Shown here piece after piece: positions 1 through 64,000 of a stretch of 64,000 bases of DNA. Within the stretch, counting starts at the first letter, position 1. The number at the start of each line of letters is the position of its first letter. The stretch comes from a virus. The notes below the pieces were generated by a model, which was not told the DNA's origin, made no database searches, and was given only the letters and a program-made list of their open reading frames with translations. The DNA is taken from IMG/VR virus record IMGVR_UViG_3300029267_001061, positions 1-64,000 of that record, one strand, 5' to 3'. The position numbers and the translations under genes are program-made.

Positions 1-250
1 GGCACTGGACATTGTCCTCACGAATGGTCAGATCGAGTTGAGGAAGGACATCTGGCCGAAATTCGACAAGCAAGACCGCCAACGTGAACAGATGCTCGCG
101 GTCAACTCATCACTCCAAGCCTCGGCAACCAAGCTCGGCCACGCTGATTCATTCTGGGCCAATGCTATGGTCGCGAAGGGTTTGCTCAAGAAACTACAGC
201 GCTCGAAGAAGAAGAAAAAGCGCGGCGGTTGGGAAGCTCTGACCGACTAG
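1..250 (+). CDS. Terminase large subunit, C-terminal end (partial)
   Basis: The reading frame is open from the window edge (first full codon at position 2) to a stop at 248-250, so the gene begins outside the window. The visible 82 residues contain HADSFWANAMVAKG, which resembles the helix that follows the last catalytic aspartate of terminase nuclease domains, and end in a lysine run (KKKKK) before GGWEALTD. Placement directly before the portal gene is the usual place for the large terminase subunit, the ATPase/nuclease that packages DNA. The call rests mainly on context because the ATPase domain is not in view. A TTG at 38 is possible but I do not believe it is the true start. Confidence 0.55.
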   Translation, partial: ALDIVLTNGQIELRKDIWPKFDKQDRQREQMLAVNSSLQASATKLGHADSFWANAMVAKGLLKKLQRSKKKKKRGGWEALTD

Positions 251-286
251 TTACAATCCCCTGGACTACAAGGAGGTGCCCCCGAC

Positions 287-1684
287 ATGGGAGAAGCCAG
301 AAGTTCTGTTGACATTATCCTAGACGCAGCGGGCGGTATGCAGCAGCCTACTTTGAAGTCAAGCGGTCTAACCAAGGGCGGTCTCGGCGACGCACTCGCA
401 GGACAGCGAGCAGTAAGTGCGCGGGAGATCGAGCAGAAGGAAGCTCGAGACATCTACGAGGGCACTTGGCTCGGGCGAAACTCGGTCGACATCCTGGCGG
501 GCGATATGACTCGTGCAGGGTTCACCGTCGAGATCTCTTCCAACCAGAAGTTAGCCGACTTGGTCAACAAGAAGCTGCGCAAGCTGAAGCTGAAGTTGCG
601 TCTACGCGATATGATCGTGAATGGCCTGATTGATGGGATGGGTTACCTGTCGATCGGATTCAAAGAAGGCCGGTCCATGCAGTTGTGGAGAGAGCCGGAC
701 AAAGTGGAGGACATCCAGTACATCCACGCCTTCACTGACGACGATGTAGACGAGATCGAGCTCAACGAGGACCCGTTCAGCACGGACTTCGGAGAGATCC
801 AGTACTACCACGTATACACGGGCTCAGGCGATACAACTAATAAGGTGCATGGCGACCGAGTCATGCTCTTCCGCCCGTTCCCCCGACACGGCTTTGTACA
901 CGGCAGCTCCATGTACAAGTGGTTGCTCCCCATCATTCAGATCGTGGACAACGCGCAGTGGAGTTTCGGACAGGTCGTGTATCAGCTCGTGTTCAAAGTG
1001 CTCAAGGTCGACATGGACCGATTCACCGCAAAGGCCCTGGAGAAGGGTGTTTCCGAACGTGAGCTCATGAACGCGTTGGCTGACGACATCAATGCACTGA
1101 CCGTCTACGTGATGGACAAGGGAGACGGTGACGAGGGCGAACCGCCTGACACGATCGAGTTCCCTTCGATGTCCGGTTCACTCGGCTCAGTGAAAGATCT
1201 CATCGAGTTCGTCTGGCAATTGGCTTCGGCTGCGACGCGGATGCCCCGATCACACCTCATCGGTAACGAGCAAGGCAAGCTGACCGGTGCAGAGTGGGAT
1301 ACGAGGACCTACTACGCTCGGGTCTCCGGTTTGCAGGAAGAGCACTTGCTGCCGAAGATTGAAGACATCGTGGACCATCTCCTACGGATCGAGGGCAAGG
1401 ATCCGGAAGAGGTTGACTACGAGGTCAAGTTCAATCCGCTGTTCCAGTTGGATGAGAAGACACAGGCTGAAGTTGACAAGCAGCGAGCTGAGACCGACGG
1501 GCTCTACATCGACCGCAATGTCGTTAGCGGCAATGAGGTTCGAGAGCAGAGATTCGGGCTCAAGCCAATGGCTGCCTTGCCTCCTGTGGAGGAAGATGAT
1601 GATGACGACGAGTTCCCGGTTGAAGAGCCTGAGGACGAGGATGTCATCGGCGAGAATGAGGAAGAGCGGGAAGAAGACGAATGA
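287..1684 (+). CDS. Portal protein (DUF1073-type)
   Basis: A 465-residue protein that should form the dodecameric ring at the DNA-entry vertex and dock the terminase. Visible features fitting the DUF1073 portal family are the N-terminal RNSVDILAGDMTRAGF and the middle segment RDMIVNGLIDGMGY. A later segment SAATRMPRSHLIGNEQGKLT is also typical, and is followed by a long helix with YYARVSGLQEEHLLPKI. The last 35 residues are almost all Asp/Glu. The start ATG has a GGAGGTG site 9 bases upstream. The gene lies between the terminase end and the MuF gene, the standard order, and overlaps the next gene by four bases (ATGA). Confidence 0.88.
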   Translation: MGEARSSVDIILDAAGGMQQPTLKSSGLTKGGLGDALAGQRAVSAREIEQKEARDIYEGTWLGRNSVDILAGDMTRAGFTVEISSNQKLADLVNKKLRKLKLKLRLRDMIVNGLIDGMGYLSIGFKEGRSMQLWREPDKVEDIQYIHAFTDDDVDEIELNEDPFSTDFGEIQYYHVYTGSGDTTNKVHGDRVMLFRPFPRHGFVHGSSMYKWLLPIIQIVDNAQWSFGQVVYQLVFKVLKVDMDRFTAKALEKGVSERELMNALADDINALTVYVMDKGDGDEGEPPDTIEFPSMSGSLGSVKDLIEFVWQLASAATRMPRSHLIGNEQGKLTGAEWDTRTYYARVSGLQEEHLLPKIEDIVDHLLRIEGKDPEEVDYEVKFNPLFQLDEKTQAEVDKQRAETDGLYIDRNVVSGNEVREQRFGLKPMAALPPVEEDDDDDEFPVEEPEDEDVIGENEEEREEDE

Positions 1685-4600
1685 AGTTCCCATCCGCAGT
1701 CTCACACGACTACGAGCTACTCCTGAAGGGCTCTGTAATCCCGAGAGTGATGGAGCGGGTTCGAAAGCACTGGCCTCAAGTAGCCAAACTACTTGAACAG
1801 AATCACCAACTACACGAAGGACTATCCTCTGAGGCCGTGACCGACGAATCCGCTCCCCGCCTTGACCTGGATCTCAGCAAAGAGATCCAGAAGGTGCTTG
1901 AGGGAATGAAGCTCGATGTTACCACACAGGCCATCTCCAACGCGGAAGCTGACCGGATGGCCAAGAGCTTCGTGGGGCTCGTGAATCAACGCGTCAACCA
2001 AGATCTGAGTGCTCTCACCAAGCGAAAGTTCATGCAGGGCATCGACGTCCTTGGACTCAGCACCGCAACGGGTCGGGAGCTTACACAGTCCACCCTCTCT
2101 GCTGCAGTGGGTACAAACGTAAGCCTGATCAGGGATCTACCGGTGCGGGGCCAGAAGAAAGTCACAGACATTGTGATGAAAGGCTTCGCTTCGGGCGAAA
2201 GCACCAAGGCGATTGAAGCCCAGCTTTCGGGTGTGGAAGAATTGCTGGGAAAGGACATCGAGCGAATCGCGGTAGACCAGACAGGCAAGATATACGGCGA
2301 TGTGAACAAGATCCGGCAAACCGACGCCGGCTTGAAGACGTACGTCTGGAGTGATGCCGGCGATGGTAGAGTCCGAAATAAGCACAAAGCGTTGGATGGC
2401 CGAGTATTCACATGGGAGAAGGGGGCGCTGAACGGCCTCCACCCCGGTCGGGACTACAGATGCCGCTGTGTAGCGGAGCCGAATCCGGACGAGATTGCCG
2501 ACTTCGGGCGAAGTAAGGACGGCAAGAAGGTGCCGATCCCGGGCGGCAAGAAGCGGAAGAAGAAACCCGTGCCGCAGAAGGGAACACTCGTCAACGAGCT
2601 GGAGGCAATGGGCTTCAGTCCAGCGTTCCCCGATTCACTGCAGGGGCGGAAGGATACACAGCTCTTCCTGGAAGTCTTACGAGACCTGAAGAAGCAGGGG
2701 TACTCGAATACCGACAAGGACGTCATCTTCAAGCTGTTCCAGCCCGAGAAGGCTGTTGAACAGTGGGGTTTCTACTACAACGACGGAAAGACCCGCATGC
2801 TCTCGCTATCCCTGGGCAGGGCCCAGAGAGAATCGGCGAAGGCGATGTTCAAATCAGAGGTGCACGAGATCGCAACGAACAACCGCTGGTGGAACGCCAG
2901 TTCGAAGCTCGACAAGAACTCGGTTGACCACATGCGGTCGATTCTCCGCCATGAGATGGGCCACCACATCACGCACGATCCGCAAATCAAGATGGCGTGG
3001 AGAGATGCGATCATTGAGCTCGCTGGCCCTGACGAGGACAAGATCCGAACATGGGTTCAGCGCAACATCGGGCACTACGCCGCTACCAACGACAATGAGT
3101 GTATGGCCGAGGCCTTCTCACTCTTCACGCACCCCCGATACAAGAAGGGGATGCTGCCCGACTCACTAGAAGACATTCTCCGTAAGGCGAAGACGCCGAA
3201 GAAGGCCAAGAAGAAGCCCACACTGGACTTCCAGAAGATGTACATCCAGGGCGATCTCACTAAGGCCCAGGAGAAGACCCTGCGGCACTGGGTTGTAGAC
3301 GGTCAGGACATGAGGAAGACGTACCGGGGCCTCCGAGTGGAGACGGATAACGCCAGGCGGGCTCTACTGAAAGAGCAGCTGGATGAACTCGAGAAGCTGA
3401 TGGATAACTCCCCCGAATTCGAGGGCACTGTATGGAGAGGTTGGGATGACCTGCCCGAAGACGTCTTCCAGAAGCTGTACAACTCAGACGTGTTCGAGCT
3501 GGATGCCCCCACGTCCTCCACCCTCAACCTGGAGGTCGCGGATCGCTTCATCGACGAGCACTCTCCGACCTCGATCATTATGGAGATGAAGACGAAGCAC
3601 GGTACCCGCATCCCCGACTTCGACCCCGGCCCCCACACATTGAATCAAGAGGAAATCCTGTTGAGGCCCGGAGCCAAGTACCGTGTAGTGGAGCGAGGCC
3701 ACAAGGAGCTGTGGGGCCAACAGGTGCCATACCTGAAAGTGGAGGAAGTCACCGATACCTCGAACTACATGTCCTTCGCCAAGAAGCCGCCTGCTGAGTG
3801 GGCCGCATCCCTGAGTGATGATGAACAGGCTGTAATCCGGGCCTGGTCTAGGAATGACTACAGGGAGATTCGCCGATGGCAGGCCAAGGGGATACGGCCT
3901 GGAGTGAAGCCCCACATTGCGGGGAAGACCTGGGAGATAGAAGAAGTATCCGACATGCTGGAAGCGGCAGTCGATAGGTGTGAACCCTGGAAGGGCAAGG
4001 TATACCGGGGGATCGGCACTGATGACCCCAAGATGCTACAGCGACTCACCAATGGGAAGGTGTTGGAGTGGGATGCGCTGACCAGTGCGTCGAAGTCCAG
4101 GATGGATGGAATCGAGTTCACCTCCCAGTGGGGCCTGAAGAAGAGGCAGATCCTGTTCGAGATTGATCAGGTCTCTGGTGTGGATATCAACCCCGGGCTC
4201 AAGGGGCTAACTGCTCTAGACGAAGCTGAAGTCCTGATGAAGCGGGGCGTCAAGTACCAAGTCGTTGGCAAGCCGAAGAAAGAAACGATCTACGTGCCCA
4301 AGCTCCAGAGACATGACGATATCTGGGTTGTCAAACTCAAGGAGCTGCCTGCAGATTCGCCGATGGGCCAACGATCCTGGGTGTCTACACTCGATGCCCG
4401 AGAACGTGGGGCTCTCCGCAGGATCCAGGAAGGCCGGGTAGTACCAGACGATATGAAGGATGCCTACGAGGCAGCGATCAAACGAGCCCCCACCTTCGAG
4501 GGAGACGTCAATGAGGTAGTCCTGCTCAGCAAGAAGAAGCTCGCTCGGCTAGAGGCAGCTGACTTCATCGACATCGACCAACCGAAGGGCGGAATCATCC

Positions 4601-7569
4601 GCAGCGTCGACATTGGGGATCTGCCCTCGGGAGATGCGAACCACAAAGCAGCCATCATCCGCTACCAGACGAAGAGCGGCATCGACTTGGGTACAGGCGA
4701 TACTGATGCCATCATCAGGAAGGGCGGGCGCTACCAACTGGTCGAGGTCAACCAGAAGAAGTTCAAGAAGCGCCAGGTTGCGGAGTTCGTCTTCCGTGAA
4801 GTCGATCCTTCCGATCCAGCGGTAGGGGCCAAGAAGGCTGCCCGCCAGAAGCTGGCCACTGCGACAACCCCAAGTCCTACGGGCACTAAGCCGCCCATGA
4901 CATTCCACGAAGCCATTGCTACTCCGCCGAAGGCAAAGGTGAAGAGCTCACAGGCAGCTGTGAAGCGGAATTTCAAGGACTACATGGACAACCAGGGCGG
5001 GAAGCAGTGGAAGGAGAGTCTTGACAAGCCACACCAGGATGCTGTGAAGGGATGGCTCTCGGATACGAGGGGTGACGGCACCAGGGGAATCGGCTACATG
5101 GAGATCCGCTCGCTACAGAAGGGGCGGCTAACCGATGTCAGTGACGAGGTTGTTGAGAAGACGAAGAAAGCACTCCGCCAACTGGATGAGGCCCTGGAGT
5201 CTGCCCCTCGCCATGAGGGCACCGTGTACCGCGGCCTACAGATCGACCAGAAGCGGTATGATGACCTGATCAGGCAGACAGCGGTGGAGTTCGATGCTCA
5301 CGCCTCAACTACTCCGGACGACTTCATGGGCTTCAAGTTCGCCACTGAGCGATCCATCCAGGACCTCGACCGAGAGATGTCTGTGGTTATGGAGATTCGT
5401 GGAGTTGAAGGCGCGAAGGTCGGCTGGTATGCGAAGCTCGGCGAGACAGAGGTCGTTCTACCTAAGGGCACTAGGCTGAGACGCGTAGGGGAACCCATCA
5501 TCGAGACCTACAAGCCCAGGAACGGGGTTTCATCGAAGACCATTACCCGCCTGGTGTTTGAGCCGGTAGCAGATGAGGTCGAGTGGAAGAAGCTCACTGC
5601 GATGAAGAGCCCTATGGACAGTAAGACCCAACTGGCTTCCGCTCGGTACCGCTACATCAATGCCCAGGATACCCTTGAACGACTGGAACCGCAGAGGCCG
5701 CGATCACTGAAGGCTCTGGAAGAGGCAAGAGCTGCCGAACCGGGCAGTTGGCACGCCAAGCAGCTTGAGCGGTACGAACTACACTTGAAGCAGATAGATG
5801 AAGCAATCGCCAGAGCCCGCAAGGATGTCGCAACAGCAGATGACGACATCAAGCGGATCCTGAAGACGTGGGATCCCGGTACACCGCCCGCAGTACGGGA
5901 AGCTGTAGAGGAAGCAGTAGAACGAGTCGTCACAACGACGCCGAAGCCAGCGCCGGCGATCGAGGTCATCCCCGAGAATCCTAAGCTCACGGCTCTTCGC
6001 AAGAAGCTGTCCTCAGCAGAGGAGGCCTTGGAGGCGTCGACCGACCCGGATGAGCAAAAGAAGCTGAAGCGCCGGATCCGCAAGTACAAGAGGGAGATCG
6101 CAGCAGAACAGCCGGCCAGCCCTGTAACCAGCGCCCCTTCTACTCCTGCTCCGAAGCCCCAACCCCAGGTTACACCCACAGAAACGCCAACCATCATTGC
6201 CGAAAACCCGAAGGTCACGGCATTGAAGGCGAAGATCGCGGAGGCTGAAGAGATCGCGGGGTCGATCGCCGATCCTGACGAGAAGAAGAAGATCAAGCGA
6301 AAGATCCGGAAATACAAGCGAGACCTGAAGGCGCTTGAAGAGGTACCTGATACGCCGGCGGTCACTACGCCAGGCAAGCTCAAGCTGGGCAAGACGATTG
6401 AGGAACTCGAGGGACAGCTAGAAACCTTCACCGATCCGGATGACCAGAAGAAGATCAAGCGCAAGTTGAGGAAGCTGAAGCGTGAAACGCCTTCGGTGCC
6501 CACTCCCAAACCGGCGCCAGTGGTAACGAGCCCGACTCCAGCACCTGCTCCGGGGCCATTCAAGTTGGGAACAACCATCGAGGAGTTGGAGCAGCAGCTG
6601 AAGGACTATACAGACCCCGAACAACAGAAGAAGATCAAGCGTAAGCTTCGAAAGCTGAAGAGAGCCGGCGGTACGGCCACACCGACAAAGAAACCGACCG
6701 TGACCCAGGCCCCCGAGGCTCCGAAGCCGACCGCGAGAAGAGAAGACCTGCAGTGCAAGTTGGAATCCGTCAAGGATGGCGACCTGCTCTGGGGTGAAGA
6801 GGAAGCGATCGACAGCGCCTGGAACTACACTGGTGTTCAGACCCAGGTCAAACAGAAGCTGACCGAGGATGTCCGGGGCGGCATCAATCCTCCGGGCTCA
6901 CTGCGGAAGGTCACTGACAGAGTCACGTTCCGTGACATGCAGCTTCCCAAGAAGAAGTTCGATGTGGAGATGGTTCAGGCTCAGGTCGACGACATGGCTC
7001 GGGTCATGGACCAGCTGGATCCGGATTACGTGCCCACCAAGAAGATGCGCGGTATCCGATTCCGGAACGAGATCCAGGATGACGGCATCTACCAGGGCAC
7101 ATGGGGTCGATACACATACACCATGAAGCAGGGGGATTGGATGGGGCCGAAGGTTCCGAAAGAGATGGCCCTTACCGCATCCCACAAGCCTTACCAGACG
7201 GGCCTTATGCGGAGCAAGAAGCACCTGAAGGTGGGGAGATCGCCAGCTACACGATCCTTCGTGCGTGACCATGCTTGCTCAGGGCTGGACGGTACATACG
7301 CCGAGATCGGCGCCAGCACGGCAAGGCACGAGCTTGGCCACCACATCTGGTTCAGCATGTCTCCCGGTAAGCAGCAGGAGTTTCGTAGAATATTCCGAAA
7401 GCTCGAGGATGAGAGGAAGGTGAACAGTGTGCTAGGCTACTACGGCGGAACCAACGTGGAGGAAGGATTCGCGGAAGCGTTCTCCCTCTTCACACACAAG
7501 CGGTATCGCCGAGGCGGCGCACTGGGAGCAGAACTCGAAGCTTGCATGGGGAGGTTGTTCCGACGATGA
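1681..7569 (+). CDS. Giant MuF head protein with two HExxH domains and four ADP-ribosyltransferase-like units
   Basis: At 1962 residues this is the largest gene in the window. Residues about 110-275 form a MuF-type head domain ending in YRCRC (C261, C263). Residues 424-428 are HEMGH with E473/E477 downstream, a zinc metallopeptidase signature. Four units of about 180 residues follow (515-692, 703-887, 898-1045, 1108-1297) with ADP-ribosyltransferase signatures. Unit 1 has R586, TSST 611-614 and Q656-x-E658; unit 2 has R776, TSAS 801-804 and E848-x-E850; unit 4 has R1184, STT 1209-1211 and E1255-x-E1257; unit 3 lacks the arginine and has D1007-x-D1009. Four basic helical repeats (1432-1472, 1508-1548, 1565-1602, 1625-1665) are separated by Pro/Thr-rich linkers. 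A second HExxH (HELGH 1883-1887, E1928/E1932) ends the protein, and both peptidase units share AEAFSLFTH. MuF proteins sit inside the head; fused effectors are known from prophage MuF toxins and phage T4 injects the ART Alt. I infer delivery into the host with the DNA. Confidence 0.85.
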   Translation: MKFPSAVSHDYELLLKGSVIPRVMERVRKHWPQVAKLLEQNHQLHEGLSSEAVTDESAPRLDLDLSKEIQKVLEGMKLDVTTQAISNAEADRMAKSFVGLVNQRVNQDLSALTKRKFMQGIDVLGLSTATGRELTQSTLSAAVGTNVSLIRDLPVRGQKKVTDIVMKGFASGESTKAIEAQLSGVEELLGKDIERIAVDQTGKIYGDVNKIRQTDAGLKTYVWSDAGDGRVRNKHKALDGRVFTWEKGALNGLHPGRDYRCRCVAEPNPDEIADFGRSKDGKKVPIPGGKKRKKKPVPQKGTLVNELEAMGFSPAFPDSLQGRKDTQLFLEVLRDLKKQGYSNTDKDVIFKLFQPEKAVEQWGFYYNDGKTRMLSLSLGRAQRESAKAMFKSEVHEIATNNRWWNASSKLDKNSVDHMRSILRHEMGHHITHDPQIKMAWRDAIIELAGPDEDKIRTWVQRNIGHYAATNDNECMAEAFSLFTHPRYKKGMLPDSLEDILRKAKTPKKAKKKPTLDFQKMYIQGDLTKAQEKTLRHWVVDGQDMRKTYRGLRVETDNARRALLKEQLDELEKLMDNSPEFEGTVWRGWDDLPEDVFQKLYNSDVFELDAPTSSTLNLEVADRFIDEHSPTSIIMEMKTKHGTRIPDFDPGPHTLNQEEILLRPGAKYRVVERGHKELWGQQVPYLKVEEVTDTSNYMSFAKKPPAEWAASLSDDEQAVIRAWSRNDYREIRRWQAKGIRPGVKPHIAGKTWEIEEVSDMLEAAVDRCEPWKGKVYRGIGTDDPKMLQRLTNGKVLEWDALTSASKSRMDGIEFTSQWGLKKRQILFEIDQVSGVDINPGLKGLTALDEAEVLMKRGVKYQVVGKPKKETIYVPKLQRHDDIWVVKLKELPADSPMGQRSWVSTLDARERGALRRIQEGRVVPDDMKDAYEAAIKRAPTFEGDVNEVVLLSKKKLARLEAADFIDIDQPKGGIIRSVDIGDLPSGDANHKAAIIRYQTKSGIDLGTGDTDAIIRKGGRYQLVEVNQKKFKKRQVAEFVFREVDPSDPAVGAKKAARQKLATATTPSPTGTKPPMTFHEAIATPPKAKVKSSQAAVKRNFKDYMDNQGGKQWKESLDKPHQDAVKGWLSDTRGDGTRGIGYMEIRSLQKGRLTDVSDEVVEKTKKALRQLDEALESAPRHEGTVYRGLQIDQKRYDDLIRQTAVEFDAHASTTPDDFMGFKFATERSIQDLDREMSVVMEIRGVEGAKVGWYAKLGETEVVLPKGTRLRRVGEPIIETYKPRNGVSSKTITRLVFEPVADEVEWKKLTAMKSPMDSKTQLASARYRYINAQDTLERLEPQRPRSLKALEEARAAEPGSWHAKQLERYELHLKQIDEAIARARKDVATADDDIKRILKTWDPGTPPAVREAVEEAVERVVTTTPKPAPAIEVIPENPKLTALRKKLSSAEEALEASTDPDEQKKLKRRIRKYKREIAAEQPASPVTSAPSTPAPKPQPQVTPTETPTIIAENPKVTALKAKIAEAEEIAGSIADPDEKKKIKRKIRKYKRDLKALEEVPDTPAVTTPGKLKLGKTIEELEGQLETFTDPDDQKKIKRKLRKLKRETPSVPTPKPAPVVTSPTPAPAPGPFKLGTTIEELEQQLKDYTDPEQQKKIKRKLRKLKRAGGTATPTKKPTVTQAPEAPKPTARREDLQCKLESVKDGDLLWGEEEAIDSAWNYTGVQTQVKQKLTEDVRGGINPPGSLRKVTDRVTFRDMQLPKKKFDVEMVQAQVDDMARVMDQLDPDYVPTKKMRGIRFRNEIQDDGIYQGTWGRYTYTMKQGDWMGPKVPKEMALTASHKPYQTGLMRSKKHLKVGRSPATRSFVRDHACSGLDGTYAEIGASTARHELGHHIWFSMSPGKQQEFRRIFRKLEDERKVNSVLGYYGGTNVEEGFAEAFSLFTHKRYRRGGALGAELEACMGRLFRR

Positions 7570-7766
7570 CATCATTCGCGATTCCAGAAGAAGTGATGAA
7601 GGCGGCAGAGGCTGGGAAGTGGGTCTTCCGAGAACGCGTCCCTGAAGGACCATTGAAGCGCTTGCCCAAGTACTGGATCGGAGACGACCCGGACGAAGCG
7701 CCCCGAGATTACGTAGAATGGATTCGACCGGAGGACAACGATGACACAGAACCAGCTGCCCCCTGA
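7566..7766 (+). CDS. Small acidic protein, paralogue of the next gene
   Basis: A 66-residue protein of unknown function. I chose ATG 7566, which overlaps the previous stop (ATGA) and has GGGAGG about 11 bases upstream, over an earlier GTG/ATG in frame. The segment AGKWVFRERVP...KYWIGDDPDEAP recurs in altered form in the next gene (DGKWVFKETQP...EFWYGDDPVDAP), so the two look like a tandem duplication. No membrane segment or known domain is visible. Co-transcribed with the head genes. Confidence 0.7.
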   Translation: MTSFAIPEEVMKAAEAGKWVFRERVPEGPLKRLPKYWIGDDPDEAPRDYVEWIRPEDNDDTEPAAP

Positions 7767-7920
7767 GATCGTACAAGCGATCCGCGACGGGAAGTGGGTA
7801 TTCAAGGAGACCCAGCCTGAGAACCCCCACGATCCTGAGTTCTGGTATGGGGATGACCCGGTAGATGCACCGGATGGCTGGGAAGTGGCGTACGCGCCGA
7901 GGGAGGAGAAGAATGGCTGA
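7741..7920 (+). CDS. Small acidic protein, tandem paralogue
   Basis: A 59-residue protein (MTQNQLPPEIVQAIRDGKWV at its start) overlapping the previous gene by 26 bases and the next by 8. It shares the GKWVF core and the WYGDDP motif with its upstream neighbour. The ribosome site GACCGGAGGACAACG lies just before the ATG. Function unknown; the duplicated pair and overlap suggest that the two products act together. Confidence 0.7.
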   Translation: MTQNQLPPEIVQAIRDGKWVFKETQPENPHDPEFWYGDDPVDAPDGWEVAYAPREEKNG

Positions 7921-8167
7921 GCAGCAAACTGTATGCCCGATGGGGGTAGGACGGCAATGCCGAGGAGAAGACTGCGAGTGGTGGATTTCAAGGCAGACTC
8001 TTGAAGGAACCATCTTCGTGGATGGGAATCTGGAAGGGCCGCTTGTGAGTGGGGGCTGTTCGATGAAGGTGATGGCCCTCTACATGCCGCTTCTCATTCT
8101 TCGGGTTGGGGACATCTCCGGCGGCTTGGGGGGTATCATTAGCGCAGCAACGGAAGGGAGACCCTGA
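7913..8167 (+). CDS. Small cysteine-rich protein
   Basis: An 84-residue protein. ATG 7913 is preceded by GGGAGGAGAAG, whereas the in-frame upstream start has no such site. The N-terminus carries CPMGVGRQCRGEDCEWW, a cysteine cluster that could bind a metal or form disulfides, with a fourth cysteine near residue 50. The C-terminal half is hydrophobic and glycine-rich (LYMPLLILRVGDISGGLGG). Function unknown. Confidence 0.65.
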   Translation: MAEQQTVCPMGVGRQCRGEDCEWWISRQTLEGTIFVDGNLEGPLVSGGCSMKVMALYMPLLILRVGDISGGLGGIISAATEGRP

Positions 8168-8412
8168 TGCCTAAGACGAAAGATGCGGATCGTGCGGAAC
8201 GCTTCGTGGACACGGACCTGAGCTTCATCTCACTGGGTGGAGCCGAGTGCCACAAGTGCAAGCACCTGAACGAAGAGACGAATGACGACGGGGAGGAGAC
8301 CTGCAAAGCCTTCCCTGCCGGGATCCCGGATGACATCATCATCGGCGATACCCTACACCGCGTCCCTGTGGATGGGGACAACGGAATCACGTTCGAGCCA
8401 AGAGATGAATAA
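8167..8412 (+). CDS. Small protein with CxxC-H-C motif
   Basis: An 81-residue protein with the pattern ECHKCKHLNEE...CKAFPAGIPDDII, which I have seen as a recurring small phage and bacterial family whose function I cannot name. The Cys-x2-Cys-x-His plus later Cys could bind zinc. The start ATG overlaps the last base of the previous stop (TGATG). This is the last gene before a strong terminator, so it ends the first transcription block. Confidence 0.7.
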   Translation: MPKTKDADRAERFVDTDLSFISLGGAECHKCKHLNEETNDDGEETCKAFPAGIPDDIIIGDTLHRVPVDGDNGITFEPRDE

Positions 8413-8441
8413 CTAGCACGTCTGTTTCTCTCCTTGTGTTC

Positions 8442-8485
8442 GCGCCCCCCGCGCTTCGGCAACGGGGGCGCCTCTTTGTTTCGTC
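8442..8485 (+). terminator. Rho-independent terminator
   Basis: GCGCCCCC (8442-8449) pairs with GGGGGCGC (8464-8471) around a 14-base loop and is followed by CTCTTTGTTT. It separates the portal/MuF block from the following cassette of exported proteins. Confidence 0.85.
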
Positions 8486-8503
8486 GTAGAAAACTCCGAG
8501 CAG

Positions 8504-8531
8504 TTGAGACCGGCAACTTCATATCTATAAT
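8504..8531 (+). promoter_or_regulatory. Sigma70-like promoter
   Basis: TTGAGA (8504-8509) and a perfect TATAAT (8526-8531) are separated by 16 bases, directly after a terminator and 24 bases before the ATG of the next gene. One mismatch to the consensus -35 box. The layout indicates separate transcription of the 8.5-10.7 kb cassette. Confidence 0.75.
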
Positions 8532-8555
8532 AGCCCTCGAACGGAAGGAGGAGCC

Positions 8556-8837
8556 ATGAGGACGGTTGCATCAATTTCACAGCTAGCGCGTGCAGGGCTA
8601 TTTGCCCATGCAATTCGCAAGGCACAGATCGATGGAAATCACTTCAAGCAGGTTCCTTCGGAAGCATTCGATGACGAGGGCAACCTGGTGAAGTACGTCT
8701 ACGTGAAGTACCTAGGGAAGTTCTTCACGACTGGTCACGAGCGCGAAGATCAGAACGTGGAGTTCTGGCTGGCGGACTCAGCCGAGGTACAGCCTCCTGC
8801 TGGGTTCCAACTTCTGTACAGCCCCCGAACTTCGTAG
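8556..8837 (+). CDS. Hypothetical protein, first gene of promoter-driven cassette
   Basis: A 93-residue soluble-looking protein of unknown function. It starts at ATG 8556 behind GGAAGGAGGAGCC and follows the only strong promoter in the left part of the window. The middle is rich in aromatic and charged residues (YVYVKYLGKFFTTGHERED). No signal peptide, although the next three genes are membrane or exported proteins. Confidence 0.7.
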   Translation: MRTVASISQLARAGLFAHAIRKAQIDGNHFKQVPSEAFDDEGNLVKYVYVKYLGKFFTTGHEREDQNVEFWLADSAEVQPPAGFQLLYSPRTS

Positions 8838-8856
8838 GGCGTAGGAGGTGAATCCC

Positions 8857-9099
8857 GTGAAGAAAGCACTTCAACTACTCGGAACATTCGCTGGGACACT
8901 ACTCAGTCCCAAGAAGCAGCAAGAACAGGTGGGCGGCCGGCGCGTCTGGCTCGTCCTTGTACTACTCGCTGTTGCGTGGGGTATGCACGCGACCGGCGTA
9001 TCCGACGGCATCATCTTGGCCTGCATCGGTACCGCATCCACATTCGTGGTTGGGGAATCGGTCGGAGATGTCAAGGCACGGAAGAAAGACAGTCAGTAG
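8857..9099 (+). CDS. Small membrane protein (holin-like candidate)
   Basis: An 80-residue protein with two predicted membrane segments: one at WLVLVLLAVAWGMHATG and one at IILACIGTASTFVVG, followed by GESVGDVKARKKDSQ. I chose GTG 8857 because GGAGGTG lies 6 bases upstream; an in-frame GTG at 8848 sits inside that site. Two-helix proteins of this size can be holins, but many small phage membrane proteins look alike and a second holin-like gene lies at 40622. Confidence 0.65.
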   Translation: MKKALQLLGTFAGTLLSPKKQQEQVGGRRVWLVLVLLAVAWGMHATGVSDGIILACIGTASTFVVGESVGDVKARKKDSQ

Positions 9100-9114
9100 G
9101 AGGTGGAAAACACC

Positions 9115-10134
9115 GTGAAACAACGACTCGCATTAGCCATCCTCTTCGTGGGGATGTTCGTATGCCTTACTGGCTGCGAACTCTTCGACTTCTTGACACC
9201 GGATATGGCCCTTGAGGCCCACATCAGTGTCGGAGCGGCGTTGGTGACGGAAGTTGAAGTGGTGCCCAGTGTAGAAGCTGGGGGCTATCTCGTCGCTATC
9301 CGCATCAGGGGTGGCAATCAACGAGCAGGATACACCATCCAATGGGGTGACGGGCAATCCGCCAACATCCCCACACAGGATGAATCCCTATACACGGCCG
9401 TGTCGCACCTCTATGCAGTTGAGGGCGATTACGACATCTTGGTTACAAGCGGCAATGGGCATGCACCGGTCGAGCTGACCGTGCATTGCAAGGCTAGCGG
9501 TCTCGTGTATCGAGGCGCTTGGTTATCTCCGGTGCAGTTCAACTACCGCGATCTTCTTTCCATCGATTTCCGTCTACGGGATCGAGGATGTGATGGCGCT
9601 ACCGGGGAACCCCTCTACAGCTCTGGTGTCCTGAACCTGGACCCGGGTGTATGGGAACTCCGTATCACCATCGAAGATTCGACCGGTCCGTTCGCGATCT
9701 ACACTGGAGAATACGACCTGCACTCCGACGGCTCCCGTACATATAGGAATGTCGCCGGGGTATGGATCGAAGAACCCGAAGTCCTGTACTGCCTCATCGG
9801 CAACCGCAACGATCAGCCTTGGTATCCTCTGAACGCTCCCGCCAGTACAACTGGCTACGACTGGTTCGAGGATCTCATGGCTTCTGCGCTCGCAGGACTG
9901 GACAACGATGAAGGAGGTTTGCTCGGTGACGCATCCAGCGCTATCGAAGCGAAGGGTTGTCCGCCGATCCCGAATCCTACTCCTGTACCTGATCCTGAGC
10001 CGATTGAGCCAGGCACGGAAGGGTGTACAAGCGGGCGGCGATGGGTGAAGATGACGATTCAACTTCGCAACCAATGGACCAACGTGCTGACGTACGTGAG
10101 TACTTTCTGCGCGATGCCCAACGGTTGCCAATAA
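9115..10134 (+). CDS. Phage-encoded lipoprotein with PKD-like domain
   Basis: A 339-residue predicted lipoprotein. GTG 9115 has AGGAGGTGG upstream and opens a signal peptide ending in the lipobox LTGC (C21), so the mature protein would be lipid-anchored. A PKD/Ig-like beta domain follows, marked by W77-G-D-G80 and HLYAVEGDYDI about 25 residues later. The remainder looks beta-rich and contains a Pro-rich linker (PNPTPVPDPEPIEP). Lipoproteins from phages are often superinfection-exclusion or host-surface factors; virion use is less likely with a lipobox. It lies in a cassette with its own promoter next to another exported protein. Confidence 0.72.
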   Translation: MKQRLALAILFVGMFVCLTGCELFDFLTPDMALEAHISVGAALVTEVEVVPSVEAGGYLVAIRIRGGNQRAGYTIQWGDGQSANIPTQDESLYTAVSHLYAVEGDYDILVTSGNGHAPVELTVHCKASGLVYRGAWLSPVQFNYRDLLSIDFRLRDRGCDGATGEPLYSSGVLNLDPGVWELRITIEDSTGPFAIYTGEYDLHSDGSRTYRNVAGVWIEEPEVLYCLIGNRNDQPWYPLNAPASTTGYDWFEDLMASALAGLDNDEGGLLGDASSAIEAKGCPPIPNPTPVPDPEPIEPGTEGCTSGRRWVKMTIQLRNQWTNVLTYVSTFCAMPNGCQ

Positions 10135-10155
10135 CCCCATGGAGGTGGGGATATC

Positions 10156-10704
10156 ATGAAGAGAGCACTAGTACTTTCACTGGTCTGCATCATCGGCCTG
10201 GCCGCGATCGCTTTCGCCGGTCCGACTGTGCAGCTTCAGTCCCTGTGGTATGACGGCGATCAGCAGCTGGCCTTGGCGTTCGGGGGGAGCTACGTTCCGG
10301 ACAGAGCCTGGGGTGGCTTCGGTGAGTTCAAACTGGCTGAGTTCGAGTACGTTGGCGGCGATGGGGGGTTCCTGCACATTGAAGGTGTATGGGACTTCCA
10401 GGTGACCTACGACATCGACCTGTTCCAAGACGACGACGATGCCTACCTTACACTACGTCCCGGCTTCGGAATCATGTTGCCATCGGTCCTACACGTCGAA
10501 CAGAACATCTTCGATCCGCTCGTTGTCGAACCGGGCCTTGCCGTATCACTTGCGGTCATCACGGTCTACGACTTCCAGATCCGCGGAGAGATGTACTTCA
10601 ACGGTGATGCCGTCGGCTGGGCATTGGGCGGCGGGTTCGATTTCTTCGGACTCTCCGAACTCTTCCGTCGACCCGCTGAGCCGGTTGGAGACGAAGGCCT
10701 CTAG
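10156..10704 (+). CDS. Exported protein, possibly a small beta-barrel
   Basis: A 182-residue protein with a clear Sec signal peptide (MKRALVLSLVCIIGLAAIAF, cleavage expected after AFA). The mature part has alternating hydrophobic and polar residues and many aromatic and glycine residues (FGGSYVPDRAWGGFGEFKLAE, WALGGGFDFFGLSELF), as in small outer-membrane barrels. Membrane insertion is inference. A GGAGGTGGGGATATC site precedes the ATG. With the lipoprotein upstream it forms an exported pair that does not look like virion material. Confidence 0.65.
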   Translation: MKRALVLSLVCIIGLAAIAFAGPTVQLQSLWYDGDQQLALAFGGSYVPDRAWGGFGEFKLAEFEYVGGDGGFLHIEGVWDFQVTYDIDLFQDDDDAYLTLRPGFGIMLPSVLHVEQNIFDPLVVEPGLAVSLAVITVYDFQIRGEMYFNGDAVGWALGGGFDFFGLSELFRRPAEPVGDEGL

Positions 10705-10719
10705 GCCGAAAGGAGAAAC

Positions 10720-12846
10720 ATGCCCTGGACTTCGGCAGACGCGAAGAAACACTCGAAGCTGGTGAAGAAGCCAGCTCACGCCGAGGCATGGGCGAAGGCT
10801 GCTAACCGGGCGCTCTCCAAAGCCAAGAAGGAGGGCGTCCGGGATCCTGAAGCTCGGGCCATCAAGATCGCGAACTCACTGTTGCGACAGATGGTGAAGA
10901 CCTCAAACGACTCGTTCATACCCGACGCGTCCGATGCGGTCTTCCGAGCGGATCAAGAACCACCCAAGACGCTGCTCGAAGGCCGAGGGGAAATCGTTAG
11001 CTTCGAGATTGATGAGAGCACCGGTATCCTTACCGCTGATGTCATCATTTCGCAAGAAGCGGTTCTCCCCTACATCGTGGACGGCAAGATCGTGCACGAA
11101 TACATCCCGGCAGCCGAGTTGTCAGACCAGGAGTTCTTGGATTCAATCCCCGGGAAGCCTGTCACAGACGGGCATCCAGCGGAGAAGCTGGTAACCTTCG
11201 ACTCATTGTCCCAGCACTCGAAGGGGGTACTACACGGGCCGTTCGAGACGTTCGTCGATGAAGACGGAGTCACGAAGGCAAGGGGTAAGGAGACCGTGTG
11301 GGACCCGGAACTCGTACAAGATATCGCCGACGGGAAGAAGCGCAGTGTCAGCATCGGCCGGTGGGCCCAGCTGATCCGAGAAGATGGGGAATGGAATGGC
11401 CAGTCCTATCAGCGACGCCAAGCCAAGCTGCGCTGCAACCACGTTGCACACACTGACTCGCCCCGCAACGAGGGTTGCCGCATTCTCGTCGACATGATGG
11501 ATCCAACGGATGCCTCGGTTTCTACGATTCGCGAGATGCCGTTGGCAGAACAGCCTCAGGCGCTGAAGGACCTGATCCAGAAGGTGAAGGGAGACCCTCG
11601 CGGACTGAGGAGTGTCTCGTACGCCGTCAAGGACTTGCGCCACTTGCTGAACGAGGCGATCAAAGTCATCGGAACAACCGACGGCGAAGCGAAGAAGACA
11701 CTGACTACAGCACTGGCCCAGGTGAAGGCCTGGTGGCCGGCGCTACATTGGAAGGGAGATGAGGAGTTCACGGAAGATGCGTGGACAGCGCCGACTGATC
11801 TCTCTGCTGAGGACTACGCGGAAGTAGTGCCTCCGGCAATCGCTGCTTGGATGGCAGATGAAGAATCTGCAGAGCCAGTGGCGATTGTACGGGCTACTCC
11901 CGACAGTCCGCTGAACTTGCATGCTCTGCGCGCATTGATCGGAGATGGAGCTCACTTCGACGGAGTACCGGACCACGTCATCCGGGAGACCCGAGAGTGG
12001 GCGCGGGAACAACTCACAACGTACCACATGCGAGGTGATTCAACGATGAGTGGAGCGACCAAGGTCGAAAAACTCCAGCTCACGCTCGGTGATCAGGTAC
12101 TGGAGTTCCCCGTGGACGAACTCGATGGGCTTGACCTGGATGAGTTCCGCACCACGCTCGGGGACTTTCAGAAGAAGATCGACGAGCAGGCCACCGAGCT
12201 TGGCGACCTGAAGGACAACGGAGATCCGAAGCCTGAGAAGAAAGAAGGCGAAGGAGATCCGAAGCCTGAGGACGACAAGTCCGGTGAAGGAGATGGCGAC
12301 GACGAGGAAGAGGATGAGGAAGAGGCAACTCCGACTGACTCCCTCCAGAAGATCGTCGATGCCGCTCAGAAGGAAATCGAACGCCTGAAGGCTCAGAAGG
12401 ACGGGAAGACCGACGAGATCGAAGCGCTTCAGAAGAAGCTCGACGAGTTCAAGAACGGTCTGCCGACCGCCGAAGCACAGGCACAGGCAGTGATGGACGA
12501 AGTGGAGACCAGGACTGGTCTTCTGCAGGCCATCGCTTTCTTCTCCGATGACTACAGCCAGAGCGGCAAGTCCACGGCCGAGATCAAGCGTGATCTCCTG
12601 TGCCTGGCCCGCCCAGACTCGGCGGAAGCCATCATGGAGCAGAACGAAGCTGGTGAGTTCGTCAAGAGCGACGCATACGTGGATGCACGTGTGGAAGTCG
12701 TCATTGACGACATCACCGAGCAGATTGGGGCCTCCGTTGGGAACAGCACGCTGAAGACCCGACAGGATGGCAAGGACGGAAACTCGAGCATCGCGAAACT
12801 CCGACAGGGGCGGCAGTCGATGTTCAAAGAGCCGGAGGTGACATAG
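10720..12846 (+). CDS. Prohead protease-scaffold fusion (DUF2213-type)
   Basis: A 708-residue protein. The first 60 residues (MPWTSADAKKHSKLV...ARAIKIANSLL) match the short N-terminal module common in phage head genes. Residues about 80-260 carry DUF2213-type protease features: PGKPVTDGHPAE, KKRSVSIGRWAQ and CNHVAHTDSPRNEG. A middle part with a cation/ChaB-like look (residues about 270-430) precedes a C-terminal, charged, coiled-coil-rich region with a Glu/Asp run (GDDEEEDEEEATP), typical of scaffolding. It probably cleaves itself and the scaffold during capsid maturation. The ATG follows AAAGGAGAAAC. See the internal start at 12046. Confidence 0.8.
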   Translation: MPWTSADAKKHSKLVKKPAHAEAWAKAANRALSKAKKEGVRDPEARAIKIANSLLRQMVKTSNDSFIPDASDAVFRADQEPPKTLLEGRGEIVSFEIDESTGILTADVIISQEAVLPYIVDGKIVHEYIPAAELSDQEFLDSIPGKPVTDGHPAEKLVTFDSLSQHSKGVLHGPFETFVDEDGVTKARGKETVWDPELVQDIADGKKRSVSIGRWAQLIREDGEWNGQSYQRRQAKLRCNHVAHTDSPRNEGCRILVDMMDPTDASVSTIREMPLAEQPQALKDLIQKVKGDPRGLRSVSYAVKDLRHLLNEAIKVIGTTDGEAKKTLTTALAQVKAWWPALHWKGDEEFTEDAWTAPTDLSAEDYAEVVPPAIAAWMADEESAEPVAIVRATPDSPLNLHALRALIGDGAHFDGVPDHVIRETREWAREQLTTYHMRGDSTMSGATKVEKLQLTLGDQVLEFPVDELDGLDLDEFRTTLGDFQKKIDEQATELGDLKDNGDPKPEKKEGEGDPKPEDDKSGEGDGDDEEEDEEEATPTDSLQKIVDAAQKEIERLKAQKDGKTDEIEALQKKLDEFKNGLPTAEAQAQAVMDEVETRTGLLQAIAFFSDDYSQSGKSTAEIKRDLLCLARPDSAEAIMEQNEAGEFVKSDAYVDARVEVVIDDITEQIGASVGNSTLKTRQDGKDGNSSIAKLRQGRQSMFKEPEVT
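12046..12846 (+). CDS. Possible internally initiated scaffold protein
   Basis: In-frame ATG at codon 443 of the protease gene, preceded by GCGAGGTGATTCAACG, a good ribosome site with normal spacing. The product would be the 266-residue C-terminal part: MSGATKVEKLQLTL, a charged low-complexity stretch and long helices. A scaffold made from an internal start inside the protease gene is known from lambda C/Nu3. The start is visible; its use is inference. Confidence 0.45.
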   Translation: MSGATKVEKLQLTLGDQVLEFPVDELDGLDLDEFRTTLGDFQKKIDEQATELGDLKDNGDPKPEKKEGEGDPKPEDDKSGEGDGDDEEEDEEEATPTDSLQKIVDAAQKEIERLKAQKDGKTDEIEALQKKLDEFKNGLPTAEAQAQAVMDEVETRTGLLQAIAFFSDDYSQSGKSTAEIKRDLLCLARPDSAEAIMEQNEAGEFVKSDAYVDARVEVVIDDITEQIGASVGNSTLKTRQDGKDGNSSIAKLRQGRQSMFKEPEVT

Positions 12847-12847
12847 C

Positions 12848-13696
12848 ATGTCCGAATTCCGCAAGGGTATGGCATGCGAGATGGTACCGTTCGAGGACAT
12901 CGTCTCTCGAACGATTGAAGGTACCGGCGGTCTCACGTTTGGCGTCCCGGTTCAGGTAGGTACTGACCAGGAGAAGCAAGTCAAGGCCTGGGCTTCAGGC
13001 GGACGGCTCTTCGGGTTCACGCTCTTCGATGGGCGCAAGGGTACCGGCCCGGACGACGCCGGAACCGTAGTTCGGTTCTACGCGGAGAAGATTGCTGGTG
13101 CTGTGATGCGGAAGGGTCGGATCTGGGTTGAAGCTGGCGCAACGATCGTTGCTGGCGGCCAACTCGCGTTGCTCAAGACGGCAACTTCTTTCCCGACCAC
13201 GACGACGACTCTCGCCGAAGCGAGCTCCGGAACGGATCCGGCGTTCGGTACGGAAGACGACCTTGTCATCGCTTACTCGATCCTCGGCCCCTGGGGCGAA
13301 TCCGCCCTGAAGGGTGCTTCCGCGGCAACCGATGTCAGTGGCTACACGAACTACATCGAAGTCACGGTTCCGGGTCAGGACGCGCTTCCGAAGGGGACAA
13401 CGTACCTCCAGCTGTGGGCATCCACGGATGGCGGCACTACGTTCGCTCCTCTGACCGACCACAAGATCGCTTGGGCCGACATCACCGATGCCGCAACCCA
13501 CGTCGAAGACCTGAAGGGCGCCGACGATGACGTCGGAGCAACGGAACCCGAAGCTGCGGATCCGACCCTTCTGGCCGTTGGGGCTGTACTGCCGACGACC
13601 GATACCCGTGACATCACCACGTTCTCGGGGACGGAGTTTCTGTCCGGTGCAGCCAAGGGTGAGCTGGTGAAGCTCGAACTCAATCTGCCCGCCTAG
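12848..13696 (+). CDS. Capsid cement/decoration protein
   Basis: A 282-residue protein between the protease-scaffold and the major capsid gene, where phages with this capsid type usually carry a structural cement protein. The N-terminus (KGMACEMVPFEDIVSRTI...GVPVQVGTDQEKQVKAWASG) and the segment IWVEAGATIVAGGQLAL fit that beta-tulip-like family. Residues about 165-240 look like an inserted Ig-like domain (TNYIEVTVPGQD...TYLQLWASTDGGTTF), which may project from the capsid surface. GGAGGTGAC lies just upstream. Confidence 0.68.
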   Translation: MSEFRKGMACEMVPFEDIVSRTIEGTGGLTFGVPVQVGTDQEKQVKAWASGGRLFGFTLFDGRKGTGPDDAGTVVRFYAEKIAGAVMRKGRIWVEAGATIVAGGQLALLKTATSFPTTTTTLAEASSGTDPAFGTEDDLVIAYSILGPWGESALKGASAATDVSGYTNYIEVTVPGQDALPKGTTYLQLWASTDGGTTFAPLTDHKIAWADITDAATHVEDLKGADDDVGATEPEAADPTLLAVGAVLPTTDTRDITTFSGTEFLSGAAKGELVKLELNLPA

Positions 13697-13709
13697 GAGG
13701 GGATAACAG

Positions 13710-14603
13710 ATGAAGAAAGGACTTGGAGTTCGTACCGACACTGTTCTGTACCCTCGAGACCTGCAGAGCATCGATTCGACGCTCTACCAGCCGAAGGAAT
13801 CGGAACTCATTGCTCGCCGGGTATTCTCCCTGAAGACGGATGACCCGGAGTGGGCAGAGACGATCGGATACGACAAGCAGACACGCGCTGGTTCCGCTGC
13901 CATCCTGAACTTGATGGCTTCCAACCTGCCGTTCGTCGACGTCGATGTGACCCGCGCGATTCAGCGCGTCCACACGCTCGCCACGGCATGGAAGCTTCGG
14001 TTCGCTGAGGTGGAAGCAGCCCGCGCCGCTGGCAAGCAACTGGAACCCGCGAAGGCCGCCGCAGCCCGCCGCTACATGGCTGCCGAGGAGAACTCCCTCG
14101 CCTTCAACGGTGACTCTGGATTCAACATCCTCGGTGTCTTCACGTCAACGGACCGCCTCGAGACCAGCGCCACGAACGGCGATTGGGATACGTTGGGCGA
14201 AACCGATGGCCCGAAGATCGTTGCCGACATCCGCAAGGGTCGCATGGCCCAGAACAAGCTGGATGGCTTCGACACCCAGGTGCTGATCCTCAGCTCCGAG
14301 AACTACGAGTACCTCGGGTACTTCATGAGCGACCGGTACGACATCACGGTTCTCGAGTACCTCCGCAAGGTCAACTGGTTCCCGGGCGGGATCTACGCAT
14401 CCAGTGAGATCTCCAACACGAAGATCGCAATGCTGGACAACCGACCAGAACAGGTTCAGCTCTCCATCCCGAAGGACATGGAGCGCCTCGACCCCTGGAA
14501 GGACAGCCCGTTCAGCACGGTCATCCCCGTGTTCCAGCGGATCTCCGGCCTCGTCGTCCGATTCCCGCAGTGCATCTCGGTCGTGACCGGGATTCAGAGC
14601 TAG
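13710..14603 (+). CDS. Major capsid protein (DUF2184-like, HK97 fold)
   Basis: A 297-residue protein expected to form the capsid shell. The N-arm (YPRDLQSIDSTLYQPKESEL), the spine-like helix ARRYMAAEENSLAFNGDSGF and the C-terminal IPVFQRISGLVVRFPQC agree with DUF2184/encapsulin-like HK97-fold capsid proteins. Position after the cement gene supports this. No large N-terminal delta domain is visible, consistent with a separate scaffold encoded by the gene two places upstream. AGGAGGGGATAACAG precedes the ATG. Confidence 0.82.
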   Translation: MKKGLGVRTDTVLYPRDLQSIDSTLYQPKESELIARRVFSLKTDDPEWAETIGYDKQTRAGSAAILNLMASNLPFVDVDVTRAIQRVHTLATAWKLRFAEVEAARAAGKQLEPAKAAAARRYMAAEENSLAFNGDSGFNILGVFTSTDRLETSATNGDWDTLGETDGPKIVADIRKGRMAQNKLDGFDTQVLILSSENYEYLGYFMSDRYDITVLEYLRKVNWFPGGIYASSEISNTKIAMLDNRPEQVQLSIPKDMERLDPWKDSPFSTVIPVFQRISGLVVRFPQCISVVTGIQS

Positions 14604-14614
14604 AGGAGGATGAA

Positions 14615-15058
14615 ATGAGTCGATCACTTACGATCGTGAATCATGACAACTGTACGCTCCATGTGGAAGGCCTGTTCCTTCTGCGCGGTGAGAACGCGGA
14701 CGTGAATCCTGACCTGTGGAAGCAGGTTGAGAACACGACGCTCGTCCAGGAGTGGATTCGCGAGGGCAAGATCGAGGTGCTCAAGACTCAAGTTTCAATG
14801 AAGTCCACCAAGCGGGGAAATGGTTCCGACCATGACCCCGCTGCGGTGGGCGATCAGCGAAACTTCGCCATGGAAGCGGCCACAGAAGAAATCTTGGCCA
14901 GGAGACGGGAGCTGCTGCAGAGCAACGCGGCCCAGCTTCAGGATCACTTCCAAGGACTACGTGCCACAGGGATGGATCGCGCTGAGGCGATTCAGTACCT
15001 GGCCGGGCACTACGGTCTTGAGCCGGAGACGGTTGCAGGGAGGTTAGGAGATGGCTAG
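14615..15058 (+). CDS. Head protein of unknown function
   Basis: A 147-residue protein starting at ATG 14615 behind AGAGGAGGATGAA. The N-terminal 55 residues (MSRSLTIVNHDNCTLHVEG...LWKQVENTTLVQEWI) resemble the start of the gene at 15973, suggesting a shared small fold. The C-terminal part is helical (ILARRRELLQSNAAQLQDHF). Position between capsid and neck genes suggests a head or neck component. It overlaps the next gene by 8 bases. Confidence 0.65.
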   Translation: MSRSLTIVNHDNCTLHVEGLFLLRGENADVNPDLWKQVENTTLVQEWIREGKIEVLKTQVSMKSTKRGNGSDHDPAAVGDQRNFAMEAATEEILARRRELLQSNAAQLQDHFQGLRATGMDRAEAIQYLAGHYGLEPETVAGRLGDG

Positions 15059-15374
15059 AGTAACGTACTCGGAAGTCAACGCGATTGGCGGATTCAAGGC
15101 CACGTCTGCGGAGATGGCTCCTTTCATAGAGCTGGCTCACCAGATCCTGCCGGATGACGACATCGCGTCGGCTGATCGCAAGCACATGGAACTTCTGCTT
15201 GCGGCGCACCTGTTCGCGTCCATGGTCGAACCGCCCGTCCAGTCTGAGAAGGGTGGAGAGGTCAGTGTGACGTACGCACAAGTTGTGCGGGATGGGTTCG
15301 GGGGTACTTCTTGGGGCCAGATGTACGAGACCCTGCTCAGGAAGCAGAAAGGTGTATCGGTGAAGATTCTCTGA
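15051..15374 (+). CDS. Head-tail adaptor (DUF4054-like)
   Basis: A 107-residue, largely helical protein. ELAHQILPDD...MELLLAAHLFASM and the C-terminal FGGTSWGQMYETLLR fit the DUF4054/gp6-like adaptor family that binds under the portal. ATG 15051 has GGAGG upstream inside the preceding gene. Its stop overlaps the next start (TGATG). Confidence 0.68.
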   Translation: MARVTYSEVNAIGGFKATSAEMAPFIELAHQILPDDDIASADRKHMELLLAAHLFASMVEPPVQSEKGGEVSVTYAQVVRDGFGGTSWGQMYETLLRKQKGVSVKIL

Positions 15375-15961
15375 TGCCCGTCGAACTGCGCGAATCATCT
15401 AATGGGAACATGGAGCGAGTCCAGCGCGAGCTGGACAAGCTGAACACGATGGAAGTCAAAGTTGGCTTCTTCGCGTCCGGCGATTCCAAGATGCTCATGA
15501 TCGCGTCGGTTCACGAGTTCGGAATCAGCATCACAGTCACCGAGAAGATGCGCGGGTGGTTGGGCGTGCACGGTTTGCACCTCAAGAAAGAAACCACCCA
15601 CATCAACATCCCGGAGCGAAGTTTCATTCGCACGGGGATTGATGAGTGGGCCAAGCGCACAGGCCCTACCATCCTGAGGAAGGGAATCGACGCTATTCTA
15701 CAGGGCGAGGCTACGGCTGAGCAACTGGGAGAGCGTTTGGGGATCGGTATGGCCGGCGCTGTGAAAGCAATGATCAAGAAGGTGAAGGAGCCACCGCTCC
15801 ACCCCTTCTCAACTCAGCGACGGGTTGCCTCGGTCAAGTCCAAGAAGGCGAAGATGAAAGCTGCTAGCAACCCGAACCCACTCATGGGTAGAGGAAGGAT
15901 GCGACAGGCTGTGACCTACAAGGTATCCTTCAAGAAGGCCGCGATGGCGGCCGCCGCTTAG
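15374..15961 (+). CDS. Neck/tail completion protein (virion morphogenesis, Mu gpG/HK97 gp10-like)
   Basis: A 195-residue protein starting at ATG 15374. The line MEVKVGFFASGD...ASVHEFG...NIPERSFIRTGIDEWA matches the pattern of phage virion-morphogenesis and HK97 gp10-like tail completion proteins (glycine-containing beta strand, EFG, then IPxRxFxR). The C-terminus is basic with TQRRVASVKSKKAKMKAA. It should act at the head-tail joint. Gene order agrees. Confidence 0.68.
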   Translation: MPVELRESSNGNMERVQRELDKLNTMEVKVGFFASGDSKMLMIASVHEFGISITVTEKMRGWLGVHGLHLKKETTHINIPERSFIRTGIDEWAKRTGPTILRKGIDAILQGEATAEQLGERLGIGMAGAVKAMIKKVKEPPLHPFSTQRRVASVKSKKAKMKAASNPNPLMGRGRMRQAVTYKVSFKKAAMAAAA

Positions 15962-15972
15962 GAGGTGAAACC

Positions 15973-16470
15973 ATGAAAGGACAATACATCGTCGTCAACT
16001 ACGCGATCCATGTGCGTAAGCTGCTCAACGGCATCACACTGAGGCCAGGGCAGAACAAGGTTGACGGTCCCGCTTGGGACGAGATCGAGAACCATCTTCG
16101 AATCGTTGAGCTCATGGAAGCTGGCGAAGAGCAGGGTGGGATTGCGGTGTACAGTGCCGCTCAGATCTTCGAGCTGTCTTTAGAAGACCTCTCAGACGTG
16201 CAGAAGGTGGAAGAATTCAACGCCTTGTCTCGAGAGTCGGCAATTCAGTTCATTCATCGATGCGATGACGTGGCACTCCTCAAGGAGTTCCAAGCGACAG
16301 TGAAGTTCCCGCAAGTTGCGGCAGCGCTCACAGCTCGCATCGCTGAACTTGAGAAGCCGAAGCGTACAACGCGCCAGACGAAGACGACTCGCCGACGGCC
16401 TACGAAACCTGTAGCGCCGGTGGAAGAAGAAGTCGAAGAAGAAGATGAAGACGAGGAGGAGGAGGAGTAA
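15973..16470 (+). CDS. Unknown head/neck protein with acidic tail
   Basis: A 165-residue protein. The N-terminus resembles the gene at 14615 (NYAIHVRKLLNGITLRPGQN). A helical middle (CDDVALLKEFQATVKFPQVA) leads to a basic Thr/Arg-rich stretch (KRTTRQTKTTRRRPTKP) and then a run of about 20 Glu/Asp residues to the end. The strong stop-overlapping site TAGGAGGTGAAACC precedes the ATG. The stop overlaps the next start by one base. Confidence 0.65.
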   Translation: MKGQYIVVNYAIHVRKLLNGITLRPGQNKVDGPAWDEIENHLRIVELMEAGEEQGGIAVYSAAQIFELSLEDLSDVQKVEEFNALSRESAIQFIHRCDDVALLKEFQATVKFPQVAAALTARIAELEKPKRTTRQTKTTRRRPTKPVAPVEEEVEEEDEDEEEEE

Positions 16471-16871
16471 TGATCCGATCAGGCCTGGTTCGCTTCATTG
16501 ATCGCCGATCACGGACTTGGAGTATTGTCGGTGAAGATCGACAAGACGCCGAGACCGATGACTACGGGCGACCAATCCCAGCAGAACCCGAAGCCCAGGC
16601 CTTCGAGGGGTGCGATATCCAAGCGCTCTACAGCAGAGCGAAGCTGGATGATGTTGGCCTCCTCGCTACCGGGTCGAAGATCCTGCTCGTCGTGAAGGGC
16701 GGTCTTTCGTTCGATGCCTCGGAACTGCGGATCAATCGCAAGGTAACCGACCCCGATGGTGTGGAATGGGAAATCGTCGCTACTGGGGATATCTCCGACA
16801 AGGTGCTGCCTGATCGGCAGGCTGCGCGGGACATTCTCCAGCTTACTATCAACAGGGTGGGCCTACAATGA
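16470..16871 (+). CDS. Probable neck (head-closure) protein
   Basis: A 133-residue beta-rich protein (MIRSGLVRFIDRRSRTWSIV...YSRAKLDDVGLLATGSKI). Position between the tail completion protein and the tail terminator suggests head closure. The family is not clear to me from sequence alone. It overlaps the next gene by four bases. Confidence 0.6.
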   Translation: MIRSGLVRFIDRRSRTWSIVGEDRQDAETDDYGRPIPAEPEAQAFEGCDIQALYSRAKLDDVGLLATGSKILLVVKGGLSFDASELRINRKVTDPDGVEWEIVATGDISDKVLPDRQAARDILQLTINRVGLQ

Positions 16872-17776
16872 GTCAAGTAACCGTAGATCCTGGTCTTTCT
16901 CGCGTGATCAAGGTGGTACGCACTGGGCTTCTAACGAAGCTCGCTGGTGCTAACCCCACGATCGTGCAGAAGGACGGTGTCTTCGAGCCCAAGAAATCGG
17001 ATCTGCCTTTGGTCAGGCTGCGCTGGGGTAACCGTCTCGTGCGGACCCTCACTCGGCCAGACCACCCGGTGAGATGGGAGTCAGTCGCAACTGACTGCTC
17101 CTTCGAAGCCAAACGATCCGGCACGCAAACGGGTTCCGGAACCACCCTGCTCGACCCCAATGGGGGATTCACCCAGGGAGATGCGCCAGTCGCCGTTGGT
17201 GACGTGGCTCGTAACATCTCACAGGGAACTGAGGGTACAGTGATCGCCGTAGTGAGTGACACCGAAGTGACGCTCGATGTTTCGCTCGCTGATGGCGAGT
17301 CCTATGACATTCACTGGCCTACGGACGTGATGGAGTACTACGTGTTCGATTTCGTAGCGCTCCTGGAACTCGATGTCTACGCCAACTTCTATGCCGACCC
17401 AGACGCGGAGGAGCATCTCGACCAGATCATGCGCGCAATTCTCCAGTGGGTATGGGCAGACGGCCGGGAGTCACTTCAGGCCCAGGCAGTCGACATCGTT
17501 CGCTTTGACAAAGTCTCTGCGGATGATGAAACGATCGGCACCGGCTTAGGCAGCGATTGGTACCAGCGCTCTGTCTTCGAGATGGAGCTACAGGTTGGAG
17601 ATGGGTTCGGGATCCGCAAACCTAGCGTGGAGACCACAGCCATCGAAAGCCATCTGGTACGCGAGGTTAGTCGAGCTGAAGGGGAAGCTCTACCTGCGGA
17701 TGAGAAGATTACCCGTGGAGACGAGATCCTCGAAATCATTCTGAGTGGCGAACACTCAGTGCAAGAGCCCTCTTAG
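16868..17776 (+). CDS. Tail terminator-like protein with inserted beta domain
   Basis: A 302-residue protein. Residues 1-80 and about 160-240 fit a small alpha/beta tail-terminator fold (VRLRWGNRLV..., YYVFDFVALLELDVYANFY). The middle, about residues 90-155, looks like an inserted beta domain (GSGTTLLDPNGGFTQGDAPV). Immediately before the sheath gene is the expected place for the protein that caps the tail. Assignment is by position and general look. Confidence 0.55.
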   Translation: MSQVTVDPGLSRVIKVVRTGLLTKLAGANPTIVQKDGVFEPKKSDLPLVRLRWGNRLVRTLTRPDHPVRWESVATDCSFEAKRSGTQTGSGTTLLDPNGGFTQGDAPVAVGDVARNISQGTEGTVIAVVSDTEVTLDVSLADGESYDIHWPTDVMEYYVFDFVALLELDVYANFYADPDAEEHLDQIMRAILQWVWADGRESLQAQAVDIVRFDKVSADDETIGTGLGSDWYQRSVFEMELQVGDGFGIRKPSVETTAIESHLVREVSRAEGEALPADEKITRGDEILEIILSGEHSVQEPS

Positions 17777-17787
17777 GAGGTGATTGG

Positions 17788-19269
17788 ATGCCGGTCGTAC
17801 TTTCAACACGGCCCTCCCTGGACGTCGATGTCAACATCTTCCATAGCCTGTATCCTGTAGGCACGGCAAGATGGCACAACGTCCTACTGATCACCGATGA
17901 CCCAGGCCCGAACGCAGGCCAGATCACGATCTACGGAGATATGTCCGAGCTCGCCGATGACTACTCAGTTGCATCCGTAACCTACAAGGCTGCGGATCAA
18001 TTCTTCGATCAAGACAACGTGAACGAGATTCACGTGCTCCCGATCGGACAGCAGGCAGACGGAAGTCCTCCGCTTTCGACTCACTGGTCCACCGCGTTCA
18101 ACACGCATGTCAACCTGTATGGGCTGACGTGGTACTATACGGTACTCACCACCGGCAACGAAACCATCGTTGCTGAGATGGAAGATGCCATCAACAACCA
18201 CGAGCTCATGTTCTACTCCCGCAACTACGCTGGAGACAGGGCGACACTCGTTACGGGCACTGGCGGCACGGAGGTCACGTGGACCGCGCGTCTCGAAGGC
18301 GCGTTGGGAAACAACCACACGATCGAGTACGAAGATCCGGGTGAAGTTAGCCAGGACCTGGCGCTCACTGCAACGGCCAACGCCAACGGCGGTTACGACA
18401 TCAAGGTAAGTCTGGAGACAGATGGAGCCGGTGACATCGTGACCACGCCTGCGGATATCACGGCCGCAGTTGCTGCCGACGCACTCATCTCGTTCTTGGT
18501 GTTCTGTGAAGGAGCGGGCACTTCTGCCGTCTCCGCAGAGACCCAGGCCGCGATGGCAAATGGCGGAGACAACGCAGGAACGTTGACCTCGTACGCCTCG
18601 GTCGTCGAAACCGCAAACACGAACCGATTGATCCCGATGGCTCACAAAGATCCGCACCTGTACTTCCCCGACCTCGTCGCGGTTGGTGTGTGCTCTCCCA
18701 TGAACCCGGGATCCTTCACGATGAAGAACCGCATCCCGCTTGGTCTCCCGATGCCGGCTTACACCAGCACCGAGTACAACACCATGCGTGCGGCGAACAT
18801 CAACTCGTTCTTCACCAACCCTGCCGGGCACGACAACATCACGGACTTCTGGACTGCAGCTGGCCTGTACGGCGACATCCAGATGGCCATCGACGTTCTC
18901 AGCCATTGGCAGCGGATGGAGCTGTGGGACTTGCTCTCGCAGCCGCCGGCGGGATACCACAAGATCCCGTACGACAACGACGGGTTCATGATGATTGCCG
19001 ATCGACTGTGGAGGACACTGAACCGTGGTGCCCGCCCGCAGTGGAACTTCATTGTGAGCCGAGACGGTCAGCCGGCCTGCGCGATCCATGCGCCGACCTT
19101 CCAGCAGACCGAGCTCGCGGATCGGAAGAACCGAATCTACCGGCCTTGGTGGGAAGCGACATTCAAGGGCGCCGTCCACGAAGTTGTGGTCAACGGCTAC
19201 CTCACCGTCGAGTTCATCCCGCCGTCCGAAGTCCGGTTGGGTTCTGGAACTGAATACAGCTACGTCTAG
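17788..19269 (+). CDS. Tail sheath protein (DUF3383-like)
   Basis: A 493-residue protein forming the contractile sheath, so the tail is of myovirus type. The N-terminal segment (NVLLITDDPGPNAGQITIYG, then ADQFFDQDNVNEIHVLP) is typical of the DUF3383 sheath family, and the C-terminal third (ADRLWRTLNRGARPQWNFIV, NGYLTVEFIPPSEV) matches the conserved sheath core. Residues about 140-250 include a probable inserted domain rich in Ala/Thr. The start is preceded by TTAGGAGGTGATTGG. Confidence 0.85.
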   Translation: MPVVLSTRPSLDVDVNIFHSLYPVGTARWHNVLLITDDPGPNAGQITIYGDMSELADDYSVASVTYKAADQFFDQDNVNEIHVLPIGQQADGSPPLSTHWSTAFNTHVNLYGLTWYYTVLTTGNETIVAEMEDAINNHELMFYSRNYAGDRATLVTGTGGTEVTWTARLEGALGNNHTIEYEDPGEVSQDLALTATANANGGYDIKVSLETDGAGDIVTTPADITAAVAADALISFLVFCEGAGTSAVSAETQAAMANGGDNAGTLTSYASVVETANTNRLIPMAHKDPHLYFPDLVAVGVCSPMNPGSFTMKNRIPLGLPMPAYTSTEYNTMRAANINSFFTNPAGHDNITDFWTAAGLYGDIQMAIDVLSHWQRMELWDLLSQPPAGYHKIPYDNDGFMMIADRLWRTLNRGARPQWNFIVSRDGQPACAIHAPTFQQTELADRKNRIYRPWWEATFKGAVHEVVVNGYLTVEFIPPSEVRLGSGTEYSYV

Positions 19270-19282
19270 GAGGTGACAACAC

Positions 19283-19711
19283 ATGCCCGCAATGGATACC
19301 AAGGTTCACTTCAGTAACCAGGTTCAAGTCCATGCAGACGGTCATCCAGTTGACCTGCCCGCAAAGCGCAGCGACTGGGTGGAGTTCGCACCGGATGAGA
19401 ACATCTCGGCACTGAAGGAATCGCTCTACGGCGGTGGCGAACGTGTCGTCACTGTCTCGACAAAGGGCACGCTTACCATTCGTGTCTTGGCGACGTCGAA
19501 CTTCTCGCGAGATGCGATTCCTGCGCTCGTGCGAAAGACCCTGGAGACGGGGTACTTCGGCGTCACACTCCAGGACATGAACCGCGACAGCAAGATCACG
19601 ATCTCCACCAACTTCGGTGGTGTGGTCGGCCGTCCGACGGTCAAGCGTGGAGGCCCGGAACTCGATGAGGTGGAGGTCGTCATCGACGGTTTCTGGAACA
19701 TCACAAGCTAG
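19283..19711 (+). CDS. Tail tube protein (DUF3277-like)
   Basis: A 142-residue beta-rich protein directly after the sheath, with features of the DUF3277 tube family: FSPDENISALKESL-like start at EFAPDENISALKESL, VTVSTKGTLTIRVL, and PTVKRGGPELDEVEVVIDG near the end. It should stack as hexamers inside the sheath. TAGGAGGTGACAAC precedes the ATG. Confidence 0.82.
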   Translation: MPAMDTKVHFSNQVQVHADGHPVDLPAKRSDWVEFAPDENISALKESLYGGGERVVTVSTKGTLTIRVLATSNFSRDAIPALVRKTLETGYFGVTLQDMNRDSKITISTNFGGVVGRPTVKRGGPELDEVEVVIDGFWNITS

Positions 19712-19733
19712 ATCGACAAGGAGCGTAAGCGGG

Positions 19734-19835
19734 ATGGATACTAACCACGTGAAAGGCATCAACCTCCGCCTAGCAGGCGTGGAGAAGATCCGTCCCGCCC
19801 GCCCTCTAACCTGCGAAGGAGGTAGGTTGAAATGA
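19734..19835 (+). CDS. Possible 33-residue protein
   Basis: A short frame (MDTNHVKGINLRLAGVEKI at its start) with AAGGAG 10 bases upstream, filling the otherwise empty gap between tube and tail chaperone. Its stop overlaps the next ATG (ATGA), the coupling used elsewhere here. No known family. It could also be just the leader of the chaperone. Confidence 0.4.
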   Translation: MDTNHVKGINLRLAGVEKIRPARPLTCEGGRLK

Positions 19836-20245
19836 CACAAGACAACCAGGATTTTGAACTGAGGCAAATGACGGTACCGGCGGAAGAAGGACTCGGCGTG
19901 GAGCGAACGCTTCTCGAGCCCACTCTGCCGGCGGCGCTTGAACTTCAAGAATCGTACATGGAGATCTTCGTCGACCAACGAAACGCTGAACGAGTGCAGA
20001 TCAACTTGAAGGAATCGGAGTACATGCGGGAAGTGCTCAACAAGTACTGTGTACCAGCCATTGACATCGGTACACTGCCCGCTCGAGTCTATCCGCAAGT
20101 GCGGGCCATCATGGATACCTGGGAGGTGTTCTCCGGTGTTGGCGCTCTCCAACAAGTCATTCAAGATCGCGTCCAGCAAAGTGCTGGTGACGACACAGAA
20201 CAGAGCGCCATCGATCCGAGAGCTGAAGAAGAGGGCGAGGAATAA
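19832..20245 (+). CDS. Tail assembly chaperone, short form
   Basis: A 137-residue protein between tube and tape measure, the usual place for the lambda G-like chaperone that coats the tape measure during tail assembly. Residues about 35-110 form an alpha/beta unit (ESYMEIFVDQRNAERVQIN..., LPARVYPQVRAIMDTW) and the end is Glu-rich. A second frame that lacks a credible start of its own overlaps the 3' end, so a frameshifted long form is expected. GAAGGAGGTAGG precedes the ATG. Confidence 0.72.
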   Translation: MTQDNQDFELRQMTVPAEEGLGVERTLLEPTLPAALELQESYMEIFVDQRNAERVQINLKESEYMREVLNKYCVPAIDIGTLPARVYPQVRAIMDTWEVFSGVGALQQVIQDRVQQSAGDDTEQSAIDPRAEEEGEE

Positions 20246-20468
20246 CCTCCTCTACTGGAAGCTCTTGTTCGATGGGTCGGCCACTGTGCCATTCGAGAGG
20301 ATGATGCAGTGGCCGCTCTCCCGGGCCCTGGAAATGATCTTCGCGCGGGAGATGTGCGCTGAGTTAGAAAAGAAGGCCGCCGAGGATGCCATGGAAGAAG
20401 CGAAGAAGCCGAAGACGAAGGTCCAACCTTGGTATGAGACGGGGGCATTAGGAGACAGCCATGCTTAG
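20235..20468 (+). CDS. Tail assembly chaperone, frameshifted extension
   Basis: This frame (mod 0; the upstream gene is in the -2/+1-related frame) continues as ARNNLLYWKLLFDGSATVPF and on to YETGALGDSHA, with a helical, charged middle. Shifting -2 at GAGGGCGAGG (20231-20240), just before the short-form stop at 20243, would join it to the chaperone; Mu uses a -2 shift at a GGGGGCGA-type site. A +1 shift further upstream is also possible. The GTG at 20049 in this frame has no ribosome site, so I treat this as an extension and not an independent gene. It overlaps the tape measure start by 8 bases. Confidence 0.6.
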   Translation, partial: ARNNLLYWKLLFDGSATVPFERMMQWPLSRALEMIFAREMCAELEKKAAEDAMEEAKKPKTKVQPWYETGALGDSHA

Positions 20469-23190
20469 AGATCTCGTTGCAAGAGTACGAGTCATCACCG
20501 GCAAGGGTGAGGCAGCGCTCAAGCAGGTTGATCAGCGATTCACGAAGATCAAGGTCACGGCAGAGAAATCGTCTACGGCCATTGATCAGTTCGCGGATGA
20601 CCTCTCAAAGCAGGGTGGGCGGGCTGTTGACACATTCAACAAGATGACCGCCGCTCAGCAGAGGGGCGTCGCGATGCTTCACAAGTACCGGCACCGTATC
20701 ATGCTGGCCGGTGCGGCGATGACTACTTACGCGGGGATCTCGACGAAGATGGGTGCCGACACCTTGGACTGGGAGCGCAAGTTCGCGGTCGTGTTCGGTG
20801 ACCACGCGGACACAGTCAACAAGTGGATCGAGAGCAACGCACAACGGTTCGGTATGTCTACGCGAGCAGCGGTCCAGATGGCCGGTGCTTATGCGGACAT
20901 GCTCGTGCCGATGGGAGCCACACGAGAACAGGCCGCCGCTATGTCAACTCAGTTGATGGAAGTAGCGGGCTCCCTGTCCTTCTTCAACGGTGTCTCACGA
21001 GAACGCGCTAAGGTTGCGTTGCTATCCGCGCTTGCGGGAGAGGCCGAAGCTATCAAGAGGTTCGGTGTTGACATCAGGCAAACAGCCCTAGAGGAGTTCG
21101 CTCTGGCGGAAGGCTTAGTCAAGAGTAAGGAAGAACTCAAGGGCTTCACGAAGATGCAGGTTATCTTGAAGAAAGTCATGCTTGACTCGACGGACGCGTT
21201 GACCGCATCCAAAGACATGAGCGGCTCGCTGAACATCCAGATGGGTAAGCTAACGGCATCAGTCCAGGACTTCATCGCACGTGGTGGTAAGCCCGTCGCG
21301 AAAGTACTCGCCAAAGTCATCGACAAGGGAATCGCTCCCTTCCTCGATGGCCTCCTGAAGATCCCTGGCCTTGCTCCGGTGGTGACGGTACTAACCGCAA
21401 CCCTCGGCCCGTTGGTGTCTGGAGTCGGCGGAGTCGCAGAGAGCATGTTCTTCACTCTCAAAGTGCTAGACATGTTCGGGCTCAGTGTATCTTCCATCGT
21501 CGATATACTCCGCCACCCGATCCTTGCCTTCAAGCTCTTGAACATGAGGCTGTGGGGCGGGGTGAAAGCTTTCGTCGCCAACAAAGCGGCGGCCATTGCG
21601 AACGCTGTGGCCAACTCGACCGCAGGTGTGGCGATTGGGGTCTACTCCATGAGTGTGTGGAGTGCGGTCACGGCAACGTGGGCGTTCACAACAGCTCTGC
21701 TGGCCAACCCTTTGACGTGGATCATAATGGCTATCGTCGCTGCGATCGCCGCACTCGGGGTTGGACTGTACTTCCTGATCAAGCACTTCGACAAGGTGAA
21801 GAAAGCCTTCCAGAAGTTCGGCAAGATGTGGGTCAACATCTGGCAAACGATCACGGGAGCGCTGAAGCGAGTTTGGGGTAGCATCACAGGTTTCTTCACG
21901 AACTTGGTCGGCCTATTCCGCGGCCTTGACATCGTGGGGCACATCAAAGGTGCCTTCATCGCGGCCTGGAACTGGATCAAGAAGTACGTGCTGCTCTGGG
22001 ATATCTGGGGCTACATCTGGCAAGCAATGAAGAAGGGTTGGCAGAAATTCATCGAAGGTTTCAAGAGCGCACTCCGATGGCTCAGGAACCTACTGCCATT
22101 CTCGCCAGCGAAAGAAGGACCGCTCTCGGATCTCCAGCTTGTGGGACCTGGGTTCATCAACACGATCGCCGGCGGAATCATGTCGAACATGCCGACTCTC
22201 CGCAAAGCAGTACACGAAGTCTCTGCCGCGATGTCGCAAGTACAAGTCGCTGCGGCCGGTGGGGATCTCGGACCGGAAGGTGCAACACCAGCACCTGCTG
22301 TACAAGAAGAGCCGAAGCTAGATCTACTCGGCACCTTCCTCAACACTCTGACGAGTGGTGGGGATCTCGGTGGGATGATATCCAATCTTGCCGGCCAGGT
22401 GTTGGGATCGGATGGTGGGGGCCTGCTCGACTCCGTCCTAGGGTTGTTAGGTGGGGGCGAGGGAGGTGGACTATTATCATCCGTCCTTGGTCTCGTTACA
22501 GGTGGGGGTGGTGGCGGGATCCTAAGTTCCGTCATGGGCCTGCTCGGTGGTGGTGGCGAAGGTGGAGACGGTGGTGGAGGCAATCTCCTCTCCACGATCG
22601 GTGGCATCGCTGGAAACCTGTTCGGCGGGCCCATCGGTGGTATGATCGGCAAGTTCGCCGGAGATATCCTCGGTGGGGAAGGCGGGATTCTTAGTGGAAT
22701 CATGGGGCTATTCGGTGGGGACGGTGAGGGAGGCGGTATTCTCAGCACCATCACCAACCTGGTCGGCGGCCTCTTTGGCGGAGGAGAAGGCGGCGGGATC
22801 CTCAGCACCATCATGGGTCTCTTCTCTGGAGACGGGCTCGGTGGGATCTTCGATTCCATCATGGGTCTCTTCGGTGGGGGCGGTGAAGGTGGAGGACTCC
22901 TGAGCGGTATCTTGGGAGTCGCAGGCAACCTACTCGGCGGACTCCTCGGCCCACCTCCGGCACCACCTGCACTAGCGGGAGCGGGAGCCGGCGGTATCAA
23001 CATCAACGTCAATGTCACCGTTCAAGCGAAGGGCGGTGTGGGCAAGGCGGAAGCTGAAGAAACTGGTCGGAAGATCGGATCCTCCACAGCAAGGGAGATT
23101 CGCGAACAGATCGGCAGCTACCTCCTTGAGGTACTGGAAGGGCAGAAGTACAACGCCCTCCCGGACGAAGGCCACAGGCACCAGGACTAA
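20461..23190 (+). CDS. Tape measure protein with glycine-rich repeats
   Basis: A 909-residue protein. Residues 1-290 match the usual tape measure core (VDQRFTKIKVTAEKSS, MLAGAAMTTYAGISTKMGAD, MLVPMGATREQAAAMSTQL). Hydrophobic segments lie at about 300-345, 375-450 and 500-525. Residues about 630-840 are an unusual run of Gly-rich repeats of the type GGGILSTIMGLFGGDGEGGG. A polar C-terminal domain follows PPPAPP (NINVNVTVQAKGG, REIREQIGSYLLEVLEGQ). At roughly 0.15 nm per residue the length predicts a tail near 135 nm, if the whole protein is extended. AGGAGA precedes the ATG. Confidence 0.88.
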   Translation: MLRDLVARVRVITGKGEAALKQVDQRFTKIKVTAEKSSTAIDQFADDLSKQGGRAVDTFNKMTAAQQRGVAMLHKYRHRIMLAGAAMTTYAGISTKMGADTLDWERKFAVVFGDHADTVNKWIESNAQRFGMSTRAAVQMAGAYADMLVPMGATREQAAAMSTQLMEVAGSLSFFNGVSRERAKVALLSALAGEAEAIKRFGVDIRQTALEEFALAEGLVKSKEELKGFTKMQVILKKVMLDSTDALTASKDMSGSLNIQMGKLTASVQDFIARGGKPVAKVLAKVIDKGIAPFLDGLLKIPGLAPVVTVLTATLGPLVSGVGGVAESMFFTLKVLDMFGLSVSSIVDILRHPILAFKLLNMRLWGGVKAFVANKAAAIANAVANSTAGVAIGVYSMSVWSAVTATWAFTTALLANPLTWIIMAIVAAIAALGVGLYFLIKHFDKVKKAFQKFGKMWVNIWQTITGALKRVWGSITGFFTNLVGLFRGLDIVGHIKGAFIAAWNWIKKYVLLWDIWGYIWQAMKKGWQKFIEGFKSALRWLRNLLPFSPAKEGPLSDLQLVGPGFINTIAGGIMSNMPTLRKAVHEVSAAMSQVQVAAAGGDLGPEGATPAPAVQEEPKLDLLGTFLNTLTSGGDLGGMISNLAGQVLGSDGGGLLDSVLGLLGGGEGGGLLSSVLGLVTGGGGGGILSSVMGLLGGGGEGGDGGGGNLLSTIGGIAGNLFGGPIGGMIGKFAGDILGGEGGILSGIMGLFGGDGEGGGILSTITNLVGGLFGGGEGGGILSTIMGLFSGDGLGGIFDSIMGLFGGGGEGGGLLSGILGVAGNLLGGLLGPPPAPPALAGAGAGGININVNVTVQAKGGVGKAEAEETGRKIGSSTAREIREQIGSYLLEVLEGQKYNALPDEGHRHQD

Positions 23191-23193
23191 GCT

Positions 23194-24291
23194 ATGGCAA
23201 TCACATACGAGAGACACATACTGGTCAAGCTAGGGGTGACCGGCGGAGTCAGTGATATGGGTGTGGATTTCGAGTGGTACTACCCTGCGGGGAAGAAGCG
23301 CTACTTGGAGTTCAACGCCACTGTCGACTGTGACAGCGACGACAACGTCGGCACCTTGGATGTATGGAACCTCACAGAAGCCAAGCTGCGTCAGATCTAT
23401 GACGCCCTGAAGCAGGCCGGTATCAAGATCGAGGAGGGAGACCCTGATGGCGCGTTCCACCCGTATGCAGAAGTGTACGCGGGATACGGCCCCGGTCAAC
23501 CGCCCCTGATCTTCAACGGTCGAATCCTGAAGCTGCCTGAGATGAAGTGGTCCGGCGCCGATATGATCACGTCGTTCAAGCTGGGCCGTGACACTGAAGA
23601 TCGAACTGCGAGAAAGCGATGCAACCGTGAATGGACTCCGGGTACCATGTGGAGCACGGTTGTGCGTGATTTGCTCAACGACCTGGAGATCGCCCTCGGG
23701 GCACCCCCGGAGCTCGGGGTTGACTACCCGTTGAAGGAGGACCTCCAGTTCGCGCCGGAGATGGCTATCCGCTCCGCGCTCGACCAATGTGCGCAGAACA
23801 CGGATAGTGAGTTCTATGTACTCAATTCGCTCGCCTTCTTCGTTCCGCGTGGATGGGGCATCCCGACGGGTTCAGCGCTCTCGCCTGAGACCGGCCTCAT
23901 CCACAATGCGGAGATCGCGTTCCAGGCAGCCTGGACTGGCGTGGAGGAGATTCACTTCACGTGCTTGATGAACTCCTGGATCTCGCTGAACTCAATGGTC
24001 CCGATTGAAAGTGCTAACTTCACCGGTACTGTGAAGGTGAAGTCGATCACGTATAATATCGGGAACCACGACTTCTACATGGTCTGCAAGGGTGAGATTC
24101 TAGATGAACAAACCCAGCTGGCCACGCAGAGGCAGTACGTACAAGACAGGCTGGATGCCTTGCGCAAGTCGAACAAGAGACAAACCGTCTTCGCGCAGGG
24201 CAATCGGATTAGTATCATGAGCCCCGAGGAGGTTGAGGCCCAGGGGATCGAGATCCCTGCCGACCCGGTACCGCCGGAAGAGCAGGAATAG
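23194..24291 (+). CDS. Baseplate hub protein (gpD/gp27-like)
   Basis: A 365-residue protein following the tape measure. The N-terminal half has beta strands with GTLDVWNLTEAKLRQIYDAL and VYAGYGPGQPPLIFNGRIL, the kind of start seen in gpP/XkdQ-like hub proteins. The second half contains SEFYVLNSLAFFVP and KVKSITYNIGNHDFYMVCKG, matching the part that closes the hub ring. It should bind tape measure and spike. Family by pattern and gene order. Confidence 0.65.
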   Translation: MAITYERHILVKLGVTGGVSDMGVDFEWYYPAGKKRYLEFNATVDCDSDDNVGTLDVWNLTEAKLRQIYDALKQAGIKIEEGDPDGAFHPYAEVYAGYGPGQPPLIFNGRILKLPEMKWSGADMITSFKLGRDTEDRTARKRCNREWTPGTMWSTVVRDLLNDLEIALGAPPELGVDYPLKEDLQFAPEMAIRSALDQCAQNTDSEFYVLNSLAFFVPRGWGIPTGSALSPETGLIHNAEIAFQAAWTGVEEIHFTCLMNSWISLNSMVPIESANFTGTVKVKSITYNIGNHDFYMVCKGEILDEQTQLATQRQYVQDRLDALRKSNKRQTVFAQGNRISIMSPEEVEAQGIEIPADPVPPEEQE

Positions 24292-24304
24292 CTAGGAGAC
24301 GGAC

Positions 24305-25465
24305 ATGTCCATAGCAAGCGCACTGAGTGCAGCAACGAGCTTCGCCGAAGGAGTCGTCGACACTGCGCTCTCTTTCACACAAACAGCCAGCGAGTTCTTG
24401 GCTGACTTCCCGTTCCCGATGCCCACCATTGGGCTCGGATCTTTCTCTGCTATCCCGACCTCCAACCCGTTCAACCTCGGGCCGAGTGAACCAGAGCAAA
24501 CTAAGCTCGTCATCGGGGGAGCCGTGTTCCAGGTCGTCAGCCGTGAAACCCTCACCGAAACTCTAGACCCGCAGAAGCATCCTGTGGAAACGAGTCATCA
24601 GATCATGGACCACGCTTGGCGTGACCCGCTGAAGATCTCAATCCAGGGCTGGTTGATTGGGTATCCCCGTGAGACGGAAGTTCACAAGCGGGCCTTGGAG
24701 CAACTTCAGAAGCTGAAGGAGGATGCCACACCTATCACCCTGGTCACAGACTTTCCACCCGGCCAAGTGAAGGACATGCTTCTCGTCTCGCTGAAGGCCA
24801 CCCGGAAGATGCCTTGGGGCAATGGCTATGAGGTAACTGCTGAGTTTGAACAGGTTCACTACGTGGACCAGGTCGCCAGCCCTGCCGCTTCTTCCCGCTC
24901 CGATCCGGGCCTCTCGCTCGATGGGATGTCATTCGCGTCGACGGATCTACCCGCCACAAGCAGTCAGGGCCTGCAGACTCCATACTCGCTTACGCTCCCG
25001 AGTCTAGCCGAGATGCCCAGTGGCGACGCTAGTCAGGTTGACAACATGGTCGTATCGTTCGCCGGAGATATCCCCAGCACGGACATGGCTCTGGCCCTTG
25101 ATGCTTCGTTCTCTGACATGCAGGCTGAGAAGTCAGCGGGACTGGCAATCGTGGAACAGTTCATGAACGGCGACAACCAGGCGTACGAGGCACTCCGAGA
25201 AGGATCCAGCGTACTGCCCGACGGGCCTGGAGTAATCGACAACATGTGGGACGCGCTTCATCAAGCGCAAGGGCTATCCGCCGGTCCCCAAGTGGTCGAT
25301 TCCGACAAGGCGCCAGCAGCACGATCATTCGACCAGCAACTGCGAAGTGAAGGAATCACTGCTGAGTCGGTCGCCATGGACTTGATCAGCAAGACGATTG
25401 GAAACGCAGCGGCGAACACCGCCAAGTCGGATGCCGCGAAGATGCTAGCGAGGTGGGTCCGATGA
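24305..25465 (+). CDS. Dit-like baseplate protein
   Basis: A 386-residue protein. Residues about 55-185 carry the pattern of the Dit-like N-terminal domain: LVIGGAVFQVVSRETLTETL, then PVETSHQIMDHAWRDPLKIS and IQGWLIGYPRETE, followed by LVTDFPPG and a C-terminal strand ATRKMPWGNGYEVTAEFEQV. The remainder is low-complexity Ser/Ala/Asp-rich helix. Dit-like rings join tail tube and baseplate. It overlaps the next gene by four bases. Confidence 0.62.
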   Translation: MSIASALSAATSFAEGVVDTALSFTQTASEFLADFPFPMPTIGLGSFSAIPTSNPFNLGPSEPEQTKLVIGGAVFQVVSRETLTETLDPQKHPVETSHQIMDHAWRDPLKISIQGWLIGYPRETEVHKRALEQLQKLKEDATPITLVTDFPPGQVKDMLLVSLKATRKMPWGNGYEVTAEFEQVHYVDQVASPAASSRSDPGLSLDGMSFASTDLPATSSQGLQTPYSLTLPSLAEMPSGDASQVDNMVVSFAGDIPSTDMALALDASFSDMQAEKSAGLAIVEQFMNGDNQAYEALREGSSVLPDGPGVIDNMWDALHQAQGLSAGPQVVDSDKAPAARSFDQQLRSEGITAESVAMDLISKTIGNAAANTAKSDAAKMLARWVR

Positions 25466-25845
25466 CCAGTTCAAGACGAGTACAGGCTATCCCAACGCGC
25501 CAAACCTTGATGGACATTCAAGCCCTGCCGCTTCCGGGCGATGTCGTCCTGAAGATGCCTTACACCTGGAAGCAGCGGATCAGTGGGCAGTTCCTCGAGT
25601 TCACGGTTGACTACAACAACTTCGGCAAGTTCTTCACCCTTGCGGTTCGGGACTACCGGGGGGATGAACTCTGCAAGACTGCGCTCACGTACGGGGTGGA
25701 TGCGCTGAGGATGTTCCAGCACATTCCAGAAGTCACGGGTATCCATATCGTACCGTTCGACCCGGCCTTCCGGTACCTGCGCGTGGGCATCCGAACCGAG
25801 AACTTCGGCAACTCGATCCGTCTCTGGTTAGGAGTTGATTCCTAG
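25462..25845 (+). CDS. Baseplate plug protein
   Basis: A 127-residue protein starting at ATG 25462 (ATGA overlap; GAGGTGGG upstream). The sequence LEFTVDYNNFGKFFTLAVRD followed by RGDELCKTALTYGVDAL fits the small plug family found between Dit-like and spike genes in cyanophage-type simple baseplates. It ends one base into the next start. Confidence 0.6.
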   Translation: MTSSRRVQAIPTRQTLMDIQALPLPGDVVLKMPYTWKQRISGQFLEFTVDYNNFGKFFTLAVRDYRGDELCKTALTYGVDALRMFQHIPEVTGIHIVPFDPAFRYLRVGIRTENFGNSIRLWLGVDS

Positions 25846-26612
25846 TGGGCGGCGAGAGCAATGTCCGAGAAGTCAGAGAGGGCCTGAAGAGGTTCGTGCG
25901 CCAGAACATCGAGACGGTGCACATCGGCTTCCTCGCTGTTGTGGAAGAATACCTGGGGCCCGTCATCAACTCGTATGGACGCGGAGAAACCGTTGGAGCG
26001 CTGAAGGCTCGGGCCAACATTCGACCGAAGCAGAAGCGAGTGCTACACGATGGGGAAGAACACGAGCTGAAGAAGATCTGGAACGTACCGGTCAGTTGGT
26101 ACAAGATGGGTGACTTCATCGTGAGGTTCCCCCTCAAGAAAGGCGACGTGGTGATGTGTTTGGTGTCTGAGAGGGCGCTCGACCATTTGATCGTAGATCA
26201 CGATCCCGCGCACCCCCAGCTGAAGGACTTCGCTCGAATCAACGATGCTGTCATCATGCCTTTCGGGGTACGGATGGATGAAGATCCACACACGCCGGAT
26301 GAAGTGCTCGATGGAATCTACTTCGCGTTGGTGGACGACGACAACGCTCCGATCTCGAAGTTCATGATGAAGGCAGACGGAGAGGTGAAGATCGTGGCCC
26401 CGAAGTTCACGGTCATCTCACCCGACATCAACATGGTCGACCATGACGGACCGCAGGTCTCGCGTGTAGGAGACAAGGACGATGATGCAGGCTGCTCGGG
26501 CAATGGCCCCAATGACAAGCTGATCGAGGGTTCTCCATCGATGAAGGTTGCGGATGAAAGTACATACACGCCTGGGGCTATCACTGAGCCCAGGTTCACA
26601 GGAGGTGGATAG
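25845..26612 (+). CDS. Baseplate spike (Gp138/gpV-like) with PAAR-like end
   Basis: A 255-residue protein starting at GTG 25845. The OB-like N-terminal domain (HIGFLAVVEEYLGPVINSYG, NVPVSWYKMGDFIVRFPLKK, GDVVMCLVSERALDHLI) matches Gp138/gpV-type membrane-piercing spikes. A repetitive beta stretch (MMKADGEVKIVAPKFTVISP) follows as in a beta-helix. The end VSRVGDKDDDAGCSG...LIEGSPSMKVAD resembles PAAR tips (RVGD...GSP..V). It should lie on the tail axis below the hub. Confidence 0.7.
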   Translation: MGGESNVREVREGLKRFVRQNIETVHIGFLAVVEEYLGPVINSYGRGETVGALKARANIRPKQKRVLHDGEEHELKKIWNVPVSWYKMGDFIVRFPLKKGDVVMCLVSERALDHLIVDHDPAHPQLKDFARINDAVIMPFGVRMDEDPHTPDEVLDGIYFALVDDDNAPISKFMMKADGEVKIVAPKFTVISPDINMVDHDGPQVSRVGDKDDDAGCSGNGPNDKLIEGSPSMKVADESTYTPGAITEPRFTGGG

Positions 26613-26614
26613 CC

Positions 26615-27040
26615 ATGGCAGTTGAGCCCTATCGCGGACACGTCTCCATGGATGTCACCGAGAAAGAAGGGTACTTCGACCTCCAGCTAGACGACCAAGG
26701 CCGCGTGAAGCTATTGACCGGTGCTCGTGAAGTCGCACAGGCTGCCGAGCTCCGCCTTCGGTTGTGGATGAAGGGTTGGTTCTTGGATGTCGACCACGGG
26801 TTCCCTTGGGAACGAGTTGTGGGTCGGAAAGACTTCACTCGCGAGGAGTTCGTCATGTGGGCGGTGAAAGTGATTCTGCGAGACGAGCGCATTCGCTCAG
26901 TCACTCGCACCGAAGTCATCAGCTTCCCGCCAGATGGTGGCGGACCGCGAGCCAAGGATGGAATCCTGGAGTTCGAGTGGAGAGGGACCACTATGAGTGG
27001 TGAGGAGCTACAACAACGGGTGGAGCTATCCATCCTCTAA
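26615..27040 (+). CDS. Baseplate wedge protein, gp25/gpW-like (Mu gp46-like)
   Basis: A 141-residue protein. FDLQLDDQGRVKLLTGAREV then AELRLRLWMKGWFLDVDHGF and WERVVGRKDFTREEF match the gp25/Mu gp46 family that starts the baseplate wedge, followed by VKVILRDERIRSV. It sits between spike and J-like genes as in Mu and P2. Confidence 0.8.
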   Translation: MAVEPYRGHVSMDVTEKEGYFDLQLDDQGRVKLLTGAREVAQAAELRLRLWMKGWFLDVDHGFPWERVVGRKDFTREEFVMWAVKVILRDERIRSVTRTEVISFPPDGGGPRAKDGILEFEWRGTTMSGEELQQRVELSIL

Positions 27041-27053
27041 GGGGTGATTGATC

Positions 27054-28733
27054 GTGGCTGAACATGGATGGCTCAGATCCGGTTTCGTCCGTAGGAAGTT
27101 CGCCACCATTCGTGACGCGACGTACGAGAAGCTCAGAGAGAAGTGGGGAGACCACATCGATCTGAGCGATGATTCATTGCCGGCGATCTTGATTCAGGTA
27201 CTCCTGTTCGAGATCGGCATCCTGTGGAAGGCTGTGGAGTCGGTCTTCTACTCGCGCTACATTACAACCGCGCGGGGAACGGCACTGGACCATCTCGGAC
27301 AGCGAAGGATGTTGACGAGGCAAGGCGAAACCTACGCGACGGGAATCCTGAAGGGCACTGCGGATGAGGGAACGGTAGTCAATGTGAACACGGTTGTCCG
27401 ACATGCTAGCGGGGCCGAGTTCGTGGTGACCAAGCAACGCACCTTCCCCGCAAGCGGTATCATCGACATCCCGATCCAGGCTTCAGAGTCTGGTCCGGGC
27501 GGGAACAAGGTTGTGGGCGGTACTTGGGTCTACACCCTTGGAGAGGTTGCCCTGTCCGGTGCTGCCGAGGAACACAACTTCGAGACCTTCGATGATGCAC
27601 TGATCACGGGGTACTCGTACCTGCCGGCGGAGGAACGGTTTGACACGTATCAGGAGGTTGACGTCTCAGACCTGCGTTACCCGCTCAGTCTAGACACGCT
27701 GGCAGTTCCGATCAAGAACAACAGCGATCAAACTGAGATCTTCTACTTCTACCTGGTTGTCAGGGACAAGGATACGGGTACTTACATCGGGCAAACGCAG
27801 ACTAAGCACCTGTCCCTTGAGGCTGGCACTGAGCAAGTCGTTTCATTCGACGGGCAAGACATCGATGTGTCCGACTACACTACCGTCGAGGTCTCCTTCG
27901 TCTTGGCTTATGGGAGCTCGGCTGCGCTGGGCTTGGCGGTCAACAACACCGCCCCATACAACGGAGGCTACTACCTGCAGGGCGAAGCTCAGACAGGGTA
28001 TGATGTGTGCTTGGTGGTCACCACGATCGCCGGCGGCAAAACCACAGGAGGCCAGTACGAGGAAGGAGATTCGGAGTTCGCTTTCCGCCAGCAACGAGCA
28101 ATGGCGAAGGGCGCTGCTGCGATCCCCGAAGCCATTGAATCTCACTTGTGGGATGTGGATGGAGTTCGCCATGTGAAGGTGGACTTCAATCCGACACTCG
28201 TCGAGGATTCAAACGGCGTGGGGCCGAAAGCCGTCAGGGCTACGGTCGCCGGCGGTAAGGTCCGCGACATTGCGGAGGCACTCCTCGAACATGGGGTCTG
28301 CGCTGGCATTGCGACCGACGGAACAAGCACTCTAAGTGTGCTCGACTCCACTGGAGGCCAGTCAATCCCCGTATCTTTCGAGAGACCGACGGAGATTCCG
28401 GTGTACATCCGCGTTCGAGTTATCCCCGAGCGGGCGAGCTCGATTCCGGAAGCACTACACAACAAGATCCGAGATGCGGTCATCTCCTACGTGGGCGGTT
28501 CGCTTGTCGATGGCACGGACATGCGCGGCTTGAAGCCTGGTGAAGATGTCTCGGTTGCTCAGATCCATCATGCTGTCTGTTCGTTCCGCGGAGTACAGAG
28601 CGCGGTCGTTCGACTCTCTCGAGTGGAGATTCCGGAGACGGACAGCGAAGGAGAAGGTTCGGACTTGGAGATCTTGGTTGGTAACCCGGTCGAGATCGCG
28701 ACCACAAAGGCAGCGTACATTGAGGTAGTCTAA
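27054..28733 (+). CDS. Baseplate J-like protein (Mu gp47/T4 gp6-like)
   Basis: A 559-residue protein. I chose GTG 27054, six bases after GGGGTGA, over TTG 27048. The N-terminal part (GFVRRKFATIRDATYEKLRE, SVFYSRYITTARGTALDHLG, RMLTRQGETYATGILKG) and the C-terminal part (PTEIPVYIRVRVIPERASS, VAQIHHAVCSFRGVQSAVV) are those of baseplate J family wedge proteins. Residues about 190-335 look like an inserted beta-sandwich (FYFYLVVRDKDTGTYIG...VSFVLAYGSSAALGLAV). The last base of the stop is the first base of the next start. Confidence 0.82.
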   Translation: MAEHGWLRSGFVRRKFATIRDATYEKLREKWGDHIDLSDDSLPAILIQVLLFEIGILWKAVESVFYSRYITTARGTALDHLGQRRMLTRQGETYATGILKGTADEGTVVNVNTVVRHASGAEFVVTKQRTFPASGIIDIPIQASESGPGGNKVVGGTWVYTLGEVALSGAAEEHNFETFDDALITGYSYLPAEERFDTYQEVDVSDLRYPLSLDTLAVPIKNNSDQTEIFYFYLVVRDKDTGTYIGQTQTKHLSLEAGTEQVVSFDGQDIDVSDYTTVEVSFVLAYGSSAALGLAVNNTAPYNGGYYLQGEAQTGYDVCLVVTTIAGGKTTGGQYEEGDSEFAFRQQRAMAKGAAAIPEAIESHLWDVDGVRHVKVDFNPTLVEDSNGVGPKAVRATVAGGKVRDIAEALLEHGVCAGIATDGTSTLSVLDSTGGQSIPVSFERPTEIPVYIRVRVIPERASSIPEALHNKIRDAVISYVGGSLVDGTDMRGLKPGEDVSVAQIHHAVCSFRGVQSAVVRLSRVEIPETDSEGEGSDLEILVGNPVEIATTKAAYIEVV

Positions 28734-29740
28734 TGCCTACACAACCTCTCACGACGACCGTTGATGAAGTCCTCGGCAGATTGATCGCCAGACTTGACCA
28801 CCGATGGAAGCGACAGGCGAGCGAGCTTCCCGCAACGGCATTGTCCTATGGGTTCCTCGCATCCTGCTCTGTGGAACCAGCTGTGGTCTGGGAGGTGCTC
28901 CACGACATTGGGGAGTTCAATGACATCGCGAACCTGCGAGATGTCCCGCTAGACCTGGAGTTGGCGGACTACGACCTCGTGATCACGGAGAACTGGGACA
29001 ATGATACCAAGCTCTGGTGGCTGAAGCTTCACCTGATGTTGTACTCATCCGCAGGCCTGATCCCCGAGATCAAGTTCCTGCTGGCGTTCCTCTTCTGGGG
29101 GAAGCAGTACACAGGTGAATGGAATCCAGTCGACGTCTATGCTTGGCTGAAGCAATACGCGGCGCAGATCACAGTGGAAAACAACTACTGCCCGATCTGC
29201 AAGTACTATGAACCAGCGTTCTACACCATCAACTTCCCAGTCGCTTGGCTGAGCAACATCGCAGCCGAGGACTACATGAGATGGGATCCGAACGACGATG
29301 ATGAATTACACGAAGCCCCAGCCAACGGTTGGGGAACCGGGAGGTGGTACGAAGGAGAACAGGACTGGGCGGCCACAACGCTTCAGTTCTTGCGCAGAGC
29401 TACAGCGGCTGGCGTCCGTTTCAACGCCCTGGGGACCCAAGGGTTCCAGTGGGATCCCACTGGGGATGACGAGCTACATGAGACGGAAGAGCACGGCTGG
29501 GATACAGGCCGGTGGAACGGGCCGATCGAAGAACTACTTCGAGAGTACAGCTTACTGCCTGAGTATCAGGCATGGTTCCATGTGTGTCAAGCATCGGAAG
29601 ACGAGTTCCCTTGGGAATCAGTTGCCAATCTTCCGCCTAAGCAGCCGTTCCAGTGGGACCCGAACCCGGATGATGAGTTCCATCGGTCCATGACCAGGGG
29701 ATGGGCATTCGGGGCCTGGGTTGAGATTGATGAAGACTGA
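28733..29740 (+). CDS. Tail protein I-like with WDP repeats
   Basis: A 335-residue protein directly after the J-like gene, the position of gpI/Mu gp48-type proteins that join baseplate and fibre. The first 130 residues are helical (LGRLIARLDHRWKRQA, TKLWWLKLHLMLYSSAGLIP). Three copies of a 22-residue motif begin at W184, W240 and W308 with the form WDPxxDDELHxxxxxGWxxGRW. Function of the repeats is unknown. The gene ends just inside a promoter-like sequence. Confidence 0.6.
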   Translation: MPTQPLTTTVDEVLGRLIARLDHRWKRQASELPATALSYGFLASCSVEPAVVWEVLHDIGEFNDIANLRDVPLDLELADYDLVITENWDNDTKLWWLKLHLMLYSSAGLIPEIKFLLAFLFWGKQYTGEWNPVDVYAWLKQYAAQITVENNYCPICKYYEPAFYTINFPVAWLSNIAAEDYMRWDPNDDDELHEAPANGWGTGRWYEGEQDWAATTLQFLRRATAAGVRFNALGTQGFQWDPTGDDELHETEEHGWDTGRWNGPIEELLREYSLLPEYQAWFHVCQASEDEFPWESVANLPPKQPFQWDPNPDDEFHRSMTRGWAFGAWVEIDED

Positions 29741-29750
29741 GGGCTATAAT
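29721..29750 (+). promoter_or_regulatory. Sigma70-like promoter before tail adhesin genes
   Basis: TTGAGA (29721-29726) and TATAAT (29745-29750) with an 18-base spacer; the -35 box is identical to that at 8504. The -35 box lies in the end of the upstream gene. It would drive the genes from 29773 on. Confidence 0.6.
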
Positions 29751-29772
29751 GCCCTGAGGAGGTAGAGGACAA

Positions 29773-30414
29773 ATGTCACTGATTACACTACAGTTCCCGC
29801 CTTGGGAAGATGAGGGGACTCTGCCGCCGTCTGGGAAGCGTAACTTCGTTGCTGGGTACTACCCGAAACCGCAGTATCACGATGCTCTGATGTACCGGAA
29901 CCGCGCAGATCATGAAACCTTCGCGACCTACATCGAGCAGTACGGTACCGCTCAGCACTTCCTGTTCGACGACATGCTCACGCTTAGTGGGATGGCTTCA
30001 GGCCAGCCCCCGGTTGCAGCGGTTGTCGGACGATGGCCCGTGTTCCAGTTCGCTCAGAACATCGTGCCTTCTGGTGAAGTCCAAGAAGTCTATGTCTTCC
30101 CTCGATTCGCCGGAACGACTGGCTTCGTCTACATCCAGTGGAGTTCACCGGATACGACGGGGAAGAATGTCGTCTGGGGAGTTGACGTGCAGGCAATCCC
30201 TGTTGGTGGAGATTTCGCATCTTCAGGTGCCGCGACAACGGCGATCTGTGCGGACACCGCACTGGCCGATGTTCGGAACCAGTCGAAGATTGCGATCGGG
30301 CCCGTAGCGGCTGCCGGATACATGTTAGGTATCCGGGTATACCGCGACTGGGAAAGCGCTAACGATGACCCGATCACTGCGAACTTGCACGCGATCTGGG
30401 TCCTCACGGTATAG
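29773..30414 (+). CDS. Tail/fibre-region protein, unknown
   Basis: A 213-residue beta-rich protein behind GAGGAGGTAGAGGAC. The region LTLSGMASGQPPVAAVVGRW...PVFQFAQNIVPSGEVQEVYV and later GYMLGIRVYRDWESANDDPI looks like a carbohydrate-binding or jelly-roll domain, similar to phage fibre accessory proteins, but I recognise no family. First gene after the promoter at 29721. Confidence 0.6.
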   Translation: MSLITLQFPPWEDEGTLPPSGKRNFVAGYYPKPQYHDALMYRNRADHETFATYIEQYGTAQHFLFDDMLTLSGMASGQPPVAAVVGRWPVFQFAQNIVPSGEVQEVYVFPRFAGTTGFVYIQWSSPDTTGKNVVWGVDVQAIPVGGDFASSGAATTAICADTALADVRNQSKIAIGPVAAAGYMLGIRVYRDWESANDDPITANLHAIWVLTV

Positions 30415-30422
30415 GAGGGGCC

Positions 30423-30767
30423 ATGTCCGGATTCCTTGACCCGAAACGCTACGGCGGGGTCGATGTCGGCGTGTTCGCCAGCAGACCAGCCCCAGATGCG
30501 GTGCCCGAGGAGTTTGTCTACGTCGCCGTGGACACGACTTCCATCTACGCGGTCCAGAGTGGAGCGTGGGTGAAAGTCGCTGATCTGACGGCGGGCGTAG
30601 ATTGGTCGGAGCTCACGAACAAGCCTGACGAGTTCCCACCTGAAGATCACGACCTTGACACTGCGCACACGGGATCACTGAGCATCACGCGTGTTCTCGG
30701 CCATGACCAGTGGGCCCCGGCTCACTACCGAATGGCTCTGATGGCGCAAGTGCTCGGAAAGATGTAA
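30423..30767 (+). CDS. Short fibre-like protein
   Basis: A 114-residue protein. WSELTNKPDEFPPEDHDLDT is a form of the WSxLTNKPxxFPPxxH segment common in the shafts of phage tail fibres, here followed by a short helical end (YRMALMAQVLGKM). It may be a fibre attachment or assembly part for its larger neighbours. GGAGGGGCC precedes the ATG. Confidence 0.6.
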   Translation: MSGFLDPKRYGGVDVGVFASRPAPDAVPEEFVYVAVDTTSIYAVQSGAWVKVADLTAGVDWSELTNKPDEFPPEDHDLDTAHTGSLSITRVLGHDQWAPAHYRMALMAQVLGKM

Positions 30768-30778
30768 GGAGGTAGAGA

Positions 30779-31858
30779 ATGAGCGTAACGTGGGGTGACT
30801 ATACCCTGAAAGAAGCGCTCTCGAACAGCGACGGCTCCTGGCTGGAGTCGACGTTGGCGAAGAAGCACGGGTTGTGTGTGATCGCTGCCACAAACGTATC
30901 CAGCCCGGGTATCCAGCCGACCATCAAGATCGAGGACATTGACCACCGCGTCATCCTCGACACCGGCTCGGTCCCGTACACCACCAGCTACAACTGGTAT
31001 CACTCGCGGTACTACTACCGCTATTGGTACTACCGGTATCGCTGGTACTGGTACTACAGGTGGCACTACTACCACCCGCTGAACACCCGTGTGGTCCTGA
31101 TTGTGCCCACCGAGGATGGAACGGTTCGAGCGAAGGCTGAGGGTTCTCAGATCTTCGACTTCCGCCTGTCTGTCTTCGAGGCCGGCCTGACCCCTTCCGC
31201 CAACAAGGAAGTTCAGAGCGTCGGATTCAGCAAATCGATCCAGGCTCCGATCACGCGAGGAAGCACCGCACGATACAGCTTCCAGCAGGACGACATTGTC
31301 GTCGCGATCGGTGTCGACGGAAGCCGGAACTACGCGTTGGCTGACATCAGCTACAACGGGCCGGCCAAACAGGAACTCTTCAACATCCTGCCGAACTACG
31401 GTGGCGTGTCGAATCGAGTTCGCGTATGGCGCATCAAGGCCGACGGCGAGTGTACTCTGACGTACAACTACTGCCACTACGGTCGAATGGCAATCCGCCT
31501 GATGCCGAACGCTGAAGAGAAGACGACCGTGCCGCCGTCCATTACTGAGGACCGCGCGTACTTCGAGATTCAGTGCGAAGTAGACGCCTTCGGTAACGTG
31601 GAGCGCGGCAAGTGGTTCGAGGGGTTGTATTCGACGTTGAAGAACAGCCGCAACATGGGACTGCGAAAGTCCTGGACGCGAGAGGTTCTTGAAACGGACA
31701 CGGACTCCCTTGGCCGCCCGGTCAACGTGAAGGCTCGGAGGATCGAGATGTGGTCGGTCCCACAGAGCAAAGCTGGTTCGGTCGGAAGCGATGCACTCCT
31801 CTTCGAGGATCGTGCTGAAGCTGACGCCCGCATCATCGCGAACGACAACCAGTGGTAG
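30779..31858 (+). CDS. Virion-region protein with Tyr/Trp/Arg-rich segment
   Basis: A 359-residue protein of unknown family. Residues 71-99 contain 14 Tyr, 5 Trp, 5 Arg and 3 His in 29 positions (for example SRYYYRYWYYRYRWYWYYRW), flanked by ordinary beta-rich sequence (KIEDIDHRVILDTGSVPYTT before, HPLNTRVVLIVPTEDGTVRA after). The C-terminal half has a helical part (FEGLYSTLKNSRNMGLRKSW). It lies in the adhesin region behind AAGGAGGTAGAGA, so a structural or receptor-binding role is likely. The aromatic segment may be a sugar- or membrane-binding surface; that is inference. Confidence 0.62.
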   Translation: MSVTWGDYTLKEALSNSDGSWLESTLAKKHGLCVIAATNVSSPGIQPTIKIEDIDHRVILDTGSVPYTTSYNWYHSRYYYRYWYYRYRWYWYYRWHYYHPLNTRVVLIVPTEDGTVRAKAEGSQIFDFRLSVFEAGLTPSANKEVQSVGFSKSIQAPITRGSTARYSFQQDDIVVAIGVDGSRNYALADISYNGPAKQELFNILPNYGGVSNRVRVWRIKADGECTLTYNYCHYGRMAIRLMPNAEEKTTVPPSITEDRAYFEIQCEVDAFGNVERGKWFEGLYSTLKNSRNMGLRKSWTREVLETDTDSLGRPVNVKARRIEMWSVPQSKAGSVGSDALLFEDRAEADARIIANDNQW

Positions 31859-31871
31859 GAGGTGAAGACAC

Positions 31872-32465
31872 ATGTTCGGTAAGAGTCTAATCCCGTACGA
31901 GCCAATCGCTCCCGCGGAGACCATGATTGATGGTGCAACATCGGACGCCAGCTGCCCGGGATTCAAGCTCGTGCAGACCGGTGCGTCGTTCACCTCTTCC
32001 GTCAAGGAAGGCGACCTCGTTATTCACGGCCCAGGTACCGCCGGTGCCAAGTCTGCATACGTGATCGAGGTTGAGAACGACACTACCCTGCTGCTCGATG
32101 AGAACTTGGAGTTCGACTCCGATGACTTCGACATCCGCAGGCCAAGTGAGCTCTCGATCCGCCCGCCTGAACTGGTCGAGTGGGTTCTGCGCTCGATCCG
32201 CACGGGTAAGGGAGACCAGGTGAATCGCATCGGTATGTGGTTCAGCGACGGCTTCCGCAAAGTGCTGGTGCTTGACACCAAGCGCCTGTACACTGAGAAG
32301 GGCTTCGACCTTTCATCGGATGACCCCACCGGATTCTGGATGGAGAATCTCGATCTCTTCGTCACCAACGAGAAGGAGATCCTGATTCGCAACTGCTGCG
32401 ACGAAACCGCAGATGTCATCGTCATGGGTATCAACAAGACGGTGGACATCGGCGATCAAGGCTAA
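31872..32465 (+). CDS. Structural-region protein, unknown
   Basis: A 197-residue protein behind TAGGAGGTGAAGACAC. The first 90 residues are beta-rich (SSVKEGDLVIHGPGTAGAKS, ENDTTLLLDENLEFDSDDF), the rest mixed (GMWFSDGFRKVLVLDTKRLY). No family recognised. Its neighbours are adhesin-like genes, so it is probably part of the tail tip or whisker. Confidence 0.6.
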   Translation: MFGKSLIPYEPIAPAETMIDGATSDASCPGFKLVQTGASFTSSVKEGDLVIHGPGTAGAKSAYVIEVENDTTLLLDENLEFDSDDFDIRRPSELSIRPPELVEWVLRSIRTGKGDQVNRIGMWFSDGFRKVLVLDTKRLYTEKGFDLSSDDPTGFWMENLDLFVTNEKEILIRNCCDETADVIVMGINKTVDIGDQG

Positions 32466-32474
32466 GGAGGAACC

Positions 32475-32963
32475 ATGGACGTGAAAGCACTGTTCAGGTT
32501 CGACGGTGACCCAGTCGAGGAACAGCTGGATCTGACAACGGACGTTGTGAAGATCAAGGTTATTCCTCGCAAGAAGGACGGGACTCCCGGCTCCAAGGCT
32601 GTGTGGAAGACCGCTGAAGAGATGGACTCCAACGACGATGTCGTACGGGATCCTCTGACCCAGCGGCCAGTCACGAAGACCGAGGAGACGGATGTAGTCG
32701 TCGACTGCCCCAACACGAGCCGTGTGGAGTGGCCGGTTACGACTGGTCTCGAGAGGACCGACATCATCGAAGCTCCAGACACATACACCAAACTGGTGTG
32801 CGTGGAAGGCGCACTGGAACTCATACAGCTGCTCGACAGTCAGGAGAACGCAACACTCCTGACGTGGATGGAGGCGCAGGCACTTGGAGCGGGATGGGAC
32901 GAGAAGTTCCAGCTCGTTCAGCATGTGCTTCCGACCGGCGTCATCAGCGGGTTCCCGGAGTAG
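32475..32963 (+). CDS. Structural-region protein, unknown
   Basis: A 162-residue protein behind AAGGAGGAACC. It starts MDVKALFRFDGDPVEEQLDL and contains a Thr/Asp-rich middle and a helical end (LELIQLLDSQENATLLTWME). No family recognised. It is followed by a stable UUCG hairpin. Confidence 0.6.
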   Translation: MDVKALFRFDGDPVEEQLDLTTDVVKIKVIPRKKDGTPGSKAVWKTAEEMDSNDDVVRDPLTQRPVTKTEETDVVVDCPNTSRVEWPVTTGLERTDIIEAPDTYTKLVCVEGALELIQLLDSQENATLLTWMEAQALGAGWDEKFQLVQHVLPTGVISGFPE

Positions 32964-32982
32964 CAACTAAGTGCGAGAGCCG

Positions 32983-33006
32983 CCTCCCGGCCTTCGGGCT
33001 GGGGGG
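32983..33006 (+). other. Stable UUCG hairpin between genes
   Basis: CCTCCCGGCC pairs with GGCTGGGGGG (two G-T pairs) around a TTCG tetraloop closed by C-G. There is no T run after it, so it is more likely an RNA stability or attenuation element than a complete terminator. Confidence 0.5.
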
Positions 33007-33029
33007 TACTCTCCACAGGAGGTTACGAA

Positions 33030-33515
33030 ATGAGTGAGATGCAAATCAAGCCCGAAGATCGACTTGGTGAAGTTCGCGCTGAGACTGACCTGGTACGCGA
33101 GCGCGCACAGCATGTGCAGCGCACGTTGATGGACCTGAAGAGCCGCGGCGCCGATGTGACCAAGACGCAAGTCAAGGCTACGATCGACCAGATCGACATT
33201 GATGCTTTGGAAGAGAAGTGCGACGACCGCGTGTCGCTGAAGGTCTGGGATCCGGAAGAGAACGACGGGCTCGGCACGTTCGTGAACTCGGTTCAGAATC
33301 CGAAGGAGCACTGGCCGATTCTCGCTGAGGACGGCGCTCGCGCCATCATGATCTTCCAGGATGGCAAGTGCGTGCAGTTCCAGTACGAGAGCCCGCAAGG
33401 CGGGATTATGGGAGAGGAAGAAGCCATCGAACAGGCCAACTACTGGCATGATCAGCGAGTATCGCGTCTTCTTGAGAAGGAGCTTACCGAAGCAGTTCTC
33501 GACGCGCTCGGGTAG
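33030..33515 (+). CDS. Structural-region protein, unknown
   Basis: A 161-residue, charged and partly helical protein (VRAETDLVRERAQHVQRTLM; DDRVSLKVWDPEENDGLGTF; RVSRLLEKELTEAVLDALG). No signal peptide or membrane segment. Family unknown. It may be a chaperone or linker for the two kelch-like genes that follow; that is a guess from position. Confidence 0.6.
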   Translation: MSEMQIKPEDRLGEVRAETDLVRERAQHVQRTLMDLKSRGADVTKTQVKATIDQIDIDALEEKCDDRVSLKVWDPEENDGLGTFVNSVQNPKEHWPILAEDGARAIMIFQDGKCVQFQYESPQGGIMGEEEAIEQANYWHDQRVSRLLEKELTEAVLDALG

Positions 33516-33525
33516 GTGAAGAGCT

Positions 33526-34674
33526 ATGGCAGAGACAATGTGGTGGAGTGTGAATCGTTGGTACCCGCTCTGTCGCCCTGATGAGCTAGGGGGAACCGGG
33601 ACTGCTGCGCCGACTGAGGAATGCGCAGCCTTCGTGCACGGGGATGACATCTTCCTGTTCGCGAATCAGGCGGTCCGGATCAGGTTCCTCAATCGATCTT
33701 CGGGGTACCTCGGCAAAGGGTACTGCCATGAACGAGCAAACATGGCGCGCTCCGTGACTAGGGCGATGTTGCAGACCTTCCTTCGCACGGGGACGGATCA
33801 GATCTTCGTGATGGATGGGTACAACGGCTTGAGTAGGTACCAGTGGTACGACGTGAGCGCGAACACGTGGACAGCAGTGACCGACGTCCAGCCTCCGTCG
33901 AACATCTATGAGTCAGCTTGCCTCTACTTCCCATCCCTGGACAAGTGCTTCATGCCTGAGGGATCCGGGGACCGGAACGGATTCGTGGAGTTTGACCCCT
34001 CAGTGCCATCATGGACCGAGAAGACCGACATGCCGTTCGACGCCGCGTTCTTCTGCGCAGGGGTCATCGGCAGCAAGGCGTACATCGCAGATGGGGCCTA
34101 CCTTTACGATGACACGAATCGAACGTATGAGTATGACCCGGCATCCCACACGTTCACGGCGAAAGCAAACTGTCCAGACACCCATCAGCGGTGCACCGGC
34201 GCCGTCCTCGACGGAATCCTCTACAAGATGGGGGACAACATCAACAGCGAGCAGTGTCATCTCTCGGGGTACGATCCGGCGAGCAACACATGGACCTCGT
34301 ACCGAACGATAGCAACGGGCACTCGATACGGTGAGAATGGCTGTCCTCGGCTCCTTGCTCTGGAGAGCGCGGGGATGCTTGTCATGGTTGCCGCAGTGAC
34401 CGGCACTGGGAGCTACAACTTCCCGTGGTACGGGATCATGCCGAGAGGGGTCACGGTTTCCGGAACCCTCAAGAACAAGTCAGGTGGCAACGTCGATGGG
34501 GACCCCGTGATCGCCATTGGGCTAGAGCATCCTCAATTCGTCGGGGCCGCGGGGGAAGCTGGCAGCGGGACCTTCTCTCTTGAGGTGCCGGGACCCCAGT
34601 CTTCCGCGAAGCTGATCGGAATCATCGGGTGGCCAGAGAGCGATGCGGTCGCCGGAACAGTGAAGGTGGTGTGA
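33526..34674 (+). CDS. Kelch-type beta-propeller adhesin, copy 1
   Basis: A 382-residue protein with kelch-like repeats: YDVSANTWTAVTDVQPPSN, FDPSVPSWTEKTDMPF, YEYDPASHTFTAKANC and YDPASNTWTSYRTIA, each a Y/F-D-P...W-T unit with Gly-rich strands between. After the propeller (to about residue 325) a small Ig/regulatory-like domain begins at VTVSGTLKNKSGGNV. Propellers of this type in phage tails are probable receptor-binding modules. No signal peptide. A paralogue follows directly. Confidence 0.72.
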   Translation: MAETMWWSVNRWYPLCRPDELGGTGTAAPTEECAAFVHGDDIFLFANQAVRIRFLNRSSGYLGKGYCHERANMARSVTRAMLQTFLRTGTDQIFVMDGYNGLSRYQWYDVSANTWTAVTDVQPPSNIYESACLYFPSLDKCFMPEGSGDRNGFVEFDPSVPSWTEKTDMPFDAAFFCAGVIGSKAYIADGAYLYDDTNRTYEYDPASHTFTAKANCPDTHQRCTGAVLDGILYKMGDNINSEQCHLSGYDPASNTWTSYRTIATGTRYGENGCPRLLALESAGMLVMVAAVTGTGSYNFPWYGIMPRGVTVSGTLKNKSGGNVDGDPVIAIGLEHPQFVGAAGEAGSGTFSLEVPGPQSSAKLIGIIGWPESDAVAGTVKVV

Positions 34675-34675
34675 G

Positions 34676-35842
34676 ATGGCTGAGAACTATCCCGCATCCT
34701 GGCGAAGGTGTGGAATGGTCAGTAGCCCGTTGGGGAGTGACACGGTCTGGGCCGTGTTCCCGCGACGTGCAAACGGACGACTACAGGTCTTCCGGGGTGA
34801 CGACTGGTACGAATGGGAACCATCGACTGACACGTGGACTCAGATATCTACCGACATCGGGAGGAACTACATCTACCGAGGCTACATCTACCGCCCTGAC
34901 TTGGATGTGATGCGATCGTTCGCTGGGCGATCCGGGAGCTACAGCTACGACGACTGCTACGAGTACGATCTCGCGGCAGAAACCGAGACGGCCTTGAACC
35001 TCTTCGATGAAGGGAATACGCAGCATGTTCAGGCAGTGCAGATCAGCGGCTCTACCTGCCTGTGCTTCACAGATTACTTCACGTACGAATACGACTGGGA
35101 CTCCGACACGTACACCGAGAAGACTGACATGTCATTCAATCTCGAGGCTTCCAAAGGGAAGATCGGATTCGGGGTCTACGGGGGGAAGGTGTACGTCATC
35201 GGGGAGTCTGGAGGTTCCTACGACGGGGACAAGGTCCTTGAGTTCGATCCGGTTGCGAATGCGTGGACTGCCTACAAGACCGGAGGACTCCCGAATCCGT
35301 CATGGGGGCCAGCAGCGACGTACTTTCAGTACGGTACAGGCGAGCAGGTGGGGAACCACATCGTCTTCGTTCCGGGTTACACCAACCACGACGGAACGAC
35401 CTACCCACAAAGCCGGGAGAGGTGGATCGTCAGTTTCGACATCCCGAACAAGACGTGGCATTCCTGGGACACGGTTCCGGATCATCAAGAATGGGCGTAC
35501 ACGCATTACCATGGGCTCTTTCACTTCCGGGGCGAGATCTTCCTGTCCTGCGGGGGTACGGACATGGGCGGCATGGTCCACGCTCCGATTGGAGAGACTG
35601 AGGTGAGCGGCGTCGTCCGAGACAAGGATGGGGCGTTGGCCGCTGGCGTGACGGTGTGGGTCGTTCCGAAGTGGGCGCCGCATCTCGCCATGACCGGGAC
35701 GACGGATGGATCGGGAGAGTTTTCTGTCACGTTGCCGACGTTGGGGCCGGGGCAGTATGACGCAGCCGTGGACAAGAAGATCGCCGTCTTCACCGCAGAG
35801 GAGTCGACAGCAAACTCAGTAAGGGTGAATATCAATGCCTAG
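34676..35842 (+). CDS. Kelch-type beta-propeller adhesin, copy 2
   Basis: A 388-residue paralogue of the preceding gene, one base after its stop. Kelch-like units include WYEWEPSTDTWTQIST, YEYDLAAETETALNLF, YEYDWDSDTYTEKTDM, LEFDPVANAWTAYKT and FDIPNKTWHSWDTV. The C-terminal domain (VSGVVRDKDGALAAGVTVWV...GTTDGSGEFSVTL) is a clear carboxypeptidase-regulatory/CnaB-like fold. Tandem duplication followed by divergence suggests adaptation to two receptors. Confidence 0.75.
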   Translation: MAENYPASWRRCGMVSSPLGSDTVWAVFPRRANGRLQVFRGDDWYEWEPSTDTWTQISTDIGRNYIYRGYIYRPDLDVMRSFAGRSGSYSYDDCYEYDLAAETETALNLFDEGNTQHVQAVQISGSTCLCFTDYFTYEYDWDSDTYTEKTDMSFNLEASKGKIGFGVYGGKVYVIGESGGSYDGDKVLEFDPVANAWTAYKTGGLPNPSWGPAATYFQYGTGEQVGNHIVFVPGYTNHDGTTYPQSRERWIVSFDIPNKTWHSWDTVPDHQEWAYTHYHGLFHFRGEIFLSCGGTDMGGMVHAPIGETEVSGVVRDKDGALAAGVTVWVVPKWAPHLAMTGTTDGSGEFSVTLPTLGPGQYDAAVDKKIAVFTAEESTANSVRVNINA

Positions 35843-36557
35843 TTACCAAGCTCCAGCGAAAGATGAAGTGAAACTGGTTTCGGGAGGCATTCAGGCTAAG
35901 CAGGGCCGTACATCTGTAGCCCTGCAGTACGCTGACTGTGTTATGTGTTGCCCGGCACTCGAAGAGGACACCCGAGATGAGAACACGGTAGAGCTTGACT
36001 TCGACCTGTTCCTGTTCAACCCTCAAGCTGATCAGATCATCATTGAACGAAAGCTCGGAGCAGCAGGGGAGTGGGGGCCTGTTCAGACGATAGATGCAGA
36101 CACGACCGACTGGACAGACCCCACTACGCTGAAGGAAGGGAACGAATACTACTACCGAGCTCGGTTCCGAGTCAACGGAAGTCCCCAGCTGTACTCGGAA
36201 TACTCGATCTCCCTCGAGGTCTGGACGGATCGGATCCTCATGATCACCGAAGTACGCGACCACGAATCCAACCTGATGGCCGGCGCACTCGTGATGGCTT
36301 TCTCCGAGAACTACATCTGGCAACAGATCGCGGAAACGGCAGCCGGTGAGAATCTGCCTACCCTGACTTATGATCATGACACCGTGCTCTCCCGGAATGT
36401 GACTGGCTTCATCCGGTGCAACCGAACTGATGAGGATGGACAGTGCAACATCACCATTCCAGGAAAGCCCGGCAAGGTGTCGGTCTGCTTCGTGGATCCG
36501 AACGAGCAAACCATCGGTGGAGACATCAAGACCCACATCGACCCCAAGGAGGCATAA
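35835..36557 (+). CDS. Fibronectin III-like tail protein
   Basis: A 240-residue protein overlapping the previous gene by 8 bases. Residues about 50-130 look like a fibronectin type III domain (DQIIIERKLGAAGEWGPVQT, then NEYYYRARFRVNGSPQLYSE). The C-terminal 100 residues look like a second, regulatory-like beta domain (EVRDHESNLMAGALVMAF ... RTDEDGQCNITIPGKPGKV). Probably part of the adhesin complex. Confidence 0.6.
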   Translation: MPSYQAPAKDEVKLVSGGIQAKQGRTSVALQYADCVMCCPALEEDTRDENTVELDFDLFLFNPQADQIIIERKLGAAGEWGPVQTIDADTTDWTDPTTLKEGNEYYYRARFRVNGSPQLYSEYSISLEVWTDRILMITEVRDHESNLMAGALVMAFSENYIWQQIAETAAGENLPTLTYDHDTVLSRNVTGFIRCNRTDEDGQCNITIPGKPGKVSVCFVDPNEQTIGGDIKTHIDPKEA

Positions 36558-36560
36558 CAC

Positions 36561-39497
36561 GTGGCTGTACCCGGTAAGCCTACGAGTCTACTGTGTGACG
36601 GACTGACTGATCCTCAAGCGGTCGGTTCGCTTCGTCCTGCGCTCTCGGCGGTTTGCGGTTCGGGTGGAACAATCACGCATGCAGAGATCCGCGTCTTCAA
36701 GAAGCACGTCGAGGACGACTTCGAAGACACTGCTCTGCAAGACTACTGGTCGGGGCCGATGACACGCGACACCGTCAACAAGAAGAATGGATCCGCGAGT
36801 CTCTACATTCCTGAAACTGGTGGTGACACGTACTGGAGGATCTCGAACGGTGATCCGATCGCGACACACGGGGATCCGGATGCGATCGTCTCAGAAGACT
36901 TCGAGGGGGGGACGCTTCCGAGTACGTGGGACACAGCGGGTGGCGCCGAGATCACAACTGAGCAGAAGTACGCAGGAACCTACGCCGTGAAGCTACCCTA
37001 CGATTCAGGTGGTCCGAACGGGGTGTGGAAAGCTCCTCTCGCTGATCGAGCGTCAGTCGCAGGGGGCGGCGAGCTTCGCATGCGAGTCTACGTCGCAGGG
37101 ACAGGACAGAGGCGCGTCTATCTCTACTCGCGGCCTCGAGATGCAGATGACTCCTGGTCGAACATCGGGATCATTCGCTTCTACAACGGGAATCTGGACT
37201 TCTACAATGGATCGAGCTACGTGACGATCTGCAGCATGAACGCAAGCGCGTGGCACGAGCTTCGAGTGGCATGGATGGGCGTTCCGTTCGGGGAATCGAA
37301 CTCATGGTTCATGCTCACACTCGACGGGACTTCGTACTTCGTGAAGGGGCGGTACACGGCCAACATCACAGAGGAGGTCTTCTGTCAGATCTCGGCCGTT
37401 GATGAGTCGGTTCACATCTACATCGACGATCTCGAATGGGGCGATCGCCTTCCGAATACGCTCGGAATGGCTGGACGCTTCCGGTATTGGTTCAGGGTCA
37501 ACGAATCCGGCTACAACCAATGCTACCTCTACGGGGAGAATGGATCGTCCCCGGCGTGGGGATACATATACTACTACTACGACGATGTCAGGCTGAACTC
37601 GATCTACCTCGTGACGAACGGAATCAGCTATGGATCGTGGTACAAGCAGGACATCATCAGCATTCCGAAGACAGACGACCTCGACATCTACACGAAGAAT
37701 CATTGGGATCTCGCTCAGGATGGATCTGGCTCTGTTGCTGACTGGGATGACCCTCTCGCGGCGATGCGATGGGATGACGACACGACCGAGATCAACATCG
37801 ACGACTTCGCATTCCTGACAAGCTGGTGGCGGTCGGGAGAGATCGACATCGAAAACTTCGCGTCGGGCGGTCGGTGTGCAGACATCCCGTACTCGGGCGA
37901 CTGGCTCGATGCCGCTGGTCTGTGGGAGTACGAGTGGCAGATCAGATTCAAGAACGCCGATGGGTGGGGCGACTGGAGCGACTGGGCAGAGTTCAAGGTG
38001 ACGCCGATCCAAGTTCGAGGCTATGCAGATCTGCGGGTGTGGGCCAAGCGAGACTTGACCGCGGGGATCCAATCCGTGGATGTCAAGACGGGAACCTACT
38101 TCAACCTGAACCCCATCAGCTACCACGATGTCAAAACATTCGTGAAGGTCATTGATGCCCAGTTCCCTGGACCAGGCGCAATCACCCTACAGGCCCGACC
38201 TTTCGCAACATCCGATCCACAGGACATCGAACTCGCAGCTGGCGTACAAGACGCCATCGAGTTGGCTTTCTGCGACTTGTTCGCCGATCTGGGCCGCCCG
38301 ATTGAACATCCTGTGGATCTTCTCACTACAGCGACTCGAATGACCGAGAACGTGGGTGATCTTCTTACTCATGCTCCGCTTCAAGTAGAGAACATTGCAG
38401 ACGTGTACACCGATGCGCGGCGGCTGATCGAGAAAGCTCACGACATGATGGCGGATCTTACTCGCTCGGTAGAACGAGCCATCGACCTGAGGGCTGACCT
38501 CTCCCGATTCTACGAGCGAGCGGTGGATCTCTTGTCCTACCTGCAATTGTTCAAGGACGAGGCGGGGAAGAGTGATCTACTCGCCGAGCTCTTGAAGCTG
38601 TACGAAGCGGGCATCGTTGACATCCTCACGGATCTACAAACCAACGTGGAGTTCACACATGACCTGAAGGCTGACCTGATCCGAGCCACCACCGGAACGG
38701 TCGATCTCCGCGCTTGGCTGCGTCGTTGGGAAGAAGAGAACGGTTCGGATGTATTCACTGACGCTAGGATAGAACGAGAAGGGGTCGTGGACCTGCTCGC
38801 CGACTTGGCCCAGAGTTGGGACCCTGCCGCATTGGCAGACATCAAGTCAGACCTGGTGTTGGCACTAGAGGACATGTCCATTCAAGTCGATATGCTATCG
38901 CTGACTCGCCTCCTCCGACCGCGCGTGGTAACTGTGCCCCAAGCCGGTGGAGACCCACGGGAGATCATTCTCCGCGCCTACAACGACCCATACACAGGAG
39001 AGCCTTGGGTGGATGACCCGCCCACAGATATCCAGCTCATGGCGCGCTCCGGTTGGACAGGCATGGAGGGCGGTTGGGGCAGCAACATCCACGCCGATCT
39101 TGCACATTCACCGTTGTGGTATTGGAAGCACGCGACGGCGGATCTGCGAACGGCGATGTATTGGAGCATCGATGACATCGGCGCTGGAGACATGAACGTG
39201 GATCTGGCGCACTTCAAGTTCAACCGCCACGCCGGATGGCAGATAGCGATTCGACTGGCCGTTCTTCACGAGCAGACCGCTGATATGCTGGCGAAGCTCG
39301 GTCAGATAGTAGACCTCGAAACATGGGACCAGCTGCAGAGCAAAGTGGAGATCATGTCTCGAGATTCGCAGATCGAACTGATGGCTCGGATTGACGTGAC
39401 CGAGCTACTCACGCGTGAGAAGACAGTGGAGATCCTGGGCCGTGAAGCGGTGATTGAGAAACTCGAACGACTCTGGGAGGTGCGCGATGCCAACTGA
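36561..39497 (+). CDS. Large fibre protein with lectin-like domains and 14-residue repeats
   Basis: A 978-residue protein starting at GTG 36561 behind AAGGAGGCATAACAC. Residues about 45-290 hold a concanavalin/LamG-like region (EDFEGGTLPSTWDTAGG, YAVKLPYDSGG, LRMRVYVAGTGQRRVYLYSR) followed by related beta sequence (TNGISYGSWYKQDIISIPKT). From residue 572 to about 776 there are about fourteen consecutive repeats of near 14 residues with the form DLLADLxRxxExAV. The C-terminus is helical with more DL repeats and ends LERLWEVRDAN. Likely the long tail fibre or a receptor-binding fibre. Confidence 0.68.
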   Translation: MAVPGKPTSLLCDGLTDPQAVGSLRPALSAVCGSGGTITHAEIRVFKKHVEDDFEDTALQDYWSGPMTRDTVNKKNGSASLYIPETGGDTYWRISNGDPIATHGDPDAIVSEDFEGGTLPSTWDTAGGAEITTEQKYAGTYAVKLPYDSGGPNGVWKAPLADRASVAGGGELRMRVYVAGTGQRRVYLYSRPRDADDSWSNIGIIRFYNGNLDFYNGSSYVTICSMNASAWHELRVAWMGVPFGESNSWFMLTLDGTSYFVKGRYTANITEEVFCQISAVDESVHIYIDDLEWGDRLPNTLGMAGRFRYWFRVNESGYNQCYLYGENGSSPAWGYIYYYYDDVRLNSIYLVTNGISYGSWYKQDIISIPKTDDLDIYTKNHWDLAQDGSGSVADWDDPLAAMRWDDDTTEINIDDFAFLTSWWRSGEIDIENFASGGRCADIPYSGDWLDAAGLWEYEWQIRFKNADGWGDWSDWAEFKVTPIQVRGYADLRVWAKRDLTAGIQSVDVKTGTYFNLNPISYHDVKTFVKVIDAQFPGPGAITLQARPFATSDPQDIELAAGVQDAIELAFCDLFADLGRPIEHPVDLLTTATRMTENVGDLLTHAPLQVENIADVYTDARRLIEKAHDMMADLTRSVERAIDLRADLSRFYERAVDLLSYLQLFKDEAGKSDLLAELLKLYEAGIVDILTDLQTNVEFTHDLKADLIRATTGTVDLRAWLRRWEEENGSDVFTDARIEREGVVDLLADLAQSWDPAALADIKSDLVLALEDMSIQVDMLSLTRLLRPRVVTVPQAGGDPREIILRAYNDPYTGEPWVDDPPTDIQLMARSGWTGMEGGWGSNIHADLAHSPLWYWKHATADLRTAMYWSIDDIGAGDMNVDLAHFKFNRHAGWQIAIRLAVLHEQTADMLAKLGQIVDLETWDQLQSKVEIMSRDSQIELMARIDVTELLTREKTVEILGREAVIEKLERLWEVRDAN

Positions 39498-39837
39498 AGT
39501 ATCAGGCCCCTTCATGCAGGGGAACAGCTGTAGGGTTACATTCAAGACGAAAGACTGGGATGACCTACAGACCTCGGCTGAAGAGATGGCAGCCAGCATC
39601 TACAAGTTGAAGGACAACGGCGAGCTGGAGGCCCTGCCTGATTTCCAGGGGGTAACGCCAGCTCCAGACACAAGTTTCTGGGAAGAGCTCGCGGGGGAAT
39701 ACCGCTACAAGATCGACACGTCGACCTTCAGCAGCGGAACTTACTACGTAGTCTTCGCGGGCAAAGTTAGCGGTGACGGGTTCAAGGAGCCAATCAGCTT
39801 CCAAGTCACCAACGATCCCACAGCAGTAGGAGGTTGA
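39487..39837 (+). CDS. Small tail-region protein, unknown
   Basis: A 116-residue protein starting at ATG 39487, 11 bases inside the end of the fibre gene and behind GGGAGGTGC. Short beta-rich sequence (GNSCRVTFKTKDWDDLQT; GEYRYKIDTSTFSSGTYYVV), like the small Ig-like proteins found next to fibre genes. It could decorate the fibre or tail. Confidence 0.6.
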   Translation: MPTEVSGPFMQGNSCRVTFKTKDWDDLQTSAEEMAASIYKLKDNGELEALPDFQGVTPAPDTSFWEELAGEYRYKIDTSTFSSGTYYVVFAGKVSGDGFKEPISFQVTNDPTAVGG

Positions 39838-39841
39838 AGCA

Positions 39842-40603
39842 ATGGCTGAGAACGTGAAGCTGTTCCGAGACGCAGCCCTCACCGATGAGTTCTCGAAGGA
39901 CAAGGCGATGTATGAATCGGGCTACGACCCGATCTGGGCCGCCGACACCTTCAATGCTACCGACGGTGAAGGCAAGAACAAAGTCATCTACGCTCAGGAG
40001 ATCCACGTGTCGAACGATTACTACTACACGTCGGTGCAGGGATCCCCGATCGAGACTGGCTCGAATCAGCGAGACCCAGACGACGATGCCGCGAATGAGT
40101 GGCACTTCTACGTAGCGAAACCCGTGGAGCACGCAGAGACTGCTGAAGCAGTCGGCACGGGCGACGACGTGGAGACCGAGTTCGATCTGGACAACAAGTG
40201 GGTCAAGCCCGGCTCCGAGACCGTGAAGGTTGGTGGAACGACGCAGACCCGAAACACGGACTACTGGATCTGCTACAAGGACGGACACATCAAGTTCGCC
40301 TCGGCTCCCGGCAATGGTGTGGCGGTCACGGCCGACTACACGCATGCGGATGATGGAACTGGCGACGTGGATGTTCCCGCCACCGGTACGATCGAGGCCA
40401 ACGGCGATTGGACGTGGACGGACCTCTGGGATATCCCCCATGGTTACGACTCCAACCGCGGTACAGGCTACGAGAAGGACGGGATTCCCATCGTGATCCG
40501 CGGTGTTGTGGATGCGGGAACCACCGACCCATCCGGCAATGCAGTGACGCTTCAAGCCCAGGACTTCAAGGTCAAGGGTTGGGAGCATAACGCGAAATAC
40601 TGA
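39842..40603 (+). CDS. Structural-region protein, unknown
   Basis: A 253-residue protein (MAENVKLFRDAALTDEFSKD at start) behind AGTAGGAGGTTGAAGC. A middle segment DDVETEFDLDNKWVKPGSET...YWICYKDGHIKFASAP resembles the beta domain that recurs in phage tail surface proteins. The last third is Gly/Thr/Asp-rich. Family not recognised; likely a decoration or fibre component. Confidence 0.6.
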   Translation: MAENVKLFRDAALTDEFSKDKAMYESGYDPIWAADTFNATDGEGKNKVIYAQEIHVSNDYYYTSVQGSPIETGSNQRDPDDDAANEWHFYVAKPVEHAETAEAVGTGDDVETEFDLDNKWVKPGSETVKVGGTTQTRNTDYWICYKDGHIKFASAPGNGVAVTADYTHADDGTGDVDVPATGTIEANGDWTWTDLWDIPHGYDSNRGTGYEKDGIPIVIRGVVDAGTTDPSGNAVTLQAQDFKVKGWEHNAKY

Positions 40604-40621
40604 GTCAGGAGACGACGGACA

Positions 40622-40867
40622 ATGACAAACCCGACCGAAGTGATTGTGAAGACTCCCGACTATGAAGGACCAGAACGCCGCGAACATGTTACCACTTGTC
40701 CGATAGGAGTCGAGATGCGAGTACGTGTCATGAATCTCGAAAACTACCAGAAGATCCAGAACGGGCACTTGAAAACAATTCGAGGTCAGCAATGGGCGTT
40801 GGTCATTCTGATGTTGACGACGGCGCTGTCTGCCATCGCTGGAATCGCGATCACACTGATCCACTAG
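40622..40867 (+). CDS. Holin-like protein (XhlA type)
   Basis: An 81-residue protein. The N-terminal half is soluble with a helix (MNLENYQKIQNGHLKTIRGQ) and a single membrane segment follows (WALVILMLTTALSAIAGIAI). This is the layout of the XhlA/hemolysin-type holin-accessory family. It is the last gene of the rightward block. I saw no endolysin or spanin in the window. AGACGACGGACA precedes the ATG without a strong ribosome site. Confidence 0.58.
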   Translation: MTNPTEVIVKTPDYEGPERREHVTTCPIGVEMRVRVMNLENYQKIQNGHLKTIRGQQWALVILMLTTALSAIAGIAITLIH

Positions 40868-41003
40868 AAGGAGGAAATCTATCGAAGCTACGCTCTCCTG
40901 GTCTAACTACTCGGTTGGGTGATCGAGGAGCGGAGAACCAGGAGCTCGTTACATCTCACATACGATTGGGAGCGGTAACCCCTATCCCGGACTCGCCCTC
41001 ACC

Positions 41004-41045
41004 GGGAGGTTGCTCAGGGGAAGCCGCTCCCTTCTCTGTTACTTG
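41004..41045 (+). terminator. Possible terminator at the convergent junction
   Basis: GGGAG (41004-41008) and CTCCC (41027-41031) could form a short stem, followed on the + strand by TTCTCTGTTACTT. It lies between the last rightward and the last leftward gene. The stem is short, so confidence is limited. The 171 bases between the two genes (40868-41038) hold nothing else that I can identify. Confidence 0.35.
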
Positions 41046-41878
41046 GGTAGTACGTCCAACCATTCCGCCGCACGCTTCTGGCCCAGACTCTTCGCACCCC
41101 GCTTGATCGAGCGGTACGTCCGCGGTTCCACACCAAGGATGTCGCGGGCGAACTCGGCGGCTGACAGTCCTAGCTCTTCTCGATACTCTTCAAGCCGTGC
41201 GAGAAGTTTGCCGGTGTTCACTACCTTACCAGGTTTCTTCTTGGCTTTCTTCTTCTTTGGCTTGTCCTGAGTGGGCGCTGGTCTCGGCTCGACCGCAGGC
41301 CTGGTCTGGGTTATGGAGGAGCGGAACCGAGCACGAGCCGTAATCGAGTAGCCCTGTTCTCGGGCATCACGAATCAGGAAACCATTCTCCAACAGCGCAG
41401 CTTTCATGCCGGGCTCCAGAGTGTTGGGATCCTTGCCCCCACAGCACACTTCATGTAGCGCTGCTTCGACCGGCGCCGGCAGACTGATCTGCTTCGACGC
41501 TTCCTCGAACAGGCCTTCCATATCCAACGCCGCGATCTCTCCAAGTTGATACAGCACCGTCATCAGTTGGAACCGTGGGGTCGTCCCCGTTTCAAGATCC
41601 CGCTTCCAATCGCGAATCCAGAACGAGCCCAAGTTCAAGTCGTTCTCCCATTCCGAGCCGAGGAAGATCTCGAACAATCGGTAGAAGACTTGCGGTGCGG
41701 GGTCGTCTAGATAGATGAAGCCCCCGGTGGGCCCCACCTCGATCAGAGTTCGGAGGATGTCAGCCAACAGGTGCTTGGCCTCCTCCTTCTGTTTGTCCTC
41801 CGGCGATGTGCCTCGTTTTCCGATCAGCGTGAAGATCTCACGCGGGAACGAGGCGTATTGATGTCTAGCGTTAGTCAT
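41039..41878 (-). CDS. Unknown protein with C-terminal helix-turn-helix-like domain
   Basis: A 279-residue protein, the last gene of the leftward block. The N-terminal 170 residues are helical and of unknown family (LLADILRTLIEVGPTGGFIY; LETGTTPRFQLMTVLYQLGE). A basic linker (KPKKKKAKKKPGK) leads to about 50 residues with the look of a Cro/Xre-like helix-turn-helix (LARLEEYREELGLSAAEFAR, DILGVEPRTYRSIKRG). It may be a DNA-binding regulator. Its start overlaps the preceding gene by 8 bases. Confidence 0.6.
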   Translation of the reverse strand: MTNARHQYASFPREIFTLIGKRGTSPEDKQKEEAKHLLADILRTLIEVGPTGGFIYLDDPAPQVFYRLFEIFLGSEWENDLNLGSFWIRDWKRDLETGTTPRFQLMTVLYQLGEIAALDMEGLFEEASKQISLPAPVEAALHEVCCGGKDPNTLEPGMKAALLENGFLIRDAREQGYSITARARFRSSITQTRPAVEPRPAPTQDKPKKKKAKKKPGKVVNTGKLLARLEEYREELGLSAAEFARDILGVEPRTYRSIKRGAKSLGQKRAAEWLDVLPK

Positions 41879-42224
41879 CAGCGTTTTCCTCCTCCATCAG
41901 CTTCTCCACCTTTTTCACCCATCGGCGAATCGCCTTGTGTGGCTTGTGGTTGTCTTCCAGTACCGCGAGTGCGTCCTCTACGCTATCCCAGACCACATCT
42001 ACGATTGCGCCGCAGAGGTACATCTGGGCTAGGATCCAGAGCTGTCGGTCGCTGGGCTTGTTGTCCCCGACCTTGAGTTCGATCCCGTAGAATTGGCCAT
42101 CCCGGCACCCGATGATATCCGGAAGCCCCGCCATCTGGTAGGGACCGCCGTGCACATTGATCCAGAACCCCCCTCGGGCTCGGAGTGCTTTGAGTACTTT
42201 CTTCTGGTACTGTGATTCTTTCAT
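41871..42224 (-). CDS. VRR-NUC nuclease
   Basis: A 117-residue single-domain nuclease of the VRR-NUC (PD-(D/E)XK) type. Key positions are visible: Q7, G33-L-P-D36, E49-L-K51 and Q61. In phages this family processes branched or nicked DNA in recombination. It follows the Sak4/DUF669 cassette. There is no ribosome site before the ATG; instead a stable hairpin lies at 42237-42270. Confidence 0.8.
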   Translation of the reverse strand: MKESQYQKKVLKALRARGGFWINVHGGPYQMAGLPDIIGCRDGQFYGIELKVGDNKPSDRQLWILAQMYLCGAIVDVVWDSVEDALAVLEDNHKPHKAIRRWVKKVEKLMEEENADD

Positions 42225-42236
42225 AGTAGTAGAGGG

Positions 42237-42270
42237 AGGGGAAGACCCCGGTGCCGGTGGGGCCTCCCCT
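42237..42270 (-). other. Hairpin between DUF669-like and VRR-NUC genes
   Basis: AGGGGA (42237-42242) pairs with TCCCCT (42265-42270), and inside it CCCC (42246-42249) pairs with GGGG (42259-42262). No T run follows in the leftward direction, so it may be an attenuator or a translational or RNA-processing element and not a terminator. Confidence 0.45.
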
Positions 42271-42291
42271 CGTCGCTGAAGCGCTTACGCG

Positions 42292-42996
42292 CTAGATGTC
42301 GTCTTCATCGACGTCCACGCCGTCCTCGTCGTCATCCTCCTCTTCTTCATCCTCGTCCTCCTCCTCGTCCTCATCCTCGTCGGATTCGTCGGAGTCCTCT
42401 TCCTCGTCCTCTTCCTCCTCCTCATCTTCGTCGTCTTCTTCCTCCTCGACGACCGGAGCAGCCTTCTTCTTCTTCCGCTTCTTCTTGGGCTTGGCGAGGA
42501 TATCTTCCTCTTCGTCCTCACTGTCGTTCTCCGTGTCAAGCGGATAGGAGGAGTCGATCTTGTTCCGCTCCTTCTTCTTCCACGTGTCGACGATGACTGA
42601 GACACCGCACTCGAGCCCGATGTACTCATCCGGGTCGATGGTGTTGCCGGTGTCGTAATCCAGTTCCACACCCAAGGCCACGAGGAACTCAGTGAACTTC
42701 CACATCGCCTTCTCGGTCAGCGTGGTTGTGTGGAGGAGCGTGGCGCCGTCGTGTTCACCGCCGACAACCTTCAGCTTCCACCGCAGGCACTTGTTGTTGC
42801 TCTGCGTGACGTCCCACTCGCAGTTCACAACCTCGACGACGTAGTCGTCTTCAGGCAGGAGCTGGAATCCCGGCCGGGGGATGAAGACTTCCTGGGCTCC
42901 GCCCTTGCCTTTGCCGATCAGCAGGTCAGAACCGAGGTTCGTGGACTTCTTCTTCTTCGTGGACTTCTTCTTGGTACCGGTCTTCTTCGTTGCCAT
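42292..42996 (-). CDS. DUF669-like ssDNA-binding protein with long acidic tail
   Basis: A 234-residue protein. The central domain (RPGFQLLPEDDYVVEVVNCE, NNKCLRWKLKVVGGEHDGAT, LTEKAMWKFTEFLVALGVEL) matches the DUF669 family, which occurs beside Sak4 and probably acts as an SSB. The N-terminus is a Lys/Thr-rich tail and the C-terminus is a run of more than 45 Glu/Asp residues, extreme for an SSB-like acidic tail. It lies next to the recombinase. Confidence 0.75.
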   Translation of the reverse strand: MATKKTGTKKKSTKKKKSTNLGSDLLIGKGKGGAQEVFIPRPGFQLLPEDDYVVEVVNCEWDVTQSNNKCLRWKLKVVGGEHDGATLLHTTTLTEKAMWKFTEFLVALGVELDYDTGNTIDPDEYIGLECGVSVIVDTWKKKERNKIDSSYPLDTENDSEDEEEDILAKPKKKRKKKKAAPVVEEEEDDEDEEEEEDEEEDSDESDEDEDEEEDEDEEEEDDDEDGVDVDEDDI

Positions 42997-42999
42997 GCG

Positions 43000-43791
43000 C
43001 TAGGCCTCCTTCTTGGAACTCTTCTTCTTGCGCGTTGCCGACTTCTTCTTCGGCTTCGCTTCAGCGTTGCCCTCCCTACTCTTCCGGATCTTGCGCAGGA
43101 CCTTGGAGAGGTTGGGATTCTCAATCGGCCGCGGGAACAGCCCGAGTCGATCTTTCGTCTTCAACATCGGATGGGGATGGAAGGCTGTGATGAACCGCGG
43201 TTCTTCCTCTTCGCCGTCCAGCACTTTGCAGTATCCGATGAAGTCGCAAGCCGCTTGTAATGCGTTGCGGACTTTCGGCGGCAGATCCGGGACGATGCCC
43301 GACACTCGACCATCCTCGTTCAGGTACCGCTCGTGACACGTGAAGATGGTATGCATCGGCAGTGCTTTGGCCTGAAGGATCAGGCGCTTCAGCAGAGCCG
43401 AGACACTGCCCCAATCCTGGAGCTGAGTTGCCATCATTTCATCCGGATCAGTAAGCCCGTTCAGCTCGCGCTTGACGTAATCCAAGCCCAAGTCTACGAG
43501 CGATGACATCGTGTCGAACGCGACCGACTTGAACCCGTGCTCCTGAGACTCCAGGTAGGCCATGATGTAGCTCAAGTCCTCCCAGGTCTCAACCCCGAAC
43601 CGTTGGGCGCCGTTGTCCACCTGAGCCGCAGACAGGGTCCCGTCTTCGGTGTCGATGATGAGCACCTTCGGCAGAGTCGCACACTGCGTCGTCTTGCCCG
43701 ACCCGGTCGGCCCGTAGAGCAGGATGTTCATGTTCTTGAACACTTGCTCGGTTACCGGTTGGATCCGTGCTGCGATCTCGCTTGCTTTCAT
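43000..43791 (-). CDS. Sak4-like recombinase ATPase
   Basis: A 263-residue RecA-fold ATPase. Walker A is G27-PTGSGKT-T35; V43-LIIDTEDG provides the Walker B-like strand, and KSVAFDTMSSL another. The HERYLNEDGRVSGIVPDL segment and the basic tail (KPKKKSATRKKKSSKKEA) are typical of Sak4-type phage single-strand annealing proteins, which anneal or exchange strands with a DUF669-type partner, here the next gene. The ATG overlaps the preceding stop (ATGA). Confidence 0.8.
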   Translation of the reverse strand: MKASEIAARIQPVTEQVFKNMNILLYGPTGSGKTTQCATLPKVLIIDTEDGTLSAAQVDNGAQRFGVETWEDLSYIMAYLESQEHGFKSVAFDTMSSLVDLGLDYVKRELNGLTDPDEMMATQLQDWGSVSALLKRLILQAKALPMHTIFTCHERYLNEDGRVSGIVPDLPPKVRNALQAACDFIGYCKVLDGEEEEPRFITAFHPHPMLKTKDRLGLFPRPIENPNLSKVLRKIRKSREGNAEAKPKKKSATRKKKSSKKEA

Positions 43792-44741
43792 TTCCTGTCA
43801 CCCCCTTTCTCTCTTACTGTGAACTGTGTTGCGATTACATCATCCACGTCCACGCCGCTGCGTTCAGCCTCGCAGAGTGGAAAGTTCTCGCAGAAGTTGC
43901 AGTTGTAGTTCCATGCTGGGTAGAACGTCTTGTCCCGCCGGATCGCAGCCACAATGACCTTGATCCAGTCCAGCACGTAACCAAGTTCAGCTTCCGTGTA
44001 CTTCATCTTGAAACGGTGGTACAGTCGAGTATCCTGCCGCAGGAAGCGCAGGTAGTCTCTGTACTCCGCCAGGTCGCCTCCGGTCTCCTTGATCGCTCTG
44101 ACGACCTCGAAGCCATAGACCTTGTCGCCCTTGGACTGGGAGACGGTACCGGCTTTCAGGATCTTCGGCGGCTTGCGGGTCGAAGTCGAAATCATGTCGA
44201 AGATGGTTCCACCCAGATCTCCCACCTCGTACTCACCCGCCGCAGCAACCAGCCCGATGTGGTACATCCCCGCCTGGAGGAACCAAGTGGGTAGTGGTTC
44301 CTTCGGCATCCGACCGGACGTCTTCCGTTCCACAATCCACGTGAGGCCCGTGCCGGTGTGCCGCATCAGTGTATCTACCTTGATGACGAGCACGATGTTC
44401 AGGTCCTCGATGGGGATCTCCAGCTTGAGCTCTGTGGCTCCCTCGATCTCTTCGAACGGGCTCTTCTTGTAGTGCCACCGGTAGTCACGAACGAGGTCGA
44501 TGCCTGTTCGGATGATTTCGGTAGTGAAGCCCAGTCGTCGCCATGGCTTCTTGTCCAGGTCCTTGAGCTTAGTGCCCCCCGCAAGTTGCTCGAAGGTATC
44601 ACTGACAACTGAACCCAGTGCCAGAGAATCCTTCTTCGCAACCGGCCGCAGGCGCCGCACTTGGCCCCAGTAATACTTCCTCGGACATTGCGCGTACTTG
44701 CTCAGGGCGGAGTATGAAGTTCTCAGCGCCGCATTTGCCAT
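43788..44741 (-). CDS. Cas4/RecB-like Fe-S nuclease
   Basis: A 317-residue PD-(D/E)XK nuclease. I chose ATG 44741 because AAGGAGGGCGAT lies upstream; the longer frame has no such site. YAQCPRKYYWG (C19) and CNFCENFPLC (C281, C284, C290) give the four-cysteine pattern of Cas4/AddB-type iron-sulfur nucleases. KVDTL and VERKTSG supply the D and ExK active site, with a QAGMYHIGL motif downstream. It should resect DNA ends for the Sak4 pair. I saw no CRISPR array, so this is a recombination gene. Confidence 0.8.
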   Translation of the reverse strand: MANAALRTSYSALSKYAQCPRKYYWGQVRRLRPVAKKDSLALGSVVSDTFEQLAGGTKLKDLDKKPWRRLGFTTEIIRTGIDLVRDYRWHYKKSPFEEIEGATELKLEIPIEDLNIVLVIKVDTLMRHTGTGLTWIVERKTSGRMPKEPLPTWFLQAGMYHIGLVAAAGEYEVGDLGGTIFDMISTSTRKPPKILKAGTVSQSKGDKVYGFEVVRAIKETGGDLAEYRDYLRFLRQDTRLYHRFKMKYTEAELGYVLDWIKVIVAAIRRDKTFYPAWNYNCNFCENFPLCEAERSGVDVDDVIATQFTVREKGGDRK

Positions 44742-44751
44742 ATCGCCCTCC

Positions 44752-47145
44752 TTAGTCGTCCAGGCCCCAGTGTTGGGACACGTCGATGTCAACCTTGATT
44801 GGGATGCCGAGGTCGAAGCCGAAGACTTCCTCAGTCGGCAGATTCTCCATCGTCTCCTTGATCAGGTCGACCCACCAGTCAATCTCGGTCGAGCGAACCT
44901 CGCAGAGGATCGCGTCATGCACGCTGCCCACGAGTCGGAACTCTTCACTCTGTGAGCGAGGGCGATACGCGCTGGCCAATCGGATCAGAGCCCACAAGGT
45001 CAGATCACTCGCCACGCTCTGAACAGGCGTGTTGATCGCTTGCCGCTCTGCCGCACCTTGTTGCTTGTAATCATGTGAGAAGATCTCCGGCAGGTGGCGG
45101 ATCCTACCGAACAGAGTTCGGATCTGCCCGTGCTCCCTGACTTCCTCGCGTTGTTCCTCGTGCCAATCGAGGAGCCGAGGGTAGGCATCGAAGAATCGTT
45201 GTCGGATTGCTTCTGCCTCCGGAAGGGTGACGTCCAGGCCATACGAGGTCTTCGCGTACTCCACGTACTTCGCAGCTCCCATCCCGTACAGGAAACCGAA
45301 GTTCACAGCTTTGGCTTTCTTCCGCTCTTGCTTCGTGATCTTCTCTGCTGGTTTCCCCGTAATGTTCATTGCTGTTAGCGTATGCAAGTCCTCCTCGTTC
45401 CTGAACGCTTCCATCATAGTCGGCTCCTGGGCAAGTGCAGCAGCGACGCGCAATTCAACCTGCGAGAAGTCCGCCTGAATGAACGACCAGCCCGGGGGCG
45501 CGCCGATCAATCCGCGGATGAATGGGTCGCGCGGCACTTGCTGGAGATTGGGCTTCTCAGCGGACAGTCGGCCTGTAACCGTGCCGTGAAGCTTGAATCT
45601 CGGATGGAGCCTAGAGTTTGCATCTACCTGTTCCGACCAGGGCGTCAGGTACGTCGTTCGGTACTTGCGCCACTTGCGGAACTCCAGGATATCCTCGACA
45701 ATTGGATGTTCGTCCTTGAGCGCTATCAGAACCGCTTCCGATGTGCTCGGGGCTCCGGACTTAGTGAACGAGGCTAGCGGTAGTTGCAGTTCGTCGAACA
45801 GGATCCTCGCGACCTGCTGGGGTGAGTTCCAGTTCACTTCTTCCCCGTACTCACTCAGCCGTTCCTCCACCATCGCGATCTCACCTTCCACAGAGGCACG
45901 GGCCGCAGTGAGCTTGTCAGGGTCGACCCAGACTCCGCGATTCTCGATGTAGCGGAAGACTCGGCAGGCAGGCATCAGGAGTTGTTGGAACGCCCTCGCC
46001 AGTTTCTTGTCCTGAACCATCTCGGTTCGGAGGATCGCGTAGAGGCGAAGCGTGTAGTACGCGTCATACCCGTTGTAGGGTAAGAGCTTCGACAGCTTCG
46101 GAGTTCCTTGCTTGAAGTTGATTCCCGCATCCCAGTTCGGAGCGTCGCACAGGCGGCGAGCCAGTTGCTTCAGGCCCACTCTGCGGTTCTCGTCCAGGAG
46201 GTGCGCGGCCAACATCGTGTCGAAGACCGGTCGGCAGTGAACTCTGCGAGTGAGAAGCCACTTGTCGTCGAACTTCGCGTTGTGCGCGACCGGCTTCAAC
46301 TTCCCTCCTCCTAACAGCAGGTTGAGCCTGGGGTAGATCTCTGGAGCAAGTCCACGCTTCGTCTCAAGGGGGAAGACAACGATTGAATCCATGCACGCTA
46401 GGCCGATTGATAGAATTCGGCCCTCTGGGTCGTATGGATCAAGTCCTGTCGTCTCGACATCGTACGCGATCGGTTGACCTCTGTGGTCACTGTGTTCAAA
46501 GTAGTCGCACCATTCGATCGCTTCATCGATGTCCCGCACGATGCGGACTTCCAAGTTCTCCAGCTCGTTCTTGTCGATGTCGCCGTTCAGGAGCTTGGCG
46601 AAGCGAACTACATCTCGCATGAAATCATCCGCGTGACGGGGATCACGAAGGATCAGCGCGGGATGGACGGTCGGGAGGATCGTGCAACCCCATTCCTCGC
46701 TGTGGGTCTCCACTCCCCGGTTCTTCATGATCCCGCCGCGCGGATTGAGTAGTGCCTTGTAGGCTGTGTTGCCGAGAGCAAGAATGAACTCGGGCTTCAC
46801 TCGTTTGATCTCTCGTGCGAGATGCAGGTCTCGACAGATGTTTCGCTCGTCCTTGTCTGGAGTGCGGTTCGCCGGCGGTCGACAGTGAACAACGTTGGTG
46901 ATGTAGATTTCATCCCGATCCAGCTCGGCAAGCTCGAGCGCTCGATCGAGAAGTTCGCCGGCTCGCCCGGAGAAGGGCCGGTTGATCTCATCCTCTCGCT
47001 TGCCGGGAGCTTCGCCTACGATCATTGCTCGGGCGGGCTTGGGGCCCTTGCCCATGAGGCAGACCGTCTCCGCCGTTTCCCAGAGTGAGCAGGCGGTGCA
47101 GTTCTTATGCCTCCACTTCTTCTTCTTCTTGGGCTTGTCGCTCAT
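44752..47145 (-). CDS. DNA polymerase I with N-terminal family 4 uracil-DNA glycosylase domain
   Basis: A 797-residue fusion. Residues 1-200 are a uracil-DNA glycosylase: C16, C19, C88 and C104 fit the four ligands of a family 4 [4Fe-4S] cluster, GEAPG is at 44-48, and TVHPALILRDP follows. Residues about 220-370 are a 3'-5' exonuclease (AYDVETTGLDP, AHNAKFDDKW, YNGYDAYYTL). The polymerase domain has DFSQVELRVAAALAQE, the O-helix KAVNFGFLYG and HD at 743-744. I chose ATG 47145 over TTG 47157; neither has ideal spacing to AGGAG. A UDG-like N-terminal domain on a phage polymerase is known from SPO1. Likely the phage replicase. Confidence 0.88.
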   Translation of the reverse strand: MSDKPKKKKKWRHKNCTACSLWETAETVCLMGKGPKPARAMIVGEAPGKREDEINRPFSGRAGELLDRALELAELDRDEIYITNVVHCRPPANRTPDKDERNICRDLHLAREIKRVKPEFILALGNTAYKALLNPRGGIMKNRGVETHSEEWGCTILPTVHPALILRDPRHADDFMRDVVRFAKLLNGDIDKNELENLEVRIVRDIDEAIEWCDYFEHSDHRGQPIAYDVETTGLDPYDPEGRILSIGLACMDSIVVFPLETKRGLAPEIYPRLNLLLGGGKLKPVAHNAKFDDKWLLTRRVHCRPVFDTMLAAHLLDENRRVGLKQLARRLCDAPNWDAGINFKQGTPKLSKLLPYNGYDAYYTLRLYAILRTEMVQDKKLARAFQQLLMPACRVFRYIENRGVWVDPDKLTAARASVEGEIAMVEERLSEYGEEVNWNSPQQVARILFDELQLPLASFTKSGAPSTSEAVLIALKDEHPIVEDILEFRKWRKYRTTYLTPWSEQVDANSRLHPRFKLHGTVTGRLSAEKPNLQQVPRDPFIRGLIGAPPGWSFIQADFSQVELRVAAALAQEPTMMEAFRNEEDLHTLTAMNITGKPAEKITKQERKKAKAVNFGFLYGMGAAKYVEYAKTSYGLDVTLPEAEAIRQRFFDAYPRLLDWHEEQREEVREHGQIRTLFGRIRHLPEIFSHDYKQQGAAERQAINTPVQSVASDLTLWALIRLASAYRPRSQSEEFRLVGSVHDAILCEVRSTEIDWWVDLIKETMENLPTEEVFGFDLGIPIKVDIDVSQHWGLDD

Positions 47146-47572
47146 CCAGTACCACAACTCCTACCTGCCGAAGGACAGACTCCGTATGTTGTACGAGTGG
47201 GCCATTGTACTCGTAACGATAGACCAGCTTCTTGATGCCCGCAGCCATGAGAATCTTCGCGCAGTTCCAGCAAGGGAAGTGCGTGACGTAGATCGTGGCC
47301 CCCTCGGTTGCGATGCCATGGCGAGCAGCATGTGCGATCGCGTTCGTTTCCGCGTGGACCGTGCGGATGCAGTGGCCATCAACTTCATGGCATCCAACAT
47401 CCAAGCAATGGGGCATCCCGGACGGAGACCCGTTGTAGCCTGAAGAAACCATGTGCTTGTCCTTCACCAGGACGGCTCCAACGGATAACCGCTCACAGCT
47501 ACCCCGAAGGGCAACTGTGGCGGCGATATCCAGGTACATCTTAGTTCGCGAGATGCGACCGTTAGAAGACAT
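47105..47572 (-). CDS. dCMP deaminase
   Basis: A 155-residue protein of the deoxycytidylate deaminase family: H73-A-E75 and P100-C101-W-N-C104 are the zinc site and catalytic glutamate, and SVGAVLVKDKHMVSSGYNGSP is the typical N-terminal segment. It converts dCMP to dUMP, the substrate of the ThyA-type proteins encoded just upstream. I chose ATG 47572, overlapping the previous gene by 11 bases. The 3' end overlaps the polymerase start. Confidence 0.88.
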   Translation of the reverse strand: MSSNGRISRTKMYLDIAATVALRGSCERLSVGAVLVKDKHMVSSGYNGSPSGMPHCLDVGCHEVDGHCIRTVHAETNAIAHAARHGIATEGATIYVTHFPCWNCAKILMAAGIKKLVYRYEYNGPLVQHTESVLRQVGVVVLDERQAQEEEEVEA

Positions 47573-48260
47573 CAGCCACATCTTTCTGGAACACGTGCAG
47601 TGAGAACATGAAGTGCGAGAACGCCCCGACTTCAAATCCGGTCTGTTCGGCGACGTGACAGAGCAGCTTGGTTGCGAGCCAAGCGTCGTTCTGGAAGTGC
47701 GTGGCGAAGTCGCAGCTGCGCATCACGTAGATCATGTTCAGCTTGCCGAGGCGCATCATGAAGTGATAGCCGAGGCTACACGGAACACGATTCCCGCCCG
47801 CGGTGCCGATCCGTTCGCCGTCGATCTGGCGGTCCCAGATTGGGATCCAGAGCTGACGGGAAGTGGGCCGCACCTTGATCTCTTCGATGATTCGGGTGAT
47901 CTGCCCGGCCATCCGCTCGGGGTACGCGTAAGCGAACTCCCCGTCGTGAATGAACTGTTGCCAGTACTCTTCGCGATGTTTCCACGCCTCGCCCGGATTG
48001 AGTGGTTGTTCCGAGAGGCGCTCGGCAATCTCCGCGTCTGCCCAGGGTTGTACGGGGTTGAGCTCGTGGATGGTATCCGCCGGCTTGGTCACCGTGTACC
48101 CGTACCACATGAGCTCACGCATCAGGTACTGCGCTTCAAGCTCGGGGTTCCCGGCAACCATGATGTCCTGAACGGACGCTGATTGTACCCGAGTTCCCAT
48201 CTCACCAAGATCTCGCTTGGTGTCCGATACTGCTTCTCCGAAGCCCTCATAGATCCGCAT
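47562..48260 (-). CDS. ThyA-like thymidylate synthase or deoxypyrimidine hydroxymethylase
   Basis: A 232-residue protein with the ThyA core: RQLWIPIWDRQID, catalytic C161 in NRVPCSLGYHF, R181-S-C-D184, N191-D192 and GAFSHFMFSLHVF with H216 and H222. ThyA normally has N followed by I at the base-contact position and a D before the second H; these differ here. Phage ThyA relatives often make 5-hydroxymethyl-dUMP or -dCMP, so thymidylate synthase is only one possibility. Shorter than the usual 260 or more residues. It follows a second, more divergent relative. Confidence 0.7.
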   Translation of the reverse strand: MRIYEGFGEAVSDTKRDLGEMGTRVQSASVQDIMVAGNPELEAQYLMRELMWYGYTVTKPADTIHELNPVQPWADAEIAERLSEQPLNPGEAWKHREEYWQQFIHDGEFAYAYPERMAGQITRIIEEIKVRPTSRQLWIPIWDRQIDGERIGTAGGNRVPCSLGYHFMMRLGKLNMIYVMRSCDFATHFQNDAWLATKLLCHVAEQTGFEVGAFSHFMFSLHVFQKDVADVF

Positions 48261-49083
48261 TTGCTGCCTCCTTCTTTTGCTTCGATCTTAGTCTACGCCG
48301 CTGCCTCTTCTCGTCGAAGAGCGGAGCGAGCGATAGCTCTGTAATCGGTGTCGATCGCCGTTTGTCGTTCAGGATCCGCTGCCACATCTCGTAATGTCTG
48401 CGGAGCCGTTTGAACTTCACACTGGAGAGATCTTTCACGTACCGCTCTCGCCAGTACTCGAAGATGTCCCAGTGGTCCGGCGGTGCCTCTTCTTCTTCGA
48501 AGATGTCCCAAAGCCCCATCTGCTCTAGGAATACGGGGAAGAACGTTGCGCTGATACCCACGGAGTCTGCATACCACTGTATACGGAAATCGCTAGGGTC
48601 GAATCCGATCCGCTCTCCGATCTCCTTGCAAAGGATATGGAGGAGGCAGCAATCGAGCACCATCACGCGCTGCGCTCCTAACATCCTAGAGATGAATGTG
48701 AGGTGTGGGACCTCGCCAACGAACTTGAAGATGAATCCCATGAAGCACGCCCCGCCGCGATGGCCCTTGTTGTCGACCGTCGGGAGTGAGTACCCGAACG
48801 AAGGCCAACTCTTCTGAGCATCGCGTTCGATCTCATCCAGCCAAGTTCTCACCTGATCCGGCACGAGGTAGTCGGTCATCAGCTTGTTGAAGCGGAAGCC
48901 AACGTAACCCGCATCCTGCCCGATATCAAGATCACACTCAGCAGACTCGACCGTGAACACGTTGTGGAATGAGGAGTGCCTCGCTCCTTGCGCGTAGTCA
49001 TGACAGTTGTCAGTGTTCCAGAACAGAGCCATGTTGGTCTGCATCCAGAGTTCGCGCAGAGTCTGTGCGTGAATGTTCAGCAT
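48247..49083 (-). CDS. Divergent ThyA-fold-like protein
   Basis: A 278-residue protein. GGACFMGFIFKF (C113) followed by LTFISRMLGAQRVMVLDCCLL lines up with the PCSLGYHFMMR...RSCDFATHFQNDAWL part of the next gene, with the order RS changed to SR. An FRIQWYADSVGISATFFPVF segment then takes the place of the ThyA C-terminal histidine region. The rest is of unknown type, with a basic tail (KRQRRRLRSKQKK). I infer an enzyme partner or pseudoenzyme of the adjacent ThyA-like protein. GAGACGAACTACTAGG precedes the ATG. Confidence 0.55.
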   Translation of the reverse strand: MLNIHAQTLRELWMQTNMALFWNTDNCHDYAQGARHSSFHNVFTVESAECDLDIGQDAGYVGFRFNKLMTDYLVPDQVRTWLDEIERDAQKSWPSFGYSLPTVDNKGHRGGACFMGFIFKFVGEVPHLTFISRMLGAQRVMVLDCCLLHILCKEIGERIGFDPSDFRIQWYADSVGISATFFPVFLEQMGLWDIFEEEEAPPDHWDIFEYWRERYVKDLSSVKFKRLRRHYEMWQRILNDKRRSTPITELSLAPLFDEKRQRRRLRSKQKKEAANADL

Positions 49084-49084
49084 C

Positions 49085-49810
49085 CTAGTAGTTCGTCTCC
49101 TGTCGGAACTTGTTCACTTCGCTCTTGCGGAAGTAGTAGCTGAAGATGTCATCCGACTGCATCCCGAACGCCAGGCCCACCGCGAGGAACGCAACTGCTG
49201 CATCCGCAAGGTCCCGCAGGTACTGGGGTTTGTCGGTCAGGATCGGAGTCTGCTTCCACGGCTTGCACTTCAGGTTGTTCATGAGCACGCCGAGCTTCCA
49301 CGTGAAGCAACCCATCATCTGAGCGAACTGAACTCGCGGAGAGCAATTCGCCGTCTCCTTCGTCTCCTCGGTTCGGAACGCGTCTGCAACCAGCCACCAC
49401 TCGGTGAGCAGGTCGTCGCCCGCCACCTCTTCCCAGCGGTAGTCCAGGTTCTGGCGCATCAACTCGAGAAGCTTCGCTCCCGTGTCCACACCGGACAGGA
49501 TACAGAGCTCGATGAAGAAGTGAACGCTGTCGGCGAACTCCTCCCACACGTGGTCCTTGCTGTGGCCGAGTGCGTACCGAGCATCAAACGCCTCACCGAG
49601 TTCTTCCGACACGCGCCAGGCTTCATCCTTCAACTGGAGCTGATCCGCCGGCACATCCAAGTCGACCGGACAGTTCTCGGACTGGCGAAGTCCAGTGCCC
49701 ACCTCGATCGGGATGTACTTGCGAATGAGTTCTCTTTGCCGGGCGAAGATCATTTCCAAGCGGTCGTCGCCGTCCTGCACTACGGGTTCTTTGTAGTCGT
49801 GAATGTTCAC
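49085..49810 (-). CDS. All-alpha dUTPase/MazG-like NTP pyrophosphatase
   Basis: A 241-residue helical protein starting at GTG 49810 behind AGGAGGACGATAGC. AWRVSEELGEAFDARYALGH (ExxE) and HVWEEFADSVHFFIELCILS (ExxD) form the metal-binding pattern of dimeric dUTPase/MazG-type enzymes, with a second helical half (LRDLADAAVAFLAVGLAFGM). It would hydrolyse a dNTP such as dUTP or dCTP. It lies between the kinase and the ThyA-like genes. Confidence 0.68.
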   Translation of the reverse strand: MNIHDYKEPVVQDGDDRLEMIFARQRELIRKYIPIEVGTGLRQSENCPVDLDVPADQLQLKDEAWRVSEELGEAFDARYALGHSKDHVWEEFADSVHFFIELCILSGVDTGAKLLELMRQNLDYRWEEVAGDDLLTEWWLVADAFRTEETKETANCSPRVQFAQMMGCFTWKLGVLMNNLKCKPWKQTPILTDKPQYLRDLADAAVAFLAVGLAFGMQSDDIFSYYFRKSEVNKFRQETNY

Positions 49811-49811
49811 G

Positions 49812-50381
49812 CTATCGTCCTCCTGTCTCTAGGTTCCGGCCCAGCCTGCGTTTGCCCCAGCTCTGGATCCGATCCAGTAGTTCCTCCACGTCGTTCCGTG
49901 CCCAGTCGTACACCGCAACCTCGCTGAAAGTCTTCGTACGTGCGCGGTCCATTACTAGAGTGCGGTACCGCCGGCGTACTAGCATCAGCGTCTCCTGCGC
50001 CTTCGCCGGCGGAACCATCTGCTCCCGCTCGGCGTATGTCTCCATGATCCTCTCCATCGGCCTGTGGGCCAGGACCACGAAGACCGGTCCCGCCGCTGCC
50101 GCTCGATCCAGCAACCTGATGTCAACTTGACTGAAGCTGTTCGTCCCCCGCACTACAGGCCCGTAGGCCAACTCCGCGAGATAGAACCGATCCATGACCG
50201 CTACTCCAACGGCGTCGTCGCTCCCGATCATGTGTTTGATGTTCCAGGCCCGAAGCTTCCGAGAATCGCAAGGCCCGATCGAGTGAGTGTAGTAGCACGA
50301 GCACATGAAGCGCGACATGATTTGACGCGCTAGCGTTGACTTGCCCGTGTTGTCGATTCCAGTGACAATGATTGCTGCCAT
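49812..50381 (-). CDS. Deoxynucleoside monophosphate kinase-like protein
   Basis: A 189-residue P-loop kinase: GIDNTGKST at 8-16, a switch-like MDRFYLAELAYGPVVRG (the D-R-F/Y segment of thymidylate kinase-like enzymes), and RRRYRTLVMDRARTKTF. It probably phosphorylates dTMP or a modified dNMP made by the ThyA-like proteins. The ATG follows AAGGGGGTAGA at the end of the SEC-C gene. Confidence 0.72.
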   Translation of the reverse strand: MAAIIVTGIDNTGKSTLARQIMSRFMCSCYYTHSIGPCDSRKLRAWNIKHMIGSDDAVGVAVMDRFYLAELAYGPVVRGTNSFSQVDIRLLDRAAAAGPVFVVLAHRPMERIMETYAEREQMVPPAKAQETLMLVRRRYRTLVMDRARTKTFSEVAVYDWARNDVEELLDRIQSWGKRRLGRNLETGGR

Positions 50382-50382
50382 T

Positions 50383-50553
50383 CTACCCCCTTGGGATCTT
50401 GTTGAAGCGATTGATCAAGTGCTCGTCCTGGAGGCAGCACTTCTTGAACTTCTTCCCCGATCCACACGGGCAGGGTTCGTTCCGGCCTGGGAGCTTGCCT
50501 CCACGAGCCTTGAGTCCTTTGCTGAAAGCTATCTGTCGGATGGGTCCGGCCAT
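50383..50553 (-). CDS. SEC-C zinc-motif miniprotein
   Basis: A 56-residue protein ([20 protein letters not shown] at start). [18 protein letters not shown] is a textbook SEC-C motif (C-x-C...C-C), the zinc-binding tail known from SecA and many small proteins. CGAAGGAGGGCAAC precedes the ATG. It fills the gap between helicase and kinase. The role in a phage is unknown; a chaperone- or ribosome-interacting role is inference. Confidence 0.8.
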
Positions 50554-50580
50554 GTTGCCCTCCTTCGAAATGATTCTACC

Positions 50581-52038
50581 CTACTCGAGCTCTGTCTCAT
50601 CCCCGACAAGGAACCTCTTGACCCGAGCTCTGTCCACCTTGTCTCCACGTCCGCACATCACCTCCGCTATGGCCTTCTTGTCCTTCAACATGCTGTAGAT
50701 CCCGTAGTCGATTGTGCCCCTCATCAGCAGGTACTGGTAGAGCACCGGGTTCTTCTGACCCACTCGGTGGAGCCGGTCCTGGGCCTGCTTGAAGTCGCCG
50801 TAGTTGTATGTCATCGAAGTGAAGATCGCCACCGACGCGGCGGTCAGTGTGATCCCCAAGGAGCCTGCTTGATACTGAGCGATGAAGACCTTGCGGTCTC
50901 CCTTCTGGAACAGGTCGATCTCCTCCTGCCGCTGGTCGGATGGAATCGAGCCCATCATGACCGACGGCGTCGTGTCGAACTCTTCCATGCACATCTCGAT
51001 CAGGCGCTCGATCTCCCAGATGAAGCGGCAGAAGATTACGACCTTCTGGTCTGATTCGACGATCCACTCGTACAGGAGCTCACGCATCGCTCTCATCTTC
51101 TCGTCGCCAAGCGTTCTGAGCTCGTCGCCCTCGGTCTTCGCGAATCCGCTTGTGATCTGACAGAGGCGGAGGGATCGAGCAAGGACGTTGGCGGCAGTCA
51201 CGATCTCGCCAGAGTCCAGTTCGATCAACAGTTCGTCCACCATCTTGTCGTACATGCGTTTCGTGTTGCCTGTCGCCTCCACCGGCACAACCTGGAATCT
51301 CTGTGGCGGCAAGTCGGGAAGAACCTCCGCCCGCGACATGATGACCGAGTGGCGCTTGATGATTGCACTGAGCTCGTCCATGTGCCGCCAGCCAATGGGC
51401 TGCCGACCCTGGAACCCGCCCCACACCACGTAGTAGTCCTTGAAATCGGAGAACCGAGTACCGGTCTCCTCCGGCGCCACCATCCGCATCTGGCTGAACA
51501 CGTCGAGCGGATTCTTCGTGATCAGAGTTCCCGTCAGCATCAGCACCTCGGGTACATTGCGACCGAGTGCGTACGCTGCCTTGGTTCGCTTCGCGTTCGG
51601 GGTCTTGATGAGATGGCACTCGTCGAAGATGAGGATGTCGGGAGCGAACCGGCCAATGGCTTCGCGCATCTTCAACAGCATGTCATAGTTGATAACCGCG
51701 ATCTTCGTTCGCCGAGTCTTGCTCCTGTGAAGCTCTAAGAGGGCGTTCAAACGCGTTTGGAATGACCCTGAGGTGAGCTTCACCAGGTCGTACTCATAAG
51801 GGCAATTAGCAGCCCATTCGTTTTCCCAGACGCCCGCGACGCTCAGGGGGCAGACCACAACTACGCGAATCGGCCTGCTCCACTTGAGTTCACGGCAGCC
51901 GCAGTAGTCGACCGCGATCTTCGTCTTCCCCAGCCCAGGTTCGAGCAACAGAGCAGTGCGCGTGCGCCGGAGTAACCGACGCAGCGCCCGCTTCTGATAC
52001 TTGAACGGAGGGAGCTTAGAGAAGTATTTCCGCCCCAT
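50581..52038 (-). CDS. SNF2/DEAD-type DNA helicase
   Basis: A 485-residue superfamily 2 helicase. I chose ATG 52038 behind GAGGAGGTGCG. KYQKRAL is the Q-motif-like start, Walker A E33-PGLGKT39, motif II DECH, motif III LTGTLI, and motif VI QAQDRLHRVGQ. The LHRVGQ form is typical of SNF2-like enzymes. It likely remodels DNA or replication forks. It is followed by the SEC-C gene with 27 bases between them. Confidence 0.85.
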   Translation of the reverse strand: MGRKYFSKLPPFKYQKRALRRLLRRTRTALLLEPGLGKTKIAVDYCGCRELKWSRPIRVVVVCPLSVAGVWENEWAANCPYEYDLVKLTSGSFQTRLNALLELHRSKTRRTKIAVINYDMLLKMREAIGRFAPDILIFDECHLIKTPNAKRTKAAYALGRNVPEVLMLTGTLITKNPLDVFSQMRMVAPEETGTRFSDFKDYYVVWGGFQGRQPIGWRHMDELSAIIKRHSVIMSRAEVLPDLPPQRFQVVPVEATGNTKRMYDKMVDELLIELDSGEIVTAANVLARSLRLCQITSGFAKTEGDELRTLGDEKMRAMRELLYEWIVESDQKVVIFCRFIWEIERLIEMCMEEFDTTPSVMMGSIPSDQRQEEIDLFQKGDRKVFIAQYQAGSLGITLTAASVAIFTSMTYNYGDFKQAQDRLHRVGQKNPVLYQYLLMRGTIDYGIYSMLKDKKAIAEVMCGRGDKVDRARVKRFLVGDETELE

Positions 52039-52303
52039 TCTTTCGCACCTCCTCGACCAGGTCGACCACAGCCATCCGTTCGACCACAACTTTCCAATCT
52101 CCAACGGAAGCGGCCACCCAAGCATCGAACACGCACTGATCTTCCATCCGGGCAAGAAGGCGGAGAAGCTTCTCCTCCGGGAATACATTCTCAGTGAGGA
52201 GGGTGGTAATCCTCGACTGCCATCTCGACATTGATGAGTATCCCACGTGGGGAGTGGTGGGATCCTGGCGTTTCTTCTTCCCCTCTTCTTTCTTCTCGGC
52301 CAT
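52016..52303 (-). CDS. Unknown protein upstream of helicase
   Basis: A 95-residue protein with a basic start (MAEKKEEGKKKRQDP) and a helical, aromatic middle (WQSRITTLLTENVFPEEKLL). No family recognised. It overlaps the helicase start by 23 bases and touches the previous stop, so it is co-translated with the helicase. Confidence 0.65.
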   Translation of the reverse strand: MAEKKEEGKKKRQDPTTPHVGYSSMSRWQSRITTLLTENVFPEEKLLRLLARMEDQCVFDAWVAASVGDWKVVVERMAVVDLVEEVRKNGAEILL

Positions 52304-52518
52304 TACCTCATCGCCTCGCTGTTCTTGATGTACTCAGCTGCCTGCTCCACCGTCAACCCGCGATCGAACATGTTGCCGTAGTCGTAACCGCTTAGCTCGT
52401 TCATTCCGGCTCCCACGCGGGCCGTTAGCGCGTCATCCAGTCGATCCTTCCAGCGGATCCACTCGGCTCGATCGCGTGGCTGCTTCCTTCTCTGCACCGT
52501 CTTCCTGTGCGTGGCCAT
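52303..52518 (-). CDS. Unknown small protein
   Basis: A 71-residue, basic N-terminus (MATHRKTVQRRKQPRDRAEW) and a C-terminal RGLTVEQAAEYIKNSE that looks like a short helix-turn-helix or MobC-like segment. Family not recognised. Start and stop overlap both neighbours by one base. Confidence 0.65.
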   Translation of the reverse strand: MATHRKTVQRRKQPRDRAEWIRWKDRLDDALTARVGAGMNELSGYDYGNMFDRGLTVEQAAEYIKNSEAMR

Positions 52519-53225
52519 TAGCTCTGCCCCCTCTTCACCTTCTTGGAGCTCTTCTTCTTCGCCTTGACTGGGCCGTGTCCCTTCTTGTAGACCGAGAAGG
52601 CAGCTCCGATCTTCTGCGCGGAGAACTCATCCTCGGTCAACGGGATCGGGTGGTAGACGAAGTTGAATCGGCTCGTCCAGTCGTCCATGTCTATGATCTG
52701 TGCGATGTAGGGCTTCCACGCCTTGCGGGGGATGGGATGGTTCGAGTTCTCGCCGGTGAGGTGGACTTCGAGGATGTGGTGGGTCTCGAGGTCGATCTTC
52801 ATGATGGCAACCTTGGTGAGTGTGGTAGCATCGCCGTGCCGGGAGACGATGACTTTGCGGTAAGCGATTCCCGACTCCGATTCTTCCTCGAGCGGAATCT
52901 GGGGGTTGTCATCCACGATGGGTTCTGGCCCCTTCTTCTTCTTCCGCGCCCGCTTGCTCGGCGGGGGCGGCCCCTCAGGGAGCCAGAGCTCGATCCCCTT
53001 GGGCTCGGTTGGTGCGGGCACTGCACCCTCACACCAGAGCTCCTGCTTCTGGAAGTACGCGAACAGCCTCTTCGCTTGCTTGGCAGAACCACAGGTGATG
53101 ATGAGATGTTGGGTCTCCTGGTCGACTACCGTCTGGATGGCGGTGTCGATGATTTCCTTCGAGAGAGCCTTCCGCGCCAGCTTCCGGACTCGTCCCGCGA
53201 GTAGTTGTGCTTCGGTCTTGGCCAT
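52518..53225 (-). CDS. Unknown replication-region protein
   Basis: A 235-residue protein. N-terminal helices (ALSKEIIDTAIQTVVDQETQ), a beta segment (HLIITCGSAKQAKRLFAYFQ), a Lys/Pro-rich linker (PPPPSKRARKKKKGPEP) and a beta-rich C-terminal half (KVIVSRHGDATTLTKVAIMK; HHILEVHLTGEN) ending in a basic tail. No family recognised. GAGGTTGAAGC precedes the ATG, the leader type shared with its neighbours. Confidence 0.6.
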   Translation of the reverse strand: MAKTEAQLLAGRVRKLARKALSKEIIDTAIQTVVDQETQHLIITCGSAKQAKRLFAYFQKQELWCEGAVPAPTEPKGIELWLPEGPPPPSKRARKKKKGPEPIVDDNPQIPLEEESESGIAYRKVIVSRHGDATTLTKVAIMKIDLETHHILEVHLTGENSNHPIPRKAWKPYIAQIIDMDDWTSRFNFVYHPIPLTEDEFSAQKIGAAFSVYKKGHGPVKAKKKSSKKVKRGQS

Positions 53226-53231
53226 GCTTCT

Positions 53232-53489
53232 TCAACCTCCCTTATTGCGAATCATACCCCATCTTGCCAGTGCTACTCCAGAGAACTCGTTTCCGACGAT
53301 GTAAGCGATCATGTCGTCGGGCTCCGTGACGAAGGAGCTCAGCTCTGGTTCTCCCGCTTGGCGCATTACTTGTTGGGCTTGGTAGTTCAGTTCCTGGACG
53401 CTTACCGAGCGCAGCTCCTCGATCCGCGTTTGGATCGTGTGGAGCTGGGCGAAGAATTGCTTCCTGTCCTCGGGTGCAGTTCGGGCCAT
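53232..53489 (-). CDS. Unknown helical protein
   Basis: An 85-residue protein with a long helix (FFAQLHTIQTRIEELRSVSV) and a short C-terminal domain (DDMIAYIVGNEFSGVALARW). Behind GAGGTTGAGAAC. No family recognised. Confidence 0.6.
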   Translation of the reverse strand: MARTAPEDRKQFFAQLHTIQTRIEELRSVSVQELNYQAQQVMRQAGEPELSSFVTEPDDMIAYIVGNEFSGVALARWGMIRNKGG

Positions 53490-53516
53490 GTTCTCAACCT
53501 CCCCGGGGGAAGGGGC

Positions 53517-53723
53517 CTAAGCCCCCTCCTCCGCGATTTCGAAGCCGTGGAAGATACCCTGCGCGTATGCGTCTCGGTTATCCTCGATCCAGACGACCAG
53601 CTCGTAGTACTCCTCGCGGTTCGCGATGAACTGAACCCCGTTCCTGTCCAGCATGTTGATCTCGCCGCTCTGGCGGATAGCCTCCAGTTGTTGGTGAACC
53701 TTAGCTGGTACCTGTACTGCCAT
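53517..53723 (-). CDS. DUF5049-like protein
   Basis: A 68-residue protein starting at ATG 53723 behind AGGAGGTTGAAG. VPAKVHQQLEAIRQSGEINM and LDRNGVQFIANREEYYELVV match the DUF5049 family of small phage proteins. Function unknown. It overlaps the preceding gene by 23 bases. Confidence 0.75.
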   Translation of the reverse strand: MAVQVPAKVHQQLEAIRQSGEINMLDRNGVQFIANREEYYELVVWIEDNRDAYAQGIFHGFEIAEEGA

Positions 53724-54123
53724 CTTCAACCTCCTGTGCGCGGGCCGCGCCGCGGATCCCGTGGATGATGTTCTCCAGCCTCTCGATCTCCACTTGGAGT
53801 TGAGCGACTCGTGGTTGAATCTCGTCGTGTAGGTCGGCTACTCCCTCCTTCCACTCGTGGATGTCTCCAAGGAGGTAGTCCATCGAGTTCTCCAGGGTCG
53901 TTGCGTTGTACTCGCCCAGTGGGCCATCTGGTTTCGCGTTGTCGTCGAGCGGGTCGAAGCTCACTGCCTCGAAGTTGAGTGTCCCGATGAAGTCGCACTG
54001 GGTACACTCCAGGTTCAGGCAGAAGAACTGGTCGACTCGGTCGGCCTCGTACTCCGCGAGCTCTGCCCCACACTTGGGGCAGGCTCGATTGTGTGCGAGT
54101 ATGAAGAGTTCTCGGTAGTTCAC
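53701..54123 (-). CDS. Zinc-ribbon protein
   Basis: A 140-residue protein. The first 50 residues form a zinc ribbon (ACPKCGAEL ... CLNLECTQCDFIG). The rest is a long helix (LHDEIQPRVAQLQVEIERLE), so a DNA- or RNA-binding adaptor is possible. It overlaps the DUF5049-like gene. Confidence 0.7.
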   Translation of the reverse strand: MNYRELFILAHNRACPKCGAELAEYEADRVDQFFCLNLECTQCDFIGTLNFEAVSFDPLDDNAKPDGPLGEYNATTLENSMDYLLGDIHEWKEGVADLHDEIQPRVAQLQVEIERLENIIHGIRGAARAQEVEDGSTGTS

Positions 54124-54125
54124 CG

Positions 54126-54464
54126 TTAGCTCCCCTTCGTAACCTGTCGCATCTTCTTGTAGGTTTCTTCGCCGAAGGCCGTTTGGACCGCTGTGCGGAA
54201 GCCGAGGAGTTGAGCGTATGCCCGGGTCTCGCCGTCGCTGAACTCGACCTTGGAGATGATTCCCGTCTTGGGGTCGCTGACTCGGATGTGGTCGGCGGCC
54301 GAGAAGAGGTTCACAGTTCGCTCTCCGCGGAAGGTAGCCTTCGGGGAGGCCAGTCCGTCGATGGGGAGTTCGCCGTTGCTCAGGAAGAGCCGGGTGCGGT
54401 TGAGCTCGCGCTCGAACCTTCGCTGTCGTTTGGTCCTCGTTGTTGCTTCTTTGGTTGTAGCCAT
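54126..54464 (-). CDS. Unknown basic protein
   Basis: A 112-residue protein starting at ATG 54464 behind GGAGGTTGAAAAC, with an extended -10 promoter just upstream. The N-terminus is Thr/Arg/Lys-rich (TKEATTRTKRQRRFERELNR), then FRGERTVNLFSAADHIRV and a helical end. No family recognised. Confidence 0.65.
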   Translation of the reverse strand: MATTKEATTRTKRQRRFERELNRTRLFLSNGELPIDGLASPKATFRGERTVNLFSAADHIRVSDPKTGIISKVEFSDGETRAYAQLLGFRTAVQTAFGEETYKKMRQVTKGS

Positions 54465-54493
54465 GTTTTCAACCTCCGATGTTAGATACATTG

Positions 54494-54502
54494 ATTCTAC
54501 CA
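54494..54502 (-). promoter_or_regulatory. Extended -10 promoter candidate
   Basis: TGGTAGAAT on the - strand, about 30 bases before ATG 54464. No convincing -35 box. It lies in the 135-base gap (54465-54599) between the RepA-like and the small basic gene; the gap also holds a weak stem CCTGTA/TACAGG just after the RepA-like stop. Confidence 0.45.
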
Positions 54503-54599
54503 CGATTTCCTTTCGGCGTATACAGCTGCGGGGGTGATGCTCGTCACGTTTGTTGAAGATACAAATTCCGGTTGTCTCGCCATCCTGTACCCCCCTTGG

Positions 54600-55577
54600 C
54601 TACAGGGTTACGCCGTGTAGGGCGAGGAAGTGGTCCAACTGAGTGTCGGGAATGTTCATGTAGTAGCCAAGTTCCTCGTGACTGAGGTTCTTCGCCATCC
54701 CCCTCTGGAGTTGTCGGGCCGAAGCCGGGCCTTCCGTGATCTTCGCCGAATACTCCAGGTTGAAGGTCGAGCCGAGCTCTAGGTCCACCTTGATTCCACT
54801 GGATGAGTTGACCGAGCGGAACTCGCGGCCCATTTCGATCTTCGAGTACCGACCGTCCGGGCGGCTGATGTACAGCGCGTTCTCGACCCACCCCCAGAAG
54901 ATGATGGTTCCGAGCGTCTGCGCTCCGCGCCTTCCATCGTCTCGAGCCTTCTTGGTGTGGTGGACCAACACGAGTGCGGTGTCCTGCGATCGAGCGAGAA
55001 AGCTCAACCAGTCCAACGCCGGCTGAACTTCGCGAGCCTCGTTGAAGTTCACTGTCGGGAAGAGTCGGTACCAGGGGTCGAAGATTACGAGTTCGGGTTC
55101 GACCTTCGTGGCTATCATCCGCTCCATGAACGCCTGGTCCTTATCTCGGCCGAGATCGAGCGGCCCGGTGTAGAACCAGATCGGCGGTCGCTTCTCGGGC
55201 TCGAACACGATTCCCTTCTCAGTGTGTCTGATCTTGCCGAGAAGTCCTCGGCTCGCTAGGATCTTGGAGACCCGAGCCTTCAAGCTCTCGATCGTGTCCT
55301 CTCGTGCCACAAGCATGACAGGCCCGTCAACCAAGGTTGTGAAGTGACCGAGGAACGGCGTGCCTGATGCGACTGACACAGCGAGATCCATCATCAGGTA
55401 TGACTTGAACGACTTCGGAGGCGCAGAGACCAATCCGTACGCGCCCTTCTGCCAGATGTTGTGCACGAGCCACTCCGGTGGTTGGAACTCACCGGTCATG
55501 ACATCCTCAAGTGAGAACAGGCTTTCGAGTAGTGCTTGCTCCCTAACTGCTTCCCGATCTTGGTGTAACTCTGACAT
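54600..55577 (-). CDS. RepA-like hexameric ATPase/helicase
   Basis: A 325-residue RecA-fold ATPase. Walker A is S51-APPKSFKS-Y60, the form typical of plasmid RepA-like helicases; VIFDPWYRL is the Walker B strand and LVLVHHTKKARDD a conserved motif III segment. It should unwind DNA for replication and would work with the AEP primase encoded upstream, as in IncQ plasmids. It overlaps the small gene upstream by 35 bases. Confidence 0.78.
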   Translation of the reverse strand: MSELHQDREAVREQALLESLFSLEDVMTGEFQPPEWLVHNIWQKGAYGLVSAPPKSFKSYLMMDLAVSVASGTPFLGHFTTLVDGPVMLVAREDTIESLKARVSKILASRGLLGKIRHTEKGIVFEPEKRPPIWFYTGPLDLGRDKDQAFMERMIATKVEPELVIFDPWYRLFPTVNFNEAREVQPALDWLSFLARSQDTALVLVHHTKKARDDGRRGAQTLGTIIFWGWVENALYISRPDGRYSKIEMGREFRSVNSSSGIKVDLELGSTFNLEYSAKITEGPASARQLQRGMAKNLSHEELGYYMNIPDTQLDHFLALHGVTL

Positions 55578-55737
55578 CTTTGCCCTCCACGACCAGATCC
55601 CTCATCTTCTCGAACGTGATGCTAGCTATCGTCCCGTCCGCACTGGGGTCTGGACAGTCCCATAATACCGCAACCATGTCCCGGTACTTCTTCCACCGGG
55701 GACCGCGCTTGAACTTCTCCAACGTGGCGTGGCTCAT
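55543..55737 (-). CDS. Small protein between primase and helicase
   Basis: A 64-residue protein from ATG 55737 (MSHATLEKFKRGPRWKKYRD at start). A TTG at 55770 that overlaps the primase stop (TTGA) is an alternative start giving 11 more residues; neither has a strong ribosome site. The sequence is basic at first and acidic later. No family recognised. Confidence 0.5.
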   Translation of the reverse strand: MSHATLEKFKRGPRWKKYRDMVAVLWDCPDPSADGTIASITFEKMRDLVVEGKDVRVTPRSGSS

Positions 55738-55766
55738 GACCGTTCCGCGTCGGGAACGATCCTTGA

Positions 55767-56639
55767 TCAACTGGACTCTAAGTCCGGTGAGTACTTGGCG
55801 ACCACCTTGTTCGCCTCTTGCCATAGCCTGAGCTCTCCATCCGTCCGCTCCTCGTACTTCGACCGGGCCATCGGCGTGTTTCGTACGAGGTTGTAGACCT
55901 GCAGGGCTGTGAACCCTGCGAGTGCAAGCATCTTCTCCAACTCCCAGATCCGAGCGGAGCGGTCATCAACCAAGTGTGGTTCCGCTCGCAGGAGATGGCG
56001 CCCTCGGCCGTTCAGGCGTTTCCTCGCATCCTTCACGAGTGCTCGATACACCGGCTCACTGAGAACCGGAGCTCCACGCCTGAGCAGCACTACGTTTTCA
56101 TCAGTTCCGGGGAAATCTCTCGGATCGTACACGCGATCGAGATCGGCGTCCACAACGTGGACCTTCGGCGCCGGATCGTACTTGAAGTTGTACGAGCCCG
56201 GCACGCGAAGCACTTGAGTGAGATCCCATCCTCCGGGGTCGAAGCCATTCAAATCAGCGAGATGCTTGTTGATGCCTGCGACCCGAGGGGGTGACACCTC
56301 AGCGGTTAGCATCCAGTACGCGTGATGACGACCGGGGCTGCTCTCCACCAGGATTGTGGGTTCGGGATCGAACGGGAGCGGTGCTTCGTCACAGTCAGCG
56401 AACGCGACGCTCGAGCCTTGCACGTTGGGAATCAGCCGGCGTCGGTTCTTGAAGAGAAGCGGGCAGAAGTACAGGTCGTGTCGCATTTCGACTTCCATCC
56501 GCATGCGGTCTCGAAGTGTGGTCCAGTCGGTTGGCCATTCAATGGAGTACTCGCGCCAGTAGTGAGAAGGGAGGCGGGCTGGAAAGTGCGCCCAGCCCGT
56601 CCCCTGTAGTATGGCATCGAGGAAATGCCTAGTCTTCAT
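55767..56639 (-). CDS. Archaeo-eukaryotic (RepB-like) primase
   Basis: A 290-residue primase of the AEP type. VAFADCDEAPLPFDPEPTIL (D-x-D metal site), VESSPGRHHAYWML (the SxH-like motif) and GWDLTQVLRVPGSYNFKY (motif III region) are visible. It should make primers at the origin and is encoded two genes before the RepA-like helicase. ATG 56639 has a GAGGAGGAGG site next to it and overlaps the upstream gene by 11 bases. The C-terminal 90 residues are helical. Confidence 0.8.
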   Translation of the reverse strand: MKTRHFLDAILQGTGWAHFPARLPSHYWREYSIEWPTDWTTLRDRMRMEVEMRHDLYFCPLLFKNRRRLIPNVQGSSVAFADCDEAPLPFDPEPTILVESSPGRHHAYWMLTAEVSPPRVAGINKHLADLNGFDPGGWDLTQVLRVPGSYNFKYDPAPKVHVVDADLDRVYDPRDFPGTDENVVLLRRGAPVLSEPVYRALVKDARKRLNGRGRHLLRAEPHLVDDRSARIWELEKMLALAGFTALQVYNLVRNTPMARSKYEERTDGELRLWQEANKVVAKYSPDLESS

Positions 56640-56985
56640 CCTCCTCCTCGAGGTCTTCTTCATCCTCGGGGTCCTCGTCCTCTTCGTCGGAATCATCGAG
56701 GTCTTCCTCCTCCTCGATCTCCTCCTCCTCGGAGTCCTCGGCCTCCTCGTCGAGCTCCTCCTCGGGCGCCGCTGGTTCGTCCTCAGGGGCGGATAGGGCT
56801 TCGCCCTCCGCGTTCAGGATTGTGACCTGATCCTCCACACCCAAGAAGACCGCGATGTCCTGAAGAGCTTCCGCGGGAGTCTCGTGTTCCGTGGCGACAT
56901 CAACCTTGGCGCCGTCGACATACCGAACAACGGAGAGAGGGCCGGAGCCCTCCCTCTGTACTACCTTGGCGAGGAGGTTACTCAT
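56629..56985 (-). CDS. Unknown protein with acidic tail
   Basis: A 118-residue protein from ATG 56985. Residues 1-55 look like a small beta domain (LLAKVVQREGSGPLSVVRYV; LQDIAVFLGVEDQVTILNAE), and the remaining half is a Glu/Asp run. It overlaps the histone-like gene by 8 bases; both end in acidic tails. Possibly a chaperone or binding partner of the basic protein; that is inference. Confidence 0.6.
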   Translation of the reverse strand: MSNLLAKVVQREGSGPLSVVRYVDGAKVDVATEHETPAEALQDIAVFLGVEDQVTILNAEGEALSAPEDEPAAPEEELDEEAEDSEEEEIEEEEDLDDSDEEDEDPEDEEDLEEEDED

Positions 56986-57466
56986 CCTCGTCCTCGTCTT
57001 CGTCGTCCTCGAACTCGTCGTCGTCTTCTTCGAGTTCGTCCTCATCCTCTTCTTCCTCGTCCTCGTCTTCCTCTTCCGGCTCGTCCGGAGCGCGCTGATC
57101 CGCGATCTTGAGGAGTGCGACTTCGAGGTCGGCCGGAGTGACAGTGGACTGTTTCCGTGCCGTGGTTGCCGCGCCAGCTTCAAGCAGAAGCTGTTCGACC
57201 AGTGTGTCGAGCGCGAGGCGGAGTGCCCTGGCCATGCGCCAACCCTTGCCGGAGAGCAGAGCTCGGACCTTCTTCTTCGTGATCAGGCCGGGACCCGTGT
57301 AGGGCTCTCGGGGTTTGCGCGTTCGCTTCTTGGAAGCGGCCTTCTTGGCCGTGCTCTTCTTCGGAGCGGCCTTCTTGGTTGCGGGCTTCTTCGCCGTCGG
57401 CTTCTTGGCCGCAGGCTTCTTCGCTGCGGGCTTCTTCGCGGTACTCTTCTTCTTGCTGTCAGCCAT
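56978..57466 (-). CDS. Histone-fold-like protein with H1-like tail
   Basis: A 162-residue protein. Residues 1-52 are Lys/Ala/Pro repeats (KKPAAKK, KKPTAKK, KKAAPKK), like histone H1 and some bacterial nucleoid proteins. Residues about 61-121 fit the three-helix histone fold: helix 1 LITKKKVRALL, helix 2 MARALRLALDTLVEQLLLEA to about 103, loop RKQSTVT 104-110, helix 3 PADLEVALLKI. The loop and third helix line up with KRSTITSREIQTAV of H2B and RKTVTAMDVVYAL of H4. The rest is a Glu/Asp tail. It probably binds phage or host DNA; acidic tails often control basic domains. The match is by eye. Confidence 0.65.
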   Translation of the reverse strand: MADSKKKSTAKKPAAKKPAAKKPTAKKPATKKAAPKKSTAKKAASKKRTRKPREPYTGPGLITKKKVRALLSGKGWRMARALRLALDTLVEQLLLEAGAATTARKQSTVTPADLEVALLKIADQRAPDEPEEEDEDEEEEDEDELEEDDDEFEDDEDEDEDE

Positions 57467-57578
57467 TGTGCTGACCTCCTTCTGTAGCGCCTGAAGCGCC
57501 CTCGTTAGGTTGTGGGGTTTTGCCCCCGTGTCGGCGGAGGGCGGATGAAGAGTCGATTGCTCGTCGTGTTTTCTTCAT
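57459..57578 (-). CDS. 39-residue leader peptide/small protein upstream of the histone-like gene
   Basis: A short frame starting MKKTRRAIDSSSALRRHGGK with a perfect AAAGGAGGGCATCCTAC site, 26 bases after the -10 box. It ends 8 bases into the histone-like gene (CACAATGGCTGA), so it could couple translation. No family; it could be a regulatory leader or a basic mini-protein. Confidence 0.5.
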   Translation of the reverse strand: MKKTRRAIDSSSALRRHGGKTPQPNEGASGATEGGQHNG

Positions 57579-57603
57579 GTAGGATGCCCTCCTTTGTACC
57601 GGC

Positions 57604-57633
57604 ATTATACCACAACTCCAGCTCTTCTCTCAG
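57604..57633 (-). promoter_or_regulatory. Promoter of the histone-like operon
   Basis: On the - strand, CTGAGA (57628-57633), an 18-base spacer and TGG-TATAAT (57604-57612) form a sigma70-like promoter with a perfect, extended -10 box. The -35 box is one base different from the TTGAGA used by the rightward promoters. Confidence 0.65.
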
Positions 57634-58169
57634 CTTTCTTCGGAGCTGTCCTGAAGCGCCCTAGCCAAGGCTAGTTGGCCGAGTCGGTCTGCGAGGACCG
57701 TCGCCGAAACGCGCGCTTGGAGGATCTGCTGGAGCTCGTCGATTGGGAGGAACGGCGCCGCATGTTCGCGTCGCTTCGCTGCCTCGTTGACCTCGTGGAT
57801 GAACTCCACCGGAGGCACGCCCGGGTAATACGGGTAACTTTCCGTGCCCCCTCGCGCGCCCATTCCTTTGGTAAGGAAGCGGAGCGCTGGGATCTGGCGG
57901 TCGACGGCGCCGCGGAATGTGCGACGCAGTTCACGAGTTTCCTCGGTCGACATACCGAGCGGGTAGGCCTCCACGCGGAAGCGATCCGCATCGTCCTCAT
58001 CGAAGATGACCGAGAAACTCCACTTGCCTGCCAACGCCACCAACATCGTGAGCACCCAAGGATAGGCGCCCACACGAGTCATGTCGCCGATCATTCGGCT
58101 GATGTTCTCGTGTGAGTCCTCCAGCAGGTTCTCGACGGCCAACGGTTGAATGTTCACATCACCGATCAT
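57630..58169 (-). CDS. Unknown protein
   Basis: A 179-residue protein from ATG 58169 behind AGAAGGAGGCCGA. It contains AVENLLEDSHENISRMIGDM, a segment VALAGKWSFSVIFDEDDADR and a helical C-terminus (IDELQQILQARVSATVLADR). No family recognised. It overlaps the previous gene by four bases. Confidence 0.65.
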   Translation of the reverse strand: MIGDVNIQPLAVENLLEDSHENISRMIGDMTRVGAYPWVLTMLVALAGKWSFSVIFDEDDADRFRVEAYPLGMSTEETRELRRTFRGAVDRQIPALRFLTKGMGARGGTESYPYYPGVPPVEFIHEVNEAAKRREHAAPFLPIDELQQILQARVSATVLADRLGQLALARALQDSSEES

Positions 58170-58552
58170 TCGGCCTCCTTCTGCTTGATTCCCCAGGCCT
58201 GGAGCTCCCCCTCTGTGGCCTGCCATTTCCCCGCCCGGAGAAGGCGAGCCATTGTACAGTAGATGGCGATATCCGCCCACGTGTCTTCCACGTTCTCGCA
58301 CTTGAGCTCCCGGCCCTGCCGGAAGTGCGAGACCAAGCGCGAGAACTTGTCGGCGAGTCGGACGAAGATTCCTTCCTCACCGCCGATCAGGATGTTCAGC
58401 GAGCTGTAGTCGTGTTGCTTCCTGGAGAATAGCTCGAGCTGCTCAATGAACAACCAAGCCATCTCCCTCGTCTTCGACTCTTCCGGGAACTCGATGTGTT
58501 CTGTGATTGCAGGCCAGACCTGCTCATCGAACTGCTTACGCGTCAAGCTCAC
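58166..58552 (-). CDS. DUF1599-like (nucleotide modification-associated) protein
   Basis: A 128-residue helical protein. KQHDYSSLNILIG, GIFVRLADKFSRL and VEDTWADIAIYCTMARLL match DUF1599, a phage family listed as nucleotide modification-associated domain 1. The E/D-rich helices resemble NTP pyrophosphatases of the MazG class. It could work with the ThyA/ThyX-like genes in making or checking a modified nucleotide. Confidence 0.72.
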   Translation of the reverse strand: MSLTRKQFDEQVWPAITEHIEFPEESKTREMAWLFIEQLELFSRKQHDYSSLNILIGGEEGIFVRLADKFSRLVSHFRQGRELKCENVEDTWADIAIYCTMARLLRAGKWQATEGELQAWGIKQKEAE

Positions 58553-58827
58553 GGTTTCACCAACTTCGTATCCGGAGTCTCGATCGGCGGCGGCGCCATC
58601 TCTTCATGCGCGTTCGCCACAAGGGCGACACCGAACGTCATCAGCATCGTGCCGTCAGACCGGAGGATGTTCAAGAACGGGCCTTGGTTGAAGATGCTTT
58701 CCAGCTCCTCGCCCTTGACCTCCGCGACGACCGAGCCATCGCCGTTGAGCAACTTGACATCGTCGATCTTCATCTGCTTCTCCGGGCCTGCCGGATGCGG
58801 GATGGCCCCGCCGGGTGTCCTGCTCAC
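58549..58827 (-). CDS. Unknown protein
   Basis: A 92-residue protein starting at GTG 58827. MKIDDVKLLNGDGSVVAEVK at residues 19-38 is beta-rich. An ATG at residue 19 could also be the start. Pro-rich end (PPPIETPDTKLVKP). No family recognised; it overlaps both neighbours by four bases. Confidence 0.6.
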   Translation of the reverse strand: MSRTPGGAIPHPAGPEKQMKIDDVKLLNGDGSVVAEVKGEELESIFNQGPFLNILRSDGTMLMTFGVALVANAHEEMAPPPIETPDTKLVKP

Positions 58828-59231
58828 TGTGTACCTCCCATCAAGTTGTGGAACGACTGGTGGAGCGAGCTCGGGTCGATGTCCGCGTTGAACAACAGCT
58901 TGTCATGCGGACGCGGGAACGCCAGGCCGTGCCTGTAGACCTGAGTCATGAAGCCCTCCAAGATGTAGCCGTCCTCGCCAAGATCCTCAACGACCGCGAC
59001 CGTGAAAACGCCGGCCGTGATGAAGCTCGCGGAATCGTCTTGCGCGAAACCCAAGAGCATGTCGGGAACGTTGTTTGGATCGTAGCCCTCAGCAACGTCG
59101 TCACGAGCTACGCGAAGCAACACGTAGTCGCCGATCGTTGCACGCCGAATCGTCAATGACTGGTGGAATCCACGGAGCTCGCCGGTGTTCAGCAGGACCG
59201 TGTCCATCCCTCCGCCAGGTGCATCTTTCAT
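58824..59231 (-). CDS. Unknown protein
   Basis: A 135-residue protein. ATG 59231 is 6 bases after GAGGAGG; ATG 59237 directly abuts that site and is less likely. Beta-rich middle (IRRATIGDYVLLRVARDDVA; SFITAGVFTVAVVEDLG). No family recognised. Confidence 0.62.
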   Translation of the reverse strand: MKDAPGGGMDTVLLNTGELRGFHQSLTIRRATIGDYVLLRVARDDVAEGYDPNNVPDMLLGFAQDDSASFITAGVFTVAVVEDLGEDGYILEGFMTQVYRHGLAFPRPHDKLLFNADIDPSSLHQSFHNLMGGTQ

Positions 59232-59389
59232 TTCCATCCTCCTCGTAGTGCGTGAATGACCATGCCCCAGAGCGCGATGCTCAGGGCGTAGAAGCCAACG
59301 GTGAATTGTATCAGGCTCCAACTGAGCCAGGTGCCCTCAACCCAGGCGCCGATGAAGTAGAATCCGACGAGAAGCGCGATCAGGAACAT
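59228..59389 (-). CDS. Small membrane protein
   Basis: A 53-residue protein from ATG 59389 (GGAGGCGCC upstream) with two membrane segments (FLIALLVGFYFIGAWV and IQFTVGFYALSIALWGMVIH). Short, basic end. Function unknown. It overlaps both neighbours. Confidence 0.6.
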   Translation of the reverse strand: MFLIALLVGFYFIGAWVEGTWLSWSLIQFTVGFYALSIALWGMVIHALRGGWK

Positions 59390-59643
59390 GGCGCCTCCAG
59401 GTCGTTCTCGTACACGTAGTGCATCTTCCATTCCATCCCCGCGGGCCAGTGATACTTCGCCAGGATCTGCCGAGTGTGTTTGTCGATCACTTGGATCCCC
59501 CGGTAATCTGCAACCCAGCCCTGGTCCTCCCCGATCTCAATCCAGACCGTCTGGTCCTTGTAGTTCCGCATCGCCTGCATGTCACGGAGCTCTACGCTGA
59601 TTCCAACTAACCGTCCGCGTTTCCGCTTGCGCCGTCTGAACAT
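59380..59643 (-). CDS. Unknown small protein
   Basis: An 87-residue protein with a very basic start (MFRRRKRKRGRL) and a beta-like body (GWVADYRGIQVIDKHTRQIL). No family recognised. Behind AAGGAGGCAGCA. Confidence 0.6.
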   Translation of the reverse strand: MFRRRKRKRGRLVGISVELRDMQAMRNYKDQTVWIEIGEDQGWVADYRGIQVIDKHTRQILAKYHWPAGMEWKMHYVYENDLEAPCS

Positions 59644-60188
59644 TGCTGCCTCCTTTCATACTCGCGGTATTCGTTGATGTCAAGATCGGGCCCGCGCTCT
59701 TCGACCGTCATCTGCCACGGCTTGAGCTTGTGTTCCAGGTACCAAGCCGCGATCTTCAACGCGTTCTTCCTCGTTTGCTTGTGGACGTGCATGAGTTGGT
59801 CGATCAAGCGCATGCCGATCTCGAACCCTTGAACGAGTCCTTCCTTCATTGCAGCCACTCCACCTACCTTCCACTTCGCTGCGAGCTTCAACATCGGGAA
59901 CTGATCTGGGTACCCCCACATGATGTGCTCTTCCAGCCATCGCCGATGCTCGTACGTGAAGAACTGGATCGGCATCTGGCGAGGGGTGTAGACTAGTTGC
60001 CCAGCCTGCAGATCCACAATCAGGGCCAACGGGTCGATGTCCAACCGGTCGTCCCCCTCCAGGCCCAGTATAGGTTGCACGCCTTCACCTGGGCGATGAA
60101 GAAGCATCAAGTGACCGACTCGCCCCTCGAAGGTGTCGATGCCCCTCTTGATCTCGCCGGGGCTAATTATCGCGTAGAGCCCAGGCAT
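59607..60188 (-). CDS. Unknown protein
   Basis: A 193-residue protein from ATG 60188 (ATGA overlap with the preceding gene). Beta-rich start (PGLYAIISPGEIKRGIDTFE; LIVDLQAGQLVYTPR) and helical end with basic residues (VHKQTRKNALKIAAWYLEHK). No family recognised. It overlaps the next gene by 37 bases. Confidence 0.62.
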   Translation of the reverse strand: MPGLYAIISPGEIKRGIDTFEGRVGHLMLLHRPGEGVQPILGLEGDDRLDIDPLALIVDLQAGQLVYTPRQMPIQFFTYEHRRWLEEHIMWGYPDQFPMLKLAAKWKVGGVAAMKEGLVQGFEIGMRLIDQLMHVHKQTRKNALKIAAWYLEHKLKPWQMTVEERGPDLDINEYREYERRQQCSDGASGNADG

Positions 60189-60517
60189 CAAGCAGCCTTC
60201 ATGCTCTTGTGGATGAACTTGGTTTCCCCGAAGGTCACAGATTTCCATCCGCCCCGGGGTCCGAACTCTTCGTCAGTGATCTCGCCGTACTGAGCGATGG
60301 CCTCCTCGCGTGTCAGTCGGCGTTCGACAACGCCCCAAGACCCCATGCGGATGCAGACCAGGTCGGCACCCACCTCTGCGCGCAACTCGGCAAAGCGTTG
60401 GTCTCCCAGGTGTTCGGTGATCGGGCGGCCCCACGCTATGGGTTTGCCACTCCAACCGTCGCAGAGCAGGACTTGTGATTCTCCTAGTACAGATTCAAAA
60501 CGGGTCAGGTCAGACAT
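60188..60517 (-). CDS. Unknown protein
   Basis: A 109-residue protein from ATG 60517 behind CAAGGAGTTCCCC. It contains RRLTREEAIAQYGEITDEEF and GGWKSVTFGETKFIHKS, and looks like a small soluble alpha/beta protein. No family recognised. Confidence 0.62.
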   Translation of the reverse strand: MSDLTRFESVLGESQVLLCDGWSGKPIAWGRPITEHLGDQRFAELRAEVGADLVCIRMGSWGVVERRLTREEAIAQYGEITDEEFGPRGGWKSVTFGETKFIHKSMKAA

Positions 60518-60983
60518 GGGGAACTCCTTGTATGGTGAGGTCGATTTCGAGCTTCGGATTCGGGCTGAACAGCGTCGGTTGCTGGAGATTGAGTTGGAAC
60601 CTCTCACAGAGCTGATCCCCAGGCAGCATCCAGACAAGCTCGAGCTGTGGGCCAAGTTCCGGCACCCTCAGTTCTTCAGCCAGTGCTTCGAGCAACTCCA
60701 CGACTCGTTCACGTTTCACGGTATGGCCGATGTAGTCAGGCTCCACCTGAACTTTGGGGATATCGCACCACCACTCGATGTTGGATTCAATGATCTTATG
60801 TGAAGACGCCCATCGCCAGTAGCCGCCGTGATCTGCGGTGTACCTCGCTACGATCGGGGTCGTCAGCGTATCTTCGGGGTTGTCTCCCGGGACGACCATG
60901 TTGGGCAAGAGCACCCACACGCGCCGGTCGTCTTCAGGTAGTCGTTGACTAGTCGGAATCATCCTTGCGACGATGCTTGGCAT
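60510..60983 (-). CDS. Unknown protein
   Basis: A 157-residue protein from ATG 60983 behind GGGAGGGCGCA. It has DRRVWVLLPNMVVPGDNPED, ARYTADHGGYWRWASSHKII and a helix RERVVELLEALAEELRVPEL. The first part resembles the short beta domain DUF551-type seen in many phage small proteins, but I am not sure. Confidence 0.6.
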   Translation of the reverse strand: MPSIVARMIPTSQRLPEDDRRVWVLLPNMVVPGDNPEDTLTTPIVARYTADHGGYWRWASSHKIIESNIEWWCDIPKVQVEPDYIGHTVKRERVVELLEALAEELRVPELGPQLELVWMLPGDQLCERFQLNLQQPTLFSPNPKLEIDLTIQGVPHV

Positions 60984-61296
60984 TGCGCCCTCCCTTCCGC
61001 TTGTCGATCTTCTTGATCTCGCAGACTGCGAACACGTGAGCCAGGTGCTTCTCGAACTCGGCCATGACTTCCCTGCCTGTGGCACGTGAGTATCCCCGGC
61101 GCGGTAAGCTCTTCGGGAACTCGCCATCATCCCAGAACCCAATGCCGACCTTGCCGGAGGCTGCGATCTCCATGTGCTCGAGGATCGTATCCCAGTCTTC
61201 GCCCTTCACCATCTTCTTCGTGCGCTTCAGACGACCGTTCACGTAGAACGCCCGCTTCTTCGTGTGTAGATTCGTGAGTACAGTGATCAACCTCAT
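60949..61296 (-). CDS. Unknown basic protein
   Basis: A 115-residue protein from ATG 61296 behind GAGGAGGACTACGACAC. Beta-rich first half (LITVLTNLHTKKRAFYVNGR; IAASGKVGIGFWDDGEF) and basic C-terminus (KKIDKRKGGRNAKHRRK). No family recognised. It overlaps its neighbours. Confidence 0.6.
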   Translation of the reverse strand: MRLITVLTNLHTKKRAFYVNGRLKRTKKMVKGEDWDTILEHMEIAASGKVGIGFWDDGEFPKSLPRRGYSRATGREVMAEFEKHLAHVFAVCEIKKIDKRKGGRNAKHRRKDDSD

Positions 61297-61523
61297 GTGT
61301 CGTAGTCCTCCTCTACTGGGGCCATCTCGCCCTTCTCCGGTGCTTCGGGTACCCACTCGTGTTCCGGATCCTCGACGAAGATCAGCGATGTGGTGGGAAC
61401 CGTGTTGCGGAACATCTGCGTCGTCTTGACCAGCCAGCCTCCGGGAACCTTCATGCGGTTCGTGTACTTACCGATCCGCTCCCAGAGAATCGGTGGTGCT
61501 GGCTTCCTATCTTTCCGAGGCAT
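61293..61523 (-). CDS. Unknown small protein
   Basis: A 76-residue protein from ATG 61523, overlapping the ThyX-like gene by 17 bases. Beta-like middle (VPGGWLVKTTQMFRNTVPTT) and acidic end. No family recognised. Confidence 0.58.
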   Translation of the reverse strand: MPRKDRKPAPPILWERIGKYTNRMKVPGGWLVKTTQMFRNTVPTTSLIFVEDPEHEWVPEAPEKGEMAPVEEDYDT

Positions 61524-62085
61524 CTTGCACCGGCGGTTTGGAAAGTAGCCACTCGGGGTGCTCTGCATCGTGAAGGATGGAGTCGCAGAACAGCCGCCAT
61601 TGCGGAAGCCTGTGAGTCAGGCGCTGCCTGATCATTCGCTGAAGGGCCATGTAGTTCGTGCACACGATACGCCGCTGGAGGAAGGACTCCGGCAACGCGA
61701 CCTTCAGTCTTTCCCAATCTCCCTCTTGCCGCAAGCGCTCGAGATGAGCGATGTAACTGAGGGGCAAGGAGTACTCGAACATGCTGTTCGTGATTTCTTC
61801 ATCGGTGATCGTGTGCATTGTCGACTCGCTCTGCTTGGTGACTCCGACTCGGTAGGTGTCGAACTCCTGCCACCAGTAGCGGGGCGCTTTGATATCGACC
61901 CACACGACGATGCTCTCCAGGAACTTGTTGTGGCCATCACCCTTGTAGGCGAGGCGGTCGGCGACGGGTCTCATCTTCGCGAGGAGTTCCTCGTCGCTGC
62001 TGAGTTTCTTGTGTTGGCCATGACTGAGCGAAAGCCCAAACAGGGCGGGCACTAGGCCGTGCTCAGCTATGATTCGTACTCGCAT
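61507..62085 (-). CDS. ThyX-like protein (flavin-dependent thymidylate synthase family, divergent)
   Basis: A 192-residue protein. FDTYRVGVTKQSESTMHTI (residues 75-93) resembles the R...S.S.(R/M)(Y/H) region of ThyX, and LPESFLQRRIVCTNYMALQR...RLTHRLPQWR (131-164) resembles the LP...T.NLRxL..F...R...AQ.EIR end of ThyX. The classical RHRxxSxNExSxRY motif is not intact, so it could be a related enzyme that modifies dUMP or dCMP. Not confirmed. Confidence 0.5.
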   Translation of the reverse strand: MRVRIIAEHGLVPALFGLSLSHGQHKKLSSDEELLAKMRPVADRLAYKGDGHNKFLESIVVWVDIKAPRYWWQEFDTYRVGVTKQSESTMHTITDEEITNSMFEYSLPLSYIAHLERLRQEGDWERLKVALPESFLQRRIVCTNYMALQRMIRQRLTHRLPQWRLFCDSILHDAEHPEWLLSKPPVQDASER

Positions 62086-62299
62086 ACTTCCTCCCTTTGC
62101 TGGTCAACCGGAAGGCATCATCAATCAACTGGTGGTGCTTGAGTTTGAGGATGGTGGCCTTCTTGATTCGCTGGATGGGTGCGCCCGTGCCGGGGAGACA
62201 CGCGAAGTAATCTTTCCGCCGGCGCTCGATGACTCTTTGACCTGTTGATAGGTCTAACAGGATCTTCCGTTCTACGGCCCGTAGTTGTACTTCTGCCAT
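62063..62299 (-). CDS. Small winged-helix-like protein
   Basis: A 78-residue protein from ATG 62299 behind AAAGGAGGAGCTGTCA. KKATILKLKHHQLIDDAFRL followed by TSKGRKY is the typical recognition helix and wing end of a small winged-helix protein, so DNA binding is likely. It is the first gene after a -10-like box and may regulate this operon. Confidence 0.6.
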   Translation of the reverse strand: MAEVQLRAVERKILLDLSTGQRVIERRRKDYFACLPGTGAPIQRIKKATILKLKHHQLIDDAFRLTSKGRKYASTNHS

Positions 62300-62332
62300 T
62301 GACAGCTCCTCCTTTGAAAGGTTGGTACGTAC

Positions 62333-62338
62333 ATTATA
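62333..62338 (-). promoter_or_regulatory. -10 box upstream of the winged-helix gene
   Basis: TATAAT on the - strand, 33 bases before ATG 62299. The best -35 match (TTCTGT at 18 bases) is weak. A hairpin at 62365-62390 lies just upstream, so a new transcript starting here is plausible. Confidence 0.45.
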
Positions 62339-62364
62339 TATGCCCCGGAAGGCGTTACAGAAGC

Positions 62365-62390
62365 CAGCCCCCTAATCATCGAGGGGGCTG
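62365..62390 (-). terminator. Terminator-like hairpin
   Basis: CAGCCCCCT (62365-62373) pairs perfectly with AGGGGGCTG (62382-62390) around an 8-base loop. On the - strand it is followed by GCTTCTGT, a weak T run. It ends the phosphoesterase-side transcript and precedes the -10 box at 62333. Confidence 0.6.
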
Positions 62391-62477
62391 CTTCCGGCGC
62401 GGTAGTAGTGGGCATGGCCGACCCACTGACTGGAGGGCTGTCGAACCATCATATCGGAGGTCGGGTAGTCTTCCCAA

Positions 62478-62744
62478 CTAGCGGCGATTTCGTCGCTTAG
62501 ATGCCTGAGCAGCCTTCCGCTTCTTCTTCTTCGACTTGTTTGCTCTGTGATTGGGATTGGATTGCGGGAAGTAATTGCGCTGGGGCTGGCGCTTGACGCG
62601 CGGCTCGGCGAAGGCGTTTGGCCCCATCCCGAGACCGAGGGCAAGGCTTAGCCCGGATCGGCGCATGTTGGAGTGCGTGGTGCGATCCTCAACAAGCGAC
62701 ATCAAGTCGGCCATTTCCTGTTGGGGCGTGCGTTGTTCGTTCAC
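62478..62744 (-). CDS. Unknown basic protein
   Basis: An 88-residue protein starting at GTG 62744, which overlaps the upstream stop (GTGA). It contains EMADLMSLVEDRTTHSNMRR and a strongly basic end (SKKKKRKAAQASKRRNRR), like many small nucleic-acid-binding proteins. An ATG at residue 11 could also be the start. No family recognised. Confidence 0.55.
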   Translation of the reverse strand: MNEQRTPQQEMADLMSLVEDRTTHSNMRRSGLSLALGLGMGPNAFAEPRVKRQPQRNYFPQSNPNHRANKSKKKKRKAAQASKRRNRR

Positions 62745-62989
62745 CAGACGACCCCCGGATGCTGTTGATAGTATGGGTAGAACGGGTTGTACGGATGACA
62801 GCTGTATGGGTACGGTCGCCACGGCGGGCGGTAACAGTAGACTTGTCCCGGCGGGCAAGGGGCGGGGGGCACCCAGTACGTAACTGTACCGGGCGCCTCC
62901 ACCGAAACCGACAGGACGGGAGTCACTTCAAGTGCCACACACATCGCGAGTGAAGCTGCGAGTATGATCAGTGCCAATAGCTCTTTCAT
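62741..62989 (-). CDS. Exported Pro/Tyr-rich small protein
   Basis: An 82-residue protein with a signal peptide (MKELLALIILAASLAMCVAL) and a mature part rich in Pro, Tyr and Trp with three cysteines (PAPCPPGQVYCYRPPWRPYP, HPYNPFYPYYQQHPG). GGAGGGATAACACC precedes the ATG. An exported microprotein in the early region could act on the host envelope; that is inference. Confidence 0.6.
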   Translation of the reverse strand: MKELLALIILAASLAMCVALEVTPVLSVSVEAPGTVTYWVPPAPCPPGQVYCYRPPWRPYPYSCHPYNPFYPYYQQHPGVVW

Positions 62990-63017
62990 GGTGTTATCCC
63001 TCCACCAATACTATAGG

Positions 63018-64000
63018 CTACTCGGACTCGAGTAACTCCCTGCCGCGGATTTCCGTAACGTCTTCGAGATTGATCGGCCATACCGAGGCACGACCCTGGC
63101 CCTTGCTCCAGAACGTCATCATCTGCTGAGCGAGCGATCGCTGGTGCAGACCGTACTGGGCGTACTGAGAGTGCCCAACCAGCGGGGGGTTGATGACGGT
63201 TTCCCCTTCGAGGATCCCCCAGTGATGCCAGTGGCCCATCTGCATGAAGTCGAAGGACTCGGTCGTGCGATGGCGCGTTCGGATCTCCTTGTTGACGGCG
63301 CTGATGATTCCGAAGTACGGGATCGAGTGCGTCCGCCTACACATGTCGCCATGAGTCAGCGCGTTCCGCCAGCCGAGGACATCGACCACTCGCACTTTGG
63401 AGCGCGGGATATCCCACTGGATCCGGGCGTCGTCCGCGGTCATCTCCTTAGCGATGTAGTGCATGGATGTGTCCCAGTTGCGATCCGCGGTCATCTTGCT
63501 GACGGGCTTGTTCGTGTTGCGACCGTGGTTGCCTGCCATTCCAACAACGCGGACCTCTTCGAAGTGTGCGGATAGCTGAAGCAGGAACTTGGAGAAGACC
63601 CGCGAGACCCACGGCAGGGCCATCGGTAGCGGCATCGAAGATCCCCAGGATGACTCATCTGGGTGGATCTCTCCCATGAACCAGTCACCGAGCGACCACA
63701 CATGTAGAGTGTGGATCTCGTGGTTCATGCGCATGATGTCGGTGAGCTGAAGAACCTTCTTGGCCAGCAACTCCATACGTGCCTCGAATACTTCGGGGCT
63801 GTAGGCCGCCATGCCTTCAAGCTCTTCAGCATCCACAACCTCATCCGCGTGCGCATCACACACGACGATGCTCGGCTGGAGTTCCGTGATCGGGCGTTCA
63901 GCGATGGTGATTGGCTGTGGCTCGTAGACCGGGAGCTGGGGGATGGATGATTGAATGAGCTCGAACAAGCGCTCGTCCGTCCCGACTCGGTCCTTCAGTC
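63018..64000 (-). CDS. Calcineurin-like metallophosphoesterase (partial)
   Basis: The frame runs past the window edge (in-frame codons continue to 64000), so the N-terminus is missing; the TTG at 63968 need not be the start. Visible motifs of the MPP superfamily in order are VVCDAHADE (D-x-H), LGDWFMGE (GD), MAGNHGRN (GNH), LTHGDM and GHWHHWG (GHxH). Such phage enzymes include Mre11/SbcD-like nucleases and 2',3'-cyclic phosphodiesterases; the substrate cannot be told from the sequence. Operon start lies outside the window. Confidence 0.85.
   Translation of the reverse strand, partial: LKDRVGTDERLFELIQSSIPQLPVYEPQPITIAERPITELQPSIVVCDAHADEVVDAEELEGMAAYSPEVFEARMELLAKKVLQLTDIMRMNHEIHTLHVWSLGDWFMGEIHPDESSWGSSMPLPMALPWVSRVFSKFLLQLSAHFEEVRVVGMAGNHGRNTNKPVSKMTADRNWDTSMHYIAKEMTADDARIQWDIPRSKVRVVDVLGWRNALTHGDMCRRTHSIPYFGIISAVNKEIRTRHRTTESFDFMQMGHWHHWGILEGETVINPPLVGHSQYAQYGLHQRSLAQQMMTFWSKGQGRASVWPINLEDVTEIRGRELLESE

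What the first reader, a model, noticed from the sequence alone, without database searches (positions are those of the whole stretch)
1681..7569. A 1962-residue MuF head protein armed with two metallopeptidase-like domains and four ADP-ribosyltransferase-like units
MuF-effector fusions are known, and T4 carries Alt in the head, but one polypeptide with MuF, HExxH, four ART units, four basic repeats and a second HExxH is unusual. It may be a head-packaged multi-effector released into the cell with the DNA, possibly self-processed by its own protease domains.
Basis: partly seen in the sequence, partly recalled or inferred. Interest (0 to 1): 0.92.

Follow-up and report, generated by a model that had tools for sequence, protein, structure and literature searches.

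The report
Phage head protein carrying stacked effector enzymes
This is a very large bacteriophage head protein that probably enters the bacterium with the viral DNA, carrying three apparently working and one worn-out protein-modifying enzyme between two protein-cutting domains; proteins of this kind have been described before, but this exact combination is a new variant.

Summary
The observation largely holds. Window 1681-7569 is one uninterrupted 1962-aa ORF overlapping the portal gene's stop; a second contig carries it with one base changed. It reads MuF - zincin - ART1 - ART2 - ART3 (decayed) - ART4 - helical segment - four basic repeats - zincin. Profiles built only from other phages recover ART1, ART2, ART4 (1e-22 to 7e-30) and both zincins (about 1e-18); shuffled proteins reach at most 5 bits. 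The ART family matches Vis, XopAI and VIP2 (best 1.4e-12); the zincin family matches the lethal-factor zincin (7e-8).

Correction: unit 3 keeps the ART fold (AlphaFold2 pLDDT 93, best match Vis) but has lost all three R-S-E residues. Three ARTs look active, one dead.

This is a polyvalent protein of the MuF-effector type (PMC5512222, PMC9503650). MuF-ART, MuF-ART-ART, MuF-4xART, MuF-zincin and MuF-zincin-ART-ART occur in other phages with different portal families. What is new: an array of R-S-E (Alt/VIP2-type) ARTs in a true polyvalent protein, which the 2017 survey reported not to occur, set between two zincins. Head packaging, injection and self-processing are inferred, not shown. New variant of a known kind; interest 0.42.

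The parts
1681..7569 (+). whole 1962-aa polyvalent MuF protein
   Evidence: same ORF in L005
2155..2475 (+). MuF domain, residues 159-265 (phrog_324 head morphogenesis match spans 62-270)
   Evidence: PF04233 2e-14, TIGR01641 9.5e-18, phrog_324 1.5e-42
2506..2580 (+). basic, Pro/Gly/Lys-rich linker, residues 276-300 (net +10)
2839..3195 (+). zincin 1 core, residues 387-505; HEMGH 424-428, Y466, E473
   Evidence: profile from other phages 62.0 bits, 1e-18; motif spacing shared
3223..3750 (+). ART1, residues about 515-690; R586, S612, QEE 656-658
   Evidence: 74.5 bits, 1e-22 with profile from other phages; triad
3763..4359 (+). ART2, residues about 695-893; R776, S802, EAE 848-850
   Evidence: PF03496 3.4e-6; 97.8 bits, 7e-30; triad
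4366..4815 (+). ART3, decayed unit, residues about 896-1045; E945, G970, D1009 in place of R, S, E
   Evidence: hhalign 97%; AF2 pLDDT 93.1 and Foldseek best hit Vis 3.3e-7
4966..5571 (+). ART4, residues about 1096-1297; R1184, S1209, ETE 1255-1257
   Evidence: 75.3 bits, 6e-23; triad
5608..5880 (+). predicted helical / coiled-coil-like segment, residues about 1310-1400
   Evidence: weak FliJ match 0.0065, below cut-off; inference
5971..6105 (+). basic repeat 1, residues 1431-1475
6202..6348 (+). basic repeat 2, residues 1508-1556
6373..6498 (+). basic repeat 3, residues 1565-1606
6553..6675 (+). basic repeat 4, residues 1625-1665
7216..7566 (+). zincin 2 core, residues 1846-1962; HELGH 1883-1887, Y1921, E1928
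   Evidence: 59.6 bits, 5.5e-18 with profile from other phages; weak ATLF match 0.008
287..1684 (+). portal protein, directly upstream, overlapping by ATGA
   Evidence: PF06381 3.1e-63
10720..12846 (+). head maturation protease (DUF2213), alternative source of processing
   Evidence: PF09979 4e-17; phrog_530 4.6e-41

Best explanation
A virion-borne polyvalent effector of a contractile-tailed phage. The N-terminal MuF part binds the portal and places one or a few copies inside the head (inferred from MuF homology and gene position). The rest is packaged with the DNA and enters the host during ejection (inferred; the T4 Alt and MuF-toxin model). In the cell ART1, ART2 and ART4, each with an intact R-S-E site, move ADP-ribose from NAD+ onto host targets; ART2 and ART4 have the ExE form usual for arginine-specific enzymes and ART1 has QxE, so they may differ in target (general knowledge of ARTs, not tested). 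ART3 is a dead unit. The two lethal-factor-like zincins at either end of the effector region most likely cut the chain at its Pro/Lys-rich linkers to free the ARTs from the MuF anchor, before packaging, in the head or in the cell (inferred, about 0.45 within this model). The basic repeats may hold DNA or the capsid wall (guess).
For: MuF above curated cut-offs and in the portal-adjacent slot. Three ARTs and two zincins found by profiles that exclude the window. ART family matches Vis 1.4e-12 and VIP2; zincin family matches lethal-factor zincin 7e-8. R-S-E kept in ART1, 2, 4; HExGH + Y-x6-E kept in both zincins. Same gene slot carries MuF-ART, MuF-4xART, MuF-zincin and MuF-zincin-ART-ART in phages of at least five other portal families. 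Published: Alt/VIP2 ARTs fused to MuF in many phages (PMC9503650); MuF-ART Bxa is an active antibacterial ART (PMC11699363); zincin processing proposed for polyvalent proteins (PMC5512222).
Against: No direct evidence of packaging, injection, catalysis or cutting. The N4 virion RNA polymerase, which also has a zincin, is packaged uncut (PMC5512222). The zincin 2 model is poor outside the core and gave no significant fold match. Targets are unknown.
Confidence: 0.72

Rival explanations
1. The same delivered effector, but the zincins act on host proteins (for example defence or signalling proteins) rather than on the chain itself; the protein works uncut.
For: The zincin family profile is closest to the lethal-factor zincin, a protease that cuts other proteins; 20% of MuF toxins were reported to carry a metallopeptidase domain as the toxin (PMC5576092); MuF-zincin proteins with no further effector to release exist (L010, L013, L014).
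Against: Zincins at both ends of the effector region fit release of the middle part; Pro/Lys-rich linkers lie between the domains. PMC5512222 gives P1 DdrB as a processed precedent.
Confidence: 0.35
2. A large structural head protein in which the ART and zincin domains are relics, kept for bulk or spacing.
For: ART3 has lost all three catalytic residues; no close relatives are available to test selection.
Against: A 5.9-kb frame is fully open, and five other catalytic domains keep every expected active-site residue.
Confidence: 0.07
3. A MuF polymorphic toxin used by lysogens against competitors, with immunity genes next to it, rather than a host-takeover protein.
For: MuF toxins are reported mainly from temperate phages and often have adjacent immunity genes (PMC5576092, PMC11699363); several small unannotated ORFs follow the gene (7542-9099).
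Against: No integrase or resolvase, ADP-ribosylhydrolase or macro domain found in the phage's own record; it has its own polymerase, thymidylate synthase and primase-like genes, as in a virulent phage.
Confidence: 0.15

Closest known systems
Polyvalent proteins of phages and conjugative elements (Iyer et al. 2017, PMC5512222)
   Same: Large chain of biochemically unrelated domains encoded in a head module; zincins and ARTs are its commonest domains; more than one zincin and many ART copies per chain are on record.
   Different: Their ARTs are H-Y-D (Tox-ART-HYD2) and the survey says R-S-E Alt/VIP2 ARTs are not in genuine polyvalent proteins; here the ARTs are R-S-E.
MuF-ART fusions of the Alt/VIP2 family (PMC9503650) including Bxa (PMC11699363)
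   Same: MuF N-terminus, R-S-E ART C-terminal to it, portal-adjacent gene.
   Different: Here three intact plus one decayed ART, two zincins and basic repeats in one chain; Bxa is a prophage toxin with immunity genes, which were not found here.
L022 protein (1099 aa) and L025 protein (1227 aa), IMG/VR phages found here
   Same: L022: MuF-zincin-ART-ART in the same order; L025: MuF-ART x4; both directly after a portal gene.
   Different: No second zincin, no basic repeats of this type; different portal families.
Cyanophage PSS2 minor head protein (ACT65592.1)
   Same: MuF plus R-S-E-type ART in a 1499-aa chain.
   Different: Has a zeta-toxin kinase instead of zincins.
T4 Alt
   Same: Published head-packaged R-S-E ART injected with DNA; weak Alt-like profile matches here (2e-4).
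   Different: Free single-ART protein, not fused to MuF, no zincin.

Membership tests
MuF (PF04233 / TIGR01641) head proteins | MuF domain above curated cut-off | tested here: met
   54.7 bits against 29.6; 64.6 against 39.65
MuF (PF04233 / TIGR01641) head proteins | gene directly downstream of the portal gene | tested here: met
   portal 287-1684, overlapping start
MuF (PF04233 / TIGR01641) head proteins | protein present in the head, bound to the portal | not testable with these tools
   needs virion proteomics
Polyvalent protein (Iyer 2017) | several biochemically unrelated catalytic domains in one chain | tested here: met
   zincin x2, ART x3-4
Polyvalent protein (Iyer 2017) | encoded among virion or transfer genes | tested here: met
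Polyvalent protein (Iyer 2017) | ART domains of the H-Y-D (HYD2) clade (typical feature, not the definition) | tested here: not met
   ART1, 2, 4 carry R-S-E; family matches Vis/VIP2
Polyvalent protein (Iyer 2017) | transferred into the host with the DNA | not testable with these tools
   inferred from MuF and gene context
R-S-E ART (Alt/VIP2/Vis-like) | R, S(TS), (Q/E)xE catalytic positions | tested here: met
   met for ART1, ART2, ART4
R-S-E ART (Alt/VIP2/Vis-like) | same triad in ART3 | tested here: not met
   E945, G970, D1009
R-S-E ART (Alt/VIP2/Vis-like) | ART fold | tested here: met
   ART3 model: Foldseek to Vis 3.3e-7; ART1, 2, 4 by sequence profile only
Lethal-factor / PPEP-like zincin | HExxH and downstream Y/E helix with profile similarity | tested here: met
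   profile 7e-8; HExGH + Y-x6-E in both
Lethal-factor / PPEP-like zincin | matching three-dimensional fold | tested here: inconclusive
   core confident, rest poor; no significant fold match
MuF polymorphic toxin with immunity gene | temperate phage and adjacent immunity gene | tested here: inconclusive
   no integrase, resolvase, ADP-ribosylhydrolase or macro domain; a non-enzymatic immunity protein cannot be excluded

The most novel reading that the evidence does not exclude
A staged, multi-target injected effector: two self-cutting proteases at opposite ends release three ARTs with different target preference (one QxE, two ExE) plus a dead ART kept as scaffold, with the basic repeats tethering the chain to packaged DNA, in a virulent phage. 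R-S-E ART arrays behind MuF would then be a distinct branch of polyvalent proteins that arose several times.
Probability: 0.25. Interest if true: 0.65.

Novelty: new variant of a known kind. Interest (0 to 1): 0.42.

Why it matters
It extends the polyvalent-protein theme to arrays of R-S-E ARTs, the T4 Alt/VIP2 kind that the defining survey did not find there, and together with L019, L022 and L025 suggests that such arrays grew behind MuF more than once in phages with different portals. It makes two open questions directly testable: whether MuF-borne effectors really enter the cell, and whether their zincins cut the chain.

Tried and rejected
Single-sequence searches of isolate phages: for the ART region only PSS2 was convincing (2e-4); Lbo-JY12 was weak (0.4) but its ART is supported by profile; zincin searches gave nothing useful. 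phmmer of single regions against the PDB was too weak, so family profiles were used. A tandem-ART alignment for structure prediction slipped register and was dropped. Broad alignments A5 and A6 had no stretch fit for scanning. The genome scan gave one zincin in an apparently unrelated protein (L020). Terminase and portal scans found no close sister phage, so no within-lineage selection test was possible. The zincin tree is unreliable (long branches); zincin 1 scores best with L011's portal-fused copy and zincin 2 with L010's, so duplication within the gene versus two acquisitions is unresolved. A PF03496 search of the whole genome found nothing here or in the controls, so that answer is uninformative. 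Considered and rejected: assembly or frameshift artefact (same ORF in a second contig); chance HExxH motifs (profile test).

Full report
What is there. The ORF at 1681-7569 (+) is complete, 1962 codons, with its ATG overlapping the portal stop. A second IMG/VR contig (L005) carries the same ORF with one base different and joins the end of the window's record to its start, so the record is a nearly complete, circularly permuted genome of about 67 kb. The neighbourhood is a standard head module: terminase (on L005, phrog_38), portal (phrog_146), this gene, small ORFs, DUF2213 head protease, cement protein, major capsid protein, then the sheath, tape measure and baseplate of a contractile tail.

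MuF. Residues 159-267 match PF04233 and TIGR01641 above curated cut-offs, and 62-270 match phrog_324 (head morphogenesis) at 1.5e-42.

ART units. Pfam sees only unit 2 (3.4e-6). Motif-guided scans of IMG/VR brought in phages with related ARTs. A profile made from 20 ARTs of other phages and none from the window finds unit 1 (74.5 bits), unit 2 (97.8) and unit 4 (75.3), against a best of 5.1 bits in 200 shuffled proteins. The family profile, which includes the window's units, reaches the solved arginine ART Vis at 1.4e-12, and XopAI and VIP2 at about 4e-6. In a 22-unit alignment R, S and E are each kept in 21, and the exception each time is unit 3. Unit 3 is still an ART by descent: hhalign 97%, 0 of 1000 shuffles as good, and an AlphaFold2 model with mean pLDDT 93.1 whose best PDB match is Vis at 3.3e-7. 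That model used the family alignment, which favours the family fold, so it supports rather than proves the point. Result: four ART folds, three likely active, one dead.

Zincins. Both HExxH motifs sit in real domains: 62.0 and 59.6 bits with a profile from nine zincins of other phages only. All eleven copies share HExGH followed by Y/H-x6-E-x2-A. The family profile reaches the lethal-factor zincin at 7e-8, with Zmp1/PPEP weakly behind at 0.1-0.3. The model of zincin 2 is confident only in the core and gave no significant fold match, so the claim rests on sequence profiles and motif spacing.

Basic repeats. Four repeats at 1431-1665 are real and alike; the segment has net charge +17, and the repeats were not found in the relatives fetched. 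A DNA- or capsid-binding role is a guess.

Relatives. In other phages the gene after the portal encodes MuF-ART (L021, L023, L026, L035), MuF-ART-ART (L019), MuF-ART x4 (L025) or MuF-zincin-ART-ART (L022); L018 is MuF-ART; L010, L013, L014 and L011 have MuF-zincin, and in L011 the portal itself also ends in a zincin (the MuF assignment of L013, L018, L021 and L026 rests on reading the sequence and gene position, not on a Pfam scan). Their portals belong to several PHROG families (145, 12, 113, 10963, 64, against 146 here). On a tree, ARTs of one protein tend to group (five groups need 5 changes, the least possible is 4, shuffled mean 9.3), which suggests that arrays grew separately; but the window's units 1 and 3 do not join 2 and 4, and long branches limit this.

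What is known. Iyer et al. 2017 (PMC5512222) define polyvalent proteins: large chains of unrelated enzyme domains beside virion or transfer genes, about 36% with one to five zincins, ARTs in up to 12 copies, zincins thought to process the chain (P1 DdrB cut before packaging, N4 virion RNA polymerase packaged uncut). [quoted passage not shown] A 2022 survey (PMC9503650) reports many Alt/VIP2 ARTs fused to MuF and argues for head delivery. The MuF-ART Bxa is an active antibacterial ART (PMC11699363). Against this background the finding is a new variant: an R-S-E ART array and a zincin-flanked polyvalent plan in one MuF protein. I could not search all unpublished or subscription literature, so an earlier mention of the same combination cannot be excluded.

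Mechanism. Shown: the domains, their order, their active-site residues and their gene slot. Inferred: portal binding, packaging, ejection through the tail, ADP-ribosylation of host targets, and cutting by the zincins. The QxE of unit 1 against ExE of units 2 and 4 suggests, by general knowledge of ARTs, different acceptor preference. With no integrase or resolvase found and its own replication genes, the phage looks virulent, unlike the temperate phages in which MuF toxins were mainly reported (PMC5576092); this favours host takeover over competition between lysogens, but other routes to lysogeny were not tested.

Verdict. Interest 0.42.

Noticed in passing
L007:1454-5953 (Cyanophage PSS2, ACT65592.1): The annotated minor head protein is MuF + zeta-toxin kinase (9.8e-22) + ART by our profile: a second polyvalent design in an isolate phage.
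   Followed up: partly
L008:224-5341 (Leptolyngbya phage Lbo-JY12, XAI95080.1): A 1705-aa hypothetical protein of a cyanophage in Saffermanviridae carries a C-terminal ART (5.8e-9 by our profile) without a MuF match in Pfam.
   Followed up: partly
L034:4243-9080: Three consecutive ORFs each carry one ART behind a similar N-terminal part, one with an added GNAT-like domain: ART expansion as tandem genes instead of one chain.
   Followed up: partly
L011:6151-10033: The portal protein and the MuF protein of the same phage each end in a zincin of this family.
   Followed up: partly
L031:261-2813: A portal protein (PF06381, 6e-51) fused directly to a C-terminal ART.
   Followed up: no
window 44752-47157 (-): An uracil-DNA glycosylase domain is fused to a family A DNA polymerase (UDG 3.8e-32, DNA_pol_A 5e-100).
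   Followed up: no
window 9103-10704 (+): Within the head module, a 343-aa ORF with a lipoprotein-like start (LTGC) and weak PKD match, followed by a 182-aa ORF with a signal-peptide-like start.
   Followed up: no
window 33526-34674 (+): A Kelch-repeat-like 382-aa protein in the tail region.
   Followed up: no
window 1-64000 with L005: Contig L005 bridges the end and the start of the record, so the genome is circularly permuted and near complete at about 67 kb.
   Followed up: yes

What the first reader, a model, noticed from the sequence alone, without database searches (positions are those of the whole stretch)
30989..31075. A 29-residue tract with 14 Tyr, 5 Trp, 5 Arg and 3 His in a tail protein
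Such density of aromatic and basic residues is very unusual. It could be a glycan-binding or membrane-contact strip, or a self-associating segment like those in adhesive or phase-separating proteins. The nucleotide tract is built from varied TAC/TAT/TGG/CGC/CGG codons, so it is not simple slippage.
Basis: seen in the sequence. Interest (0 to 1): 0.78.

Follow-up and report, generated by a model that had tools for sequence, protein, structure and literature searches.

The report
Aromatic-basic tract in phage tail-region protein
A tail-region protein of an uncultured contractile-tailed phage contains 29 consecutive residues of which 27 are tyrosine, tryptophan, arginine or histidine; the stretch is real, correctly framed and without a known counterpart, and is most likely an exposed sticky loop for contacting the host surface, though no function is shown.

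Summary
ORF 30779-31858 (+, 359 aa) carries YNWYHSRYYYRYWYYRYRWYWYYRWHYYH at 30989-31075: 14 Tyr, 5 Trp, 5 Arg, 3 His, no acidic or aliphatic residue. Y+W is 19 of 29; the highest value in 3,253 ORFs from about 2 Mb of other sequence, mostly phage, was 10. A second contig (7 SNPs in the 16.9 kb around it) has the identical tract, so an assembly error is unlikely. No slippage periodicity, reverse transcriptase or diversity-generating template was found. A new rival, that the tract is an out-of-frame reading of Thr/Gly-rich fibre DNA (frame +1 reads TTGITRGTTTAIGTTGIAGTGTTGGTTTT), was tested: 0 of 40,000 codon-usage simulations of that peptide gave 27 or more Y/W/R/H in frame 0, while frame 0 fits the phage's codon usage. 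The Thr/Gly reading is a forced shadow.

The gene follows baseplate genes and precedes Kelch-type genes, so a tail-tip role is inferred. The protein has no relative found beyond its near-identical twin, so conservation could not be tested; structure models are useless (pLDDT 31 and 39). Best reading: a surface-exposed aromatic/basic contact loop of a tail fibre or adhesin (about 0.42).

The parts
30779..31858 (+). Orphan 359-aa protein (P0001), presumed tail-fibre, adhesin or baseplate-periphery protein
   Evidence: ORF; Shine-Dalgarno-like GGAGGT upstream; lies after baseplate J (27048-28733) and before Kelch-type genes; frame-0 codon usage best in nearly all sliding windows along the gene; no homologue
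30989..31075 (+). 29-residue Tyr/Trp/Arg/His tract, residues 71-99
   Evidence: identical in IMGVR_UViG_3300017989_000298; frame tested; rarity
27048..28733 (+). Baseplate J / gp6-like wedge protein (context)
   Evidence: PF04865 2.7e-11, phrog_6 3.3e-44
28733..29740 (+). 335-aa tail-tip protein with three WDPxxDDEhH..GWxxGxW repeats (context, no family)
   Evidence: sequence
30423..30767 (+). 114-aa gene just upstream with a fibre-type DWSELTNKPDEF stretch (context)
   Evidence: phrog_2163 virion structural protein, E=6e-4, weak
33526..34674 (+). Kelch beta-propeller-like protein (context, candidate adhesin)
   Evidence: Kelch_2 and Kelch_3 above cut-off; phrog_16120 virion structural protein 3e-9
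34676..35842 (+). Second Kelch-like protein with a C-terminal Ig/CarboxypepD_reg-like domain (context)
   Evidence: weak Pfam matches

Best explanation
P0001 is a tail-tip (fibre, adhesin or baseplate-periphery) protein, and residues 71-99 form a solvent-exposed loop or beta-hairpin between two otherwise ordinary segments. The side chains Tyr, Trp, Arg and His make it a sticky contact strip for the host envelope: aromatic rings stack on sugar rings, and Arg/His bind phosphate, carboxylate or sulfate groups of LPS or other surface glycans. Shown: the tract exists, is in frame, is encoded as such by codon usage, is not a slippage product and very unlikely an assembly error, and its gene lies among baseplate and putative adhesin genes. 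Inferred: exposure, hairpin or loop form, and host contact.
For: Position between baseplate J and Kelch-type genes. Tract has 5 Arg and 3 His, no acidic and no aliphatic residue, which argues against a buried core or transmembrane segment. The codon pattern (a run of pyrimidine-purine-N codons) is reproduced only if the frame-0 peptide is what is coded. Tyr, Trp and Arg are contact-making residues in designed binding sites: binary Tyr/Ser or Trp/Ser paratopes suffice for specific binding (PMC3498902). The low-confidence model of residues 40-130 puts strands at 68-75, 78-87 and 90-98, compatible with a hairpin but not evidence at pLDDT 39. Other tail-tip proteins of the same phage also have aromatic-rich stretches (10 and 8 Y+W in 29 near 37557 and 34805).
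Against: No homologue, so no conservation of the tract or its chemistry. No structure: full-length model pLDDT 31 and it draws the tract as a helix, contradicting the fragment model. No proof that P0001 is in the virion. The arrangement of basic residues shows no significant two-face pattern (p about 0.2; 1 of 5 angles tried gave p=0.02).
Confidence: 0.42

Rival explanations
1. Self-association or assembly segment: the tract is an intermolecular aromatic zipper (beta-strand stacking plus cation-pi contacts between Tyr and Arg) that holds copies of P0001, or P0001 and a partner, together in the tail tip.
For: Tyr and Arg are the classic sticker residues of condensates (literature located, e.g. 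PMC12677899, abstract read only). High beta propensity of Tyr/Trp (established knowledge). Tail-tip location.
Against: One short tract, not a long multivalent low-complexity domain. No structure. No partner known.
Confidence: 0.22
2. Unselected or structurally neutral low-complexity loop: an orphan, fast-evolving loop whose composition drifted and has no specific role.
For: No relatives at all, so no evidence of purifying selection.
Against: 27 of 29 residues in four types, mostly metabolically costly Tyr and Trp, is hard to reach by drift; no repeat structure that slippage could have produced; the first codon position of the tract is almost purine-free.
Confidence: 0.17
3. Membrane-interface segment: the cationic, Trp-rich tract inserts into the lipid A or phospholipid head-group layer during tail contraction, in the manner of Trp/Arg-rich antimicrobial peptides such as tritrpticin and indolicidin.
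For: Trp+Arg-rich, cationic composition without acidic residues, as in tritrpticin-type peptides (PMC4790384, abstract).
Against: Tyr, not Trp, dominates; no aliphatic residues; flanked by an ordinary folded-looking protein. No indication that it is at the puncturing tip: the hub and the likely spike genes are elsewhere (23194-26612).
Confidence: 0.13
4. Double-frameshift relic: the DNA was a Thr/Gly-rich fibre segment in frame +1 (TTGITRGTTTAIGTTGIAGTGTTGGTTTT) and compensating indels now make it read as Tyr/Trp/Arg.
For: In viral contigs the DNA pattern for YY[RWC]YWYY is nearly always read in another frame, most often the +1 frame as Thr/Gly/Ile-rich coding sequence (66 of 104 hits, 63 of them in ORFs of at least 100 codons; none in frame in a long ORF except the twin contig). 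The +1 frame is open over 30882-31079.
Against: If the +1 peptide had been coded with this phage's codon usage, frame 0 would hold 17+-2.4 Y/W/R/H residues; 0 of 40,000 simulations reached 27. Third positions of the +1 reading hold one purine in 28 codons against about 50% expected for Thr, Gly and Ala codons. +1 synonymous usage is at the 0.8th percentile, frame 0 at the 45th. Conversely a Y/W/R tract coded with normal usage gives a Thr/Gly-like +1 shadow (26+-1.2 T/G/A/I, observed 28).
Confidence: 0.03
5. Nucleic-acid contact segment or another intracellular role (P0001 not a virion protein).
For: Tyr/Arg-rich segments can bind nucleic acids (own knowledge); no direct evidence that P0001 is in the virion.
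Against: Gene lies inside the tail block between baseplate and Kelch-type genes.
Confidence: 0.03

Closest known systems
Minimal-alphabet synthetic binding loops (Tyr/Ser, Trp/Ser paratopes; PMC3498902)
   Same: Recognition surface made almost only of Tyr/Trp (plus Arg)
   Different: Man-made antibody CDRs with small spacer residues (Ser/Gly); this is natural, has almost no spacers, and its binding is unproven
Glycine-rich-motif adhesins and variable tips of phage fibres (gp38 of T-even-like phages; own knowledge)
   Same: Adhesive tip loops in tail proteins with exposed aromatic residues
   Different: No glycine-rich framework, no sequence similarity found, and P0001 is not shown to be an adhesin
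Diversity-generating-retroelement variable regions of phage tail proteins
   Same: Aromatic-rich binding residues in a tail-tip protein (own knowledge)
   Different: No reverse transcriptase and no template repeat in the 67-kb record; tract identical between two contigs
Trp/Arg-rich antimicrobial peptides (tritrpticin, indolicidin; PMC4790384)
   Same: Cationic, Trp-rich composition
   Different: Tyr-dominated, internal to a 359-aa protein, no activity data

Membership tests
Phage tail fibre / receptor-binding protein | Encoded in the baseplate/fibre gene block | tested here: met
   Between baseplate J (27048) and Kelch-type genes (33526, 34676)
Phage tail fibre / receptor-binding protein | Sequence similarity to a known fibre, tailspike or adhesin family | tested here: not met
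   No PHROGs, Pfam, NCBIfam or PDB match, with or without the tract
Phage tail fibre / receptor-binding protein | Present in the virion and binds a host receptor | not testable with these tools
   Needs virion proteomics and binding assays
DGR-diversified tail protein | Reverse transcriptase in the genome | tested here: not met
   PF00078 absent from the 67,331-base record; rings in 4 of 14 control genomes
DGR-diversified tail protein | Template repeat differing from the variable region only at template adenines | tested here: not met
   No 60-nt candidate with at most 12 non-A mismatches in the record
Slippage-generated homopolymer or tandem repeat | DNA periodicity or repeats beyond composition | tested here: not met
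   Codon-shuffle test of 13 periods (lowest p 0.03) and longest exact repeat 9 nt against 10.8 expected; TRF finds no array there
Phase-separating low-complexity domain | Long, disordered, multivalent sticker-spacer region | tested here: not met
   Only 29 residues and hardly any spacer residues; disorder itself not tested
Out-of-frame artefact of Thr/Gly-rich coding DNA | +1 reading fits the phage's codon usage better than frame 0 | tested here: not met

The most novel reading that the evidence does not exclude
A natural recognition loop of a phage tail protein built from an almost pure four-letter alphabet of contact residues (Tyr, Trp, Arg, His), the counterpart in nature of the minimal synthetic paratopes, giving broad, sticky attachment to envelope glycans.
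Probability: 0.2. Interest if true: 0.68.

Novelty: new variant of a known kind. Interest (0 to 1): 0.4.

Why it matters
If the tract is an exposed contact loop, it would show that a natural virus uses a binding surface almost wholly of Tyr, Trp, Arg and His, as known from designed libraries, and would provide a compact test case for how much specificity such a surface can have. It also gives a practical caution: DNA that can be read as Tyr/Trp runs is, elsewhere in viral genomes, mostly Thr/Gly-rich coding sequence read out of frame, so similar first-glance findings need a codon-usage test as done here.

Tried and rejected
Frame error or double frameshift: tested by per-frame codon usage and forward simulation, rejected. 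The reverse-strand ORF 30725-32005 over the same DNA was rejected as coding by its poor codon usage over the tract. Slippage origin: rejected. DGR hypervariable region: no RT, no TR. Assembly fault: twin contig identical over the tract. Relatives sought and not found: viral contigs with P0001 and with the stretch around the tract and by neighbours (17, 31, 58), genome contigs (15), phages, plasmids, 34 capsid-related and 20 PolA-related records (35, 57; the only match there was the twin). The 82%-identical relative (contig IMGVR_UViG_3300017960_000083, L209) covers only window 41.9-59.2 kb, not the tail block. The first six-sequence capsid alignment was too divergent to scan with. Tract-like patterns in bacterial and archaeal genomes: 44 hits, one in frame in a long ORF (L280), without an extended tract. 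Two-face beta-hairpin arrangement of basic residues: p about 0.2, not significant; a nominal p=0.02 at one of five angles was not pursued. Structure prediction full length and residues 40-130: too poor to use, so no fold search was made. The first in-frame survey covered 80 of the 103 pattern loci; searches cover all.

Full report
What is there. Window 30989-31075 (+) is codons 71-99 of a 359-codon ORF, 30779-31858, which starts at ATG behind a good Shine-Dalgarno-like sequence. It reads YNWYHSRYYYRYWYYRYRWYWYYRWHYYH: 14 Tyr, 5 Trp, 5 Arg, 3 His, 1 Asn, 1 Ser, with no acidic and no aliphatic residue. The rest of the protein has an ordinary composition (5.5% Tyr+Trp).

More than chance. Under the composition of the rest of the protein the chance of 19 or more Tyr/Trp in 29 is about 1e-17. 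Empirically, among 3,253 distinct stop-to-stop ORFs of at least 100 aa in about 2 Mb of other loci, mostly phage, the highest count in any 29-residue window was 10. In the window itself the next highest reading in any of six frames is 10. This comparison set is not a random sample of phages: many of its loci were chosen because they contain a tract-like DNA pattern, so it is if anything biased towards finding such tracts.

Not an assembly error. A second IMG/VR contig, IMGVR_UViG_3300017989_000298 (32,421 bases), has the identical gene. It differs from the window by 7 SNPs in the 16.9 kb from 25765 to 42671, and by 20 in the overlapping 20 kb from 38186 to 58185. The two are therefore separately assembled, very close relatives. 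I cannot exclude that they come from the same sampling campaign.

Frame. The most instructive rival came from the search for similar tracts. The DNA pattern for YY[RWC]YWYY occurs in 103 viral contigs, but in none of them, apart from the twin contig, does it lie in frame inside a long ORF. In 66 of 104 hits the longest ORF over the pattern is the +1 frame (63 of these are at least 100 codons long), read as Thr/Gly/Ile-rich protein. In the window too the +1 frame reads TTGITRGTTTAIGTTGIAGTGTTGGTTTT. This raised the suspicion of a double frameshift. Two tests speak against it. First, frame 0 fits the phage's synonymous codon usage (45th percentile), frame +1 does not (0.8th percentile). That test alone is partly confounded, because Thr/Gly codons in +1 force C or G into the third position of frame 0. 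Second, forward simulation: coding the +1 peptide with the phage's codon usage gives 17+-2.4 Tyr/Trp/Arg/His in frame 0, and 0 of 40,000 simulations reach the observed 27; coding the frame-0 peptide gives a +1 shadow with 26+-1.2 Thr/Gly/Ala/Ile against 28 observed. So the Tyr/Trp/Arg peptide is what is coded and the Thr/Gly reading is its shadow.

Origin. No reverse transcriptase in the 67,331-base record and no template-repeat candidate, so it is not a DGR variable region.

Context. The record is a contractile-tailed phage: portal, Mu F-like head protein, head protease, major capsid of the phrog_264 family, sheath, hub and baseplate J. The tract gene lies 2 kb after baseplate J and is followed by small unknown genes and two Kelch-type proteins (33526, 34676). 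That is where fibre and adhesin genes usually lie, but P0001 itself matches nothing in PHROGs, Pfam, NCBIfam or PDB sequences, with or without the tract. 'Tail protein' is therefore inference from position.

Relatives. None apart from the twin contig, in viral contigs, bacterial and archaeal genomes, phage and plasmid records, and 54 records related by capsid or polymerase. The search tools rely on exact 8-residue words in the large collections, so homologues at moderate divergence can have been missed. One close relative of the phage exists (82% identical DNA over 17 kb, L209) but its contig ends before the tail genes. Conservation, the test that would separate function from drift, is thus untested.

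Structure. AlphaFold2 without an alignment gave pLDDT 31 for the full protein and 39 for residues 40-130. The first draws a helix over the tract, the second three strands. They contradict each other and are not evidence. A parity test for a two-faced hairpin was not significant.

How it may work. The composition (aromatic and basic, nothing acidic or aliphatic) fits an exposed contact strip better than a core or transmembrane segment. Tyr or Trp with a small spacer residue suffices for specific binding in synthetic paratopes (PMC3498902). I therefore hold host-surface contact, glycan or LPS, most likely (0.42), ahead of self-association in the tail tip (0.22), a neutral orphan loop (0.17), membrane-interface insertion (0.13), and frameshift relic or non-virion role (0.03 each). 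The ranking of the first four rests on composition and gene order only.

Verdict. Its meaning stays open because relatives are lacking.

Noticed in passing
window 28733-29740: Tail-tip protein with three degenerate repeats (RWDPNDDDELHE..GWGTGRW, FQWDPTGDDELHE..GWDTGRW, FQWDPNPDDEFHR..GWAFGAW); no family match.
   Followed up: partly
window 1681-7569: 1,962-aa protein: Mu F-like head domain followed by a segment matching ADP-ribosyltransferase (PF03496, 3.4e-6) and several further YRG-type segments; looks like a head protein fused to repeated ART-like domains.
   Followed up: partly
window 44752-47157 (-): DNA polymerase I fused to an N-terminal uracil-DNA glycosylase domain (PF03167 3.8e-32, PF01612, PF00476). 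The polymerase of Caudoviricetes sp. MW202455.1 aligns to it over 98% of its length, N-terminal region included, at 42% identity.
   Followed up: partly
window 56978-57466 (-): Histone H1-like Lys/Ala-repeat protein with a long acidic tail (PF07382, below cut-off).
   Followed up: no
window 33526-35842: Two adjacent Kelch beta-propeller-like proteins in the tail-tip block, possible adhesins.
   Followed up: no
L209 (IMGVR_UViG_3300017960_000083): 82% identical relative of this phage covering window 41.9-59.2 kb; a contig with its tail block would test conservation of the tract.
   Followed up: partly
Viral contigs pattern hits L065-L167: DNA readable as YYxYWYY is common in viral contigs but nearly always out of frame, most often as the shadow of Thr/Gly-rich coding sequence.
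   Followed up: yes
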